Below, piece after piece: positions 1 to 64,000 of a stretch of DNA of 64,000 bases. A model generated the notes under the pieces. It was not told the origin of the DNA. It did no database searches and worked only from the letters and a program-made list of their open reading frames with translations. Numbering within the stretch: position 1 is the stretch's first letter; each line of letters starts with the position of its first letter. The DNA is from Glutinoglossum americanum. Taxonomy: Eukaryota > Ascomycota > Geoglossomycetes > Geoglossales > Geoglossaceae. The position numbers and the translations under genes are program-made. The stretch is from NCBI GenBank assembly GCA_020080175.1, contig JAGHQL010000019.1, positions 124,001-188,000 of the forward strand, written 5' to 3'.

Positions 1-1382
1 AAAGTAAAGACTAGTCCATGTAGAAAGCGAGTTTTTGCCATTAACCTCTTCACCAATTTCCTAGTTAAAGTATCTAAAATGTCGGACGCTCCGTCACGGC
101 AGGCTGCATAGAATAAATCACCCCTTTCTCGAGGATGCCGAACGTGACCAACAAGGGGTGAACGGGCCGGACGGAAGTGAGGAAGAGCTGCTACGAGGTA
201 TGCGATCGAAGGGGAATCAGATGATACCAGAAGAGCAGCTGAAAAGTGATAATAAAGCATGGTTTACAGCAAGTCGTGGGAAACCCGAGGGAAAGTGTTA
301 GGGTATGAACCAAGAGCAGCTTGCCTGGGTTAATTGATACGGGATGGCCCACCAATGAGCGTACATACAATCTAGTAGCCACGGTATGCCTAACGGCTTA
401 GCCAGGCCACGTAATGGGAGTCATAATGACTCTTCAGGAATGACTTCACGCCAACTCTAGAGGCACCCATAGAGTTACCTTTATACAGGGAACCAGTCTT
501 AGATATAGCGTCACAGAAACCAGCTGTCCAATACGCCACCGAAAACCGCATGACGGCTCAATATTCCAAGTTAGTAAATAACCCATGGGGGGGGGGGGAC
601 AACGGCCAACGTTTATCCTCGGGGGGAGCGGGCCCAACGAATGCGTCCCGCTGATCCACCAGTCCTCGGCATTCCCATCCGCTTCCTCGGCTTTGCCGCT
701 GAATTCCCGGCTGGCGTCCTCCCCGAAAAGACGCGCCCTCCCGCCTGAGCATGGAAGGGAAATCAAATCAAAAGGCTGGCGAGGTGGCAGGTAGCTGATA
801 GTGGCCGGCTAGAAGACGTTCGTGAACGGCTTTCGGCGAGGTAGATGGTCTGGGTCAGGGGTAAGTGATAAGGGGTTAGCTGGCTGGACTCAGCCCATAG
901 CGGCGCCCACGGAAGGTGTTGCACCCTGTCCGCGGAGTATTGAGGCATGCTGCCCAAATTGTTCCCTCTCAGGCCCTTGAAAGGGCCACGCTGCATGCCG
1001 CAGCTGCTCGAATGCAAGCGTTATTACTGTTCGAGGCCAAAGTCCGCAAACAGATTGATCGAGTCCGCATGTAAGCTAGACGGCAGGAGGCACGACCCCC
1101 CCTACTCCTCCCCGTAGTTTTCAGATAACGGGTATGCGGCTTAGTTATTGTTCTAGCTTACAGGAAAGCAAACAGATCAGTGGAAAGGTCAGGAGCAAAA
1201 GGGCATGAGAGATGGTAATGCTTCTCAGATTTGGCGAAGACGTGAATCGGTGAGCCCGTGCCAACGTATAACTAAATCGCACAATCTAGATCCGTACAAT
1301 TGCACTGATCGTAGGAGCGCATGTGACATAGCCCTACAGGTTACCATGAAATATCCCATGACATCCCACAGGGCTCTGTCAG
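1..1382. other. Intergenic, no gene seen
   Basis: No convincing coding region. The open frames on both strands are short, overlap each other and show no recognisable domain. A run of G lies near 587-597. The stretch lies downstream of the E2-type gene, which ends at 1383. Confidence 0.5.
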
Positions 1383-3669
1383 CTATTTGAGAAGTGATAA
1401 GCATTTGTCGAACTCCTTCTCCAAGTTCATACCACCAGAGGAGCTGCAATTAAGCGTGTCTTCAGTAAGATTCCCATTGAAGTGCCATATACCAACGTTT
1501 TTACCGGCAGAGTTTCGGATAAGCTGCTGGAGTTGGCTTGCATTGTGGAGGAAGTGGGCATTGACGACATCCTGCAAGCTCTCAGTGATCTTTACCATAT
1601 GGGAAGACGCATCCTGTCGTCGTTCAAACAAACCTTCCAGATTCCATTCCGCTTGAGTCTGGTTTGGAGCCAGTCGATCATGCCCCATCGTATGGTATTT
1701 GCTCTAACAAATTCTTTGTGTTGCTCGCTTGCCAGACTGCCCCCAAGGCCCTCCCTTCCAGGCTCATTGATATACGGACACTCTACGAAAATCATGGACT
1801 GGATCGATACGAAGACTTGCAGTAGTGTGCTCGATCCCGGCATCCATTTCTCAGTGGCGTTCCCTTCCCAAGTATTGATCAGGCTCAAGCAGACTACTAT
1901 AGTGATTAGTTTTAATGCATATATAGTGGTGATGTGAGTGTGGATGGTCGTAACTTTGTTGTTTAGACAAGGTGAGCAAGGGTGGACACGTACCTTTGCC
2001 GTTAGCATATAAATTTGGGTTAAACCTGACTCGGCCACCACCCGTAGTCTTAAGCATCACCTTAGGAGGGCTATTTGGAAAGTCTGCGGGTGCCAACACA
2101 TCAAATCTACTCGACGGTGAGCGATACTCTGCTTGGAGATTCAAATGTTGGCATTTCATACTCAAACAGACCGCCTTCGTAAGGGGTGTCCTTGGGGCCG
2201 ACTATCAATACTTTCAATACATCCGGTCTAACGTCCATCGCACGGACAAAGATCCCCTCAGGCAGGTTAGTCAGTTCAGCAATCTGCCGAACTAGCTTTG
2301 GTTGCCTTCCAGGAAGGGGTTTCTTAATTTTTTCGGCATCCCCTTTAAAGCAGTGCGTGTTTAGAACGGCGGCCGACCAGTCCAGCACTTTCGGAGCCCC
2401 TAACGGTAATTCACTCTTTGGAGAGACCGCGGTGGGATATAAATATCGCCCGAGCCTAACTCCTCTTCCTTCTCCTGGGCCGTTTGTCGAGCCGACGGAC
2501 CCCATGGTGCTTAGCATGGAGTCATGCATCTTAACAAGGTGTTCGCACAGGTTCATCGAGGTAGCACCCTCCCCAGAGCGAAATGCTTCGTCATTGGAGC
2601 CCCTGGCGCCCTTCAGATATACCTCTGCTTGTACCCTCAGTCTACCAAGAAGATCAAAGAGTGGCTGTGACCTCGGCTCTTGTTCATCTTCTAAGACTAT
2701 TACCGATATTACAGCTGTTCCTGGAGGAGATTGCGCAATTCCTCGCAGGCCTTTGGTGTGTTTTTTCAAGCGCCGTGGCTGCTTCAAAATACCACGGAGA
2801 TCGTCCCTGGCGATCATGGCCTCCAAGAGTCCCAGCAACGATTTCACCAAATCTAGGCGATCAGCAAGCTCTTTGATCGAGTCGCTCCTGAGGAGCATTT
2901 CTATAGTCTCCGAGAAGAGAGATAGGTCGAGCATCGCAGACATAACGGAAAGGACGGGGACGCGCCGGTCTTGGCTGACCCTAATATCTCCAGCGAAATC
3001 GTTAAGATTCGCAGAGATGAAACTGAATGCCGCAGATGTCTTCTGGTCGATTTTAGGATCGTGGGCCCTACTTGCTTGGATTTGACCCAGCATGCTGGAT
3101 GTGGGGGGAAAGTTGTGACCAAACCCTATCCCTGCGGGTCCTGGATAGATGCCAGTTGTCAGATGGCGGGCCCGATTAGGGGCCATTGCGATAAGATGAA
3201 GGCCTGATCGTTCACGAAGCATTGTGTCGTCCAGAAAATTTAAGTGCTGAAAAAGGGTATTGAGTTTCAAAGCTTGACCTTGCGACCTGGTGTACCATTC
3301 CCGTAGTATCGCTACATTTGCAGAGGTTTCCGTGCTGGTCACCGATGATTTGCCCTCCGATTCCTCAGGGGATCCACCGCCGTCGAGTTCCCGCTCTAGT
3401 CTCCGAGCAAACGCAGCATCAGTTTCTAATTGGCCATAATCCTGGTCAAATCCCTCGGAGAGTTTGAGAGCTAACAGGAAATCCTCATTACTGTCTTCCA
3501 GGCCAGGCCGGTTGGACTGCTCGGAGAGCTTGAGGGCTAGTATATAGTCTTCATCAAGATCCTGACTACTACAGTGTCCTAGATCGAACTGGTTGAACCC
3601 TTCTGAGAGTTTGAGAGCCAAAAGGAAGTCATCATCAAGCTCCTCATCTCCACCCGTCCAGAGCGCCAT
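1383..3669 (-). CDS. UIM-containing E2 ubiquitin-conjugating enzyme (UBE2O/BIRC6-type UBC)
   Basis: Predicted E2-like protein of 689 aa in four exons: 3669-2162, 2106-1994, 1893-1634 and 1571-1383. The introns are 55, 100 and 62 bp with GT-AG ends, and the frame stays open throughout. The first ~100 residues carry three near-identical ubiquitin-interacting motifs with the core LLALKLSE or ILALKLSE, each preceded by acidic residues; a fourth, weaker one may follow. A ~300-residue helical middle follows. The C-terminal UBC domain has GPKDTPYEGGLFEFD, FPNSPPK, RFNPNLY and NGKVCLSL, which puts the catalytic Cys at about residue 542. The FNPN motif in place of HPN and the extended C-terminal part (VLVSIQS-like, then NEPG) fit the UBE2O/BIRC6 group. 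Known role of the group: transfer of ubiquitin to substrates. The UIMs suggest binding to ubiquitinated partners (inference). The start was chosen at MALWTGG just before the first UIM; an in-frame upstream ATG at 3747 adds 26 unremarkable residues. Confidence 0.88.
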
Positions 3670-4309
3670 GGCTATTGATATCGCAGGCAGATGCAGTAGG
3701 CAGGACCCCGCATAGCTTTCGCAGGCGGTTTGGACTCTTTCGAACACTCAGCCTTGCCGGCCAAGCTTCCCACATTCAATCGACTGGAAACGCCGGGATT
3801 AACAAGGGTGCATTACGGAGCTGACAGCGGACTGGCGTAATCCGCGAGGCTGCGATACGGTTACAGATGACCTTTTGTATTTCCGGAAACGCTCGCGGCA
3901 GACTAAGCATAGTTAGCAACGACAGGCCCACAACAGCCTATTGGTATGAACACTGGTCTCGGGTGACCCCACCGAGCCAGCAGATTCCAGGTCGGACTTC
4001 AGTAATAGCTCCAAACGTCTGATACTAGCCTCTGCTCCAATGAAAGAGCTCGCTCCAAAACTAGCTTCCCTTCCTAGAACAGCTTCCCGCTCTATCCAAT
4101 ATTGGCTCCCCATCAGGCGGCACCAGTCTTGGCCTCGGACCGCGTCCTGTATCGCTAAAGCCTTGTCTCAACGTATAAATCCATCGCTGCTCTATAGACT
4201 CACACTCTACGCTCTCCTCCCAATGCATTCGCTCTAGGCAAGTTAAGTTCTAGATACCTTCACCGCTTTATTGGCTTCAGGGAAGAGTAGCACATTTACA
4301 TTTCATATG
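3670..4309. other. Intergenic region between E2-type gene and HET gene
   Basis: About 640 bp holding the presumed promoter of the E2-type gene and the 3' flank of the HET gene. Short frames here show no domain. Nothing else was recognised. Confidence 0.45.
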
Positions 4310-6316
4310 TTATACAAGCTCAAACCTTTCCAGATCATTAGGTCTCTTCAACTTGCGTTCTAGGAGGTCGATCATCTCTCCATGCATCTTCCGGTAGACA
4401 TAGCAGTCCCCCACGTAAGTGTATCTTCCATCACTACGCCGTCTCAAAACAATAGGGACACTACACCCAATCAACTGGCATATGAAATCGCCTTCCTTAA
4501 CCCAAAAAGGCACCAAACAAAACTCTGAAGTATTTGTCTCAGCAAGAGTTCTACAACCCGTGATTGCGCGTATAGAATGATAAACTTCCGCAAATTCCGG
4601 CTCACGATGCAGCTGGAAAAGCTTAAAAAAGGAGGCCATAGCACCTGGTTGCTGCGCCACGATTTCAGACCAGCCGGAGCGTTTGGGATCATATCTGAGA
4701 AGAAGCATGCATATGAGAATTCCACTTGCATCTCTCCACACGGCGTGATCTTCCGGGAAAGTGCTCAAGGCAGGTCGCAGTAGGTCTCTGGCCTCGGTTT
4801 CGAAGTTCCATAATGTTCTCTGGTGAGACGGAATCGAGAAACTCTGTTCATGCTCTGGAGGCTCAACTTCCTTGATTTCTTGTTGAAGGTTTGGAAGAAT
4901 TTCTCGCTCTACCTGAGTCCGGCGTACGGCGCCGAGTTGAAAGCCAAGGACTTTCACCATAGAAAGATCATTAGAGAAAGTAGGTGGGAACCGAGCAATA
5001 GCTTTAGAGTGCCACTCTCTCTGCATCGGCCTGAGATCCCCGTCCATAATTAATGCCATTCTCCACGGCCGTCTCCAGTCCGGCGTCCACGATGGCATGT
5101 CAGCTTGAGTATCAGGATACTGAGAGTAGCAGATCACGTTTAGGCTTCCGATACTATGAATAAAAGCTTTGACGAGCTGCTTGTAAAGCGGATAGACTGG
5201 CTGCTCATAGTCTGGTTGCATTATCTCAGCTGACAAGGAAGGGAGTACCAAGCCCAGTATCGCATATATCTTGTCATGTGGAAACTTGCACAAACGGTCT
5301 CGGCTGGCTTGCAACCATCTGGAAACAGCGTCTGATAGCGGAACGGTATACCGTCCCTTGACTGTAAGGTCTCTTTTAGGGTCCGCCCATATCTTGAACA
5401 TTCGGCCCATCCTTAAGCCTTGAAGCACAGGCTGACAGTCGCGCGGCCAGACGTACAGGTTTGGGTTCGAAATCGTAGCTAGAGGTGCCATGGCATTAAT
5501 CATGTACTCTACGTTTGATGTCGTATAGAAGGCCGTTCGTATAGCAAGCTCAACTGCTGGCCAGGAAGTGAATTTCTTGCCACAATAAAAGCGCGCTCTC
5601 TTTGCCATGATAAGCTCTTGATATATCCAGGCTCTGCCCCACCACGGACGGTTCAGGAGCCTGTGAAGCGCTATCCATGCAGATGCGTTCCTTTTATTGA
5701 CGAGGTGCTTCGTCTTCGTCATGATTGTCAATTTCTTTAGTGATCCTTGCGGATTGTCTTCCTCATCCTCCTCTTCCACGTGAGTGAAACAATTGTAAAT
5801 CTCCTGCGCAAGCATCAATGCGGAATTGCTATCATCGCTAGCTACACCTAGCCATACCACGACTTGCGTTGCATGTTGGTAAATGCGGTGCATTCGCCTG
5901 ATTTGGTGACCTTTCTCAACCGGGTCCGCCCGATTGATACAGATTGCGTCTATCCATATTATTCGAGGACGCTCTTGGTACCGTAGGTGCTTCAGAGCCG
6001 CAAATAGGTTCTGCGTCACCTCAAATACTCTGTTATTAAGCGTGATTTGTTGGGGAGAGCTTTCATCTCCCCACGTATATGAGAGTGCTTCGTAAGTAAC
6101 GGTAGACGCTGCGGTTGCGCCGGCGGATCGCAGATCATTGCCAGAGACATTAGCAGAGACATAGACCGTGTCTATATCCCAGACATGATTCTTCAATATG
6201 CACCCTACATTTCCCTCGGCATGGTTGGGTAGCAACGTAATGAGCCGAATCCCTGGTTCCTCGGATGGAAGAGGTGTAAACTCGAACAAGCCTGAGGGTT
6301 TGAGACCAACTTTCAT
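4310..6316 (-). CDS. HET (heterokaryon incompatibility) domain protein
   Basis: Intact single-exon gene of 668 aa. The HET domain spans roughly residues 70-260. It opens with YEALSYTWGD, has ITLNN before a leucine-rich stretch, then the diagnostic IWIDAICINRAD block, and ends near the RAWIYQEL and GRAW-type motifs (WWGRAWIYQE). The C-terminal ~400 residues are family-typical: LSDAVSRWLQASRDRLCKFPHDKIYAILGL and, close to the end, a segment beginning EGDFICQLIGCSVPIVLR that is common in this subfamily. HET proteins are known to take part in non-self recognition and cell death after hyphal fusion in filamentous ascomycetes. The role of this copy is inferred only from the domain. No NACHT, WD40 or TIR domain is attached. 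It stands alone next to the accessory block. Confidence 0.92.
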   Translation of the reverse strand: MKVGLKPSGLFEFTPLPSEEPGIRLITLLPNHAEGNVGCILKNHVWDIDTVYVSANVSGNDLRSAGATAASTVTYEALSYTWGDESSPQQITLNNRVFEVTQNLFAALKHLRYQERPRIIWIDAICINRADPVEKGHQIRRMHRIYQHATQVVVWLGVASDDSNSALMLAQEIYNCFTHVEEEDEEDNPQGSLKKLTIMTKTKHLVNKRNASAWIALHRLLNRPWWGRAWIYQELIMAKRARFYCGKKFTSWPAVELAIRTAFYTTSNVEYMINAMAPLATISNPNLYVWPRDCQPVLQGLRMGRMFKIWADPKRDLTVKGRYTVPLSDAVSRWLQASRDRLCKFPHDKIYAILGLVLPSLSAEIMQPDYEQPVYPLYKQLVKAFIHSIGSLNVICYSQYPDTQADMPSWTPDWRRPWRMALIMDGDLRPMQREWHSKAIARFPPTFSNDLSMVKVLGFQLGAVRRTQVEREILPNLQQEIKEVEPPEHEQSFSIPSHQRTLWNFETEARDLLRPALSTFPEDHAVWRDASGILICMLLLRYDPKRSGWSEIVAQQPGAMASFFKLFQLHREPEFAEVYHSIRAITGCRTLAETNTSEFCLVPFWVKEGDFICQLIGCSVPIVLRRRSDGRYTYVGDCYVYRKMHGEMIDLLERKLKRPNDLERFELV

Positions 6317-8062
6317 CGTATTGGAAAATGCAAGGAGTAATCTTTAAGTTAGTAGCTTCAAGACGCAAGAGACACATAAAGATCAATATACCAAAATAGA
6401 AGGTTGCCTTGCAATGAAGCTGAGTAGAGTCGAGCCTGAGGTTTCTGGTGGTAGGCGATAACTGTATCATTAGTGTGATGCTATTGGCTTAGCCCGTTGC
6501 ATAATAATATAACCTAAATAGCAACACCCGATTTTATTTTATTTTTTAAGTAGAGTTGAAATTATAGTCATGAGCGTATCTTTGTTAATTGCTTGATAGC
6601 TATAGGAGTCTCTTGAACATATGTACCATAATACAACGGTGGTCTTCGGGGGTGTGCCTAATAATTATAAGAGCCCTTCCCGAACATATGCGCCGCGATA
6701 CAATGGTATTTTTCGGGGGCGTGCCTAATGGTCGTGGTTATGGGAGTGACCCTTATCTTGGAGATTATGGTTTAAGAGGAATTGCATTGTGCAACTGGCG
6801 ATGCTGGTATTTTTTTTTCCTGCTGACTTGTGTAGTATCCTAGTACGAGATCAAATATGAGGCCTTGAACATCTACACACGTTAGCTGAAAACAAAACCG
6901 TAGGGCTTTGCGAGTCTTACTGTCGCCAGCAGCTTCCATAAAAAAGCACTACCTGCTTTGATGCATCTTGGGGTTCAGAGATGCCCAAACTTCCACTTGT
7001 CAATCTGAAGAGATGGCGAAATCCATCCAGCCCTTCACCGATAGGTTTACTTGCAATGATGTCTGGATTGGAGTCGGTCATGACAGGAGCAGAAAGACGA
7101 ACTTGGAGATATGTATGATAAGGGGCATTTTAATTCAAACAAGGACAAAGGTATCGCGGATCGTAATTTTAGGCTAGTATTTTAGAGATACGCGTGGCGT
7201 TCATAAATATGAAACGGAGAGTGCCAAGAAACGTGCAAGCTGCGGCGGCCTCATCCCGAATCTAGAGGGTGAGGGACGCCGCTCTTTGCTCGCGCGAGTC
7301 GGGTGGGTTCCAGGCGAGCATGGGTGAGTACGGGTAATTCCATGACTTCATCAATCAAATCTATTGTGGAAAACTTATAATTACGAGGCTGTTCCACATC
7401 ATATATAGGCCCTAAAACTTTCTAATAATCTGTACTTTGGGCTAACAATTTTATAGACCATCTCATCTACAATACTCCTTTCTTTCTGCCATTGCAAGCA
7501 AACATAAGGGATGACTATGGCAATAACTGCAACACTCCTCCGCGTTAGGCGTAGAAGCCAGCGTCCTAATCAGTTGTCAACCCAAGCGCTAGAGATGTAA
7601 TTGGGTATCTCCTAGCCTTTCCTGACCAAGCTATCTTCAAAGATAACAGCTTGGAGACTGGCAGATCAGCCCAGCTTACGGAACACCCTAGATCCCAAGT
7701 GATAGACAGTTATACCAGAGTTAATCCCTTACCGCTGTATATGGAACCTATCAGACAAGATAAAGCATTTATTCAGACTACTGTCCTACTTAGAAATTCA
7801 GTGATATACCTATAAGTGATGTAGTTTCATTCAAATACTGTCTAGCTACAGAGCAGCAGAACAGGAGCTACCGGGAACAACCAGATGAGATTAAGAGATC
7901 AAGGCGGCGAATACTATTTTGCAGTTGCCGTTTTTCAATATGAGCTATCAGCCTATCGACTTTGGGGTGGGACAATAAAGGCTTGTAGTAGTAGGGTATC
8001 TTGCGAAAATATGGTCAAAAAATCCTAGATGTATTCTAGAGCTACATGTTAGAATCACCTCA
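6317..8062. other. Intergenic, AT-leaning, with degenerate short repeats
   Basis: No gene recognised in about 1.7 kb. It contains a 67-bp tandem duplication (6615-6662 and 6682-6729) and a GTGAGC/GGGTGAG-rich patch near 7250-7335 resembling patches at 9.85, 17.4 and 27.65 kb. The small frames at 6589-6843 and 6968-7177 have no recognisable features. Confidence 0.45.
6615..6729. repeat. 67-bp tandem duplication, diverged by transitions
   Basis: Two copies of a ~48-bp core starting GAACATATG and ending GTGCCTAAT lie 67 bp apart (6615-6662 and 6682-6729). Almost all differences between them are C/T or A/G transitions; I count one transversion. This pattern would fit RIP acting on duplicated DNA. 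Confidence 0.6.
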
Positions 8063-8182
8063 CTTCGTCAAATTGAAGGCCTTGATCTAGTTCAGGTTTG
8101 GTAGCTCGCAATTTAGTCGAATTGAGAGCCCCGATCTAGTTCAGGTTTTAGCTTGCGATTTGATCGAATAGAGGGCCTTGAT
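8063..8182 (+). repeat. ~48-bp tandem repeat, about 2.5 units
   Basis: Units beginning CTAGTTCAGGTTT and ending GAGGGCCTTGAT or GAGAGCCCCGAT. A partial unit lies at 8063-8086, followed by full units at 8087-8135 and 8136-8182. An inverted copy of the same unit lies at 9648-9721 on the other side of the HNH gene. Confidence 0.7.
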
Positions 8183-8310
8183 TCATAATCGAGCCCCTCG
8201 ATATAATATTTACAAGCCTAATAAGAGTAGTAAGATTGGAAGACGTCACTTAGAAGGAAGGGGGATGCGTCAAGAGAATCGATGCTGTCTATTCGACTCC
8301 ATCAAGAGGC
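8183..8310 (+). repeat. Left-edge copy of the 133-bp palindrome-bearing repeat
   Basis: A diverged single copy of the repeat that forms a tandem array at 16.99-17.31 kb, in the same orientation. Shared blocks are the 15-bp palindrome ATCGAGCCCCTCGAT (8188-8202), ACAAGCC(T)AATAA, an AGATTGGA/AGATTAGGA block, and AAGAGAATCGAT followed by a CTRTCTATT stretch. Confidence 0.7.
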
Positions 8311-8362
8311 TTAATATGTTATAGTAGTTATATTTATTAGGACTGAGGTTCAAATAAATCTT

Positions 8363-9574
8363 TCAATATGCCATCATCAATACTCCAACTTCTGTGCTAC
8401 CGTTACGAGCTAGGCAGCACAGCTGATCACGATCTCTAAGGATACGCTCGATATATTCAGCCATTCCGGATGCATGGAAAACCGCACCTACTGATGCATG
8501 GACAGAAAGGAGTTTCGGGTCAGGAAGTGAGTAGCGGCCATCATGGGCAGTGAAAGTGATAAAGCCATCACTAGGTAGGAAGGAATTGTAAACGGAGGAA
8601 AATTTGCGGTATTTTTTGATATAGTAGCGATTCGGGGTAGTCTATGCATATCCTTATTAGTGATGGAGAGATAAGAAGGAGGAAAACTAACAGTTGGCTC
8701 TAAGCACAGCTCGAGTTTTCCAAATTCAGAATGCAACCCAGCCCACATAGTTAATACATTTTGTGGGTCGTTGATATTGTCCGTAGAGAAGTCGCGTATA
8801 CTGGGGAACATATGGTAGATAGCCTCCCAAATTGTGGCCTTGTAGTGACGCTGTTCTGAGAATTAGTAGATGTGAAATCCATTTAGAAGAGACAATAGTA
8901 CATCACGTTCATCAAATGCAGCTAGTGAGAATGGTATTATATGGGCTGCTTCGGTTACAGCAGTAGTAGTACTCTGTCTCTCTGCATCAGAGAGAATTTC
9001 ATCTGCCTTATTGACATCGTATACTCTAGTCAATAGACAACAGTTGCCGTCCCGAGCGAGACAGTCAGCCTTAAGCTTAGTTTGATCACGTCTCTGAGCA
9101 GTGATTTCAGCTGCAATATCATCAACATCGTCCAAATCACCACCGGGACGTGCTGAAATCGCTTTAGGTGTTTTGCCGCCGCCGGCCCGTACTGTTCCTA
9201 TATCAGTAAATAGAGAAGGATTGGGAGAATGGAGATAGAGGTTGTGGTACGAGTAGCTTTGACTAGAAGACAACGTGTAAAGAAGAGAACTTACTGGGGA
9301 TGAGAATAGATGATATATAATGATCAGCCAGCTGTCTCAGGTCATCTTTTTTATTAATAATGTCATTAGCAATGACCGTCGAGCCATCTGGTGGCAAATG
9401 ATTGAGAAAGGCATTCAAAATCCTGGAGGTTGACTCGGACGGAGATTCATTTTTGGCGTAGTCCTCAACCAAACTATGGGCAAGAGTTGCAGTGAGCGTG
9501 CCAAGTGAGGAGAGAGACGACATCATGTCATCGGAAGATGATATGCCACCGGCTGGAGAGGTCATATCTGCCAT
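8363..9574 (-). CDS. HNH endonuclease domain protein
   Basis: Predicted 337-aa protein in four exons: 9574-9295, 9197-8902, 8850-8692 and 8641-8363. The introns are 97, 51 and 50 bp, with CTAAT/ACTAAT branch-like sequences in the last two. The N-terminal ~90 residues are Ser-rich and helical. The HNH core begins at RDGNCCLLT (about residue 142). TEAAHIIPFSL supplies a candidate His (~179). NDPQNVLTM supplies Asn (~223) and the GLHSEFG segment the second His (~232). The C-terminal block (DGRYSLPDPKLLSVHAS, then VFHASGMAEYIERI) matches what I recall of a large, uncharacterised ascomycete HNH family. The catalytic triad looks complete, so nuclease activity is plausible (inference). It lies between inverted copies of a ~48-bp repeat and is transcribed away from the next gene. 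Confidence 0.8.
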
Positions 9575-10076
9575 GATTGTCTTCAGGCCTTTCGTGAATA
9601 AAAAAGGTGAGATAGGTTACGCTAGGCGGCTAGAGCTGGCAGAACCGAAGTTGCAAGCTAACCTGAACTAGATCAAGGCCCTCGATTTGACCAAATCACG
9701 AGCTACTAACCCGAACTAGACAGAAATAGCCTTTCGGTTTTATTGCTCTAGCCATCGATGGAGCTAAGAAAAAAGTTTCAAAATAGACTTAGGTATATAG
9801 TTGATATTTCTATGCTTAGATCTGAGGACTCGCTGGGTTGTGTTTGGAACGCTAACATGGGAGCGAGGTGAGCAAACCCAGGCTCATCCAGCTCACCGTT
9901 TAAGGCGGCAGCAACTGGGTGAGGTAGAGGTCAGTGCGTCGCAGTTTATCGTTTCTTTTACCGCCAAGATAATAAATGAACATTATTTAAGCTTTCTTCG
10001 ATGAGTTTGCTTCGACAACATCGTTGAAAAGATTGGTCATCAAGTGGAGGTGAGATGCAACTCTTCTATTTAGTTA
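9575..10076. other. Divergent intergenic region with repeats
   Basis: Upstream region of the HNH gene (minus strand) and of the 184-aa gene (plus strand). It contains the inverted ~48-bp repeat copy and a GGTGAGC/GCTCACC-rich patch near 9850-9925. No gene is supported. Confidence 0.5.
9648..9721 (-). repeat. Inverted copy of the ~48-bp repeat
   Basis: On the minus strand it reads CTAGTTCGGGTTAGTAGCTC and continues to GAGGGCCTTGATCTAGTTC. This is the same unit as the tandem copies at 8063-8182 but in the opposite orientation, so the HNH gene lies between facing copies. Confidence 0.7.
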
Positions 10077-10475
10077 GATCGAGCCCTTTAATATACAATC
10101 AAGCCCCTCGAAAGGATCCAATAGAGGCTTACTACAGGTTTCCCTATAGAGTAACCCGGTCAGACCAACAACGTACGTGTTCTGTAGGCACATCCCATAG
10201 ACCGGTAAGTCTTTGCTAGGTGATGAAGAGNNNNNNNNNNCGTGTTCTGTAGGCACATCCCATAGACCGGTAAGTCTTTGCTAGGTGATGAAGAGAATTG
10301 AGCACTTCTAAGCTCCTCAATATACAATCAAGCCCCTCGAAAGGATCCAATAGAGGCTTACTACAGGTTTCCCTATAGAGTAACCCGGTCAGACCAACAA
10401 CGTACGTGTTCTGTAGGCACATCCCATAGACCGGTAAGTCTTTGCTAGGTGATGAAGAGGATTGAGCACTTCTAC
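10077..10475. repeat. 164-bp tandem repeat interrupted by an assembly gap
   Basis: The unit runs from CGTGTTCTGTAGGCACATCC through GAAGAG, then an AATATACAATCAAGCCCCTCG block, and back to CGTACGTG. Equivalent points lie at 10241 and 10405, giving a 164-bp period. The 55 bp just left of the ten Ns (10176-10230) are identical to the 55 bp just right of them (10241-10295). The gap therefore probably marks a collapsed or falsely joined array. The unit carries a diverged half of the 15-bp palindrome (TCAAGCCCCTCGA). Confidence 0.8.
10231..10240. other. Assembly gap (10 N)
   Basis: Ten undetermined bases inside the tandem repeat. The true length and copy number here are unknown. Confidence 0.98.
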
Positions 10476-10511
10476 TAATTCAATTTTTTATTCTATAGAA
10501 CAATCGATAGA

Positions 10512-11130
10512 ATGCCGGCAGGGAAACGGCGAAGAAGGCATCCAAATGTCGAATCTACCAAAGCCTTACCAGACGCCCATCTTGCTGATCTTACCAGATT
10601 GGTGACTGCTCAGAAAGGTCTTGAAGCAGCACTCAACAACGTTGATGGCGAGGCATATGACCATGCTTTCAAAAGCTGGAAAGGGAATCAGCAAAAGCTT
10701 ATCGATGCAGCCGATGCACTTGCCCAAAGACCGGAACCGAAGACTACACACAAGATCGAGCTCAACGACAGCCAACGCTTAGCTTGTCGGAATTTATATA
10801 ACATAGTAAAAGAATTGCGTCTGGGCAGTACAGCTAATGATGGAGGAGAGCTCGCTTTGAAGGATGCCGCAGCGCGTATGATCACTACCATGGTAGGATC
10901 TGTAGAAGGGCCCTCGGAAGTTCCTGTGTGGATACCATCGAAATACCATATCGTCGATCCTCTTCATCCGGGTAAGTTTTATCAATAAAGCAGTATGATG
11001 TTTATACGTTGATAGATATTAACTATCTTATATAGATTACAGTAGCGAGTTTTCTTTACCAGAGGAAGAGTTTCTTCTAGCGGATAGTGATATTCCTCTT
11101 ACGACATCAATGGGAGGACAGCGGGACTAG
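10512..11130 (+). CDS. Unrecognised 184-aa cassette protein
   Basis: Two exons, 10512-10971 and 11036-11130, joined by a 64-bp intron (GTAAGT donor, TATAG acceptor). The frame continues into a short acidic tail ending at TAG. The product begins with a basic patch (MPAGKRRRRHP) that could act as a nuclear signal. A helical segment with many Ala, Leu and Lys residues follows, then a Trp-containing stretch (VPVWIPSKYH) and an acidic C-terminus (PEEEFLLADSD). No known domain was recognised. It is transcribed away from the HNH gene and toward the 233-aa gene, with only ~100 bp between the stops. The regular splice sites and codon-like composition argue for a real gene rather than repeat sequence. 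Confidence 0.72.
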
Positions 11131-11229
11131 GTATCACGATTCTATAGAACGTTTTAGTTTCAGAATCAAAGCTCAACTATTGACAAAGATGTCTCCTTGC
11201 CTAGCCAATATTGAAGCCTAAAGCCTCCT

Positions 11230-12098
11230 CTAACGCTTTGCCACCTCTTTGACGGCGAAACTCTTGTCCTTAGGATTTGTCCTGGACTTTCTTTTAAAGT
11301 ACCGACTAGTACCTATCTCTCGATAGATACCGTCTCCAAGCTTTACCATATCCCCATTTTCATCTGGAATTAGGGTCCATCTGGCTCCCTTTTCCGCCCT
11401 TTTGAAGTCGACAATATCCTTGATTTCGCTCTCATCGATGTCTTTGTCCGGTATTGCATCCCTATACTAAAGTTGTTCATTGTCAGTCGTATTTTAAGGA
11501 AAAGGTTTTCTGTAAGGTGATACTTACTGTGCGGTTGAGGAAGGCCTTGAAGCGCCTCTGATGCATTTTGTTCAGTTTAGTGAACTTGTCATCAGCTTTG
11601 ACTTTTAATTCCACCAGTTTACTTGCTTCGCCTCCCTTTCGTCTAGCTACCTTCCCATCCGTGGCGACCACTTCCTCCATATCGCTGCCTATCTCTTCGT
11701 CTTCCTCTTCCATATTAGGAACACCTAGCATATCTTTATCGTCATTATCTGACTCGTAACTGCTATCATCACTGTCGCTTATATCTTCACTCGAATGCGA
11801 AGAAGGATTGTAGGTTTCATCGTTATCGTCCTCAGAGGCATTCTTCTGCGATTCGATGTCCTATGTGTTAATATTATAAACTCCTTGATGGAAGTGAAAG
11901 AGTTGAAGCTACCTCTTCATCTCTTGTATTTGCCTTGACTTCCGCTAACGTATGAACTCCTGTCCTTTGTTTTTTGGGCGTGGACTTGCCCTGCGATGAA
12001 CGTCAAGAATCATCTAGTTGGATGTGGTTCTGTATCTAACTTACCTGTTTCTTTGCGCGCTTCTTTCCTTTAAGATCGTCTAGTGTGACGATTGGCAT
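11230..12098 (-). CDS. Unrecognised 233-aa acidic/basic protein
   Basis: Four exons, 12098-12045, 11990-11913, 11860-11528 and 11466-11230, separated by introns of 54, 52 and 61 bp, all phase 0 with GTAAGT or GTAGCT donors. The N-terminus is Lys-rich (LKGKKRAKKQ). Residues ~45-115 are strongly acidic with Ser/Asp/Glu runs (SEDISDSDDSSYES, MEEEDEEIG). A basic helical segment follows (KADDKFTKLNKMHQRRFKAF), then a C-terminal part rich in Lys/Arg (FKRKSRTNPKDK). Charge blocks of this kind are common in chromatin-associated proteins, but no domain was recognised and no function is assigned. It shares a 200-bp divergent promoter region with the AKGQ-repeat gene. Confidence 0.72.
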
Positions 12099-12298
12099 AT
12101 TTGTTGTAAGTGTTGGTTTCTAGTGAAAATGTTTTGCAAGAGAACTATACCAATGAGGATGTAACGTGTGTACGAAAACACATGCACGTGCATGGTTGGG
12201 GGTTGGGGGCTTCTGCAAATCCACGATCAAAATTTCTTTACTTTCGCACCAGTTTCATTGACCATTCCCACCATCCTCGTCCTCGCTCTGATCTCAAG
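12099..12298. promoter_or_regulatory. Divergent promoter region inside the cassette
   Basis: 200 bp separating the start codons of the 233-aa gene (minus) and the AKGQ-repeat gene (plus). No specific site is claimed. Confidence 0.4.
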
Positions 12299-13051
12299 AT
12301 GGGTGAAACCACGGCACCACCACCAGCCACAAAAGGCCAGAAGGACGCATCGTCGGCCGCAAAAGGCCAGGAGAACGAATCGTTGACTGCAAAAGGCCAG
12401 GAGAACACACCGTTAGTCGCTAAAGGCCAAAAGGGCATGCCATCAGTCACGGCAGGCCAGAAAGACGCATTATCGGCAGCTAAAGGCCAAAATGACATGC
12501 CATTAGCCACGGGAGGCCCATCGTCGGCCGCTGAAGTCCAGAAGGACAGGAACCATTATGCATTCAATACCGCTGGTGTTGCATATGATTACCAGATGCC
12601 GGAACGTCAACAGTTTCTTCGAATCAGCGTACGAGGTATTTCTAGCAGTCCACTGAAGTTAGATTCAAGCACATCAGTTCCTCCGATAAGCCCTACACCC
12701 GAGGAACTTGACTACACCCAGGGAGCGGAACAGGTCTTATGGGTTGGTATGTCCTTGATGACGTCCGTTGGTCAGTCTTCATCCGGTAAGGGGCAAGCGA
12801 ACCCAGGAACTACGCAGCCACCACCAAAGCGACGACGAGGACCGAAGCCTTCCAAAGTTAGTATCGACAGTGAAAAGCCTTTCGATATCATCCCATATAG
12901 CAGTCAAGCACTACGAGTTGTCGTCCGCTATAAGGGTAAGAACGCGAAGCTGTATGCTCTTGTCGAGCCTATGGATGGACTGTGTAAGGGCTATACGCGC
13001 TCGGTAGATGAGGTTTTCTACTTTGCCGAGTTTCGCGATGACGTCGATTGA
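12299..13051 (+). CDS. AKGQ-repeat protein, 250 aa, unrecognised
   Basis: Open frame from ATG 12299. The frame is open upstream to 12110, but the extra 63 residues look like translated leader, so the inner start was chosen. Residues ~8-75 form six to seven imperfect 11-residue repeats with the core AKGQ(K/E)(D/N), visible as a 33-bp DNA period. Then come a Pro/Ser region, a basic stretch (PPPKRRRGPKPSK, possible nuclear signal) and a ~65-residue C-terminal segment predicted as beta-rich (ALRVVVRYKGKNAKLYALVEP). No domain was recognised. The stop overlaps the start of the next gene by 14 bp in another frame, which is unusual for a fungus. Confidence 0.6.
   Translation: MGETTAPPPATKGQKDASSAAKGQENESLTAKGQENTPLVAKGQKGMPSVTAGQKDALSAAKGQNDMPLATGGPSSAAEVQKDRNHYAFNTAGVAYDYQMPERQQFLRISVRGISSSPLKLDSSTSVPPISPTPEELDYTQGAEQVLWVGMSLMTSVGQSSSGKGQANPGTTQPPPKRRRGPKPSKVSIDSEKPFDIIPYSSQALRVVVRYKGKNAKLYALVEPMDGLCKGYTRSVDEVFYFAEFRDDVD
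12320..12530 (+). repeat. 33-bp coding tandem repeat (11-aa AKGQ units)
   Basis: Six to seven diverged 33-bp units with the constant core AAAGGCCA(G/A) inside the coding region. The repeat preserves the frame, which argues that the encoded peptide is under selection or arose by in-frame duplication. Confidence 0.7.
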
Positions 13052-14035
13052 AGATAGGAGAAAAAAGTGGCAGGAAATCATTCGCGATGCGGTTAACGCC
13101 AAATCCAAAACTGAAGTTAAAAGTCTCAAGACATACGATACCACGAGAATCGATGTTCCATGGGGGTTGAGCTTTGCCAACGAGGTCCAGTCACTGGTGG
13201 CAATGTATACAATCCAACCGGAATCATGGATCCTTGACGCCCTGCTCGAATTGTTGAAAAGAGTTGACCATGACCTTTCATACTGCCCTTCAACGAAGAA
13301 TGTTTATCTCCATAAGTTGATAGACATCGAGAAAAAGTTTGGTGAGGGTGATGCTGAAAATGTCCTTCCGGAATGCCTGGTAAGTTTTTTTTTTTTTTTG
13401 AAGCCTTTACCTCTGAATACCTTTTGACGATAATCTTCCTATTACAGGTACTTTGGCCCGAGTTGGAAGAGCTGGATCTAGTCCCAGGCGATGTAATGGA
13501 GTTGGCGAACGGCCTCCGGCAAGGAAAGGTTACACTGGAATACCGTTTGATTCGGGGCGTCCTTGTAGATTGGAAGAGGAGGTGTCAAGAACGTGGCGCC
13601 GGCTTTAAAGACCTGGCGGAGGCCGTACTTTCAACTCGCAAATACGTCCTCCTTCAGATCGGCGAAATACTACCATCGAGCAAGTCCATTAAATCCGACG
13701 CGGTCACTGCCTTTGTCAAATGCGAGGCTGATTACCTCCGATCTTTGACTGAATACGGCAAGCGCTTCGCTGAAGCTTTGAAAGACTCTCAGGGTAACCA
13801 GACTGTCGCTTTAGATCTACCAGCTATCTGGGCCAACTTCAAAGATAAACCCGATGTCGACAGTGCAAGGCTATACGCTATCAACGTTCACAGGTACAGC
13901 GTTACACAAATGATGGCTAAGGATCAAGCTATCGGACAGAAGTTGAATGGGCATGTTATATTTCTCGACCGCTTTCTGGAGTCGTTGAAATTGGCGGCTG
14001 GAGAAGAGGAAGTTACAACTGACAGTGATGAGTGA
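13038..14035 (+). CDS. Unrecognised 309-aa cassette protein
   Basis: Two exons, 13038-13379 and 13448-14035, joined by a 68-bp intron (GTAAGT donor, ATTACAG acceptor) containing a long T run. The start ATG at 13038 overlaps the last 14 bases of the upstream gene; an in-frame ATG at 13008 would add ten residues. The product is mostly helical with charged faces (IEDRRKKWQEIIRDAV, VTLEYRLIRGVLVDWKRRCQERG) and a C-terminal acidic tail (EEEVTTDSDE). No membrane segment or recognised domain was seen. It converges on the SNF2-type gene with about 190 bp between stops. The overlap may reflect a frameshift or sequencing error that split one gene, or two genes sharing a promoter. Confidence 0.7.
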
Positions 14036-14227
14036 GCAGGGGGTTTCTTAGTTTAATCTAAGTTGTTAAGGAATCAAGAATAGTTTTTTATTACTACTTT
14101 GTGCCAATCTCATCCTTCACCTGAATGAACTAGTCTCGTAGGCAACAGCTGTAACATCAATGCACAAGACTCCAGAACCTCCATCAAGCCTTTCGAGCAG
14201 AACAAGCTATTGCATAGCCATGCTCCT

Positions 14228-16831
14228 TCAGTAGTGTTTAGCGATTTCTGGAATAGATATTGGATCCCCAGGAAAATGACGAAGAGGTTTCATAATCTCT
14301 TCGATCGTTTTTATCTTTGCATCGCGAATCGTTTCTATCAGGATGTCGATGGACGAATTGCTTGCCGTTACCGCCCATACAAAGACAGTCTTCTCTTGCC
14401 CTTGTCGATATAGTCGACAGTCTGCTTGGCGTTCATCGTTCGCATTCCACCATGGTTCGCACCGGACAATATGTTCCCCTGAAGCAAGATTGAGACCAGC
14501 CCCACCGGCTCCAGACGAAATCAGCAGGATGACAGAACTTTTGATGTTGTTGAAACGAGATTTGACCGCAGTTCTCTCCTCGTTGTCTAATGTTCCATCG
14601 AAGCGTAATATAGCCTGGTTGGGTTTGGATTTCCTTTGCAACGCTTGTTCAAGGATATCAAGGAATCGGAGAAACTTCGAAAAGATAACTATCTTCGCAC
14701 TGGGGGTGCCTTTGAGGATATGTTGATATATGTCGATAATCGCCGTGACACGGGGGGAAAGGAGAACCTTGTCTGGCATCCCTCTGACTGTAGTGAGCCA
14801 TGCTAGTCGACTATTGGTCTTTGTAATCTTCTCTAGTAGTTCTTCATCCGTATCACTTTCCTCTTCCTCGAGCTCGCTCTCTTCCTCTTGAAAGTCACTT
14901 CCTTCCCCTTGCGAGCCACCTCCTTCCTGAAGCTTGTCTCCCTCCTGAAGGTTATTTCCTTCCCCCTGGTTGCTACTCTTTTCTTTCCTGGTATTATTAC
15001 CCCTATCGGTGGTAGCGCGATCTTTCGACTTGCCAAATATCATAGCATCCACAAGACGCTTTACCTCAAGCCTTTCTGCAGTGCCCAGCGTTCCACCATC
15101 AATCAATTTACCCCGAAGTGATGTCGCGACTACCTCAGTAGCGAAGGTATCGTATGGTTGGCTTTGGCGCTTTTGCTTTATGAGTGCTGGATGAGCAGCA
15201 TGTTGTTGCGCGCGAACGGCAAATGACATAGCTTTCATTGCCTTATCATTCTGTATCATATTTCTGCCGGCCGTAATACCCTCAAACCTTAGGCACTCAA
15301 AGAATTTGCTGACATAATGAAACACTATGTTTGCCTGTTCCTCACCAAGCTTGAACTCTTTCGCCACAACGTTTTTGCCTGGCAGTTTCAGCAATTTTGA
15401 TGGCCTCGCAATGGTGATTGCCATCAAGAATTTTACTAAGCGTGCCCGTTTCGTTGGTGCAGGGTCTAACCAGGTTCGATCAAACCTGGTGCCGAAAGTG
15501 TGCATGAAGCCTCTCCGAGTCTGAAATGGGTGTCCTGGGAGGAAATCGAGAACCCCGAAGACATCGTGCCACTTATTTGATAAAAACGTACCCGACAACA
15601 TGATGTTGCGGGAATAGTAAAGGCTCTTGACCGCTTTATGTGCAACTCCGTGCTCTTTCTTGGCGTACTGAACTTCATCTAAAACAATATGACGGATAGG
15701 CATGTCAAGATCCCGATACAATTCGGAGAATAGGGAAAGTGTTGGCCGTCGAGGTATTTTCGCCCCCGGCTTGCTTCCGGCCTTGTCGATCATTTGCATG
15801 TCTCGTTTGAAATTTTGCAATAGGCGGTACTGTGACCTCAAGAACCCATAACTGCAGATAACGATATCATAGTCTGCATCAAGGAGTTTAGTGGCAGTCA
15901 TCTTTGGATCTTCGAGTACAAATACTCGCGGTTGGAGATCCTGAAATAAACTGATCAGTCAACAGGCATTGTATGACTAAAGGGTAGAAACCTCACAGGC
16001 TTAAAGTGATATACCGTTTCCTCATACCATTGGGGTACACAAGACTTCGTAGTCACAACTAGATCAAAGATACCTGGTACTGCCTTTCTGGAAAGCTGCA
16101 GTGCCAACAATGTACCTAGAGTCTTTCCAAGTCCCATTTCATCAGCCACTATACAACCACGATTGGGTCCTTGACAGCAATGGTTAATCTTTGTAGCAAG
16201 ATCTAGCTGCCACGACCGAGGCTCCGTTGAAAGTTCCGGAAGAGCTGTTGGTAACATTGGCGCTACAGCGTATAAGTCTCTCTAAATTGGCATTGAAAGG
16301 TTAGTAGGAGATTAGGGAACAAGAAAGCACCTGCTTGGAACTTACTATGCGGTTGCTGTATTCACTACCTAGATAGTCATGTACCCGCATAACATTGCCT
16401 GCTACAACGATATCACCTTCCCCAACTGCTTCATCAATGTCTTCGTCCTGCATTTCGTCTGCAGAAAATTCGTCTGTGTCACTCTCTGACTCAGAGCTAT
16501 CTCCCTCATTTCTATAGGTAGAGTCGCTGCCAAGTTCTATCACATCGTCAAGAACCTCATCCGAATGCAAGTCTTGAGAAGTTGCTTGAAAGTCTAGGTT
16601 GCTACCTCTTTCAGATTCCATATCTGTATCGGTGTCGCTCTTATGATCCAGAGTGGCAGCGCTAATGCTGCTAGGCAAAAGGAAATTGCCGGGCTCAATA
16701 TGCTTGATGATGTTGCTCACAAGCTCAACATAACTCTCAACAACCTGGAGGCCAAACTGAGGGCCTGTACAGCTATCTAGAGCTGCCGCCCTTCTCTGAG
16801 GGTCCTCAATGAGCACATCAAGTAGCGCCAT
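14228..16831 (-). CDS. SNF2-family (Rad5/16-like) DNA-dependent ATPase
   Basis: 827 aa in three exons: 16831-16346, 16281-15997 and 15940-14228. The introns are 64 and 56 bp. The first ~160 residues are acidic (SSESESDTDEFSADEMQDEDID). The ATPase core follows: the Q-like segment RSWQLDLA, motif I ADEMGLGKT (about 208-216), motif Ia VVTTKSCVPQW, motif II VLDEVQYAKK (about 345; DEVQ where DEAH is usual), and motif III MLSGTFLSNKWHD. A charged low-complexity insert rich in Glu, Ser and Lys (about 560-610) separates the two lobes. The second lobe has IVIFSKFLRFLDILE, RFDGTLDNEER, LLISSGAGGAGLNLA and motif VI RQADCRLYRQGQ. Known role of the family: ATP-driven translocation on DNA and chromatin remodelling. 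All core motifs are present, so it should be active (inference). No RING domain was seen. It forms the right side of the repeat-bounded block. Confidence 0.9.
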
Positions 16832-16997
16832 TTTTGCGAGACTTGTGATGGGTAGGCGGACAAAGTATGTGGAGTGGAGTGGAGTTGTGAGATCTTGAGT
16901 GGTGAGGGGTGCTTAGCATTATGAAAACAGTTTGAAAAAACATTTGACGACACTAGATGCGAATTTTAATCGATGTATTTCTGTCTTGTGTCACTAG

Positions 16998-17310
16998 ATC
17001 GAGCCCCTCGATGCGACCGTTTGCAAGCCCAATAATAAGTGCAGCGAGATTAGGAGAAATGGCTTTTAAGGAAAATACGTTAAAGAGAATCGATACTATC
17101 TATTTGGTCAAATGGAGGGTCTGATACATGATCGAGCCCCTCGATGTGACCGTTTGCAAGCCCAATAATAAGCGCAGCGAGATTAGGAGAAATGGCTTAT
17201 AAGGAAAATGCGTTAGGAGGATCGACACTACCCATTTAGTCAAATAGAGAGCTTGATACATAGATCGAGCCCCTCGATACGACCGTTTGCAAGGCTAATA
17301 ACAGCGGTAA
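16998..17310 (+). repeat. 133-bp tandem array with 15-bp palindromes
   Basis: About 2.4 units with an exact 133-bp spacing between palindromes ATCGAGCCCCTCGAT at 16998-17012, 17131-17145 and 17264-17278. Each is followed by GACCGTTTGCAAG and (C/G)(C/T)AATAA. The same repeat occurs once at 8183-8310 in the same orientation, so the two copies flank the six-gene block as direct repeats. Confidence 0.85.
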
Positions 17311-17317
17311 AGCGTGT

Positions 17318-17400
17318 AGGGCGCATTTTTGTTTTCTTCTATAAAAATACGCTCCGACTTCACCCTAATTTGGCAATACAAGACAACAAAAATGCGCCCT
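17318..17400. repeat. 83-bp inverted-repeat element (MITE-like)
   Basis: A perfect 16-bp inverted repeat, AGGGCGCATTTTTGTT at 17318-17333 and its complement at 17385-17400, with a 51-bp spacer. No clear target duplication is visible. It could be a miniature transposon or simply a hairpin. Confidence 0.55.
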
Positions 17401-17466
17401 GCACTCACCTGCGGCTCACCCAGGTGACGCCGCTTTAGCCGAGTGAGCTGGGTGAGGCAGCACGAG

Positions 17467-17653
17467 AGGCTAGGGAATCCAGGAGGCCAGAGAATTTGGG
17501 AGGCTAGAGAATCTGAGAGGCTAGAGAATTCGAGTAACTAGAGGATTTAAAAAGCTGGAGAATTTAGGTAGCTAGAGAATTCTAGAAGCTAGAGAATTCA
17601 AGAAGCTAAAAAATTCAAGAAGTTAAAAAATATAGAAAGTATGAAGATATCTA
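17467..17653 (+). repeat. 17-bp minisatellite, about 11 units
   Basis: Consecutive 17-bp units of the type AGGCTAGAGAATTYGAG. The left units are GC-richer, and the right units lose G and C step by step (AAGCTAAAAAATTCAAG, AAGTTAAAAAATATAG) until they merge with the AT-rich tract. Confidence 0.75.
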
Positions 17654-18961
17654 ATAAAGCTAAAGAATTTAAAAAGCTAAAACATATAATAACTAAAGTA
17701 TTTAAGAAGTATATAAGTAATTTTATTAGTAATTACTTTATTTCTTTAAATACTTTCATACTTTAATTATTTAAAAAATTTAATTTTGCTTTAAAATATA
17801 ACTAAAGTTTCTATATTTACTTTTTTTTATATTTTAGTTATTAAAAAATTAGATCTAACTTTAATATATTTTTATATTTAAAGTTAGAAAGTCAAAACTA
17901 GATTCAATTATAAATAACAATATCTAAAATTATTTAAAAACTATTTTTTAATAATAAATAATTATATTTTTATAATATATTCATAATAAATAAGTTAGTT
18001 ATATAAAATAATATTAAGTTCTTCAATAAAACTGAAAAATAAAAAAATTAAAAAAACTAACTTTATAATTTTTGCATAATAAATTTTTATCTATTTTTAT
18101 ATTATTACTTTTATTAAGCTTCTTAATATAATTATTTATAAAATTAATAATATAGTAAGATATTTTTAAACTTATTTAGATTATTTAATTTACTTAAATA
18201 TATAAAATAATATTATTTGATTAGAAAATACTAAACATATTTTATTTTTTATCTTTTAAAATCATTTTCATTATAATTTATTACTTTATTTACTTATTTA
18301 AACTTTATATATTATACTTTTTATTTAGAATAAATAAATTTTTTGTCAACTTTTTTGATCTATTTAACTTTATAATAATATAATTATATTATAAGTTATT
18401 ATCAAATCTTATTACTATTGAGTATAAAATATTATTTTTATTATAATATCTAATAATATAATATTTATAAAGTCATTTCAGTTTACTTTACTATCTTTAT
18501 AGTTCTTAACTTAATATATATTATTAGTACTAATGATTTTCTTTTTTTTACTTCTTTTAAATTATTAAACTTTGAGAAGAAATTATAAAAAATAAAATAA
18601 AATATTAAGATAAAATTTAATTTTTTTATTAACAATACTATTATCACAAGCTCATAAAGATTATATATATACTTTTACTTTTATATTTATATTAATAATA
18701 ATATTATATTACTTATAAATAACTTACTTTTGGTAAATAATATAATAATAATAATTATAGTAAGTTAAAAAAAGAGATAAAGTTTGATAACTATATAAAG
18801 TAGAATATTATACTTACAAATAAAAATGAAAAGAAAATTATTAAATGAAAAAGAAAAGTTTAAAAAAGTTTGATAAAGTAAATTTATAAAAAAATAAAAT
18901 AAGTAAATAAGAAAGTTAATAATACAAACATATAACTTACAACTATATTTAAATAAAATTA
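17654..18961. other. Extremely AT-rich tract (left part)
   Basis: About 1.3 kb with hardly any G or C, no open frames and no recognisable element. The composition is what heavy RIP or long neutral decay leaves. The same kind of sequence resumes at 21094 after the MULE, so the transposon split one tract. Confidence 0.8.
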
Positions 18962-21102
18962 GGGCAAAAGAACGATATACCCTGTATTTTATGCGTAAAG
19001 AACTATCTACCCTGTAATTAAATTTAAAGAACTATATACCCACACCGCACACCCTTTGTCTATTGATGAGGGCGACGACAAGTCTGAGCATTATGCCCAG
19101 ACTCTCCACAGGTTCCGCACCTGTGAACGAGGTGCTCCCTGAGAAGTACATCTGTACCCATATCTTGCCTCGTCAGTTCTCGAGGTGCTCGAGCATCTTC
19201 TGTCCGGATCCACTCCTTCTTCGGTCGCCCCCGAGGCACCTTTGTTACTGGAGGGTTGCACTCCTTATCGGTTGGCTCAAGCCCGACAATATTGACTGCT
19301 GGAAGATTGGTGGCATATGTCGCTGCCCACGTTGCTGTCGACAGTGATGCAGGGAGGAAGGTCTCAAGCGTGCATCCTTGCATAAAGATATAGGTCATGA
19401 CATAGCCGCAGGGAATACCATTGGCCTGGTATCGTCGACAGGAGCAGGTTCCATCACGGAGGCTGACGACATGAATATCGTTATTTGCTTGGATCACTCG
19501 TCCTTCGTCAGACGACGAGAGTTGAGCCTGTCGGTAGGTAGTTAGTATAGTATAGAATAGATAGAAATTGACTTACTCGATTACTCTGTGCCCATTTTCT
19601 CCCTTCTTGCACTACTGTAGTGACGAATGAGGTATATTGTATACCAGTCGTAATAGCTTGCAGCGCCTCTGTGTAGCGTTGTGAATGTAGCTACATTGTA
19701 CGATGCCAAATCATATCGAGAAGTTCAATAATATTGAGTTCTCGGTCGAGTTTGAGAATATTATTCAGACTCTCAACAATATTACTAGTATCGTGGCCAT
19801 ACCAATGGCCAGGAAAGTGCGACTCCGACTAGAGTTGTGGGTCGACATTGCGGAGATACTCCTCTGCCTTTTTCTTGACCTCCCCGATCTTCACTAGCGT
19901 TGCCTCAAAAGCAGTAGATGTGCGTGCTCGTGCTGCCTGCCAAAAGAGTGCCGACAGGCCTTGCCCGAAGTGTTTTGTAAAATTTTCCTTCAGGTGACGA
20001 CAGCAGTAAGCTCTTGTCACTCGATTTCCGAGCACCTGCTCTGCCTCGAGTAGGCCTTTGTCTCTGTCGGAGACTAACGTACAGGCTTCTGTTGAGACTT
20101 CTGGTAAAGCCCACCGGAGATGGCGGAAAAACCACTCCCAAGAGTTGTAGTTCTCCGATTCTACTACCCCCTAGGCAAGCAGGAGATTGCGACCGTCAGC
20201 GTCGATACCGACGGCAAGGAGAAGAGTAAGAATGAAATGAGCCTTTAGAAAGGTCCCATCAACGGCAAGGAATCATCGACAGAGGTGGAAAGAAGCACGT
20301 GATTGTGCAGGGCAGATAAAAAAGCGGCCAAAGCTCTAAGAGACCGGATCTATAGCGAGATCCAGATAGACATCTGGAGCTAAGGCTTCCAAACGCTGTC
20401 GGTATGCTGGTAACAGCCGAAAGCTATACCGCTGTGCTCCGATGCTCCCATTAAGGAGTCGGAGGCGACAGAGTTGAGCTACCTTGTAGCTTACTTCTTC
20501 ACCAAAGCGGACTCGAAGGCAGTCAATAATTGCCTTTGAAGAGGTAGCTTTCGTCACGCAGAGGTGACGAGACACTGCCTCGTCCAGCCAGGCAGCACTA
20601 CTGGCAGCACGAAACTTGCTAACACTAGCGCTGAGGCACTGATGAGTACTTTCAATAATAGAAAGGACTAGCAATCCCTCCCGGTTCCTTCGTACCCGAC
20701 ATTTCCAGGGACAGCTCGCCGTTGTATACGTAAAGGTAGCTAAATTTGGCTCTTTTTTGGGTGTCCGAAAGGAGAATTTGTCCTTAACCGCCCAGTTGTT
20801 AAGAGCACAGCGGAGGTTCGACTAGCAGGTATACTCTGTGCTGTCGAGAGGTACAGCAAGTTCACTAACAGCAGCCATAAAGTGTCGACAATGGGGTGGT
20901 AATGGCGGGGTCGATGACAGCAAGGTCGATGACAATGAGGGCAGCAGCAATGTTGAATTCGATGATATCCTATAGAGCAGTCAGTAATTGAATGCGTCGC
21001 GTCACATAGAATGGGGTATATAGTTCTTTAATTTTACTTACAGAGTATATTATTCTTTTACTAGCGAATACAGGGTATATCGTTCTTTCGCCCATAAAAT
21101 TA
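18953..21102 (-). mobile_element. Mutator-like (MULE) DNA transposon with 9-bp target duplications
   Basis: The element spans 18962-21093 (2132 bp), bounded by identical 9-bp direct repeats ATAAAATTA at 18953-18961 and 21094-21102. The inverted ends are long (~80 bp), begin GGGC(A/G)AAAGAACG, and contain three spaced copies of an AAAGAACTATATACCC-like motif at each end. The transposase gene lies on the minus strand. The 9-bp duplication and the transposase type are both known MULE hallmarks. The element is much richer in GC than its surroundings, so it entered after they had decayed. Confidence 0.93.
19060..20878 (-). pseudogene. MULE transposase, inactivated
   Basis: A transposase reading frame of ~590 codons starts at ATG 20878 and ends at 19060. 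One intron (about 19584-19532, GTAAGT donor, ACTAAC branch, GACAG acceptor) joins the catalytic part to the C-terminus. Landmarks: AVDGTFLKAHF with the first catalytic Asp, LVSDRDKGLLEAE with the second, CCRHLKENFTKHFG, WYGHDTSNIVESLN, then a SWIM-type zinc region (CSCRRYQANGIPCGYV) and a zinc knuckle (CGTCGESGHNAQTC). About six in-frame stops are seen (near 20823, 20337, 20265, 20172, 19835 and 19697). All are TAG or TGA and each can be explained by one C-to-T change on one strand. The SWIM histidine is Tyr (CAT to TAT), a change of the same kind. This fits light RIP, so the copy should be dead. Confidence 0.88.
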
Positions 21103-21324
21103 TCCTATTACTATTATTAGTATTATTTGATAGAGGTATTAAATAATTAGTAAAAAAAACTAAAAGTATAAGTTTTAAAAATAAGTTTTTATCACCTTTT
21201 TTATATTTATATAAATAATTTAAAATAGGATTTAAACTAATTAATTACTTACTTAAAATCAGTAATATTACTTTTTTAAATAAAAATTTATATTTATATT
21301 TCTATAATATATCTACAAAGATAA
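21094..21324. other. Extremely AT-rich tract (right part)
   Basis: Continuation of the tract at 17654-18961 on the far side of the MULE, ending where the first solo LTR begins. No gene or element was recognised. Confidence 0.7.
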
Positions 21325-21666
21325 TGTCATGGCACGTAGAGTCGCAAGGGATAGAGTTCGCGAGTGCGAACCAGCATGTGGTCTGTACTCGAGCTAAGCC
21401 CGCAAGCTCTTCTTTTAATCGACGGAGTTGATCCTTCAACCTCCATTAGTCAACACACTTCTTGTATGTAGTTTATCTAATAGAAGCCACCCGGTAGCTC
21501 ATATCTATCCTCCTACTCAGCCTATCTGTTCCTGACATCTCGCCGGACCTCCTGCCGAGTCGTGACACCTATTTGAGCTCAAGAACTCATTCGCGAGTCT
21601 ACAGACGACCTTCCGAATGACCTCCTCAAGCCTCAAGTGCCTGTGGCACCCCCCTAGGACCTGATA
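21325..21666 (-). mobile_element. Solo LTR, family B (342 bp)
   Basis: Reverse-oriented solo LTR with TG/CA-type ends and identical 5-bp flanks GATAA (21320-21324 and 21667-21671). It matches, in the opposite orientation, the copy at 26266-26607 over its full 342 bp. No internal coding part was seen, so it is a fossil left by recombination between LTRs. The superfamily cannot be assigned. It is diverged from the other copy and is probably the older of the two. Confidence 0.88.
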
Positions 21667-21721
21667 GATAATATTGAGTCTTTCAATTAAATTAAATATA
21701 TAGTTAATATCAAGTCTTCCG

Positions 21722-21890
21722 CCACTACCCATGCTCCTATATGAAGTTCCTATGATGCCTATGCGATTCCTTCACTACTGGCCGTGCTTTTATATGAAGT
21801 TTCTATGATGCTTATACGGTTCCTTCGCCGCTAGCCATGCTCTCATATAGAGTTTCTATGATACTCATGTAGTTTTTTCACTACTATATC
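21722..21890 (-). mobile_element. LTR family A fragment (internal tandem part)
   Basis: Three or more ~55-bp units of the CTCCTATATGAAGTTCCTATGATGCC type, the reverse complement of the minisatellite inside the family A LTRs. It is a truncated, diverged remnant. Confidence 0.65.
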
Positions 21891-21914
21891 ATGACCCACA
21901 GTCAGTTACTCAGT

Positions 21915-22601
21915 TGTTACGGTGGCCACCAGGTAAGGGCCCAGTGGGCCACTAAACAAGCTGAGAAGGAGGGCTAGCCCTGAGGAAGGCCGGCGGAGCA
22001 TAGGGGGGTCCACCCTATACGTAATACACTAAGCCGGTGACATACGAGGGGGGCCCGCAAGGCCCCACCAATGACGTCATCATAGGAACTCCACATGGGA
22101 GCACAGCTGGCGAAGGAACCGCACGGGCATCATAGGAACTCCACATGGGAGCACGGCCGGTGACGAAGGAACTGCACGGGCATCATAAGAACTCCACATA
22201 GGAGCACGGGCAGCGGCGGAAGGCATGGCCGGTGGTGAGGGAACCACATGGGCATCATAAAGACTTCCCAATGGAAGCACGGCCAGAGGCGAGGGGTCCG
22301 TACGCGTCCATGGACGTGGGTCCGTACGCGTCCATGGAGGGAACTGGGCAGGTCCTTACCCATGGGTCCCTCAGGGCCATTAGTATATATAGAAGGCCGA
22401 GGAGGGTCCGGAAGGGAACCTCATCGGTCAATACCATAATCACATTAGATAGACTATCAAGGACCATTAGGCCTACCCTTCCGTCGTACTACACAGCCGG
22501 CCCCCCCTTGCTCCGTCGTGACCGGCCTCTTAGGGCTAGCTCGGTCTTGACGCCCGCGGCACCCAACCTTCGCGGCCTAGCTTATATAAGCAGCCGTCAC
22601 A
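21915..22601 (+). mobile_element. Solo LTR, family A (687 bp)
   Basis: Starts TGTTACGGTGGCCACCAGG and ends CAGCCGTCACA. It is flanked by identical 5-bp repeats TCAGT (21910-21914 and 22602-22606). Inside lie a ~50-bp minisatellite (CATCATAGGAACTCCACATG units) and, near the end, a CTTATATAAG box. No coding region is attached. It is a fossil solo LTR; superfamily unknown. The frames that cross it are translations of the repeat. Confidence 0.88.
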
Positions 22602-23052
22602 TCAGTGAGGCCATTTAGGCCTCCGTGGCTGGGTAACTAACTCGGATTATGCAAATGGCAACTCGTCTATATGGCTATATGAATTCTGCAAGCATACATT
22701 CTTATTGCTTTATGATATTTGATCTATTGTTGAATGTCCATTGTGTTATAAGTAGCTCACTAGCCTCCTACTGGAGGTTAGCAATCAGTTCTTTTACATT
22801 TCCTGCTTACTAGAATTAAGTTTATTCCACCTACTCTATATTCTAAACTGGACTAATGTCAAGTCGCTCTGAACTATCGACCATTAAGTTCATCTATTAG
22901 ACCTCGTATATCTAAACCTTACCTAGATACAGATCAGTCGGCCAGCTATCATTATCACTGCAAGGTGCGACGTTACACTATTATCAAACTTCCTAGATCC
23001 CTCGACGTCAGAGTACCTTTATGTCACCTTAGCATCGAGAGTTTTTATACGC
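22602..23052. other. Unassigned sequence between LTR copies
   Basis: About 450 bp of moderate GC without an open frame or a recognisable element. It may be decayed internal sequence of an older element or original target DNA. Confidence 0.4.
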
Positions 23053-23248
23053 CGGCTGTACTCTCATATGGAGTTTCTTTATGACATCATTGGTAGGGTC
23101 TTGTAGGCCCCATTTGTATATCACACCAGCTTAGTATATTATGTATAGGGTAGTCCCCCCTATATTTTGCTGGCCTTCCTTAAGGCTAACCCTCCTTCTT
23201 AGCTTATTTAGTAACCCATCAGGCTATTACCCAGTAGCCACTATAACA
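23053..23248 (-). mobile_element. LTR family A fragment, inverted
   Basis: Corresponds to the first ~200 bp of family A in reverse orientation, ending in the terminal CACTATAACA. It is truncated on the left and diverged. A scrap of family B follows at about 23308-23340. Confidence 0.7.
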
Positions 23249-23348
23249 GAAGTTTGGTAGAATGTTAGAAGTAGATACGCTAAGTAGTGGAATGGATATA
23301 GAACTGTCAGGTAGCTTCTATTAGATGAACTATGTACAAGAAATATAT

Positions 23349-24174
23349 TGTTACAGTGGCTACCGGGTAAGGGCTTGATAAGCTACCAAACAAGCTGAGA
23401 AGGAGAGCTAGCCCTAAGGAAGGCCAGCAGAGCATAGGGGGGACCACTCTATACGTAATACACTAAGCCTGTAATGTGTAGATAAGAACTCGTGCACATT
23501 ACCACTCAGGCAAAAGACCACAATATTAGCCAACAGACTAATACGTTCTTACACCGTACTTATATATAGAGCTGCATGTAACACGACGTTAGTACACCAG
23601 TGATGCCCTACTGCACCCGACCATTACAAAGCTAGTGACATACGAGGAGGGCCTGCAAGACCCCACTAATGATGTCATCATAGGAACTTCATATGGGAGC
23701 ACGGCCGGCGAAGGAACCGCACAGATATCATAGGAACTCCACATGGGAGCACAGCCGGTGGCGAAGGAACTGCACGGGCATCATAGGAACTCTACATAGG
23801 AGCACGGGCAGCGGCGGAAGGCATGGCCAGTGGTGAGGGAACCGCACGGGCATCATAAGGACTCCCTAATGGAAGCACGGCCAGAGGCAAGGGGTCCGTA
23901 CGCGTCCATGGAGGGAACCGGGCAGGTCCCTACCCGTGGGTCCCTCAGGGCCATTAGTATATATAGAAGGCCGAGGAGGGTCCGGAAGGGAACCTCATCG
24001 ATCAATACTATAATCACATTAGATAGACTATTAAGGACCATTAGGCCTACCCTTCTATCGTGTCACATGGCCAGCCTCCTTTGCTCCGTCGTAACCGACC
24101 CTTTAGGGCTAGCTCGGCCTTGACGCCCGCAGCACCCAACCTTCATGGCCCAGCTTATATAAGCAGCCGTCACA
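23349..24174 (+). mobile_element. LTR family A copy with a nested short LTR
   Basis: Starts TGTTACAGTGGC and ends GCAGCCGTCACA, directly before the left end of the pogo-like element. It contains the ~50-bp minisatellite and a 159-bp insertion at 23470-23628. The 5-bp flanks do not match (TATAT and AAAAT), so this copy may be a recombinant between two insertions. Confidence 0.8.
23470..23628 (+). mobile_element. Very short solo LTR (159 bp) nested in family A
   Basis: Ends TGTAATG and CATTACA form a 7-bp inverted repeat with the canonical TG/CA. The flanks AAGCC and AAGCT are near-identical 5-bp target duplications. The empty site is visible at the matching place of the 21915-22601 copy. The size suggests a small (TRIM-like) or Copia-type LTR. 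It is younger than the LTR it sits in. Confidence 0.75.
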
Positions 24175-25259
24175 AAAATGTATTTCACAAGCAAGCTAGC
24201 CACACAAGCTGGTTGGCCATCTTGACTCCAAATACATAAACATCACGAACTAGCCCCAATGTCTTGTAAGACGCATTTAACCAGCCCAAATTCTGAAGGG
24301 CAAGTTCTCCTAGCTATGCAAGCCTTCAACAAAGGACAATTTAAAAGTCTTTGAGCTACTATCCAAGCTTATGATATTCCTCGCACAACAGTACAGGATT
24401 GAAGAAATGGAAAAAAATCGCGTCGAAACTGTCTACCCAATGACTGAAAACTTACTCTAATAGAAGAATCAGTTCTCGAAAAGTGGGCACTTTCAATAGA
24501 TGAACAAGGCTTTCCCCTGAGAATACATATAATATGACAAATAGCTCAACTGTTACTGAATGAACATACAAAAGCAGATTTGGTCAAACCTCATCCGATA
24601 GGAATTAATTGGGCCAACAATTTTATTCGGCAGCATGAAACATTAAAATCAAAGTACTCCTGCAAATATAGTTACCTACGAGCCAAATGCGATAATTCAG
24701 AAGTTGTTAAAAGTTGGTTTGAACGCATCCATAAGAAGGTTACAGAATATGGGATTGTTCCGGAGGATATTTACAACTTCGATGAGACTGGATTCCAGAT
24801 GGGAGTCACAACTATTGCAAAAGTTGTTACGAATTCAGAGAAAAGAGGGCGACTAAGGTTAACTCAACCAGGAAATTGGGAGTGGGTTACTACAGTAGAG
24901 GTAATCAATTCTTCCGGATAGGCAGTACCACCAATGATTATCTTTCAGAGAAAGATACATCAATCTCACTGGTACGAAGATCAAATACTTTCTTCCGACT
25001 GGGTTATTACTCTTAGTGATTCTGGTTGAACAAATGATAAACTTGGTCTGATCTGGCTTAAAGAAGTATTCGATAAACATATAAAATCTCAAAGAGTAGG
25101 ATGATATCGATTACTAATAATGGATGGCCATAACAGTCATGTTACAGCAGAATTCGATCAGTATTGTTTCAGTAATTCGATTATTCTACTTTGTATGCCT
25201 CCTCACTCTATGTATATACTTCAACTACTAGATGTCGTTTGCTTTTCCATTTTAAAACG

Positions 25260-25975
25260 TGTGACGGCCGCTTATATAAGCTGGGCCGCGAAGGTTGGGT
25301 GCCGCGGGCATCGAGGCCAAGCTAGCCCTAGAGGGCCGGTCACGACGAAGCAAGGGAGGCTGGCCGTGTGGCATGACAGGAGGGTAGGCCTAATAGTCCT
25401 TAATAGTCTATTTAATGTGATTATAGTATTGACTAATGAGGTTCTCTTCCGGACCCTCCTCGGCCTTCTATATATACTAATAGCCCTGAGGGGCCCACGG
25501 GTAGAGACCTGCCCGGTTTCCTCCATGGACGCGTACGGACCCCTTGCCTCTGGCCGTGCTTCCATTAGGAAGTCCTTATGAGGCCCATGTGGTTCCCTCA
25601 CTATCGGCCATGCCTTTCACCGCTGGCCGTGCTCCTATGTGGAGTTCCTATGATGCCCGTGCGGTTCCTTCGCCACCGGCCATGCTCCTATATGGAGTTC
25701 CTATGATGCCGTACGGTTCCTTCGCCGCTGGTCGTGCTCCCATGTGGAGTTCCTACGATGCTGTGTGGTTCCTTCGCCGCTGGCCGTGCTCCTATGTGGA
25801 GTTCCTATGATGACGTCATTGGTGGGGCCTTGCGGGCCCCCCTCGTATGTCATCGGCTTAGTATATTACATATAGGGTAGACCCCCCTATGCTCCGCCGG
25901 CCTTCCTCAGGGCTAGCCTTCCTTCTCAGCTTGTTTGGTGGCCCACCGGGCCCTTACCCGGTGGCCACCATAACA
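25260..25975 (-). mobile_element. Solo LTR, family A, inserted in the pogo-like transposase
   Basis: 716-bp reverse-oriented copy, from TGTGACGGCCGC to CCACCATAACA, with near-identical 5-bp flanks AAACG and AAATG. The transposase sequence is continuous on either side. The internal ~50-bp minisatellite has more units here than in the 21915 copy. It is a fossil solo LTR and is younger than the pogo-like element. Confidence 0.9.
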
Positions 25976-26265
25976 AAATGGGCTTATGGAAGTCAAATTA
26001 AAACTTTTATAAGAGCTAGTATCAACCATATCAATAAGCGGGAATTTTTAACAGCATATAAAGTTACCAAGTTATTAGTCTTAAGTGCTAATAACATTAA
26101 AGCTAGTTTTGCTACTACTAGACTGGTCCCTTATGATCCAAACTAAGTACTTTCTGGACTTAATTCTGGGATTGGAAATATTATCCCCCTGGAACAAAAT
26201 CTTCAACCAACTTGGGTACCTGAGACTCCTCAAAACCTTTCTGCATTACAAATGCAGTTCAAATC

Positions 26266-26607
26266 TGTCAGGTTCTAGAGGGGTGCCGCAGGTGCTCGAA
26301 GGTCGAGGGAGTCGTTCAGGAGGTCGTCCGTGGGCTCGCGAATGAGTTCTCGAGCTCAAATGGGTGTCACGGCTCGGCAGGATGCCCGGCGGGATGTCAG
26401 AGGCAGGTAGGCTGGGCAGGTGGATGGATATGGGCCACCGGGTGGCTTCTATTAGATGAACTATGTACAAGAGGTGTGTTGACTGATGGAGGTTGAAGGG
26501 TCAACTCCGTCGGTTGGGAAAAGGGCTTGCGGGCTTGGCTCGAGCACGGACCGCATATTGGTCCGAGCTCGCAAGCTCTGCCCCTTACGGCTCTGCGTAC
26601 CGTGACA
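26266..26607 (+). mobile_element. Solo LTR, family B, inserted in the pogo-like element
   Basis: 342-bp copy from TGTCAGGTTCTAG to CCGTGACA with identical 5-bp flanks AAATC (26261-26265 and 26608-26612). It is GC-richer and looks fresher than the copy at 21325-21666. Confidence 0.92.
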
Positions 26608-27107
26608 AAATCAATTCAGTAAATGCTTAGTAGAGGTAGCTGGAGCCCTCCTAGTTCTGCTGAATGAGCCATTGCTCAGGTTATGAAGGGTTGTAAGATA
26701 GCTATATATAATGGTTTACTTTTGGCTGAGGAAAATAAGAAATTATTAGAGGAAAATAAGAGGCAGAAGCGAAAAAGAGTTTAAAAGTGCTCTTTTATTG
26801 CTACAGGAGGACTTTTGACTATTACAGAGGGTCTACGCCTAATAGAGGAAACTGGTTGAGTTACTGAAGAAGTTGTTAGAGCGATGAAAACTTAAGTACA
26901 ACTACCTAAGCAGTGGGCACCATCAAAGTGCAGCATGTGTGACTCACTCTTATATAAGACACCTAAATGCTCAAGCTTGCAGGAACGGCCTTCATAGGTT
27001 TTATGTACTTAAACTATAGAAATTGCAGTTGGATTTATCGCGAACATATTGATTGTGAGCCAAAGTGGCCGAACAGCTTGTGTGGCCAGCTCGCTTGTAA
27101 AATACGT

Positions 27108-27868
27108 TACGTTTAGCTTATAAATGAAAGAAGAGTAACCAATAGTGATATCTACATCATACGACCCTAGCTATTAACTTTTAGCTTCCACTCTTTGGAG
27201 ATTGTATCTTGCTATACCTCTTGAAATACTGGAACTGATTATTATTTATCTCTTTTCATATGAGTATCTTTACTATTTTTTTTCTGAGTCAGGTGGAAAG
27301 TTATATTACTTATAGATATTGCCAACACTATGCTGTATAGCCGATTGTAAAGCTCTTCTCTTCATTACTCAGTCTAAAGGTTCCATATACTGCATCAAAG
27401 GATTAATTTCAGAATTGCTATCTACTTGATTAAAAGAAAGAGAGATACTTTGTGCGGTAGTAAGAAAGAATATATTATAGAGAGTCTATAAAACTGTTAG
27501 CCTGAAGTTGTAAGCAATGCTTGTGTGAAGCTGTGAGATATGCAGAGTAACCTCATAATTATAAAAAATATCCTCTACAATGGTGATGGAATTTATTAAT
27601 GAAGTTGCAGCTCAAGCCCTTACAAGGTGGGGTGCGCTCAGCCGTGCTCAGCCGTGCTCACCCATGCTCACCCATGCTCACCCGGCTCACCTGAAACTCA
27701 CCCAGCTCGCGTGAGCACAGGGCGGCATTGCTCACCCACCGAATTTGGGGTGAGCTTGCCACGGATTTCTGTTATCTTGGCACCTGAACTTTTCGGTCGA
27801 CCATAAACTTCTAGGAGAACAGACAAGTAAGCTCTTTCTCAACTTTGTCCCTTGTATAAGCTGAAGCA
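27108..27868. other. Intergenic region upstream of RIX1
   Basis: Right flank of the transposon cluster and presumed promoter of RIX1. It contains a GCTCACC-rich patch at 27635-27760 with three or more 11-bp CATGCTCACCC units. No gene was seen. Confidence 0.55.
27635..27760. repeat. GCTCACCC-rich short repeat patch
   Basis: Units of about 11 bp (CGTGCTCAGC, CATGCTCACCC three times, then GGCTCACC variants). Patches with the same words occur near 7250-7335, 9850-9925 and 17395-17460. Confidence 0.55.
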
Positions 27869-30549
27869 ATGCCGCCCTCGCTATCCGGCTTGTCGTCGAT
27901 GCGAACAATTGGCCGTCTCATAACAACAACGCCGCACGATACTCTGCCGCAAACTACTCCATATATACTCTCGATATTGAATAACTGTGACGCGATACTA
28001 TCTGCGACAGAGAGCTATTTAACGGGCAAAGACGCTACAGACTCGTCTGTTTCAGTTCACAAGTATATCGTCCAATTGTCAGCATTGCTGTATGGGAGGA
28101 GCTTTCAAGCAAGATGGACCGCGGCGGTTCTGATTAAGGCTACTGTTGAATTAGGAGGTTGGGAGATCCTGCGCAACTCAGGAGTTTGGGTGAGGGGACT
28201 ACTTGGAATACTTGCGGTGCGTGAGTCTTCCAGTTTAGCCCGCAGTGGCATTCTAGACCCTTCATTTGTGAATTATGCTAAGTGAGGGGAATGTAGAAAC
28301 CGGATCCGCCAACCACTCATGGTATAGCTATAGCATCCCTAACTAGAATATACCTTTTCATGCAGCCTTACCAGACATTAAAACGGGAAATTATCACCCC
28401 GACGCTTCCCAATTTTATCAGCGCTTGCCTCAACCTGGTCAAGTCAAGACAGTCATCAGACCCTAGAGAGTTCAATATCTCTAGTACGCTTCTTCCAAGT
28501 ATCCTTGACGCTTTCTGCATCCTCCTCCCTCACCACCCTACTCTGTTTCGCCCACATCTATCACGAATTGTCTCCTTAATCTGCCCGCTTCTTGCTCCCA
28601 CTCCCACAATAGTCTTCTCAGATGGTGAACAGAATACCGAAGCTAGGTTTCTAGGAACCGTTAGTACCCAATGTTCTACCGCGGCACAACATCTGCACGT
28701 TCTGTTACCCTACTGTGCCCCCCAAAACACTGTCGGCGAAGTGTGGTTAAAGGGGTTTAGGACAACCATCTTTGAGGTGCACCAAACAATCGATCAGGTT
28801 TTTCGAGCCGTCGTAGAAGATTGGGAACCACTTGCAGGGCAGCTGCCTCACGGAGCAGACGTAAGCGCATTTGGAAACACCGTTGGAGATGGTGGGGGAA
28901 GAACGATGGGATTGCCTGGATGGACAGGCATCCAAGCTGGCACAGGAAGACTCATTGGATTGCTAGAGCTTTTGAGCAAATATATCGGTTCCCCAACCGC
29001 AGCTCCTATCTCGCTGCCATTGGGCCTTATGATGGATGTCTTGACCAGGCTCTTCTCTCTCACAGTTCCCCCAGTCCGAGAAAGGGATAATCCACAGGAA
29101 AGCGTAAGATTCAATCCACAAATTAGCAAGGAGGAGAGAGAAGGGCTATGGGCTGGACTCCCGCGGGTGCATGTGGCAGGAATGAAACTTCTGACAACGC
29201 TTGTTGAGCGACTCGGTGAAGCCTTTTTTCCAATGGTTCGAGGGTCCCTTGACCAGATCAGCTGGGTTTTTAGCGCGGAGGGATGGGATGCGTATGTTTT
29301 ATCTTCCATTTCCACCTTTCTCTGTCCCATTATTGAGTTTGATGCTAAGCATTACTATAGAGAAATCCGGATAGCGGCATACACTATACTATCAAAAATT
29401 TTGGTCATTGCGGGGATCTCTCTACCAAAATCCTCGGTATTGTCTCTATCACGAATGTTTCAGTCATGTTGCTGTGACCTCCTCCCACCTCAGCAGCAGA
29501 ATCCTTCGACTTTGAACACTCCTGACCTCAAGATGAAAAATAAAAAAAGCGACAGCTCTCAACAGTTACCCGCGAATGCGGACTCATTCCTCGCTCCATG
29601 GGTGTTACCATTGCCCTCTTCTCAAATCTTTAAACTGCATCCAGGCCTCCGCCAGGCGGCCTACTCCTTTCTTCCACTGATTCTACTTAGTATCCCATCT
29701 CAACACCTTCGGCTGTCTCTCCGATCGCAAATCGATCGCACGGCTATCCTTATTCAGCACAAGGAGGCAATGATGGCGAGTGTACTTAGCCCGCCTAGTA
29801 CAACCGAAACTAGGAAAGCTAGGAGTAGCATCTTGCCGCATCTTGTCCGGAGCTGTCCTAGCGATTTCGAAATCGAGGCGCTATTTAGACCGAGGATGCC
29901 TGTAATCCCTATAGGGAGAGGACTGCTTGAAGACGACGGAGATGATGTGATGGAAGATTCCCACTCGCACGAGGAGCATGCTCGGGGAAACTTTATAGAT
30001 GATACGACCAATACGAACCCAAGGCACTCTAGCATTATGCCTAGTTCTGAGCCTTATTCCAAAGATCAAGATGTGCATCTTCCTAGGCCAATGTCCCCAA
30101 TTCAGCAGCCTGTGGATCCACTGCCACCATCTGGTAGATCCAAGAGATTTTGTGATAGAACTGATCGCAGCGACGAGGACCAGTCAAGCGACTCTGCCCC
30201 CGAAACCCAGAGGCGGCACGGACCTCCATCTCCCAAGCGCTTGCGTGCTGGCTCTGCAGTGGATGACAGCAGACTTGCGGCCCGGGTCTCAGAATCGGCT
30301 TATTCACCTGCGGGTCAGAGTCCGGCATTAGCGACTTCATTTAGCCATGTGGTCGATCCTCCTGGGCAACCTCCTGCCAGTGCCTCTGATGTGCATGTAC
30401 CTACCGGGTTGGCTGCAGTCGCCCGAGCTAGTGTGGACATAGAAAGTGATAGCGAATTCGAAGTTCCAGAGTTGGTTATGGATGCGGATACCGATGACGG
30501 AGAGGATATGGAGGATGAAATCGGTGGGGGTGGCCCATCAGTCTCCTAA
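27869..30549 (+). CDS. RIX1: Pre-rRNA processing protein RIX1 (PELP1 family)
   Basis: 866 aa in two exons, 27869-28216 and 28297-30549. The intron is 80 bp and in phase 0; the second exon opens with KPDPPTTH and keeps its frame through RIYLFMQPYQTLKREI. The N-terminal ~400 residues are the RIX1 alpha-helical repeat region (VHKYIVQLSALLYGRSFQARW, GGWEILRNSGVWVRGLLGIL, TPTLPNFISACLNLV). The C-terminal third is disordered and acidic, ending in EDMEDEIGGGG, with a basic stretch (PPSPKRLRAGS). The known RIX1 complex (with Ipi1 and Ipi3) acts in the nucleolus and nucleoplasm on ITS2 processing and pre-60S maturation with Rea1/Mdn1. The length fits filamentous fungi. It converges with DCP1. Confidence 0.9.
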
Positions 30550-30781
30550 TAGGGTGTGTGCGCGTGGGCCGCAAAAGATGGCCTTGCGTGGCCTCAGAGG
30601 CAGCGGATAGGTAAGAGTGAATCCCGATAACACCTGTATTGCGATATACATATATACAATACTCTTATATTTAGGAGAGAGTATAGTAGATCCCGCCGGC
30701 AAGTACGAAAACGCCTGCCTAATGCTTAAATGTGCCATAATTCCTTAGCCAAAAATCCACTCCATGAACGCCAGGCACCAT

Positions 30782-31702
30782 TCACCGACCCTGTTCCGCC
30801 TTCCGAAATAGCTCTAGGAGATCCACCCCTTGTTCTCTACTGTGTGCTTGTCTTTGCTGCTGTGGGGGTCCGACACCACTCCTAAAAAAATCTGTATCTG
30901 CTGTTATAACAAACTGCCCTGTCGGTGGGAATGCCCCATTTTGGGGGTTCGGGCTGTGGTTTTTGACGCTCCATCCGCTGTCTTGCTTGCGCTGCTGCCC
31001 AAAGAGCTCACGGAGAGATAACTGACGCCCCATCGGCGCACTGCCAGCCGCGAACCCTGCCTGCTGCTCATCCTCGGATTGGCCTCCATGCGACTGATTT
31101 GTTCCGCCATGCTTATCGTTCGTCGACTGCTGTTGTTTCTGTGCCGCAGCAACGAGCCTTCTACTTGTCTCAGCCGCAACGGCACAGTCCTTAATGATCT
31201 GTGCATTGATCTCGCGTGTTTGTGCGGTCGAACTAGGTGCTGGTTCGCTAAAGATCCACAGTCCATAGATGCGTTGCTCCTGTTCATCTGCCGCGTTGAC
31301 ACGCAGGATGACGTATTCTGATGCGACATCCACATCGTCCCCCTGAAGTAGCTCCGCCGTGAAGTTATCAAGTCCACGTCGGTTGAGGATAATCACTGCG
31401 TATCTCTCGCCGGAGCTGCCAGTGCTAGGCGAGAGCTGTGTTACGAACATTGTTCCCTCAACTCCTGACTTGTCCCACTGCTGGGTGGCAGTGGAGAAAA
31501 GGTATACAACAGCGTAGGGGGCGATTGAGAGAATAGATGTGATTGCTGGGTTATGGCGACGGAGGACAGAGAGATTAAGCTCATCATTTGTTTGAGATGG
31601 TGCAGCCGGGCGGGGAGGCTCAATATTGTTGAAATTAACAACATCGCTTTCGTAGTCGGAATGCTGAGGGTTGGGGCGCCGTTTGGGGTTTCGGGGAGTC
31701 AT
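30782..31702 (-). CDS. DCP1: mRNA-decapping protein DCP1
   Basis: Single-exon gene of 306 aa. The N-terminus is basic and Pro-rich (TPRNPKRRPNPQHSDYESD). The EVH1-like DCP1 domain spans about 40-180: LNLSVLRRHNPAITSILSIAPYAVVY, then WDKSGVEGTMFVTQLSP, YAVIILNRRGLDNF and IYGLWIFSE. The rest is Gln/Ser-rich, with LSLRELFGQQ and a final VDLLELFRKAEQ. Short Leu-rich motifs of that kind are known binding motifs in P-body proteins. DCP1 is the known activator and scaffold partner of DCP2 in 5'-cap removal in cytoplasmic P-bodies. It shares a 323-bp divergent upstream region with the 5-phosphatase gene and converges with RIX1, 232 bp apart. Confidence 0.9.
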   Translation of the reverse strand: MTPRNPKRRPNPQHSDYESDVVNFNNIEPPRPAAPSQTNDELNLSVLRRHNPAITSILSIAPYAVVYLFSTATQQWDKSGVEGTMFVTQLSPSTGSSGERYAVIILNRRGLDNFTAELLQGDDVDVASEYVILRVNAADEQEQRIYGLWIFSEPAPSSTAQTREINAQIIKDCAVAAETSRRLVAAAQKQQQSTNDKHGGTNQSHGGQSEDEQQAGFAAGSAPMGRQLSLRELFGQQRKQDSGWSVKNHSPNPQNGAFPPTGQFVITADTDFFRSGVGPPQQQRQAHSREQGVDLLELFRKAEQGR

Positions 31703-32025
31703 GATGGATGATGTTTAGGGATGGAGAAGGACCGAAGTACGAGATCGCCTAGCTGACGTCGCACGTGATGCATACTAGCCTTACAAGGGCACGGACCAAC
31801 AGTAAATATTTAGATGTTGAATACTGGCTTTCGATCCGGTCTCGATTACAAGCGCAAACCAGCGATACAACAACGGGCAGAGTGACGGGGTTAGAAGCTA
31901 GAAGAGACTTAAGTCTGTCGTTGTACAGCTTGTAGCCCTGCCCGTAAAAGAAGATAGAAAACTAATAGGCTTGAATACCTACGTCATAGGTTCATCCCAT
32001 TCTACCTGCCAGCGGACATAGCATC
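31703..32025. promoter_or_regulatory. Divergent promoter region DCP1 / 5-phosphatase
   Basis: 323 bp between two start codons on opposite strands. It includes the palindromic CACGTG-like word GCACGTGATG near 31762. No other site is claimed. Confidence 0.4.
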
Positions 32026-35000
32026 ATGTCGGCATCTGCGGGCCAGGACGATGCCTACGACGACAGCATAACCACCCACCGCTCTTTATCGCATGCTGTA
32101 TCGGCTAGAAAAGCTGACTACACGCGTTCAAGTAATATCCGCATAAAGATAGGTAGCTGGAATATTGCCGCGCTCGAAGTAACTGAGCAGGACCTTGGAA
32201 GCTGGTTCGTCGACGGAAAGGGCATTGAGAAGTCATTTGCGAATCTGTATGTTGGCCCGCCGGCATCAAGGGGTGGGGCGGGGGAGCATAGTAATACCGA
32301 AAACGATCCGGCTATCGCGGCACACGCGGAGTCACCAGTGGATGACACTAGGGTTGGTGGAGAGATAGGTCTATATGTCTTGGGTCTCCAGGAAGTGGTG
32401 GATATAACTTCACCCGCAGAAACTCTATTACGTCAGTTCGACCCGGCAACGCTAAACAAATGGAAGAGAGTCTTGGGTAACGCGCTACCGAGAGGGTATC
32501 AACTCGTCGCCGGACAGCAACTTATTGGGTTGATGTTATTAATATACGCATCTCCAACAGTAGCTCCTAATATCAGCTCTGTGAGTACAACCACAGTGGG
32601 CACGGGCCTGTTGGGTTATTTGGGGAACAAAGGAGGGGTTGCCACACGCTTAGTACTGGGGGAAACAACTCGTTTGGTTTTTATCAACTCACATCTGGCT
32701 GCTGGGACGGAAAGGGGCAGTTTAGAGCGGCGAAACTGGGATGCCAGGCAGATTCTTAGCAGAGCGAAATTCGATGCCGTTGATGATGGTGGAGGAGTGC
32801 TAGAAGAATGGGAGGAAGAGATTGGGGATGAAGATTTTGCTTGGTTTTTCGGTGATCTGAATTACAGACTAGAGGAGCTGCCAGGAGACGACATTAGAAG
32901 GCTGTTAATGCTGCATGCACCCAAAGAATATGTCAAAAAACGAATGAAAGGCCCAGCTCAGGGTGACAACACAGAGGGGCCAATGAGCCCAATCGCTCTT
33001 AGGGATGAGGAGGAAGGCCACAAAGCTGTGGGCGATCCCACGCCACCGTCAGCTAACACGGTCGTTGACAGCGACGATGACGGGGAAGTAGTTTTCCCTT
33101 CAGCATCTTCCACACCGACTCTTCCGGATAAAATGGATCCTCGTTTAGATCCGGCATCTATGCTGACAACTATATCCTCCCTTCTCCCTCATGACCAGCT
33201 CCGTAAACAGCAAGCATCACGCAGGGTCTTCCATGATGGCTGGTGCGAAGGCCCAATTACGTTCTTACCTACGTACAAGTACGATGTTGGTACTGTAGGC
33301 GTCTTCGACTCGAGCGATAAAAAGAGGAGCCCTAGTTGGTGCGACAGGATACTCTTTAGAAGCTCCAAGGACAAAGAGGGGTATGAGCGGAAAGCGAAAG
33401 AAGCGGAAGAGGCGCGGAAGAAGGATGAAGAGATGAAGGCCCGAGGCATTGACAAGGCCTCTGCTGAAGACGATGTGCTGTTTGACTACGACCCGGAAAC
33501 TGACGGATTGGACTATGGAGAAAGCGAATACGATGAGAATGACACCACGACACTAGATCCGGAAACTATGGTTGCTAATGGAGGCGTCGACGATAGGCTG
33601 CGATTGGACTTCTACAACTCCCACCAGCGCATTACCTCCTCTGACCACAAGCCCCTCACGGCAATTTTCACCCTCTCATACGACGCTGTGATATCAGAGC
33701 TGAAGAGTAAAGTACAACAGGAAGTTGCCCGCGAACTGGATCGCGCCGAAAACGAAGGCCGCCCGGGCGTTACTGTTGTGGTGGATAATCAAGGAAACCC
33801 ACCCGGCAGCGACGGCTCACAGGAGATCAAGTCTGGATACAGTGCGGAGGGACTTAATTTTAGCGATGTGAAATATGGTCAATCTAATCTACGTAGCATT
33901 ACGGTGGCAAATACGGGCCGCGTACCGGCGACGTTCAGTTTCGCAAGCCGCCCTGCTCCAGGTGGGGGACCTGACGAGATTTGTAGACCATGGTTGAGTT
34001 ACCGGTTGGATCCGGTAAGCAAGAGTGGTGACGGGGACTCTGATCTGGGCCTCCTGCACGAGGTATTGCTTGAGCCTGGAGATGCGGTAAACGTCTCCCT
34101 TGAGCTGCTTGTTGATGACATCTCTCTCGTAAGGGCTCTGAACAACGACAGGGAGAAACTGGAGGATGTGCTAGTCCTTCGTGTTCAGGATGGAAGGGAC
34201 TACTTTCTCACAGTGCGTGGGAATTGGATGCCGACATGTTTTGGCCGCTCCATTGAACAACTCATTCGCATACCCGAAGGCGGAGCCCGCGGGCTACTGA
34301 ACAAACGAGTTACGAGTAAGGAGGACGTGAAATGGTCAGCTCCAAGAGAGCTCTTCCGTCTGACAGGAGCGATTGAAGAAATGGTAGAGAGAACAGTCGC
34401 AGAATGGGGCATGACACAGAACGTCCAGGGCGCTGAATCACCTTGGGAAACATCCGCAGGATGGCCGTTTGCTGAAGACACTTGGACGTTTATCGATAAA
34501 GGCCAAAGAGAACAGTGCAAATTTTACGTTCGCGAAGCCCTAGATACAGACAGAGATCTCCTTTCGCTTTTCCCGGCCGACGCTTCTCTAACAGAAAAAA
34601 CAGAAGCGTTAGCCGAAATAATGGTCGATTTTCTCCGAAGTTTAGAGGACGGCATAATCACCTCAACGCTCTGGGACGAGCTCGAACGCGGCATGGCGGC
34701 CCGCGAGAAATCACGGAAGCAATTCCGCGACAGCCTAGAAGAAAGGACATGGATCCTCGACATCTTATCTGCAAAGCCAAACCACAACATCTCCTTCGTA
34801 TTCCTGACCACCATGCTATCCCGCGTTGCTTCCGAGGTTGCTCCATCGCACACAGATCCCCTATCCCCCCCATCCAGCCCCATCTCGCCCAGCCACTTAG
34901 CTCCGAAATCCCGGGCTGGAGCCAGAGCTTTGAGTCAGAACCCCATAGTCGCAAGGCGGCAGCTAGTGGAGAGGAGCTATGCGGCTGTGTTTGCACCTGT

Positions 35001-35103
35001 TGTTATTGCGCAGGGGGATGAAGCTGGGAGGAGAGCAGGCGAAGAGAGGAAAAGGGAGGTTATTGAGGTGTTTTTGAGGGGGAAATGGGAGGAGACACCA
35101 TGA
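32026..35103 (+). CDS. Inositol polyphosphate 5-phosphatase, OCRL/INPP5B-like
   Basis: Single open frame of 1025 aa. The 5-phosphatase catalytic domain covers about 38-545: KIGSWNIAA, LGLQEVVDI, GYLGNKGGVATR, FINSHLAAG, WFFGDLNYRLE (about 270-280), PTYKYDVGT, SWCDRILFR (about 436) and SSDHKPLTAIF (about 538), all the signature residues. An acidic insert lies between them (DEEEGHKAVGD, then FDYDPETDGLDYGESE). An ASH-type beta-sandwich follows at about 600-740 (LNFSDVKYGQSNLRSITVANTGRVPATFSF). The C-terminal ~260 residues resemble the inactive RhoGAP-like domain of OCRL. Known activity of the family: removal of the 5-phosphate of PtdIns(4,5)P2 on Golgi, endosomal and plasma membranes. A membrane-traffic role is inferred from the domain set. 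Confidence 0.9.
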   Translation: MSASAGQDDAYDDSITTHRSLSHAVSARKADYTRSSNIRIKIGSWNIAALEVTEQDLGSWFVDGKGIEKSFANLYVGPPASRGGAGEHSNTENDPAIAAHAESPVDDTRVGGEIGLYVLGLQEVVDITSPAETLLRQFDPATLNKWKRVLGNALPRGYQLVAGQQLIGLMLLIYASPTVAPNISSVSTTTVGTGLLGYLGNKGGVATRLVLGETTRLVFINSHLAAGTERGSLERRNWDARQILSRAKFDAVDDGGGVLEEWEEEIGDEDFAWFFGDLNYRLEELPGDDIRRLLMLHAPKEYVKKRMKGPAQGDNTEGPMSPIALRDEEEGHKAVGDPTPPSANTVVDSDDDGEVVFPSASSTPTLPDKMDPRLDPASMLTTISSLLPHDQLRKQQASRRVFHDGWCEGPITFLPTYKYDVGTVGVFDSSDKKRSPSWCDRILFRSSKDKEGYERKAKEAEEARKKDEEMKARGIDKASAEDDVLFDYDPETDGLDYGESEYDENDTTTLDPETMVANGGVDDRLRLDFYNSHQRITSSDHKPLTAIFTLSYDAVISELKSKVQQEVARELDRAENEGRPGVTVVVDNQGNPPGSDGSQEIKSGYSAEGLNFSDVKYGQSNLRSITVANTGRVPATFSFASRPAPGGGPDEICRPWLSYRLDPVSKSGDGDSDLGLLHEVLLEPGDAVNVSLELLVDDISLVRALNNDREKLEDVLVLRVQDGRDYFLTVRGNWMPTCFGRSIEQLIRIPEGGARGLLNKRVTSKEDVKWSAPRELFRLTGAIEEMVERTVAEWGMTQNVQGAESPWETSAGWPFAEDTWTFIDKGQREQCKFYVREALDTDRDLLSLFPADASLTEKTEALAEIMVDFLRSLEDGIITSTLWDELERGMAAREKSRKQFRDSLEERTWILDILSAKPNHNISFVFLTTMLSRVASEVAPSHTDPLSPPSSPISPSHLAPKSRAGARALSQNPIVARRQLVERSYAAVFAPVVIAQGDEAGRRAGEERKREVIEVFLRGKWEETP

Positions 35104-35977
35104 AGGTCGATCGGGTGAATGTGAGAATTTGGGTTGGCAATCCTATCTTATCTTTGCATCTGGTTATGATCACACAGGGCGATTAGCACAAGCAGGCGTT
35201 TTTGTCTTTAGGCGTGGGGTGCTCGCAAGATGGGTTATAATGTTATTCGACCAGTATACCGCGGTGCCCCCATTGGAGTTTTTCCGTTTTTCCCACCTAT
35301 ATACTCACCCATTCAACGAATACTAGTATCTAAGACCCGGCACGACGGTAGCCAGAATAAATATTGAATACACCAAACACCAAAAGGGCAGTAGAAACTT
35401 CGCAACTCGCTTGTTCATGTAGATATATAAAGATCTAGGGGTGGGAAGGGATAAGGCTTTAAAAGTAGGAACAACATTGACTAACCCAGGTGAGAGAAAT
35501 ATAAACCCCCATTCATTTGTCACAATCAACTCAAATAGCATCTGAATTTATTGTGTCCTGTAGTGTTGAGCGATGAGCTGATTGGTCCATTAAAATATCC
35601 TTTAGTTTTAGGTCTTGATTTTTATTTTCATCACTCCTCTATTTTGGATACTACCTCTCCGTGTTAGTACAGATTTTGGTTTCCTTGTAGGAGTGGGGAC
35701 ATCTTGCTTTCCTGTTGCAGTCGTTGGGATCCGTGCTTAGCTAATGCATCGACCACTCTGCAGCAGAACGGCGCTCATTGGCCCAAGCGTATTCGAGATA
35801 TTTGTCCTCAAATTTCTTCACGGCTCTGGAGGAAAATACAATCCCACCACCAAGACGTTTTAACTCTCTTGAGCGAAGATTTTTCACATTTCTCTCGTCA
35901 GAAAAGGTACTATCCCCCCTCAAGGGCTTCCATTCCTAATTTCTAACCCTATCTCAATTTACAGAACGCCCTCAAGC
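35104..35977. other. Intergenic region upstream of SEC72
   Basis: About 870 bp with no supported gene. A possible 5'-UTR intron with a GTACTATC-type donor ends at the CAATTTACAG acceptor (35964), 13 bp before the SEC72 start. Confidence 0.45.
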
Positions 35978-36580
35978 ATGGAAGACACCTTCATCCAGCT
36001 CCCGCTTCAGATCGATCCTACTTCAAAGGCTATATCCGCATCCACCTCTTACGAATCCAAACCCCTCAGCGCAGAGCTCGCCGCCCTCAACACTCTTCAC
36101 CGCTCCCTCCTCAACCTCGACACCCCTATCCCCCCCCCGCCGCTCCCGGTAAATCCCAAACGATCAGCGCAGATCCAAAAACTCCGCGAAAGCGGTAATG
36201 CCTCATTCCGAAAGGGCAACTACCCCGAGGCAATACGGATGTACACGTTCGGCATCGAAATGGCTGTCGGACGACCCGGCTGGGAGCCTTCAGCCCTGGT
36301 GCGAGACGAGGTGTCTGCGCTATATGCAAATCGCGCGCAGGCGCACATGGCAATGCAGAATTGGCCGCAGGCGATGATAGACGCGGAGTCGAGTGTGGAG
36401 ATGAAGAGGGTTGGGAATACGAAAGGGTGGTGGAGGAAGGGGCGGTGTTTGGTGGAGATGGGGAGGTTAGAGGAGGCGATGGTGTGGGTTGGGAAGGCGT
36501 TGGACGTCGAGGAGGATGCGGAATTGAAGGCGTTGGCGAAGGAAATCGAGAAGGCGGTTAAGAAGAATGAAAATGTGTGA
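35978..36580 (+). CDS. SEC72: ER translocation protein SEC72-like (TPR)
   Basis: Single exon, 200 aa. The opening TFIQLPLQIDPTSKAISAS and AELAALNTLHRSLLNLDTP are characteristic of fungal Sec72. A proline stretch (IPPPPLPVNPKRS) follows, then about three TPR helical pairs: LRESGNASFRKGNYPEAIRMYTFGIEMA, SALYANRAQAHMAMQNWPQAMIDAESSVEM and GWWRKGRCLVEMGRLEEAMVWVGKALDV. The C-terminus is short and Lys-rich. In yeast the Sec72 subunit of the Sec62/Sec63 complex is known to sit on the cytosolic face of the ER and help post-translational import and Hsp70 docking. No membrane segment is present, as expected. The length agrees with the family. Confidence 0.88.
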   Translation: MEDTFIQLPLQIDPTSKAISASTSYESKPLSAELAALNTLHRSLLNLDTPIPPPPLPVNPKRSAQIQKLRESGNASFRKGNYPEAIRMYTFGIEMAVGRPGWEPSALVRDEVSALYANRAQAHMAMQNWPQAMIDAESSVEMKRVGNTKGWWRKGRCLVEMGRLEEAMVWVGKALDVEEDAELKALAKEIEKAVKKNENV

Positions 36581-37059
36581 GGGTAGGGTGTGGGCCCCGT
36601 TTTGGGGGTTGTTCCTTTTCCATTCAGGCGTTTTCTCTATTTTAGGATTATCACTCTGCTGAAATAGGGGCCTAGCATAATGATTCTGTGTTCGAGTGTA
36701 CTTCTAGCATACTGAGTATGACTTTATGGGTTGCTAAATGGGGTTTCATCAAGCAGCGCATCACCTATCACAGCTCCATGAACGCCCTTTTCGCTATTAG
36801 ACTCTCTATGCCTCTTAAAGCTGGTTGGCGTTAGTAACGGTCTTGCTGAGTCGTAAATTGGGCCGTCAAGTAATTTCTCTCGGATGCCTTTCTCCACCGA
36901 TAGTTCCGAACATTTCTTCCCAGGCTGTGAACTTCAACTTATTCAACCCTCATACCGAGGCGCTTCCCGAAATGCTTTAGGAGATGCAATACCCGCCACA
37001 TGCAGCCAGTTTAATAAGTGCTTTCGTAATAGCAGCATGTTCGACCCTAACACCACGCA
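36581..37059. other. Intergenic between SEC72 and the ALB1-like gene
   Basis: 479 bp of convergent 3' flanks. Nothing further was recognised; the small frame at 36884-37093 has no support. Confidence 0.45.
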
Positions 37060-37489
37060 TCATGAAACATCGTCAACTTCCATTTCCCCTTGAGCGGCAA
37101 CTGCAATCGATTTAGGCTCCTTCTTCGGCGTTACTCTTGGCGCATCTGTAAAAAAAACTTTCTTAGTCATCTGTTTGGACAATTGAATAGAGCTACGTTG
37201 ATGCGGTTTTGCATAGCTGCATTAATGCATGAAGGAGAAACCTACCCGTCATCCTGACCTCTCCACTCTCCTCCATAGCCTTTTCGAGGGCCCTCTGTCT
37301 GGCGAAATGTTGTTTTTTTTCGAGTTTTCTCGCTTTCTTATTCGAGACTTGTCCCCCCACATGTATATTCTTTGACGGCGGCTTTGTACCACGAGTCTTG
37401 ACAATTCCGTGGGATTTCTTCTTGGCTTTGCGGGGTTGAGAGAGGCGCCTCGCCTTTTTAGGCACATTTGGGTTGCTGCGAGAGGCCAT
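37060..37489 (-). CDS. ALB1-like ribosome biogenesis protein (small, basic)
   Basis: 109 aa in two exons, 37489-37246 and 37145-37060, with a 100-bp intron (GTAGGT donor, polypyrimidine tract, TTTACAG acceptor). Splicing gives the natural ending MTDAPRVTPKKEP to MEVDDVS. The product is very basic: NPNVPKKARRLSQPRKAKKK, TKPPSKNIHVGGQ, then KKARKLEKKQHFARQRALEKAMEE. I recall this pattern from fungal Alb1-type pre-60S factors, so the name is moderately sure; a related small nucleolar protein is the alternative. Alb1 in yeast is known to bind Arx1 on pre-60S particles. The gene starts only 192 bp from the divergent WDR70-like start. Confidence 0.65.
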
Positions 37490-37681
37490 TCAGGGGATCA
37501 GGCCTCCGGGGGATTCTCGCGATTTTTTATGAAAGTTAACTTGTGGGGGAGGTTGAAAAATAAGGTTGGGTAAACGTTGGTAAAGCCCTTACCCGGCACA
37601 TGTGTTCTTCAGCCTCAATTCCCAATCCAGTAACTCTAGATCTACAACGAGGGCGACAAAAACAATATCTAGTGTTTCATC
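37490..37681. promoter_or_regulatory. Divergent promoter ALB1-like / WDR70-like
   Basis: Only 192 bp separate the two start codons on opposite strands, so both genes must share regulatory DNA. Confidence 0.5.
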
Positions 37682-39687
37682 ATGTCCGAATCCGGCAGGA
37701 ATATGGATGAAGAGGATATCGTAACCGAAGAGCCCGAGCTTGCAGCAGATGACCTGATGAGAAACTTCCTGCCAACCTCCTTTGGAAAGCAAGCCAAGGC
37801 AGCCAATGTGGAAGAGCAGATCAAACGAACAAGGCGTGATAGGCCAGCAGTGAGGGACTTGGAACATCCAGAAGAAGATATTGGAGAGCAGCCACACGTT
37901 GGTGAGATACCAAGGCGGATTCAGGGATCTGCAGGCAAAGTTTCCAACTCCGATGACTCCGAAAACGATGGAGATGAGGGCGATGATGATGACGATGACG
38001 ATGACGACGACGACGACAACGACGAAGACGAAGATGAAGAGGACGAGTTTCCTATATCACACGAGCTGGTGTTGAAGACTCACGAGCGCGCTATTACAAC
38101 TGTATCTCTAGATCCATCCGGGTCTCGCCTTGTTTCTGGTTCGACAGACTGTACACTCAAATTCCATGATTTCGCCTCCATGACTCCCTCAACACTCCGT
38201 GCCTTTCGCTCAGTTGACCCTACCGCAACAAAAGCATCTGCAAATCAGGAGACCCATCCAGTAAATCATGTCGAGTTTAATCCCTTATCAGCGGGACAAA
38301 TACTAGTGGTGCCAGCCACTAGCCAGGCTAAGATATTGAGCAGAGATGGAGAGGTATTGACAGAGTTTGTGAAAGGCGACATGTACCTCCGAGATATGAA
38401 TAATACTAAGGGGCATATCTCCGAGGTTGTTACAGGGACATGGCATCCGACGGATAGAAACGTTTGCGTCACGGCTGGTACTGACAGCACTCTCCGTATC
38501 TGGGATGTTAATAACAAGCGGTCACAAAAGGAGGTTATCGTTTACAAATCTCGCGTCGCTGGTGCAGCGGGGAGGTCACGGATGACAGCTGTCACTTGGG
38601 GGAGTCCAGCACAAGGAGGAAATAATATACTGGTAGCGGCTGCTTTAGATGGTGGACTCTTAATGTGGGGCGGTGATGGCCCATTCACAAGGCCAACAGC
38701 GGATATCAGAGACGCTCATACTAGAGACACTTGGACTGGAGGCGTAGATATCAGTGATGATGGGAGATTAGTTGTGACACGAGGCGGCGATAACCTTATC
38801 AAATGTACGTACATCGTCTTATTTATATCATTTGGTAGTTCTCTAGTGCTGATGGCATTTTCCAGTATGGGACACCCGCAAATTCAAGGCTCCAGTTACT
38901 GTAGTGTCGTATCCCTCAATATCGGCTCAATATCCTACTTCCAACATCTGCTTCTCACCGAATTCTTCATATATTGTGACTGGCTCCGAGACGGGCCATC
39001 TCCACATACTAAACCCTGCTACCCTGAAAGCAGAACTCATTACTCCGGTCACGCCGGGGTCACCTCTCATCACTGTCTTATGGCATGCCAAGCTGAATCA
39101 GATCATTACTGGCTCTGCTAATGCCGAGACGCACGTCCTGTACAACCCTACGATCTCTTTCCGCGGTGCTGTCGATGTTATGTCTAGAGCGCCAAAACGG
39201 CGGCACATCGATGACGACCCAAATCTCACCACAGATCTTTCTCAGGGACTTTCCGGCGATGGCGTTGTGAACCCTAATGGCCTTCTCACCGGGTCCAATC
39301 AGGCTTCTATAAGTTATGCTGCAAGGCACCCAACTATTGGGCTGACAGCATCGGGGAAGTCTCGGGACCCGAGGCGGCCAGAGCGGCCAATGGTGACACC
39401 GTTTGCTAAAAGCCAGCCTGATGAGAAGCATATCAAGGAGCATATCCCACTAAGCTCGATGCGGGATGAGGATCCAAGAGAAGCGTTGTTGAAGTACGCT
39501 GAGGTTGCCAAGAAAGACCCAATGTTCACGAATGCGTGGAAATTGACGCAGCCAAAAACGTGAGTCGTCTCGAACTGTTATTTGAGTCACCTAGGGAATA
39601 TGTTTTTGCTAACTTCCGGGTAGTATTTACGCCGAACTTAGTGACGAGGAGGACGAGGAGCCCAACAAGAAGAAAATAAAACGATGA
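37682..39687 (+). CDS. WDR70-like WD40 repeat protein
   Basis: 626 aa in three exons, 37682-38804, 38866-39559 and 39624-39687, with introns of 61 and 64 bp. The N-terminus is acidic and includes an uninterrupted run of about twelve Asp followed by mixed D/N/E (encoded by GAY repeats at 37981-38040). Then come WD40 blades: VLKTHERAITTVSLDPSGSRLVSGSTDCTLKFHDF, ILVVPATSQAKILSRDG, NTKGHISEVVTGTWHP, CVTAGTDSTLRIWDV, ILVAAALDGGLLMWG, LVVTRGGDNLIK joined across intron 1 to LWDTRKFK, and SYIVTGSETGHLHILN. The tail (SRAPKRRH, then a segment rich in DPRRPERP, ending KKKIKR) is basic. The order and the NTKGHI block match WDR70/GAMB. In other fungi and animals the family is linked to chromatin and DNA double-strand break processing; that role here is inference. 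Confidence 0.87.
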
Positions 39688-40809
39688 TACCCTTGCGGTT
39701 TGGTGGGCTAAAACACTGTGTATTGATATCGAGGCGCTTAAGGTTATCCATCAGCATCATCAACTATCATAATATGATTATATAACGGGTATGAAAAATT
39801 ATCAGTAGAGGCCGAATCCTATTGGTTCGGACTCGAATGCCTGGAGGGAAATTTGAAGGATTCTTTTTCCGTGATTGGCTAATCGGACGCCATAGGAAAT
39901 CCCGTAACGGCGGGACAGGATAAAACTGCACTATTTATCCATGCATTCCTTCTCTACCCCCCCCCCCCTACTTCACGCTCTGTGCCGCACCGCTCCGAAT
40001 CCGTCTCGCGTCGTTGTCGCGGCCACCCCCCAAACTCCAACCATCCGCCTTCCTGTAAAAGCAGCCACGCATCCATACCCCTATATATAACCCGACCCAC
40101 CCCAATGCACCAAAATCAAGCTTTCCCCCTCCCCTCCCTTGCCGTCCATCCCGCCTGGACACGGGAAAAGGAAAAAAAAAAACTCCCCCGGCCAAGAATA
40201 GATATTGGTATGTATGTCGCCGCGGCCGTAGCTTAGCCGGTTGGAAACCGTTGGATGGGGCGAGTGTACCACGACTTGTGTGGCCTACGTACATACATCG
40301 TGCAGCTACCCCGCCCTTTTATTCTTAAGAGGGATACGGATACGAGGTGTTGTGGTTTTATTGGCCTTGTTTCGGGCGGGTTATTTGTCATTGGGAATGC
40401 ACAAATGGCAGCGCATGGGTGGGTGTTGGAGTTCATCGCTTCTCAGCCGAGCTGGTTGTTGCATTGCGTTTCGTGGACAATACGCGCCTGGCATTGGAAG
40501 TCCGGCTATTGAGCAACTACATGTCTCGAATCGAATAAAAAAAGGGAAATCTGAGAAGATCCTCCTGCATACATAGCTAGAATACACCGTGTACTGCCCC
40601 ATATAATTTTTTTTTCTTGTTTCTCCCCTTCCTTGCATTTCGGTTCGCAGCCCCTGTTTGTTGTTTCCAAAACCCTTGCCTTCCATCAAAGTAAGATCCG
40701 CTATGTTGCTTTGCGCTGTCCTTGGGAATTTAACCAGCCGCGTCGGTAATAGAAATGAGGGAGTGGGTGGGTGGACGGACAAAACGTGGCGGGAGCTGGC
40801 TTGAAAAGC
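39688..40809. other. Convergent intergenic region
   Basis: About 1.1 kb between the ends of the WDR70-like gene and the cupredoxin gene. It contains a C run at 39959-39968 and an A run near 40175. Several overlapping small frames on both strands lack any domain. Confidence 0.45.
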
Positions 40810-41754
40810 CTAGAGTACAAGCCCAGCGGCCGCGAAGATGACAGGGAGGATCAAGCCAGCGTGATCCGTCACCGCTGCTGCTGCGGCACTGGATGTGGAA
40901 CTTGCCTGGGCAGTTGCAGACGCCGACGATCCTCCAGCCGATGATCCACCGGTCTTGGTAGCCGCAGCGGAGCTCCCAGAGCTAGCGGCTCCAGTCGCAG
41001 AAGGGCTGCCACTGCTGCTGCCACTGCCGCTGTCGGGAGCGACAAGACTACCGCCTTGAGGGTCGTTGGAGCTAGGCTTGACGACTTGCGCGTTCTTGGC
41101 AGCGTTGGCAAAGTCGTCGACGGTTTTGCCGCTTGGCCTAAAAAAGGGCTTTAGTTAGTGCGTCTGAAATAAATTTGGGAACAGTAATTGTAGGGGAGGC
41201 CTACGCGTTGATCACGCCAACCATACCAGAAGGGCAATGGTTTGCCACATCACAGTAGTACCAGATCGGGTCAGTGCTGGTGATGTTGATTTCGAAAACC
41301 TTGTTCTGAATGCAAAAAGTCGTCGTTAGTTCTGGATAATGTGTACTTGGGAGTAGAGGCTCGCACGTACCGATGTTTTAGTCACCATCGCACTCCCAGA
41401 AGAGAAGCCACCGGAGGACGGCTCGCATGGTTTGTCGAATGTAGCCTGAACGACAGTGTGTCCCTATGGAAAAAAAGAGTAGATGCGCGTCAGGCCCATT
41501 GTTTGTTAAATTGTGGTGCCGTACTGCCATCCCGACAACACATTGAAGAGCAGGAGACGCGACGAACGAGGAATCAATTCTACTCAACTCACCGGCGAAT
41601 AGAAAGTAAACTGAACAGTATCGCCAACATCGGCCGTGGCGGAGTTTGGAGCCATCACAAGCCCATTCTCACCAACATCGATACTAACGAGCTTTGCGTA
41701 AGATGTACCGGCGAGCAGGGAGCCACCCAGGGCCAAGATCTGTGTAAGTTGCAT
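40810..41754 (-). CDS. Secreted, GPI-type cupredoxin (blue copper) protein
   Basis: 227 aa in four exons: 41754-41593, 41463-41371, 41305-41205 and 41137-40810. The introns are 129, 65 and 67 bp. A signal peptide covers residues 1-~20 (LTQILALGGSLLAGTSYA). The cupredoxin fold follows: VSIDVGENGLVMAPNSATADVGDTVQFTFYSP, GHTVVQATFDKPCEP, then FEINITSTDPIWYYCDVANHCPSGMVGVIN. The copper ligands His (GHTVV), Cys (YYC), His (NHC) and Met (SGM) are all present, so a type 1 site is plausible. The C-terminal ~90 residues are Ser/Ala/Gly/Thr-rich and end in a hydrophobic tail (LILPVIFAAAGLVL) as in GPI-anchored wall proteins. Members of this fungal family are cell-wall or extracellular proteins of uncertain role. 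The gene is short, split and easily missed because no exon is a long frame. Confidence 0.85.
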
Positions 41755-42383
41755 AATGTCGTCGAAACGAAATGTATTTGCGAGGATAAGAGAGAGTAGT
41801 GTTTTGAGTGAAGGCGAGAAGATTAGCAGTATTCGATGGTGGTAAACGACGGTTCGATTGAAAGAAGGCTACGCTGGGGGTGAGGAGAGAAACAGAGGAG
41901 AGAAGTAGAAGAAGGGGGAAGGAGCTTGGACTTGGCTGGGGGGAGCTTCGGGCGCCGACCTTGCCGGGTTGCTGGTTGCATGGTTGCTGGTTGCATGGTT
42001 GCTCGGTCGCCAGTCCAGGCCCGTGGCGCAGCGTTGTCCCCCTTCGCACTCACGCCGCTTTTAGGCCACATATTGATCCCCCGGCGAATGGTGAGGGCGC
42101 TTACTCGTCCGTTGCTGGAGCGGTGCTGGAGCGGTGCTGGAGCGTTGCTGGAGCACGCCTGCTCGACAGCGGCTATCGGAATCTCTCCTGAGAGGAGGAG
42201 GGAGGGGACGGAAAGTCTGTTCCTAATTGATACAGCATGGTATTCGTGATACATACATACGTTCGTGCATACGTGTTGGCGGAAGGAAATAAACCCAAAA
42301 GTCCGGTCTAGGTGGTGTCACGATTCTCCAGGGTGAAGATTCAAAATGGAAAAAAAAAAAAAGATATGGGAACGATAGATCGC
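41755..42383. other. Upstream region of the cupredoxin gene with short tandem repeats
   Basis: 629 bp. It contains GGTTGCATGGTTGCT units at 41974-42005 and GCTGGAGCGGT units (11-13 bp, about four) at 42110-42155. No coding region was recognised. Confidence 0.5.
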
Positions 42384-44308
42384 TCAAGCCCCAACTGCAC
42401 CCCCGATCGCGCCCCCCAGCTCCGCGAAAAATACACCCTTCAGTATCGCCTCCCCCTCCTCAACGGCCCACTGTCCCGCCTCCGCCAGTTTACTCTTCCA
42501 CCCCTCCCTCTGGTGTTCCTCCAGATCCTCCCATCTCTTGGCACCCTCGACGGCTTCCTCATCCGCGTGGACGTCGGCTCTGACCTTGGCCTCTGTCACG
42601 TCGTCTTCCCGGATGACAATCGTCTTTGGGGGCTGGCCCTGCTCCCCTTCATCCTGGCGATGCAGTAGGTTTTTGAGGTGTCGAATGCCTGAGATTTTCT
42701 TAGTCTGCACGGAATTGTCGGTGTCAGTTTCCGCGACGTAGAGTTTCGCGGCGAGGGGCGTATGGAATCCGTGTGGAAGCCGATCCGCGGCCCCGAGGAT
42801 GGGGGTTGAGTGGCCGCGTATCTCGAGAAGGGCCTGGATTGCGATGGCGACTAGTGCAGCAGTAAGGAGCAGCAAGATAGTAACTAGTCTCTGCGCGGTC
42901 CCGGATCTTCCGGGGCGTTTGAGGACGTAGCGAGGAGACCTTGATTTTAGAGGAACGGGTAGGAGTTGGAGAGTGTGAATGACGACAGTGTTGCCCATCG
43001 AGACGGAAGCAAGCTTGAGTGTTTTTGGAAGGTTGTTGCCAACATTAGAGGACCCAGGTGGAACAGGTAGAGGCGGAATGAAGTGTGAGAAACAGATCTT
43101 GGTCATCTGGTGTGGATGGACATTCCGGATGACCGAAAAGGTGGAGAATTTGCCTAATCCCCCTTTTGCGCTGTAGTTGAGTGTGAGGATTTCAAGGGAA
43201 ATATCCTGACCCGCTACTGCAATGACAAACTGCTTGTCCCCATCCGACTCATCTTTACCACCCTCCTCGAGAATCGCCACATCCAGACCCGCACCGGCTT
43301 TCATTGAGTTGTGTAGTCTCTTCTGCAGAACAACTCGGCCCACATCTTGGTCTTCAATCCGCAATACTAAAAGCTCTGCACCGGATCGACCAGGGATATT
43401 TGAGAGAATCAGCACCAACGACGGCATCAAAAACCGAAGAGCTCTGAAAATAGGTCTGCCTTTACCGGGTACAAGGGAGAGCCGCTCGTATACCTGCCGT
43501 GGAACGATAGGCTTGGTGCGCCTCTTTGGCGTTGTCTTAGTTGAAGCCGTGCACAAGTATACTTCATGATCCGTGCAATAGACCACCCGAAACTCTCGCG
43601 ACCCGGATTCGATAATGTCTATATCAGCAGCCTCCTTGAACTTCCCTAGATTTATGCGGCCTCGTACAATATCAGGCTGTGTTGTGTTGAGAAACACGAT
43701 CTCCCCTAGAGGCGATAAACCAGTTGTAATTGCAGCTAGTCTCGTCTCAGTCCCATTAGCGGATCCCTCACGCCGCACCGGAGACAAGCGGGTTATCCTT
43801 TGGTATACCTCCTTGTCTTCGTCATTTGGCGAGAAGAGAGACAGTGGAGGGTTCACTTCCCACATAGCCTTCTTCGCCTTCCCATCCGTGTATCCCATTG
43901 TGAAGCGCCGGAAGTGCTTGTTCATGCCCGCTTGTTTTGCTGCCAGCGAAGAATTGACGCCCGCAAAGACCCGCATAGAGTGTGGGTTGGACTGGCTAAG
44001 AGGAACAGCCAGGGAGGTGACGGAGTCCTCATCCCGCGAAAGTTCCAGCTCCGCCAGCGTTGAGATTTCAGTGGTCGTGAATTCAAGGACAGTCTGAAGG
44101 AGAGTGCGACTAGGTTAGCATCAGTTGCGTGTTGGACTGCGCATCCTATATTCTTCAGAAAAACACAGACAATCTTATTTCCAATCCCACTTCGGCCTTC
44201 CCCCCCCCCTCCTCCGACTACAAGACGGTTATTATCCTGCGGATCAAAGTCCGCAGCATAGAGCGGATACGTTAGAGTGGCTTTTACGGCATGTAGAGAA
44301 GGAGCCAT
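42384..44308 (-). CDS. SEC12: SEC12-like guanine nucleotide exchange factor for SAR1
   Basis: 615 aa in two exons, 44308-44171 and 44093-42384. The intron is 77 bp; its donor GTCTGT is not ideal, but the acceptor CTTCAG restores GNKI-TVLEFTT in frame. The N-terminal beta-propeller opens with TLTYPLYAADFDPQDNNRLVVGGGGGEGRSGIGNKI, the Sec12 signature loop that contacts Sar1. SRDEDSVTSLAV and FAGVNSS follow. A single transmembrane segment lies at about 448-471 (RLVTILLLLTAALVAIAIQALL), followed by a ~145-residue lumenal tail. Sec12 is known to load Sar1 with GTP on the ER membrane to start COPII coat assembly. The gene is placed tail-to-head with RPF1 upstream. Confidence 0.87.
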
Positions 44309-44844
44309 CCTTCTGGGGTGAGAAAGGGACCCGTTGCGGAGGAAGATGGTGAGGTTCGGATGAGTTTCTGGGATATGTCGTTCTGCGCAGGCAAGGAATG
44401 CTGCGACAAGATTATTCGGAGCCAATCATCGCCCAACATATGTTCAATAATGTTTTGAGCCTCATTCTCCTCCATGAACACGGTCTCGACCTGCGCATCA
44501 ATATATAAATTTAATTAAATTCTGAAGTTAAGCAGGTGTATCCTCTATACAAGCCCTTATCTAATTTCACTCTCACCAAGTAGTTCAAGTATATTTTAAT
44601 GGAATTATACGTTCGTATGGATTCGGGGGTTTACTCGCACCAACATCACATTCCGTTGCAAGAATTGGGATGGGTACTTCTCAAGGCTCAGCAATAGCAT
44701 TTTGGGTAGATGAATTATATAACTAGCGCCCTGGAGACCAGCATATGTCCTTTGATTTCTCCGGAGAAAATGAATAGCCGGACATTATTTCTATGATTAT
44801 ACAGTCCTATCTCCGAGAAGGCATAGGCTTCGATCGTAATCGTT
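44309..44844. other. Intergenic between SEC12 and RPF1
   Basis: 536 bp containing the SEC12 promoter and the RPF1 3' flank. No gene was recognised. Confidence 0.45.
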
Positions 44845-46134
44845 TCAAAGCTGAAATTTGGTCCTCTGTTTCTCCATGCCGCCCCTCCATTCCCACTGCA
44901 CACCATCAGGTTCCACGCCCCTACCAATGGCCTTATCCACTCTTCTCAACTTCAGTGTAAATCTCGGCCCTAGCTCTTGCAGCCCAGCCCGTATCCCCTC
45001 TACACCCTTTACTTCCTTGCCATCTGATCCGACAACATTCTTCTCCGTTGCTCTCTTCTCGCGGAATACGTATCTGTGCCGCCGTAGAAATAAGTAATCT
45101 CGTTGATTATGGAGGGTTACAACCTGTCGGCCCTGGAGATCTGGTTGTGGAGGAAAGAGGGTGCGGAAGAGACGAGCTGTGAGGAGGCCCAAGGGTGTAC
45201 GGAAGTTGTTGAGAATAAGTTCTGGGGAGTGACCAGTCGGTTTTCCGTGCCCTGGCAGCTTCTTGCCTTCAACCCAGTTGCTGATAGAGAAGTGGAAAGA
45301 AGGGCCGTGTGGGAGATGTATAATATCTAACCCTGAAGGCCTCTTCTGGTCCTCATTTAAAACTAGTAATGCTGTAAAGTTTCTGTTCGAGGCGAACGAG
45401 GCAATTTCGCGGACGGAGAACTTGTAGCCATAGCGGTGAGCTGAGCGGCGGATATAAACACTGTGCGGGAAGAGACTAGTGAGGAGTTCCGCTTCGTTAT
45501 GTAAAGTGGAGTTGAGGGAGGTGGTAATGAGTATCTTGGGTATTGGCAGTGGATCTGCGGTGAACAAGGTAGGAAACTTTAGAAGCAAAGACTCCGGTGT
45601 GAAATCCAAATTTGTGCTCTCGGGTGTAGCAGAAGGAGGTTCCGTGTGCCGTTGACTATCTGAGAGCCTTGTGCTGTGTTTAGTATTGTTCGGTTGTTTC
45701 TCCTTCGGATCATCGTTCTCCTCACTGCCAGAGTCAAGCATGCTATCATGGTCATCCTCACTTTCCCCACCATCACCGAGCCTTTCCCCATTCCCAGTTT
45801 CGCCTCCACACTCGTTATTTTCAGTCGCAATCCCAATTCTCCGCCGCTTCAACCGCTCTACATCCACGCTCAAATCGAGCCTGTGTTCATCATTGCTGTC
45901 TACCTCGTCCCATATCCGCTTCCTCTCAAGAGTCAGCGGTACGCTCTGCTTCAATCGCTCTTCTCTAAGCGATGGGTCCCTATCTTCCTCTCGTTTCCTG
46001 CGAAATCGCTCGTCGCGCTTAGCAGTGTCTCGAGCCCGTTTCTGCTTGATAAAGAGATCTTGTCGTTTATGTTTATTAGCTGTTTTGAACGGTAGGGCGG
46101 CCTTTAGAGATAGTTTAGCTTTCCTAAAACCCAT
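44845..46134 (-). CDS. RPF1: Ribosome production factor 1 (Brix domain)
   Basis: Single exon, 429 aa. The N-terminus is strongly basic (GFRKAKLSLKAALPFKTANKHKR, then KQKRARDTAKRDERFRRKREED) and followed by VPLTLERKRIWDE. After an acidic linker with Ser/Asp/Glu runs, the Brix domain begins at about 200: PKILITTSLNSTLHNEAELLTSLFP, YIRRSAHRYGYKFSVREI, TALLVLNEDQKRPSGLDIIHLPHGPSFHFSISNW. It ends with the RNA-binding-like segment LHNQRDYLFLRRHRYVF and GPRFTLKLRRVDKA. Rpf1 is a known nucleolar factor needed for early 60S (27S pre-rRNA) maturation. The start at 46134 faces the glycyl-tRNA synthetase gene across 213 bp. Confidence 0.92.
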   Translation of the reverse strand: MGFRKAKLSLKAALPFKTANKHKRQDLFIKQKRARDTAKRDERFRRKREEDRDPSLREERLKQSVPLTLERKRIWDEVDSNDEHRLDLSVDVERLKRRRIGIATENNECGGETGNGERLGDGGESEDDHDSMLDSGSEENDDPKEKQPNNTKHSTRLSDSQRHTEPPSATPESTNLDFTPESLLLKFPTLFTADPLPIPKILITTSLNSTLHNEAELLTSLFPHSVYIRRSAHRYGYKFSVREIASFASNRNFTALLVLNEDQKRPSGLDIIHLPHGPSFHFSISNWVEGKKLPGHGKPTGHSPELILNNFRTPLGLLTARLFRTLFPPQPDLQGRQVVTLHNQRDYLFLRRHRYVFREKRATEKNVVGSDGKEVKGVEGIRAGLQELGPRFTLKLRRVDKAIGRGVEPDGVQWEWRGGMEKQRTKFQL

Positions 46135-46347
46135 TGCCGCGGATACTGGAGGCTTAAGCTGGTCATTGGGGTTCCAAGTCTGTGTTTGGGTTGTTTTGTG
46201 GGGAAGTCTATGCGACGAAAGATTTTCCGTCGGAGCTAGTTATATGATTTGCCGAACTCTTTCCCAATTCCCTAGCGATCCTCCGAAGAGTCATCTGCGC
46301 CCAGATATCAACAAGCCATTGACGCGGAACAGAAACTCAACATTTAC
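46135..46347. promoter_or_regulatory. Divergent promoter RPF1 / glycyl-tRNA synthetase
   Basis: 213 bp between the outer start codons on opposite strands. The arrangement suggests shared control of two growth-related genes. Confidence 0.5.
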
Positions 46348-48591
46348 ATGCGACAGGCTTGCAGCCTCCTACGCGTTACTCGTTCCTACCAAAGAGCCTC
46401 TAAATACAAACTCGAGTCTGGTACCATTAAAGCTCGAAATTTCCGACCGAGCGCAAACCAATTGCGATATCAACAGGCGGTAAAGGCATCAAAGATAAAC
46501 ATGGCACCAATCAGTACTACGAAAACTGGGCAGCCGCTTGATAGGCAAACTCTCGACTCTATGCTACGACGCCGTCTCTTCTACACACCTTCTTTCGAAC
46601 TGTATGGTGGTGTTTCAGGTCTCTACGATTATGGTCCGCCGGGCTGCGCTTTACAGGCCAACATTGTTGATATGTGGCGTAAACACTTTGTTTTAGAAGA
46701 GGATATGCTTGAGGTAGATTGCACGATGCTGACGCCCCATGAGGTGCTCAAGACGAGTGGTCATGTCGAGAAGTTCGCCGATTGGATGTGTAAGGATCCT
46801 AAGACTGGGGAGATCTTCCGGGCCGATCACCTCGTGGAGGAGGTGCTGGAGGCAAGGCTGAAAGGGGACAAGGAGGCAAGAGGCCTCAAAGTAGATAGGG
46901 AGGATGATGCTGATGCGAAGAAGAAGAAAAAGAAGGTGAAGGATATTAAGGCTCTAAGGTTGGATGATGCTGTCGTGAAGGAATATGAAGAGGTATTGGC
47001 TAAAGTATGTATCCACTCCCTCGCCGATGAGCAGCTCCTGATAGCGTACTATAGATCGACAATTACGGTGGCGACGAGCTCGGGTCACTGATCCAAAAAT
47101 ATAATATCAAGAACCCTACAACTGGTGGTGATCTACTGAGTCCAGTTGCCTTTAATCTCATGTTTCAGACTTCTATCGGTCCTAGTGGTGGTATGGCAGG
47201 ATATTTACGCCCTGAGACTGCCCAAGGCCAGTTTCTCACCTTCCAAAAGCTACTCGAGTTCAACCAGCAGTCTATGCCGTTTGCCTCTGCTTCAATCGGA
47301 AAGTCATTTCGCAATGAAATCTCTCCACGCGCTGGACTTATGAGGGTTCGAGAGTTTCTTATGGCGGAAATTGAGCACTTCGTGGACCCTGAAGGCGGGA
47401 AAGCTCACCCTCGATTTGATGAAGTTAAAGACATCGAACTCACACTGCTAAACCGTGAAGTACAGCTTGAAGGCAAGACAGATGTCGAAAAGATGTCAAT
47501 TGGCAAGGCAGTCTCAACCGGATTAGTAGACAACGAGACATTAGGCTATTTTCTGGCAAGAATACAGCTCTTCTTGAAAAAGCTCGGTGTTGACCAATCC
47601 AAAGTACGATTCCGACAGCATATGGCTAACGAAATGGCACATTATGCAGCAGACTGTTGGGACGCTGAGCTCCTAACTAGTTATGGCTGGGTTGAGTGCG
47701 TTGGATGTGCTGACCGAAGCGCATACGATCTTACTGTTCACGCGAACAGGACCGGAGCGCCACTAGTGGTAAGAGAGACACGAAGCGAGCCATTGCGTAT
47801 TGAAGAGTGGCAGGTCGACCTCAACAAGAAGAAATTTGGACCTAAGTTCAAGAAGGATGGTAAGGCGGTCGAAGCTGCGGTCGAAGCCTTAACACAGGAG
47901 CAAAGAGAGTCCCTAGCAGCGGGGCTGAAGAAAGATGGAAAGATCGCCATTGATGTTCCGGGCGTCGGGAATGGCAAGGTCGAGCTGGAGAAGGATATTC
48001 TAGAGATTGTGAAGCGTACCCGAGTAGAAAACATCCGAGAGTACACCCCCAACGTCATCGAGCCATCCTTTGGGATTGGTAGGATCCTCTACAGCCTGAT
48101 TGAGCATGTTTACTGGTCACGACCAGGTGATGAAGCTCGTGGTGTAAGGCCTTCTTATCCTACCGTCTGACCGACATGAGTGTCCACACGCTGACATCTC
48201 CATTCAGGTCCTCTCTTTCCCGCCACCAGTCGCACCAACGAAGGTCCTTTTGGTACCCCTCTCCACAAACCCAGAGTTCAGCAAGCTCGTCCGACGAATC
48301 TCGCATAAGCTCCGAGGGCTCGGGATCTCCAACCGCATAGATGACACGTCGGCGAGCATCGGGAAGCGATATGCCCGCAACGATGAACTCGGCACGCCAC
48401 TCGGGGTCACGGCAGATTTCCAGTCCTTAAAGGATGGCTCGTTCACGTTGAGGGACCGGGATACAATGAAACAGGTTCGTGCAAGTGAGGAGGAGATCAT
48501 AGCAGCGATTAAGTCGTTGTCTGAGGGTACCGAGACCTGGGAGGACGTGGCCAAGCGGTTGCCCGAGTTCCTCGAACAGCAGGTGGACTAG
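46348..48591 (+). CDS. GRS1: Glycyl-tRNA synthetase, probably dual mitochondrial/cytosolic
   Basis: 709 aa in three exons: 46348-47004, 47055-48143 and 48208-48591. The introns are 50 and 64 bp, both phase 0. Class II core: [28 protein letters not shown] (motif 1 region), [54 protein letters not shown] (motif 2), and [17 protein letters not shown] (motif 3). The anticodon-binding domain starts at [19 protein letters not shown] Lys-rich insert lies at about 190-205. The 51 residues before Met52 (ATG 46501) are basic, rich in Ser/Arg and nearly free of acidic residues, like a mitochondrial presequence, while Met52 begins the usual cytosolic form. One gene making both forms is known for this enzyme in fungi. 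It charges tRNA-Gly with glycine. Confidence 0.93.
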
Positions 48592-50205
48592 CGGGAGTGT
48601 TTCTGCAGACCCGCGAATTTGATTTCCAAGCATGGGACCCCCAGTGGGGTGGCTCCTGGCTCTTACAGGTTTACACAAAAGTCCCACGAATGTGGTTCCC
48701 CCTAGCACAGCGTAAGGTAGCAGTAGTTGTCGCAAGGTTTAGGTCATCAGGGATCTCCGAGTCATCGAAAACTCAAAATAAGCTGAGGGTCAAACGCCCT
48801 CAGAAAAGCCATCCTATCTTAGTATAGAAAAATAAAGTCGGTATCCCACGCCTGAACTCCTACATAAATGTTCGCCATTCACGATCCACTAACGAAACCT
48901 TCCGTTTCAACCCTCATCTCCGACCTTGCATCTGCATATGCAGGCAATGTTTCAAGGGGTGGGTGTAGCACCCATCCCTTTGGATGCCTAGATTATTTAT
49001 ATTGCGTAGACATATTGGCTGTATGCTGTGCTTGTACTTGTACAACGACGCGCGGCTTCGAATGTTGAAAAGCTGCCTATGACCATCATGATGATCAGGT
49101 CTAGGCCGACCGAGGGAAATATCTTTCTCATCTTGCTTCTATCTCCTTTTGACTCATACTAGGAAATTGTTGGTCCATCCCACAAAGGCTCGTGCGGGGT
49201 CGGATGAGCTTGTACTGAGCATGGCTCTGAGTGGTTTAGCGACCCGGGACTTTCCTATATTCTTTCTCCAATAATTTAACCATCTCCCTCTTTAAGGTCG
49301 TGTCCCCAATACCAAGTCATCACGGCAATGGTTTATCCTGCAAGTGCGCCTAGGAACCCAACGTTGTAACTGGCTTGTAATTTTTCCTGCCCAGCCGCTC
49401 GCCGGTCCGAGTGTGCCGTTCCCAGAGTGCCATGCAAGTTCGGACACCATAGCAGCGCCTTCCCCTCGCGGTGACCCCGCAGAGGCTCGCAGGGAGGTAC
49501 CAGTTCAAAGCAGCCCACCATGGATAACATCTCCTTTGACGTGAGACGGTCAGCCAGTTGACAGCACGTATGTCGACTCCCTGCTGAGTATTCCCAGGTG
49601 CTCTCTGTGTCTCTACCACGTTAGTCTCCGGAGGTGCTGGGCTGCGTTCCCGTATGCAGCCAGTCATGCACATTCGTATATTTGCCGCTTGAAGTGCATA
49701 TGGTCTGCATACGAAAGCGCAGAAAATCGGCACGGTGGTCTCAGTGTGTGCTCCAACAAACTCCCATATACCCGCCGTCCCGGATAGGTTAAAAACGGTG
49801 ACCGCGGACCTGGCTCCTGGATTTTCCTAGATTTGGATCGAACCCAGAAGCACCGTCTCGTACTTGCTCCCTTCGCATCGTTTGATTGGTGTCAGTTTCT
49901 GCAATTCGGAAATGCCAGTTTTCTTTTCTTTATTGTGTGCATACCGTTCCGTGACTGGCTGGCCCTATTACAGCACTTAGCGGTATCGGCGTTTTCTGCT
50001 CCATATCAAAATTCCCTATTATGGAGTGAAAAAATCAGCTACCAGTACAGCGACAATTTTCTTTTCGGGTCGAAAATTGAATCCCTTTTGATCGGCATTT
50101 ATAATTTTCTTCCAAGGAGATCCTACTAGCCTTAGTGATTCTTCTGGTGAGCGCGGAGCAATTTAGTAAAAGCTTTTTTATGCCATCTTATTAGCCTCGC
50201 CCGCG
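48592..50205. other. Intergenic, no gene seen
   Basis: 1.6 kb of ordinary composition between two plus-strand genes. The short frames near 49333-49733 on both strands carry no domain and overlap each other. No tRNA gene was recognised. Confidence 0.45.
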
Positions 50206-51373
50206 ATGGCCGAGGAAGACGGTGGCCAGAATATCCCAGCAGAGCCTATAGAAGTAGGAGATGATGGCGGTAGCAGTGGGGAATATTATGAGGACGATCA
50301 AGATGAGGATGGAGATTCCGAAGACGAAACTGGTTCCGATTCGTCTGGGCACAACTCTCCACAGTATGTAACCCAATGTGTCAATTTCCGTCTGTTTGTG
50401 TACTGAATTGTGATGTCATTCGAGCTCATATATTGCAGGATATCGACAAGATCTCTATCAGGTAGTATCCTCGACTATCCCATTGAGAATGGTCGAACGT
50501 ACTGTGGTTTGGGAGAAGGAGCTTATTTCATGCCTAACGATGAGGTGAGAGATATCGGAGTTGACCCTCGCCTCACGAATCCCCTACCTATCGCAGAGAA
50601 ACTCACCTTGTGTCCAGGCAGAGCAAACTCGGTTGAGCATTGTGCACCAGATACATCTAGCTCTACTCGACGGAGAACTGGCAAAGGCCCCTATTAAAGA
50701 CGATATTGGGCGTATTTTAGACGTCGGAACTGGCACAGGGGAGTGGGCTATTGCCATGGCGGAGAAGTATCCAAGTGCGGAAGTCATTGGGACGGACCTA
50801 AGTGCCATGCAACCCGACAAGGTCCCCGAGAATGTATTCTTTGAGATCGACGACGCAGAGCAGGAGTGGACCTACACGCAAGGGTTTGACTTGATCCACA
50901 TGCGCAACCTTGCCGGTTCGTTTGAAAGCTGGAGCAAGGTCTATGAACAGGCTTTCAAGCACCTCAACCCGGGCGGATACCTCGAAGTCCGGGATTTCCA
51001 GATGACCCAGTGGGCTGTTGAGATGCCCGACTCTCCCGCCGCAATGTTTACCAAGGCCCTTAAGTCAGCTTCAGACAAGGCCGGCCGCCCCCTAGGAGTC
51101 AGTCATATCAAGAAGGCCAAAGTTAGACAAGTTGGTTTCGTGGATTGCCAAGTTGGATTTATGGCTCTGCCTCTCGGCACCTGGCCACACGACTCAAAGC
51201 AGAAATGGATGGGCAAGATGTGGTTGATTGGTGTGCTTGAAGGTCTCGAAGCTATGGCAATGAGACTCCTGACTATCCAAAAATCCTGGCCGCCGGAGGC
51301 AGTCAGGGATCTGTGCGGCCAAGTAAGAGACCAGCTCACCTCGAATACCAATGAAACTTATACGCCAGTGTAA
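50206..51373 (+). CDS. LaeA/TAM-type SAM-dependent methyltransferase
   Basis: 339 aa in three exons: 50206-50363, 50439-50544 and 50618-51373. The introns are 75 and 73 bp. The N-terminus is acidic (YYEDDQDEDGDSEDE), as in many members. The family block NGRTYCGLGEGAYFMPNDE joins across intron 2 to AEQTRLSIVHQIHLALLDGEL. SAM-binding motif I is RILDVGTGTGEW (about 120-131). Then come AEVIGTDLSAMQPDKVPENVFFEIDDAE, FDLIHMRNLAGS and LNPGGYLEVRDF. The C-terminal half (PLGTWPHDSKQKWMGK, VLEGLEAMAMRLL) is typical of the group. Some family members, such as LaeA, are known regulators of secondary metabolism, but most copies are of unknown role and LaeA itself cannot be claimed here. A second family member lies at 60326-62170. 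Confidence 0.87.
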
Positions 51374-51897
51374 GCATATGACATACACTTTCATGCCGGC
51401 GCAAAAAACACTCCTGTTCTTCTATTTTGCTGACGGAACGAAATGCCGCCCGACATAGGCACTATATGATAGCACGAAAATCGCCTAATGCTTGAACCTT
51501 TGGAACATTCCTCCTCATGTTGAAATTCCTGTGTTCTATGCGATGCCATTGTCACTGGAACAAACTTTAAAGCTCCCGGAAAATACCAACAGGCTTCCAA
51601 GCATTAAAGGGTAAGTGGTCTATACTTTTTCAGTTTGGGGAGCTACTTCCTGACCCACATCGCCTTAGCGCCTAAGCCTTCCGTCTAGGGTGGGTTCGTC
51701 TTAACGAAGGCTCCAGTTTCCAGTATCGATTACCCATAGCCATATAGTCGAGTTAGCTAAGCCCCTCTTCGGAGCCCGTTGCGCATCAGACCTTAATCAA
51801 GCACAAATGCGGTCTGAGAATCACATTATATATCACTACCATTACTCGAACCCTCGGGCCATATCCATCCAAAAAACAAAGCATACAAAGAGGATCT
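51374..51897. other. Intergenic between methyltransferase and F-box-like gene
   Basis: 524 bp. No coding region or repeat was recognised. Confidence 0.4.
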
Positions 51898-52767
51898 ATG
51901 TCTTTATCCTCTAGCAACATGCCTCCCCTCATCGCTCGCCTAGTCCCCGAGATCATCCAGGAGGTGGACTCCTACCTCTCCTTCCCCGATCAGGTTTTCC
52001 TACGGCAAGCCAACAAGACATACTTGTGTAACAAACTCTACAGTGCCCGAAGAACTTACTATGTCCAACAAGAGCAAATCGAATACCTCATGCGAAAAGC
52101 ATTCTATGCACGCAATTGCCAAAGGAGGTCTGGGGGTTACTCCCAAGAGGAGATCTTCTGCTATGGTTGTATGGCCTTACATCCCAAATGGAGCTTCGAT
52201 GACCTCTCCCGAACTTTCGCGGGTCCGCTTCCGGCCACCACCGAGGAAATTATGCAGTCCGGTGCGAACAGGCTCTGTATCAGCTGTTCCCTCAACCTCG
52301 GCCCTTTCGAGTTTACCCCATACGCATACCACTGCGGCCGGATCATCTCCGTTGACGGGCGGCCCCTCAGCCGCTGCATATGCTGCCGCCAGCTCCAAGG
52401 AAACCTCCTCCGCGTACGCCTTGGCGGCCACGACTACGCAACCTTCGCAGAGGGTTGTCCTACCTGCGGTGTCTGTGCATCCTGCTTCTCCTTGGCATCA
52501 CACGATTGCTCCCTCTACGACGGCCAGTACCGCCAGTCAATGGGCGTGTTAGTATACTTAAATGACTACTACCCGTCAATAATCCAAGAATTCACCACGA
52601 ACGTGTCAGTAATGATGAGCCCCGAGTACCAGGAATCGACACGCCGAATGCGACTGACTTGGCACAAGATGGATAAGACTCTCCGGGAGGCGTTGCTCAA
52701 TCGCTACCTCCGCAGAACTAGGAGAGGGGCAACCGGAAGCGAAATGAGAAGGTCATCGCGCCGTTGA
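51898..52767 (+). CDS. F-box-like, cysteine-rich protein
   Basis: Single exon, 289 aa. The first ~50 residues resemble an F-box (PPLIARLVPEIIQEVDSYLSFPDQVFLRQANKTYLCNKL). The centre is Cys-rich with paired cysteines (CYGC, CISC, CICC, CPTCGVCASC and later HDC), which could bind zinc. The C-terminus is basic (RYLRRTRRGATGSEMRRSSRR). F-box proteins are known substrate adaptors of SCF ubiquitin ligases, and ascomycetes carry many orphan ones with such Cys pairs; the substrate here is unknown. The start at 51898 is used, but Met8 (51919) is equally likely. Confidence 0.7.
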   Translation: MSLSSSNMPPLIARLVPEIIQEVDSYLSFPDQVFLRQANKTYLCNKLYSARRTYYVQQEQIEYLMRKAFYARNCQRRSGGYSQEEIFCYGCMALHPKWSFDDLSRTFAGPLPATTEEIMQSGANRLCISCSLNLGPFEFTPYAYHCGRIISVDGRPLSRCICCRQLQGNLLRVRLGGHDYATFAEGCPTCGVCASCFSLASHDCSLYDGQYRQSMGVLVYLNDYYPSIIQEFTTNVSVMMSPEYQESTRRMRLTWHKMDKTLREALLNRYLRRTRRGATGSEMRRSSRR

Positions 52768-54914
52768 TGGCTCGAGCCAGACGAGGGGTTGGTTGGATAT
52801 TGATCCGACGCTTTGCCTTCGCCACCGCGGGCTCCAAAAAAAAATTAATAAATAGATAAATAAATAATTGTAGACACCCAAAATCTGGCGTGCATAGAGG
52901 AGCAAATTCTCACATCTACAATAGATTCGCCTCAGAGGATGAAGGCTCAAAAGAAAATAAATAACCCTAAAACTGCCACAACAACCCCGTGTTTTAGAAA
53001 CCCCGCGATTCTAAAGTGGAGAACTCCCAGGGCTAGTACCTCATGTACTTGATGTACCAGGTAGTAGTATGGAGTATCTTTGTTTACACATAACTTGAAA
53101 ATGTATCCAGTGCGAGTGAGATCGATCTACTCTGTACATCGAGCAACCCAATGAGATCCTCGTTCTACCCGCCGACGCCACTCCGTGGTCCTGTGCCACC
53201 CCCCTACTTTACATACCCATTCCAACCAACCGCCTCATCTCCAAGAAAAGGGGCCCCACCCCACTCGTTCATCGACTGAGAAATCACCAACCAGAGACAG
53301 AATAACCAACTCGCCTGGCGCCCGAAAACGAGAGATCGGAAAAAGAACAAAACCATGCTGTCTTACTCCGTACGCCGCGAACATTCCATCCCTTCTGATC
53401 TCGCTGCTTTCCGGGTTTCCTCCTCTGCAGGGACAGAATCGGATTTTTACAGAAGGCCCGACGTGGGTGGAACGGTGTTGTGTAGACGCCTGTCTCAAAG
53501 TATGCCTAAGAGGCGGATGGCCGGGAGGGACATTGCTGCTTTTACATTCGCCGACCCCATCTAGTTCTTGTATGGCGGAACCGGCTATCTGCAACGAAGC
53601 GACGACGAGTCCGTTAAAGTGGCGTTAGAAATATTCCGAGTGGAAGAAGAGGACAAGGGGATGCTACGCCTCCGTAACGTAACACGCGTAACCTCCCTCA
53701 TCCTTCCCCCCAAATTAGCTGTTTTGACCGATGGAGCGGGAATCGGAGAGTGGCGATGTAGTTTTTTCGAATTCTCCAAAAAAAAAGACCGATTGGAGCT
53801 TTGTCGGTAGGGCTACGTCCCTCACTGTGAGCGCTGACCACGAATGGACCGAGCCCTCTAGAGCAAGAGAGTAGTAAGAGAGTCCAAACCCAAAAGTAAA
53901 TATCAGGCGTTACTCAATCAGCCCTGCGACCGTGCCAAATCCAAGGCCCGAACTGGTTCTATATTCCAGTCCTCCCATTTCTCCGCCAAAAGAAAAGTGG
54001 CCCGTTTCAGAATCAAATTTCAACTTTGTTTCTCCAACACTGGGCTTTCTGTCCGACTGTGTTAAGCGAGGAGCCACCAGTGATCCTCGCCTCATTCACT
54101 TCTCGCTTTCAGATCAACCCAAGCCATACGCGCTCTCTCCACTCTCCACTCGTCAGCTTCCATCCACCGACATTAACACCACCGCACCAAATCCGCCGGT
54201 GGATGCTCAACTCGCATGCTATAAAGCTGGCCTTCTCTTGCTTGCAGCCTCTGGAAGTTTCATCCTCTGCATTCGTCACCAGAAGTACAGGAATAGGGAG
54301 AACGAGCTGCCCGGGTTACAACCGTTAATTGAGCGTTGTTCTAGAAAGCGACCTTGGCGGCTGGAGCCGTTCCTTCTTGTCTCTCCACTCACCGAATTGA
54401 AATCGCTCGGGTGCTTCCACAGATTCCCCTTGCGCAACACGACAGCAACCCCAGGAAAAGAAGCATTCGTGTGTGTTATCTTGGATCGGCAAGAGCCTCT
54501 TGCTTCTTGGTAGGTCTGTCCGTCCTTGTGTTCGAGCGAGCTTGTTGGTGTTGGGTTGCCGCGGTCGCTAACCTGTGTCGATAGCCAGCCACCTGCCGGA
54601 GAACGATTCCTTATCTGCTCAAGCTCGTAAATAAAGCTGTGGTCGGACTTTCTGACCTGTGGCTCTTGCGAGGATGGCTTCATCTCAGTCTTCCCAGTAG
54701 GTTTTACCGGTCCACTTTTTATATTGTTTTCGTCTTGTGCTCGAATCACCACCAGGCGATACGTCAAATTTGGTACTCGCCCATGTTGGACAGCATGCAC
54801 CCATGTAATCGTCTACCGTCCTGAAGCGCTTGGAAACGAACCATTATAGCCATTTTGCAGCAGTAGCTTTCTAATTACTGACGCACTTGCAGTGTCTATT
54901 CACCAGGCCAGTTC
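52768..54914. other. Long upstream region of CLA4, no separate gene supported
   Basis: 2.1 kb. Frames of up to 193 codons on both strands (for example 53932-54513 and 54276-54800) overlap, lack domains and have Ser/Pro/Arg-biased composition, so they are read as non-coding. A CACTTGCAG splice acceptor at 54893 just upstream of the CLA4 start suggests a 5'-UTR intron and a long leader. Confidence 0.5.
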
Positions 54915-57727
<2,813 letters not shown>

Positions 57728-60325
57728 GCTTCAACCCTCGACATTTTCGCATGTCTCGGAGATCTCGGGCCTTTCTCGTTTTCGCTCAACTTTACAACGG
57801 CATTTGTTGCGACAGTTTGTTTGCGGCTAATTTTCGGTAACACCTTATTGTCGATTTGCGGGCGCCGCTGTCATCACTCACGCACATGTGGAGTTACGGA
57901 GTTTGTGACTTGCTTTGCTCTAACGCAACTTGGCCGGCAAGCTTAACTTCAGAATGCACTCGTCAATTGTACTGGTCATCTGCTTCGTCGATGGCCCGTC
58001 GCAATAACGCTTTCCGGTTGTTGATAATTGCTCTTTGGCGACGCCGGTCGAATTTTGTTAGACAGCATAGGCATCACGACGGCGTCACTACGTGGTTAGT
58101 TTCGGATGCTTGCATAAAAAAAAAATTTTTTTTTTTGTGTTCTGCCTTGTCATACCTTCACTAGCTTCTCAAAATATTTCGCCGGAATGGGGACATCTCA
58201 AGATTTCAGGTTAACGTATTCTCTCCTGGTTTACGTTCAGCTGTTCACATCAATAGAATCGATACCAATCAGCCCGTTTCCCTCCGAACTCGAGCTGCAT
58301 CACGAAGCTATTTCATTTTCAATCCCCTAGGTTGTCTCCCCCTTGAAGGAGGATAGGTATCCATCCTCAGAGAGGTGGAAATTTCCAACCCTTCAAGCGG
58401 TGTCACTGTTTAAAACGTATACCACTTGTTTTGTTTTGCCAACTCTCTCCTCTTTAGAGTTTTTCACGAGAACGGACGGTGTTTTATTTTGATTTCTCTG
58501 TTTAAGAGGCAAGTGGTCGTCTAAATGCAAGTATAATAGGATCGTTCTCACGGAAAAGGACGGGAAAATTGAAATTGAAAATGAGATACGAAATATTCGG
58601 GCTATACCCCGTGTCCCCGGCATTAAAGAGTTTTAGTAGAACCAAAGATCTCCGCACCCGTGCCGCTTTTACCTCAAAGGTATATCCTGTTCACTCCCGA
58701 AAACACACTGGAGATGCTAGAACGGCCCTGGGGAGCCCCTAGAACCGCCATGGCGTTAGCCAACGCGAACCGGCGGGTCGCCCCAAGCGGTTGTCATTAT
58801 TTTTACCAACCCTCCCGTGTGAGGATGGGCTCCATTCCTTGGAAGCTGAGCTTGATCTGTGACACACAACGGGAGGGAGGGGTCTGGACCATGGAGATCC
58901 TGTCGATCAGAGGCGCGGCATTCTTGGCCACCCTTCTCTCCTTGGGGGTATGCACTACTTGCTGGAGAACCATGGACCGATGCGTCCGAGACAGGAGATG
59001 CTGAGACACGGGCTGGAGGATGCGGCACGAATTTGTTCGGCTGTCCGCGGTGCCGGATGCATCTACAGAGTAGGTGCTGGGGTTTGTACGGGGTATGCGC
59101 GGGTATAACCAAGCGTGTTGCGCGTATATGCTGCCTGCGTGCCGGGGGCATAGGGGGTTCCGGCCCACGTGATCGGCGGAAAAACGGGACGATTTTCTTC
59201 ATCCCGTTTATTTCTCCTCCTCTTTGCCCATCAAGGTCAAAGGTTCAAATATTTTGCCTTTTGCCAATATGGATCCAAACCCTTCCCATCGAGATTTGCG
59301 GCGCAGCGCCACCTTTTTGTTGCTTTTTTCTTTTTTTTCCCTTTCAATTTGATCCTTTCGTTTTGGGATTGTTTGAGGGGGACGGGAAGCTCTGTTGCCG
59401 CGGCTGTGGGGTTAGGACTACTATGTAGGTTTAGGTAAGAAGTTAGCTTGGGCTGAGGTTCCGTTTTGGGGTGGGGACTTTTATTGAGGACCAGTGAGGA
59501 CCGCGCGGTCGTTTCCTGACGAAGTCTGCAGATTCGGGAATATCCGAACGTGGCCTCTAAGAGTTTCTCCGGACCTTTTTCCTATAGCATGGAAGCTGTC
59601 GATATATGGGCGCTGAAGAGCGTGGTGTCGGCGCATGGATTCGTTTGATGTTCAGGGAGCTCAAGCTTTTCTCGGGTCGGGGCTTTGGAAGCGAAGACCC
59701 GCGCCCATGGTTAAGAAACATGGGGAAGAAAAAAGATGCGAGTTCAACGCGTCCTATCAATCGGGTCAACCCAGTTTTCTGCATCTATGCGTCCGGACGC
59801 TTGCGGCCTAGTACGTCTTGTTGATCGCCTTTTAAACTCGTGCATCCTATAATGCACCCAACACCCACCCAATCGCCAGGCTCATGGGAACCCGGTGGAG
59901 TGGTTGCGTGTTAACTTGCTTGGGTGCATATCGGATGGCAGAGGATATTGGCTAAGCGCAGTAAAGAGCTTTGAATGCGGAATGCGATGTGATGTGAATG
60001 GAGCAGAGGTGTTGGTCTTTGAGTCGTTGCGGGAGCGTTGCCGTGCTGCCGATGGGCGTGCGGAGACCCCCACCTCCTCATATCTATTGAGTCCGCGTCG
60101 CAGATTGTGCCATTTTGACCCATGTGCGCCTCTTCAGTCCGTAGTCGTGCGACTCCGATTCCGCCTCCAGTTTGCTCTCTGGCTCCTCGTTACCGCCTTC
60201 TGTTCTTGCGACCGCGAACTAGTTCCAAGAATTCCAAGAAACTCCGAGAGACACGCTATAGTCTCGCGACTGGGCCGGCGTAACGCTACTGCTAACGAGA
60301 GGCCGTAATTCGCGGCTCATCACAC
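57728..60325. other. Intergenic, no gene seen
   Basis: 2.6 kb between CLA4 and the second methyltransferase. An A9/T11 junction lies near 58118-58137, and T/C-rich stretches occur near 59300-59350. Short overlapping frames on both strands (58660-59440) have no recognisable domain. Confidence 0.45.
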
Positions 60326-62170
60326 ATGTCGCAGGACACAGATCTCTCCACATCGCCTCCAACTCTGGGCTCGAGGATTTCTTTATCTGACCACGACGAG
60401 ACAAGTGATTCGGGACTCACGACTCCTAGACAACCTCTTCCACCCAGCCATAACGAGGACATGCCGAACCGGGATCAGGTTGTAATCCACCCTAGCCAAG
60501 AGGCGTTGGAATCGCAGGATTCAGGGCTTGACCATATTGAGGTCGACCCAAACCACCAGTACAGACAATACAGACCCGATTCGGGATATGATGGCGAAGT
60601 GTGAGTAGCCCTCTATTATGCATGCAGCCAGGGAAGTGTCGAGCTCTCAATGCCAACGATGGAATTGGTACACGCAGACAAACTCTTGCCTCCAGCACCT
60701 TGGCCTATCCGGTCGAACATGGCCGCCGCTTTCATGCCTACCGAGATGGAAGTGAGTATTTCTTGTTTCCGAGATATTATCCCTGGTCATGGCCGAGCAA
60801 TTACTGATAGTCTCGTGCTGCATGCTCTAGATTATATCATGCCTAATGACGAGGTATAAACGTCAAATATCCTTTCAAGTCTACACTACCTATTTTGAAT
60901 TACCCCTGACCATCATCTCCTTCATAGAGGGAGTCCGATCGCCTTGACATGATACACCATTTGATGACCCTCAGCCTTGGCAATAGGCTGCATAAAGCAC
61001 CACTTGACAACCCAAGAAGAATCCTAGACGTTGGTACTGGTACTGGCATTTGGGCTATGGAAATGGGTTTGCACACCTCTAGGCATTACGTTCGATTTAT
61101 TGACAGGCTACCAACTGAAACATAAGACAGGTGATCTTTACCCTGAAGCTTTTGTATGGGATCTACCGTACCCTGTCTAATTATATTTTTACTGGGGGCA
61201 CTTATGTGCGTAGCTTCTGTAACTAATGGGTGAACAGGTTCTGGGTAACGACCTTAGCCCTATCCAACCTTCATTGTGTGTTCGCGTCTCGCATATCTTA
61301 CCTTGAATGAGATCCACCTAACTGACTACCATCTTGCTACAGGGTCCCACCAAACGTCTACTTTGAGGTAGACGATGTCGAATCCCCTTGGGCATATAAC
61401 GAACCATTTGACTTTATCCACTGTCGCTACCTAACTACAGCAATTACCGATTGGCCGAAACTCGTCTCGCAGGTCTACCAGTTCGTGATCCCCGCTCGCT
61501 CGTTCGTTTTCGCGTTCCCTCCTGGAACCGATATGCAACAAGCAACATCTGACTTGACATTGCTCTTATTGTAGACACACAGCACCCAATGGTTGGGCCG
61601 AAATGATGGACTATGACCTACAGTTATATTCCGAGGATGGGTCCCTGACGAACGACCGCCCGGTCATGGTGTGGCTCGACCATATTCTGACAGCGAGCCG
61701 GATGACGGGTCGTGATCCGTGTCCGGGTCCGCAGTTAGAAGGCTGGATGCGCGAGGTGGGGTTTACGAATATCCACCATGAGCTTCTAAAGCTACCTGTT
61801 GGTATCTGGCCTAATGATCCTCACCTGGTAAATCTAGCCCTGGAAGCCCCTTTCCTGGTTTAATTACCGCGGGTTGGTGACCCATACAACTAACTACCTA
61901 TCGACAACAGAAAAGCATCGGCGCTTGGAACTTCCTCCAAATGCTTAATGGACTCGAGGCCTTCTCCCTCCGCCTCTGGACGCACGTACTAGGCCGGCAA
62001 TGGGAGCAGCTCCAGCGGCTGCTCGTGGATGTGAGAAACGATTTTAGAGACCCAGGGCTACATATTTGCATTAACATGTTAGCTATTCCCTTTTTATTTA
62101 CCCTTGGTGGATCGGGTCGGGTTGCTGACTCTTTAATAGGCATCTTGTTTATGGGCAGAAGGTTGTGTAG
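60326..62170 (+). CDS. LaeA/TAM-type methyltransferase, ten exons
   Basis: 386 aa assembled from ten exons: 60326-60600, 60678-60751, 60831-60853, 60928-61066, 61131-61153, 61238-61275, 61343-61480, 61575-61827, 61911-62077 and 62140-62170. The introns are 62-94 bp, all GT-AG, several with CTGAC or ACTAAC branch sites, and all phases agree. The N-terminus is disordered and Ser/Pro/Asp-rich. PVEHGRRFHAYRDG joins to YIMPNDE and RESDRLDMIHHLMTL. Motif I is RILDVGTGTGIW (about 155-166). Then come VLGNDLSPIQPS, VPPNVYFEVDDVESPW, FDFIHCRYL and APNGWAEMMDYDLQLYSEDG. The C-terminal ending HLVYGQKVV closes the gene as in relatives. Two exons are only 23 nt long. The role is unknown beyond SAM-dependent methyl transfer. 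It has a paralogue at 50.2 kb. Confidence 0.87.
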
Positions 62171-63188
62171 AGGAGTGGGGCTTGTGAGGGAGGTTTACCA
62201 GGGCATGAAGACATGCATGGTTGCGGTGGGGAAGGAGGGGCCTGGCGCTGCTGTACAGATCTCGTGAAAGGCGTCTCAATGAAATTGGAATTAGCGTTGC
62301 TTTAATTCCCGTGGAAGCTTTTTTGTGATTTTTGGTCGCCCCCGTTGTTGCGCGACTTGGGACTGGGGATTCGTTTTCATTTACAACTGAAAAGGGTAAT
62401 GGTATGTGGCGGAGATGCAAGATAATGAAAGTAGTGGACCGACTAAGCCCACCTGTCCTGCAGTTATAGTGGAGACTTCCCCATAGCTCAATAAAAGGCG
62501 TCCGGCTTCGTTACCCACAAAAGGTCTCACAACGGGCTGTATACTCGCCGAGGAGAGGTCTGCTAAGCGATCGAGCGAACTATCCTGAAATTTTATATAT
62601 ATAGATTTATAGATTCGTTAGTATATCCATATTCATACATACCTCCGACGGGCTTAATCGGGGTAGAGTCCCACAATGGCTCGGGCAAACCTGGAGGGCT
62701 CCTTTTTGCATCTTTTTTCAGAGGCTGCAGGTCCTCCCTTGTTCCATTGCGATTTTGACGCGTTGCTGGTGACGAGGTGGTTTGAAGGTGCAGAAAACGA
62801 ATTGTTGTCCCAGTGCTTCGTACATGTTGAAGGTGCTGTGTATCGGTGGCGAATATAACGGGCGCATCTCGGCCATATTGCTGCGGGGATTTTCTGGGGT
62901 TGCACCAAACCCCTCCATACCTCCATACCCCCCCTCCTTCAATCCTCAAAAACGTGGACGCCCTCCCGTTGCACTGACAATAGAAGCTTCTGGAAGGTCT
63001 TAGCTCTCCAGCCACGAGGGTCGTAAATAAAGCTAAAAGCTACGCACCCGATAACCCGCGTTGCTTGGATGGCTAACGGTTGACCATCGACCTCGCATCA
63101 GTCCGCCGATCGATCGGTCTAACACCGCCTCAGCCTTCTCCGCATATAAGGCCCTCCCGGGCGCTGGGTGGTCGCCGGATGAGATCAA
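62171..63188. other. Intergenic between methyltransferase and Zn2Cys6 gene
   Basis: About 1 kb, the presumed promoter of the transcription factor. No other gene was recognised; the minus-strand frames near 62593-63015 have no domain. Confidence 0.45.
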
Positions 63189-64000
63189 ATGTCCACGAAA
63201 AGGGCGTGCGACAGCTGTCACCGGCGGAAGATCAGATGCGCCGGTCAAGCCCCTTGCGACAACTGTCGTCATTCAGACCTCGAGTGCACCTTCAATGCGG
63301 TGCCGAAAAAGAAAGGCCCCAGCGGCCGAAGGGCCAAGATCATCTATGCTATCCGAGCCAGCCAGTTGCAGGCAAAGTCCTTCACCCCTCTCCTTCCACA
63401 GACCTCTCCGCCTCAAGCACCGCCTACCAACGCATCGCGGGACCTGAACCTGAATACTGATGACCCGGCGGCTTTTGTGCCCTCGCCGGCGTTGAAATCA
63501 TGCGTCGATGTTTTCTTCTGGAGGATGTATCCCATCATGCCTATCCTGCATAAGGAGACTGTCTATAACTCGCTCTCCACGATACACTCGTCGCCCGAGG
63601 CTTATAGCCTGATTACAGCCCTGTGCGGCGTTGTGATCATGCAGCCGCGTATGGATTCGGAGAGTTATCCGTCAGCGCCGCACGAGGACAAGTTTGAATG
63701 GCCATCGGTGGAATACTTGATTGAGGAAACGACGCGAGGTCGAACTCAATGGGACTATATTGAGAACCCAACGCTATGGACGGTCATCACGTCATTCTTC
63801 CTGTTCGCCTGCTTTTTCGGTTTGGATAAGCATAGTGCCGCTTGGTTCTACTTGCGAGAGAGCATCACGTTTGCGGAACTAATTGGCCTCCCTTATGAGG
63901 AGAGTTACCAGTTGCTAGATGAGAGAGAAGCCACGCTACGGCGGAGGATGTTTTGGCTGCTGTTTGTCACGGAGCGGTATGCTCGATTTTGTGCCTTTGA
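63189..64000 (+). CDS. Zn2Cys6 transcription factor, partial (runs off right edge)
   Basis: The frame opens at ATG 63189 and is still open at the window end, giving 270 codons plus two bases. The binuclear zinc cluster lies at residues 7-33 with canonical spacing C-x2-C-x6-C-x5-C-x2-C-x6-C (CDSCHRRKIRC, PCDNCRHSDLEC). The linker KKKGPSGRRAKIIYAIR follows. From about residue 95 comes the fungal transcription factor (middle homology) domain: CVDVFFWRMYPIMPILHKETVYN, SLITALCGVVIMQPRM, TVITSFFLFACFFGLDKHSAAWFYLRESITFAELIGLP, and EATLRRRMFWLLFVTERYA. The layout resembles regulators of sugar use (maltose-activator-like), but the target is not provable. It would bind CGG-containing sites in the nucleus. 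Confidence 0.88.
   Translation, partial: MSTKRACDSCHRRKIRCAGQAPCDNCRHSDLECTFNAVPKKKGPSGRRAKIIYAIRASQLQAKSFTPLLPQTSPPQAPPTNASRDLNLNTDDPAAFVPSPALKSCVDVFFWRMYPIMPILHKETVYNSLSTIHSSPEAYSLITALCGVVIMQPRMDSESYPSAPHEDKFEWPSVEYLIEETTRGRTQWDYIENPTLWTVITSFFLFACFFGLDKHSAAWFYLRESITFAELIGLPYEESYQLLDEREATLRRRMFWLLFVTERYARFCAF

Follow-up and report, generated by a model that had tools for sequence, protein, structure and literature searches.

Starships are giant transposons of the Pezizomycotina that bring their own captain, a DUF3435 protein, and Cryptons are fungal tyrosine-recombinase elements of a few kilobases. According to excerpts of the respective papers, Starships span 15-700 kb (PMC12134995), the captain of Sanctuary lies ~350 bp from the edge of the element (PMC12506042), and terminal inverted repeats were seen in 18 of 20 Starships from A. 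fumigatus (PMC12153272). No description of captain-less miniature Starships, or of this HNH/SNF2 cargo, was found in the titles, abstract openings and excerpts of the open-access literature that were examined. These excerpts include passages of PMC10799480 and PMC11620798; a further paper (PMC12720139) contains both "Starship" and "HNH".

The window analyzed here is a stretch of 64,000 nucleotides from Glutinoglossum americanum (GCA_020080175.1, contig JAGHQL010000019.1, positions 124,001-188,000, forward strand). The names C101, on which the window lies, C90, C190, C198, C286 and so forth denote contigs of this one genome. It seems on balance probable that the block of genes in the window comprises neighbouring cargo units of a Starship-type family, as captain-less miniature derivatives with an HNH or an SNF2 module that were probably moved in trans. 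The data suggest that small cargo pieces may ride on Starship machinery.

Captain-side and captain-less ends

Two related and mutually inverted end sequences, L and R, are 65-95 bp long and carry CTTGGC as the outermost motif. Facing L..R pairs enclose the window HNH gene (2753 bp), an HNH_2 gene on C198 (1832 bp), a block of genes on C90 (5362 bp, 110223-115584), a gene-free piece on C286 (412 bp) and transposon remains in the window (10421 bp). CTTGGC or TTGGC is present at both extremes of the pairs inspected, but because the motif belongs to the end sequence itself, a target duplication is not proven.

On C190, a DUF3435 tyrosine recombinase gene that reads inward (PF11917, 44.1 bits on one exon and 60.6 bits in the genome search) has its ATG 348 bp inward of an L end. 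On C48, L is followed by the same 5' DNA as on C190, the two together being 68% identical over 358 bp; C48 has no PF11917 row, and only this 5' DNA matches the captain locus. Run against 230 kb, a profile built from these two captain-side ends alone recovers five L ends that lack a captain, with E values of 8.8e-26, 2.3e-24, 4.5e-20, 1.3e-8 and 6.3e-6. None of the 37 rows of the DUF3435 search falls on C101 or C90, where HNH or B is found instead. The initial annotation had seen no recombinase, which is correct for C101 as far as the DUF3435 search goes, but the ends there match ends next to a DUF3435 gene on another contig.

L and R might also be the ends of an ordinary short, MITE-like DNA transposon, unrelated to the captain, that inserted by chance upstream of the C190 gene. 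The long inverted ends, also found around the gene-free 412-bp piece, and the dispersal of L (11 rows on 9 contigs, among them two on C283 and one each on C106, C43 and C40) would accord with such an element. It is nonetheless highly improbable, given that C190 and C48 have in common L plus the DNA that follows it, that no R end occurs within the 3.5 kb read at C190, including the interval between L and the captain, and that the spacing of 348 bp is the same as in the Starship Sanctuary, as given in an excerpt of PMC12506042.

In the proposed captain family, the full plan would consist of a 5' end (L), the captain (a DUF3435 tyrosine recombinase) ~350 bp inward, and a 3' end, for which R is the candidate; that no R end was seen with the captain in the 3.5 kb read at C190 counts against this plan. 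Small derivatives would keep L and R and lack the captain; two would hold one HNH gene each, one would hold B-C-D/E-SNF2, and one would be gene-free. Most likely, a captain supplied by another locus of the genome would recognize these ends and move the derivatives in trans.

The C190 locus, with a DUF3435 gene first and ~350 bp inward of L, is Starship-like, as are the inverted repeats at the ends of units and the accessory cargo. Unlike Starships, the units in the window and on C90 have no captain, and at 0.4-5.4 kb (10.4 kb for the window pair at 17366-27786) all fall below the 15-700 kb given in the excerpt of PMC12134995. Ends that lack a mobilizing enzyme, presumed movement in trans and one gene-free 412-bp piece recall non-autonomous DNA transposons or MITEs, but here the ends match sequence next to a tyrosine recombinase gene, and intact genes are present in some of the pieces. 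With Cryptons they share the size of a few kilobases and the link to a tyrosine recombinase; they differ in that the recombinase is of the DUF3435 type, that inverted repeats are present, and that the small units have no recombinase inside. The likeness is also to a non-autonomous transposon of the captain family, in that the L ends, which were the ends compared, resemble the L ends of a member of this genome that does carry the enzyme. If the proposal is correct, captain-driven gene movement would be wider than captain-first searches can show. Concrete end sequences are now available as search targets, and the small L..R pieces would be a natural substrate for asking what the captain needs.

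HNH genes in L..R units

The window HNH_2 gene (337 aa, gene model of 4 exons at 8363-9574, minus strand; Pfam 36.8 bits, cut-off 21 bits) lies in a putative captain-less element of 2753 bp (7219-9971, minus strand), delimited by facing profile matches with the R end at left and the L end at right. The R-type end (7222-7299, plus strand, interior to the right) has an nhmmer E value of 1e-20, or 3e-10 with its seed left out; the L-type end (9880-9971, minus strand, interior to the left) has values of 4e-22 and 3e-12, and of 1.3e-8 with the captain-end profile. The HNH ATG is 394 bp from the outer motif of this L end. On C198 a different, complete HNH_2 gene (62.3 bits) is enclosed by a facing L..R pair of 1832 bp, with its ATG 340 bp from L. 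The nearest paralog of the window gene is on C19 (dN/dS 0.185), and the C90 block has no HNH gene. A search of the PDB with HNH gave chance-level matches only.

HNH would presumably act as a nuclease, and SNF2 as a chromatin or DNA translocase. A more speculative and rather unlikely reading would make the units a standing class of Starship "satellites", which retain the ends that the captain recognizes, in which HNH sits in the captain's slot and HNH/SNF2 exploit or steer the captain; in its extreme form, the HNH protein itself would drive movement. The satellite idea is modelled on phage satellites that exploit phages.

The B-C-D/E-SNF2 module

To the right of the HNH gene lie B (184 aa, 2 exons, 10512-11127, plus strand), C (233 aa, 4 exons, acidic, 11233-12098, minus strand) and D/E (12299-14035, plus strand), none of a recognized family, followed by a gene for an SNF2-family ATPase (827 aa, 3 exons, 14228-16831, minus strand; SNF2-rel_dom 55.8 bits, Helicase_C 52 bits). 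Both the HNH gene and the SNF2 ATPase of the initial annotation are borne out by their Pfam scores, and the gene models have conventional introns and the alternating strands that it described. The C90 locus had been fetched for the block genes only, and not for ends. There B-C-D/E-SNF2 recurs with order and strands kept, at 68-72% DNA identity to the window, so that the gene order is indeed found at a different site. The presumably co-travelling module is kept in order and under purifying selection, with dN/dS of 0.13-0.34 for the gene pairs compared (0.13 for C, 0.19 for D/E). The "four unrecognised proteins with intact frames" have to be revised: D (12299-13051) and E (13038-14035) lie at C90 within one stop-to-stop frame of 343 codons, and 8 bp missing in the window relative to C90 cause D to stop and E to start inside the frame, at ~13038-13051. 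There are therefore three genes without assigned function, one of which is split in the window.

Between window and C90, introns and spacers align no worse than exons, and dS is ~1 or higher, from which it follows that the copies are old. These features would also be expected if a host locus had long ago undergone segmental duplication and transposons had inserted later, their ends being bystanders. Such an origin is quite unlikely, since between the window and 20 kb around C90 there is no homologous flank beyond the block (the end repeat excepted), and since facing L and R ends bracket the 5.4-kb C90 copy (left out of the profile, L has an E value of 1.1e-6 and R of 1.8e-15).

A further possibility, which is tenable if doubtful, is that the pieces are decay relics of large Starship-type elements in which internal deletions removed the captain and most of the cargo and left both ends around what survived, the small pieces never having moved as such. 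Many DUF3435 rows carry internal stops, the C90 copy is truncated in B and has lost ~2 kb of SNF2, and fragments of SNF2 are also present on C39 and C264. Against decay, the two HNH pieces have the same plan although their HNH genes are only distantly related: in each, the gene comes first after L, at 340-394 bp. The reading frames of both genes are open, and purifying selection acts on HNH. In favour of the Starship-type reading, relics of a DUF3435 gene and of SNF2 lie ~600 bp from each other on one strand of C39.

The proposed captain-less units are less clearly delimited at the window SNF2 block, which has no clean L..R pair around it and is flanked by two L ends that both face away from it. 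The L-type end at 17366-17458 (plus strand, interior to the right; E 7e-27, left out 7.5e-22, captain-end profile 8.8e-26) faces an R-type end at 27705-27784 (minus strand, interior to the left; E 6e-23, left out 1.2e-17), and this pair (17366-27786, 10.4 kb) encloses transposon remains. A weak 29-bp remnant of an L-type end (17313-17341, minus strand; E 0.013, captain-end profile 7.7e-4) lies next to SNF2; at C90, L is on the other side of the block. Remains of MULE-type and DDE_1 transposases are found to the right of the block; like the four L and R ends of the window, they had gone unnoticed in the initial annotation. Also against the proposal, of the six places with block genes outside C101 that were examined (C90, C19, C264, C39 twice and C213), two have ends: both at C90, and R alone at C264.

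AlphaFold models from single sequences were unusable for both E exon 2 (pLDDT 40) and D (pLDDT 33), and the PDB yielded only chance-level matches for relatives of D/E. With an alignment of the window and C90 copies of E exon 2, 66 pattern stretches in viral_contigs and 72 in genome_contigs, both collections without fungal genomes, gave no confirmed match.

The 133-bp repeat and its palindrome

At the right edge of the block is a 133-bp tandem repeat of 2.3 copies (16995-17301, plus strand) with three exact palindromes, and at the left edge a related repeat (8158-8320, plus strand) with the exact palindrome ATCGAGCCCCTCGAT at 8188-8202. The observation that the repeat lies at both edges in the same orientation was accurate: 8158-8282 is 73% identical to the right repeat over 129 bp, and the four exact palindromes of the window start at 8188, 16998, 17131 and 17264. 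With up to three mismatches the window has 15 matches (1.7 expected; none of 100 shuffles reaches 15), which amount to 10 distinct sites because one palindromic site may score on both strands. Nor is the repeat spread across the genome as background: its 133-bp core pattern matches at 11 sites, all on three contigs (control, 0), and the palindrome has 12 exact copies on three contigs (C101, C198, C286) plus 8 copies that differ at one position, against 1 for the reversed-pattern control.

No palindrome with up to two mismatches was found in 20 kb around the C90 block, and the 133-bp repeat is therefore no boundary of that block. A single six-gene unit bounded by 133-bp repeats was rejected because the C90 block lacks both HNH and, within 20 kb, the palindrome. 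What stands of the initial annotation is an accessory, possibly mobile block; the window HNH gene has its own facing ends (7219-9971), separate from the SNF2 block.

The C286 repeat lies outside rather than inside the 412-bp L..R piece, which speaks against the captain-less-unit reading. A Helitron origin of the repeat and its palindrome is barely credible. The C286 repeat is ~0.9 kb from Helitron_like_N/PIF1 frames, but the same repeat DNA also occurs inside the C198 L..R element (the left repeat is 78% identical over 67 bp to DNA inside its L end), and the window frames given to Pfam showed no Helitron domain. RepHel frames were found near the C286 repeat only, Pfam having covered selected frames of the window.

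A promoter element was also considered, as the palindrome occurs 5' of the window genes for HNH (9672, 2 mismatches), B (10098 and 10327, 2 mismatches each) and SNF2, and of the C198 HNH gene. It is also found at 8188, 3' of HNH, and the C90 locus lacks it; a subterminal repeat fits better. Between HNH and B there is in addition a 149-bp duplication (10082-10230 and 10311-10459, plus strand, 98% identity), with an assembly gap of 10 N (10231-10240) between its two copies.

The block genes and their second copy

The window occupies positions 124001-188000 of contig C101; the assembly (25.8 Mb in 317 contigs) carries fungal signs in a HET domain, DUF3435 and intron style. Spliced models of the window block comprise an HNH gene (8363-9574, minus strand), gene B (10512-11127, plus), gene C (11233-12098, minus; last acceptor adjusted by eye), genes D (12299-13051) and E (13038-14035), both plus, and a SNF2 gene (14228-16831, minus). 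The window proteins exceed the Pfam cut-offs for HNH_2 and for SNF2/Helicase_C, which bears out the HNH-domain gene and SNF2 ATPase of the initial annotation; none of the frames of B, C, D and E reaches the cut-off of any Pfam family. Upstream of gene B, a 149-bp duplication (10082-10459, 98% identity) flanks a 10-N gap and is possibly an assembly artefact.

Own-genome searches revealed a second copy on another contig, C90 (110683-114661), in which part of B, C, D (residues 78-249), E and SNF2 exon 1 recur in the same order and on the same strands. The DNA of the two copies matches at 68-72%, and the matches extend across introns and the spacer between D/E and SNF2. The C90 copy has D and E in a single stop-to-stop frame of 343 codons (301 from the ATG to the first exon end) and the window is short of 8 bp at this point, so that two of the four unrecognised proteins initially counted, D and E, are one gene. 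The expected co-occurrence of the block genes in order holds for B-C-D/E-SNF2 and fails for the HNH gene, which these searches did not find at C90. Damage to the copies is complementary: in the window B, C and SNF2 are open but D/E is split (13038-13051), and at C90 D/E is open, B lacks its 5' part and SNF2 about 2 kb. Exon by exon, the closest HNH paralog, on C19, shares 62-71% identity; for a distant paralog on C213 the figure is 30%. SNF2 fragments of the block type occur once on C264 and twice on C39; other SNF2 matches outside these loci (28-38% identity) are provisionally taken for different SNF2-family genes.

Pairwise dN/dS between window and C90 (NG86, 200 bootstraps) is 0.19 for D/E (461 codons; 0.14-0.26), 0.13 for C (186 codons), 0.34 for SNF2 exon 1 (140 codons; 0.19-0.52) and 0.20 for B (54 codons; 0.09-0.46); HNH against its C19 paralog gives 0.185 (334 codons; 0.13-0.25). 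Because dS between copies is 0.9-1.9, C and B are near saturation; of 200 bootstraps each, 32 had to be discarded for C and 39 for B. Ratios of 0.13-0.34 mean that selection acted on the encoded proteins during a large part of the period after the copies diverged.

Inverted ends and the DNA they enclose

A genome-wide search with window DNA at 17360-17470 gave at least 11 matches on at least nine contigs, among them two L matches on C283 and one each on C106, C43 and C40. Comparison of places near block genes and repeats yielded two related, mutually inverted end sequences, "L" and "R", with CTTGGC or TTGGC as outermost motif. Profiles from five seeds each were searched against 230 kb of this genome, and matches with E 0.001-1 were excluded from end counts. 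L matches lie in the window (17366-17458 and 9971-9880) and on C198, C286 and C90, and R matches in the window (7222-7299 and 27784-27705) and on C198, C90 and C264; a non-seed R match occurs at C286 (E 9e-6). All ten seeds were recovered in leave-one-out searches, the worst at 1.1e-6 (C90 L) and the other nine at 3e-10 or below.

Facing pairs, in which L and R enclose the DNA between them, span 412 bp with no gene seen (C286), 1832 bp with an HNH_2 gene (C198), 2753 bp with the HNH gene (window 7219-9971), 5362 bp with B-C-D/E-SNF2 (C90) and 10421 bp with transposon remains (window 17366-27786). C198 and C286 were chosen because the repeats are present there; C90 was chosen for its genes only, and its bracketing ends are therefore an independent test. 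Among the six places outside the window's contig chosen for block genes, C264 has an R end only, and neither end was found at C19, at either C39 place or in 3 kb at C213. An L end is also present at C222, but the 1.5 kb examined there contains no R match even at an E threshold of 1. Just outside R of the 412-bp piece, C286 DNA (L055:6110-6145) resembles by eye the start of the L end of the window HNH element and is not matched by the L profile; it is possibly an end-to-end junction.

Relation to Starship captains

The "captain" of Starship transposons is a DUF3435 (PF11917) tyrosine recombinase. PF11917 has 37 matches in this genome, 36 above cut-off, and none in 14 control genomes; the whole-genome search gave no match on the window's contig, C90 or C48. 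One match, on C190, adjoins an L end: CTTGGCGATACAAG begins 348 bp upstream of the ATG of the DUF3435 gene, which reads inward. In this captain gene, which may be intact, the PF11917 match contains three stops that introns could explain. In the Starship Sanctuary, the captain is reported to lie about 350 bp from the 5' edge (PMC12506042). On C48, where no captain was detected, an L end is followed by DNA resembling the C190 L-to-captain stretch (68% over 358 bp). A profile built solely from the C190 and C48 L ends recovers five captain-less L ends (8.8e-26, 2.3e-24, 4.5e-20, 1.3e-8 and 6.3e-6), the next match being an L remnant at 17342-17312 (7.7e-4). No R end occurs within the 3.5 kb read at C190. 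On C39, two relics share a strand and stand about 600 bp apart, one of DUF3435 (19507-19274) and one of SNF2 (18669-18445).

HNH genes occupy what would be the captain's slot, their ATG lying 340 bp (C198) or 394 bp (window) from L; the two proteins show only distant similarity to each other (30% over 70 residues). Movement in trans is the probable mechanism. PMC12153272 describes a captain as both required and enough for transposition, so we infer that pieces carrying both ends could be mobilised by one. HNH and SNF2 might serve as useful host genes, in defence against rival elements, or by helping with chromatin and integration. The main rival reading is that the units are what decay has left of large elements. 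The window SNF2 block does not fit the proposed scheme of L..R units: it sits between two L ends that both face away from it, and beside its SNF2 gene is just a 29-bp L remnant, on the opposite side from the L at C90; either its own ends have decayed or the block lies within rearranged elements.

The units lack a captain and, at 412-10421 bp, fall below the 15 kb of the smallest Starship (PMC12134995), and for these reasons are not classed as Starships. They are filed as a variant of Starship-type elements; no captain-less miniature Starship form was found in the openly accessible literature.

The 133-bp repeat, its palindrome and neighbouring remains

The 133-bp repeat, initially proposed as the edges of the block, has a core pattern present at 11 sites on three contigs genome-wide (reversed control, none). 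Exact copies of its palindrome, ATCGAGCCCCTCGAT, number 12, all on these three contigs; they sit in tandem units (133, about 139 or 57 bp long) that otherwise differ in sequence. The left window repeat is similar to DNA immediately interior to the L end in the C198 element (78% over 67 bp) and in the C286 piece (81% over 36 bp), and the right one to the C198 DNA (78-80% over 41-45 bp). The C286 repeat lies just outside the 412-bp piece, which counts against a simple subterminal reading. With up to two mismatches allowed, the palindrome does not occur in 20 kb around C90, in the DNA fetched from C19 and C39, or in the two flanks fetched from the window's contig. Its conservation within otherwise unrelated tandem units (C286, L055:5541-7401 and L069:2359-2487; C198, L068:2694) could point to a binding site or to a tiny palindrome that itself moves. 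On C264, a copy with one mismatch (L052:3939-3953) is separated by about 330 bp from a SNF2 relic (L052:4282-4482), and an R end is present there at 3561.

To the right of the block, 18001-19000 has a G+C content of 12%, far under the rest of the window, which we would guess to be RIP-like decay. MULE-type transposon remains (18962-21093) have 80-bp inverted arms (83%) and a SWIM domain above its cut-off (24.2 bits), with DBD_Tnp_Mut and MULE domains slightly below theirs. At 21320-26612, 350-bp inverted arms (81%) enclose a DDE_1 transposase fragment (37.4 bits) and nested 53-bp minisatellites.
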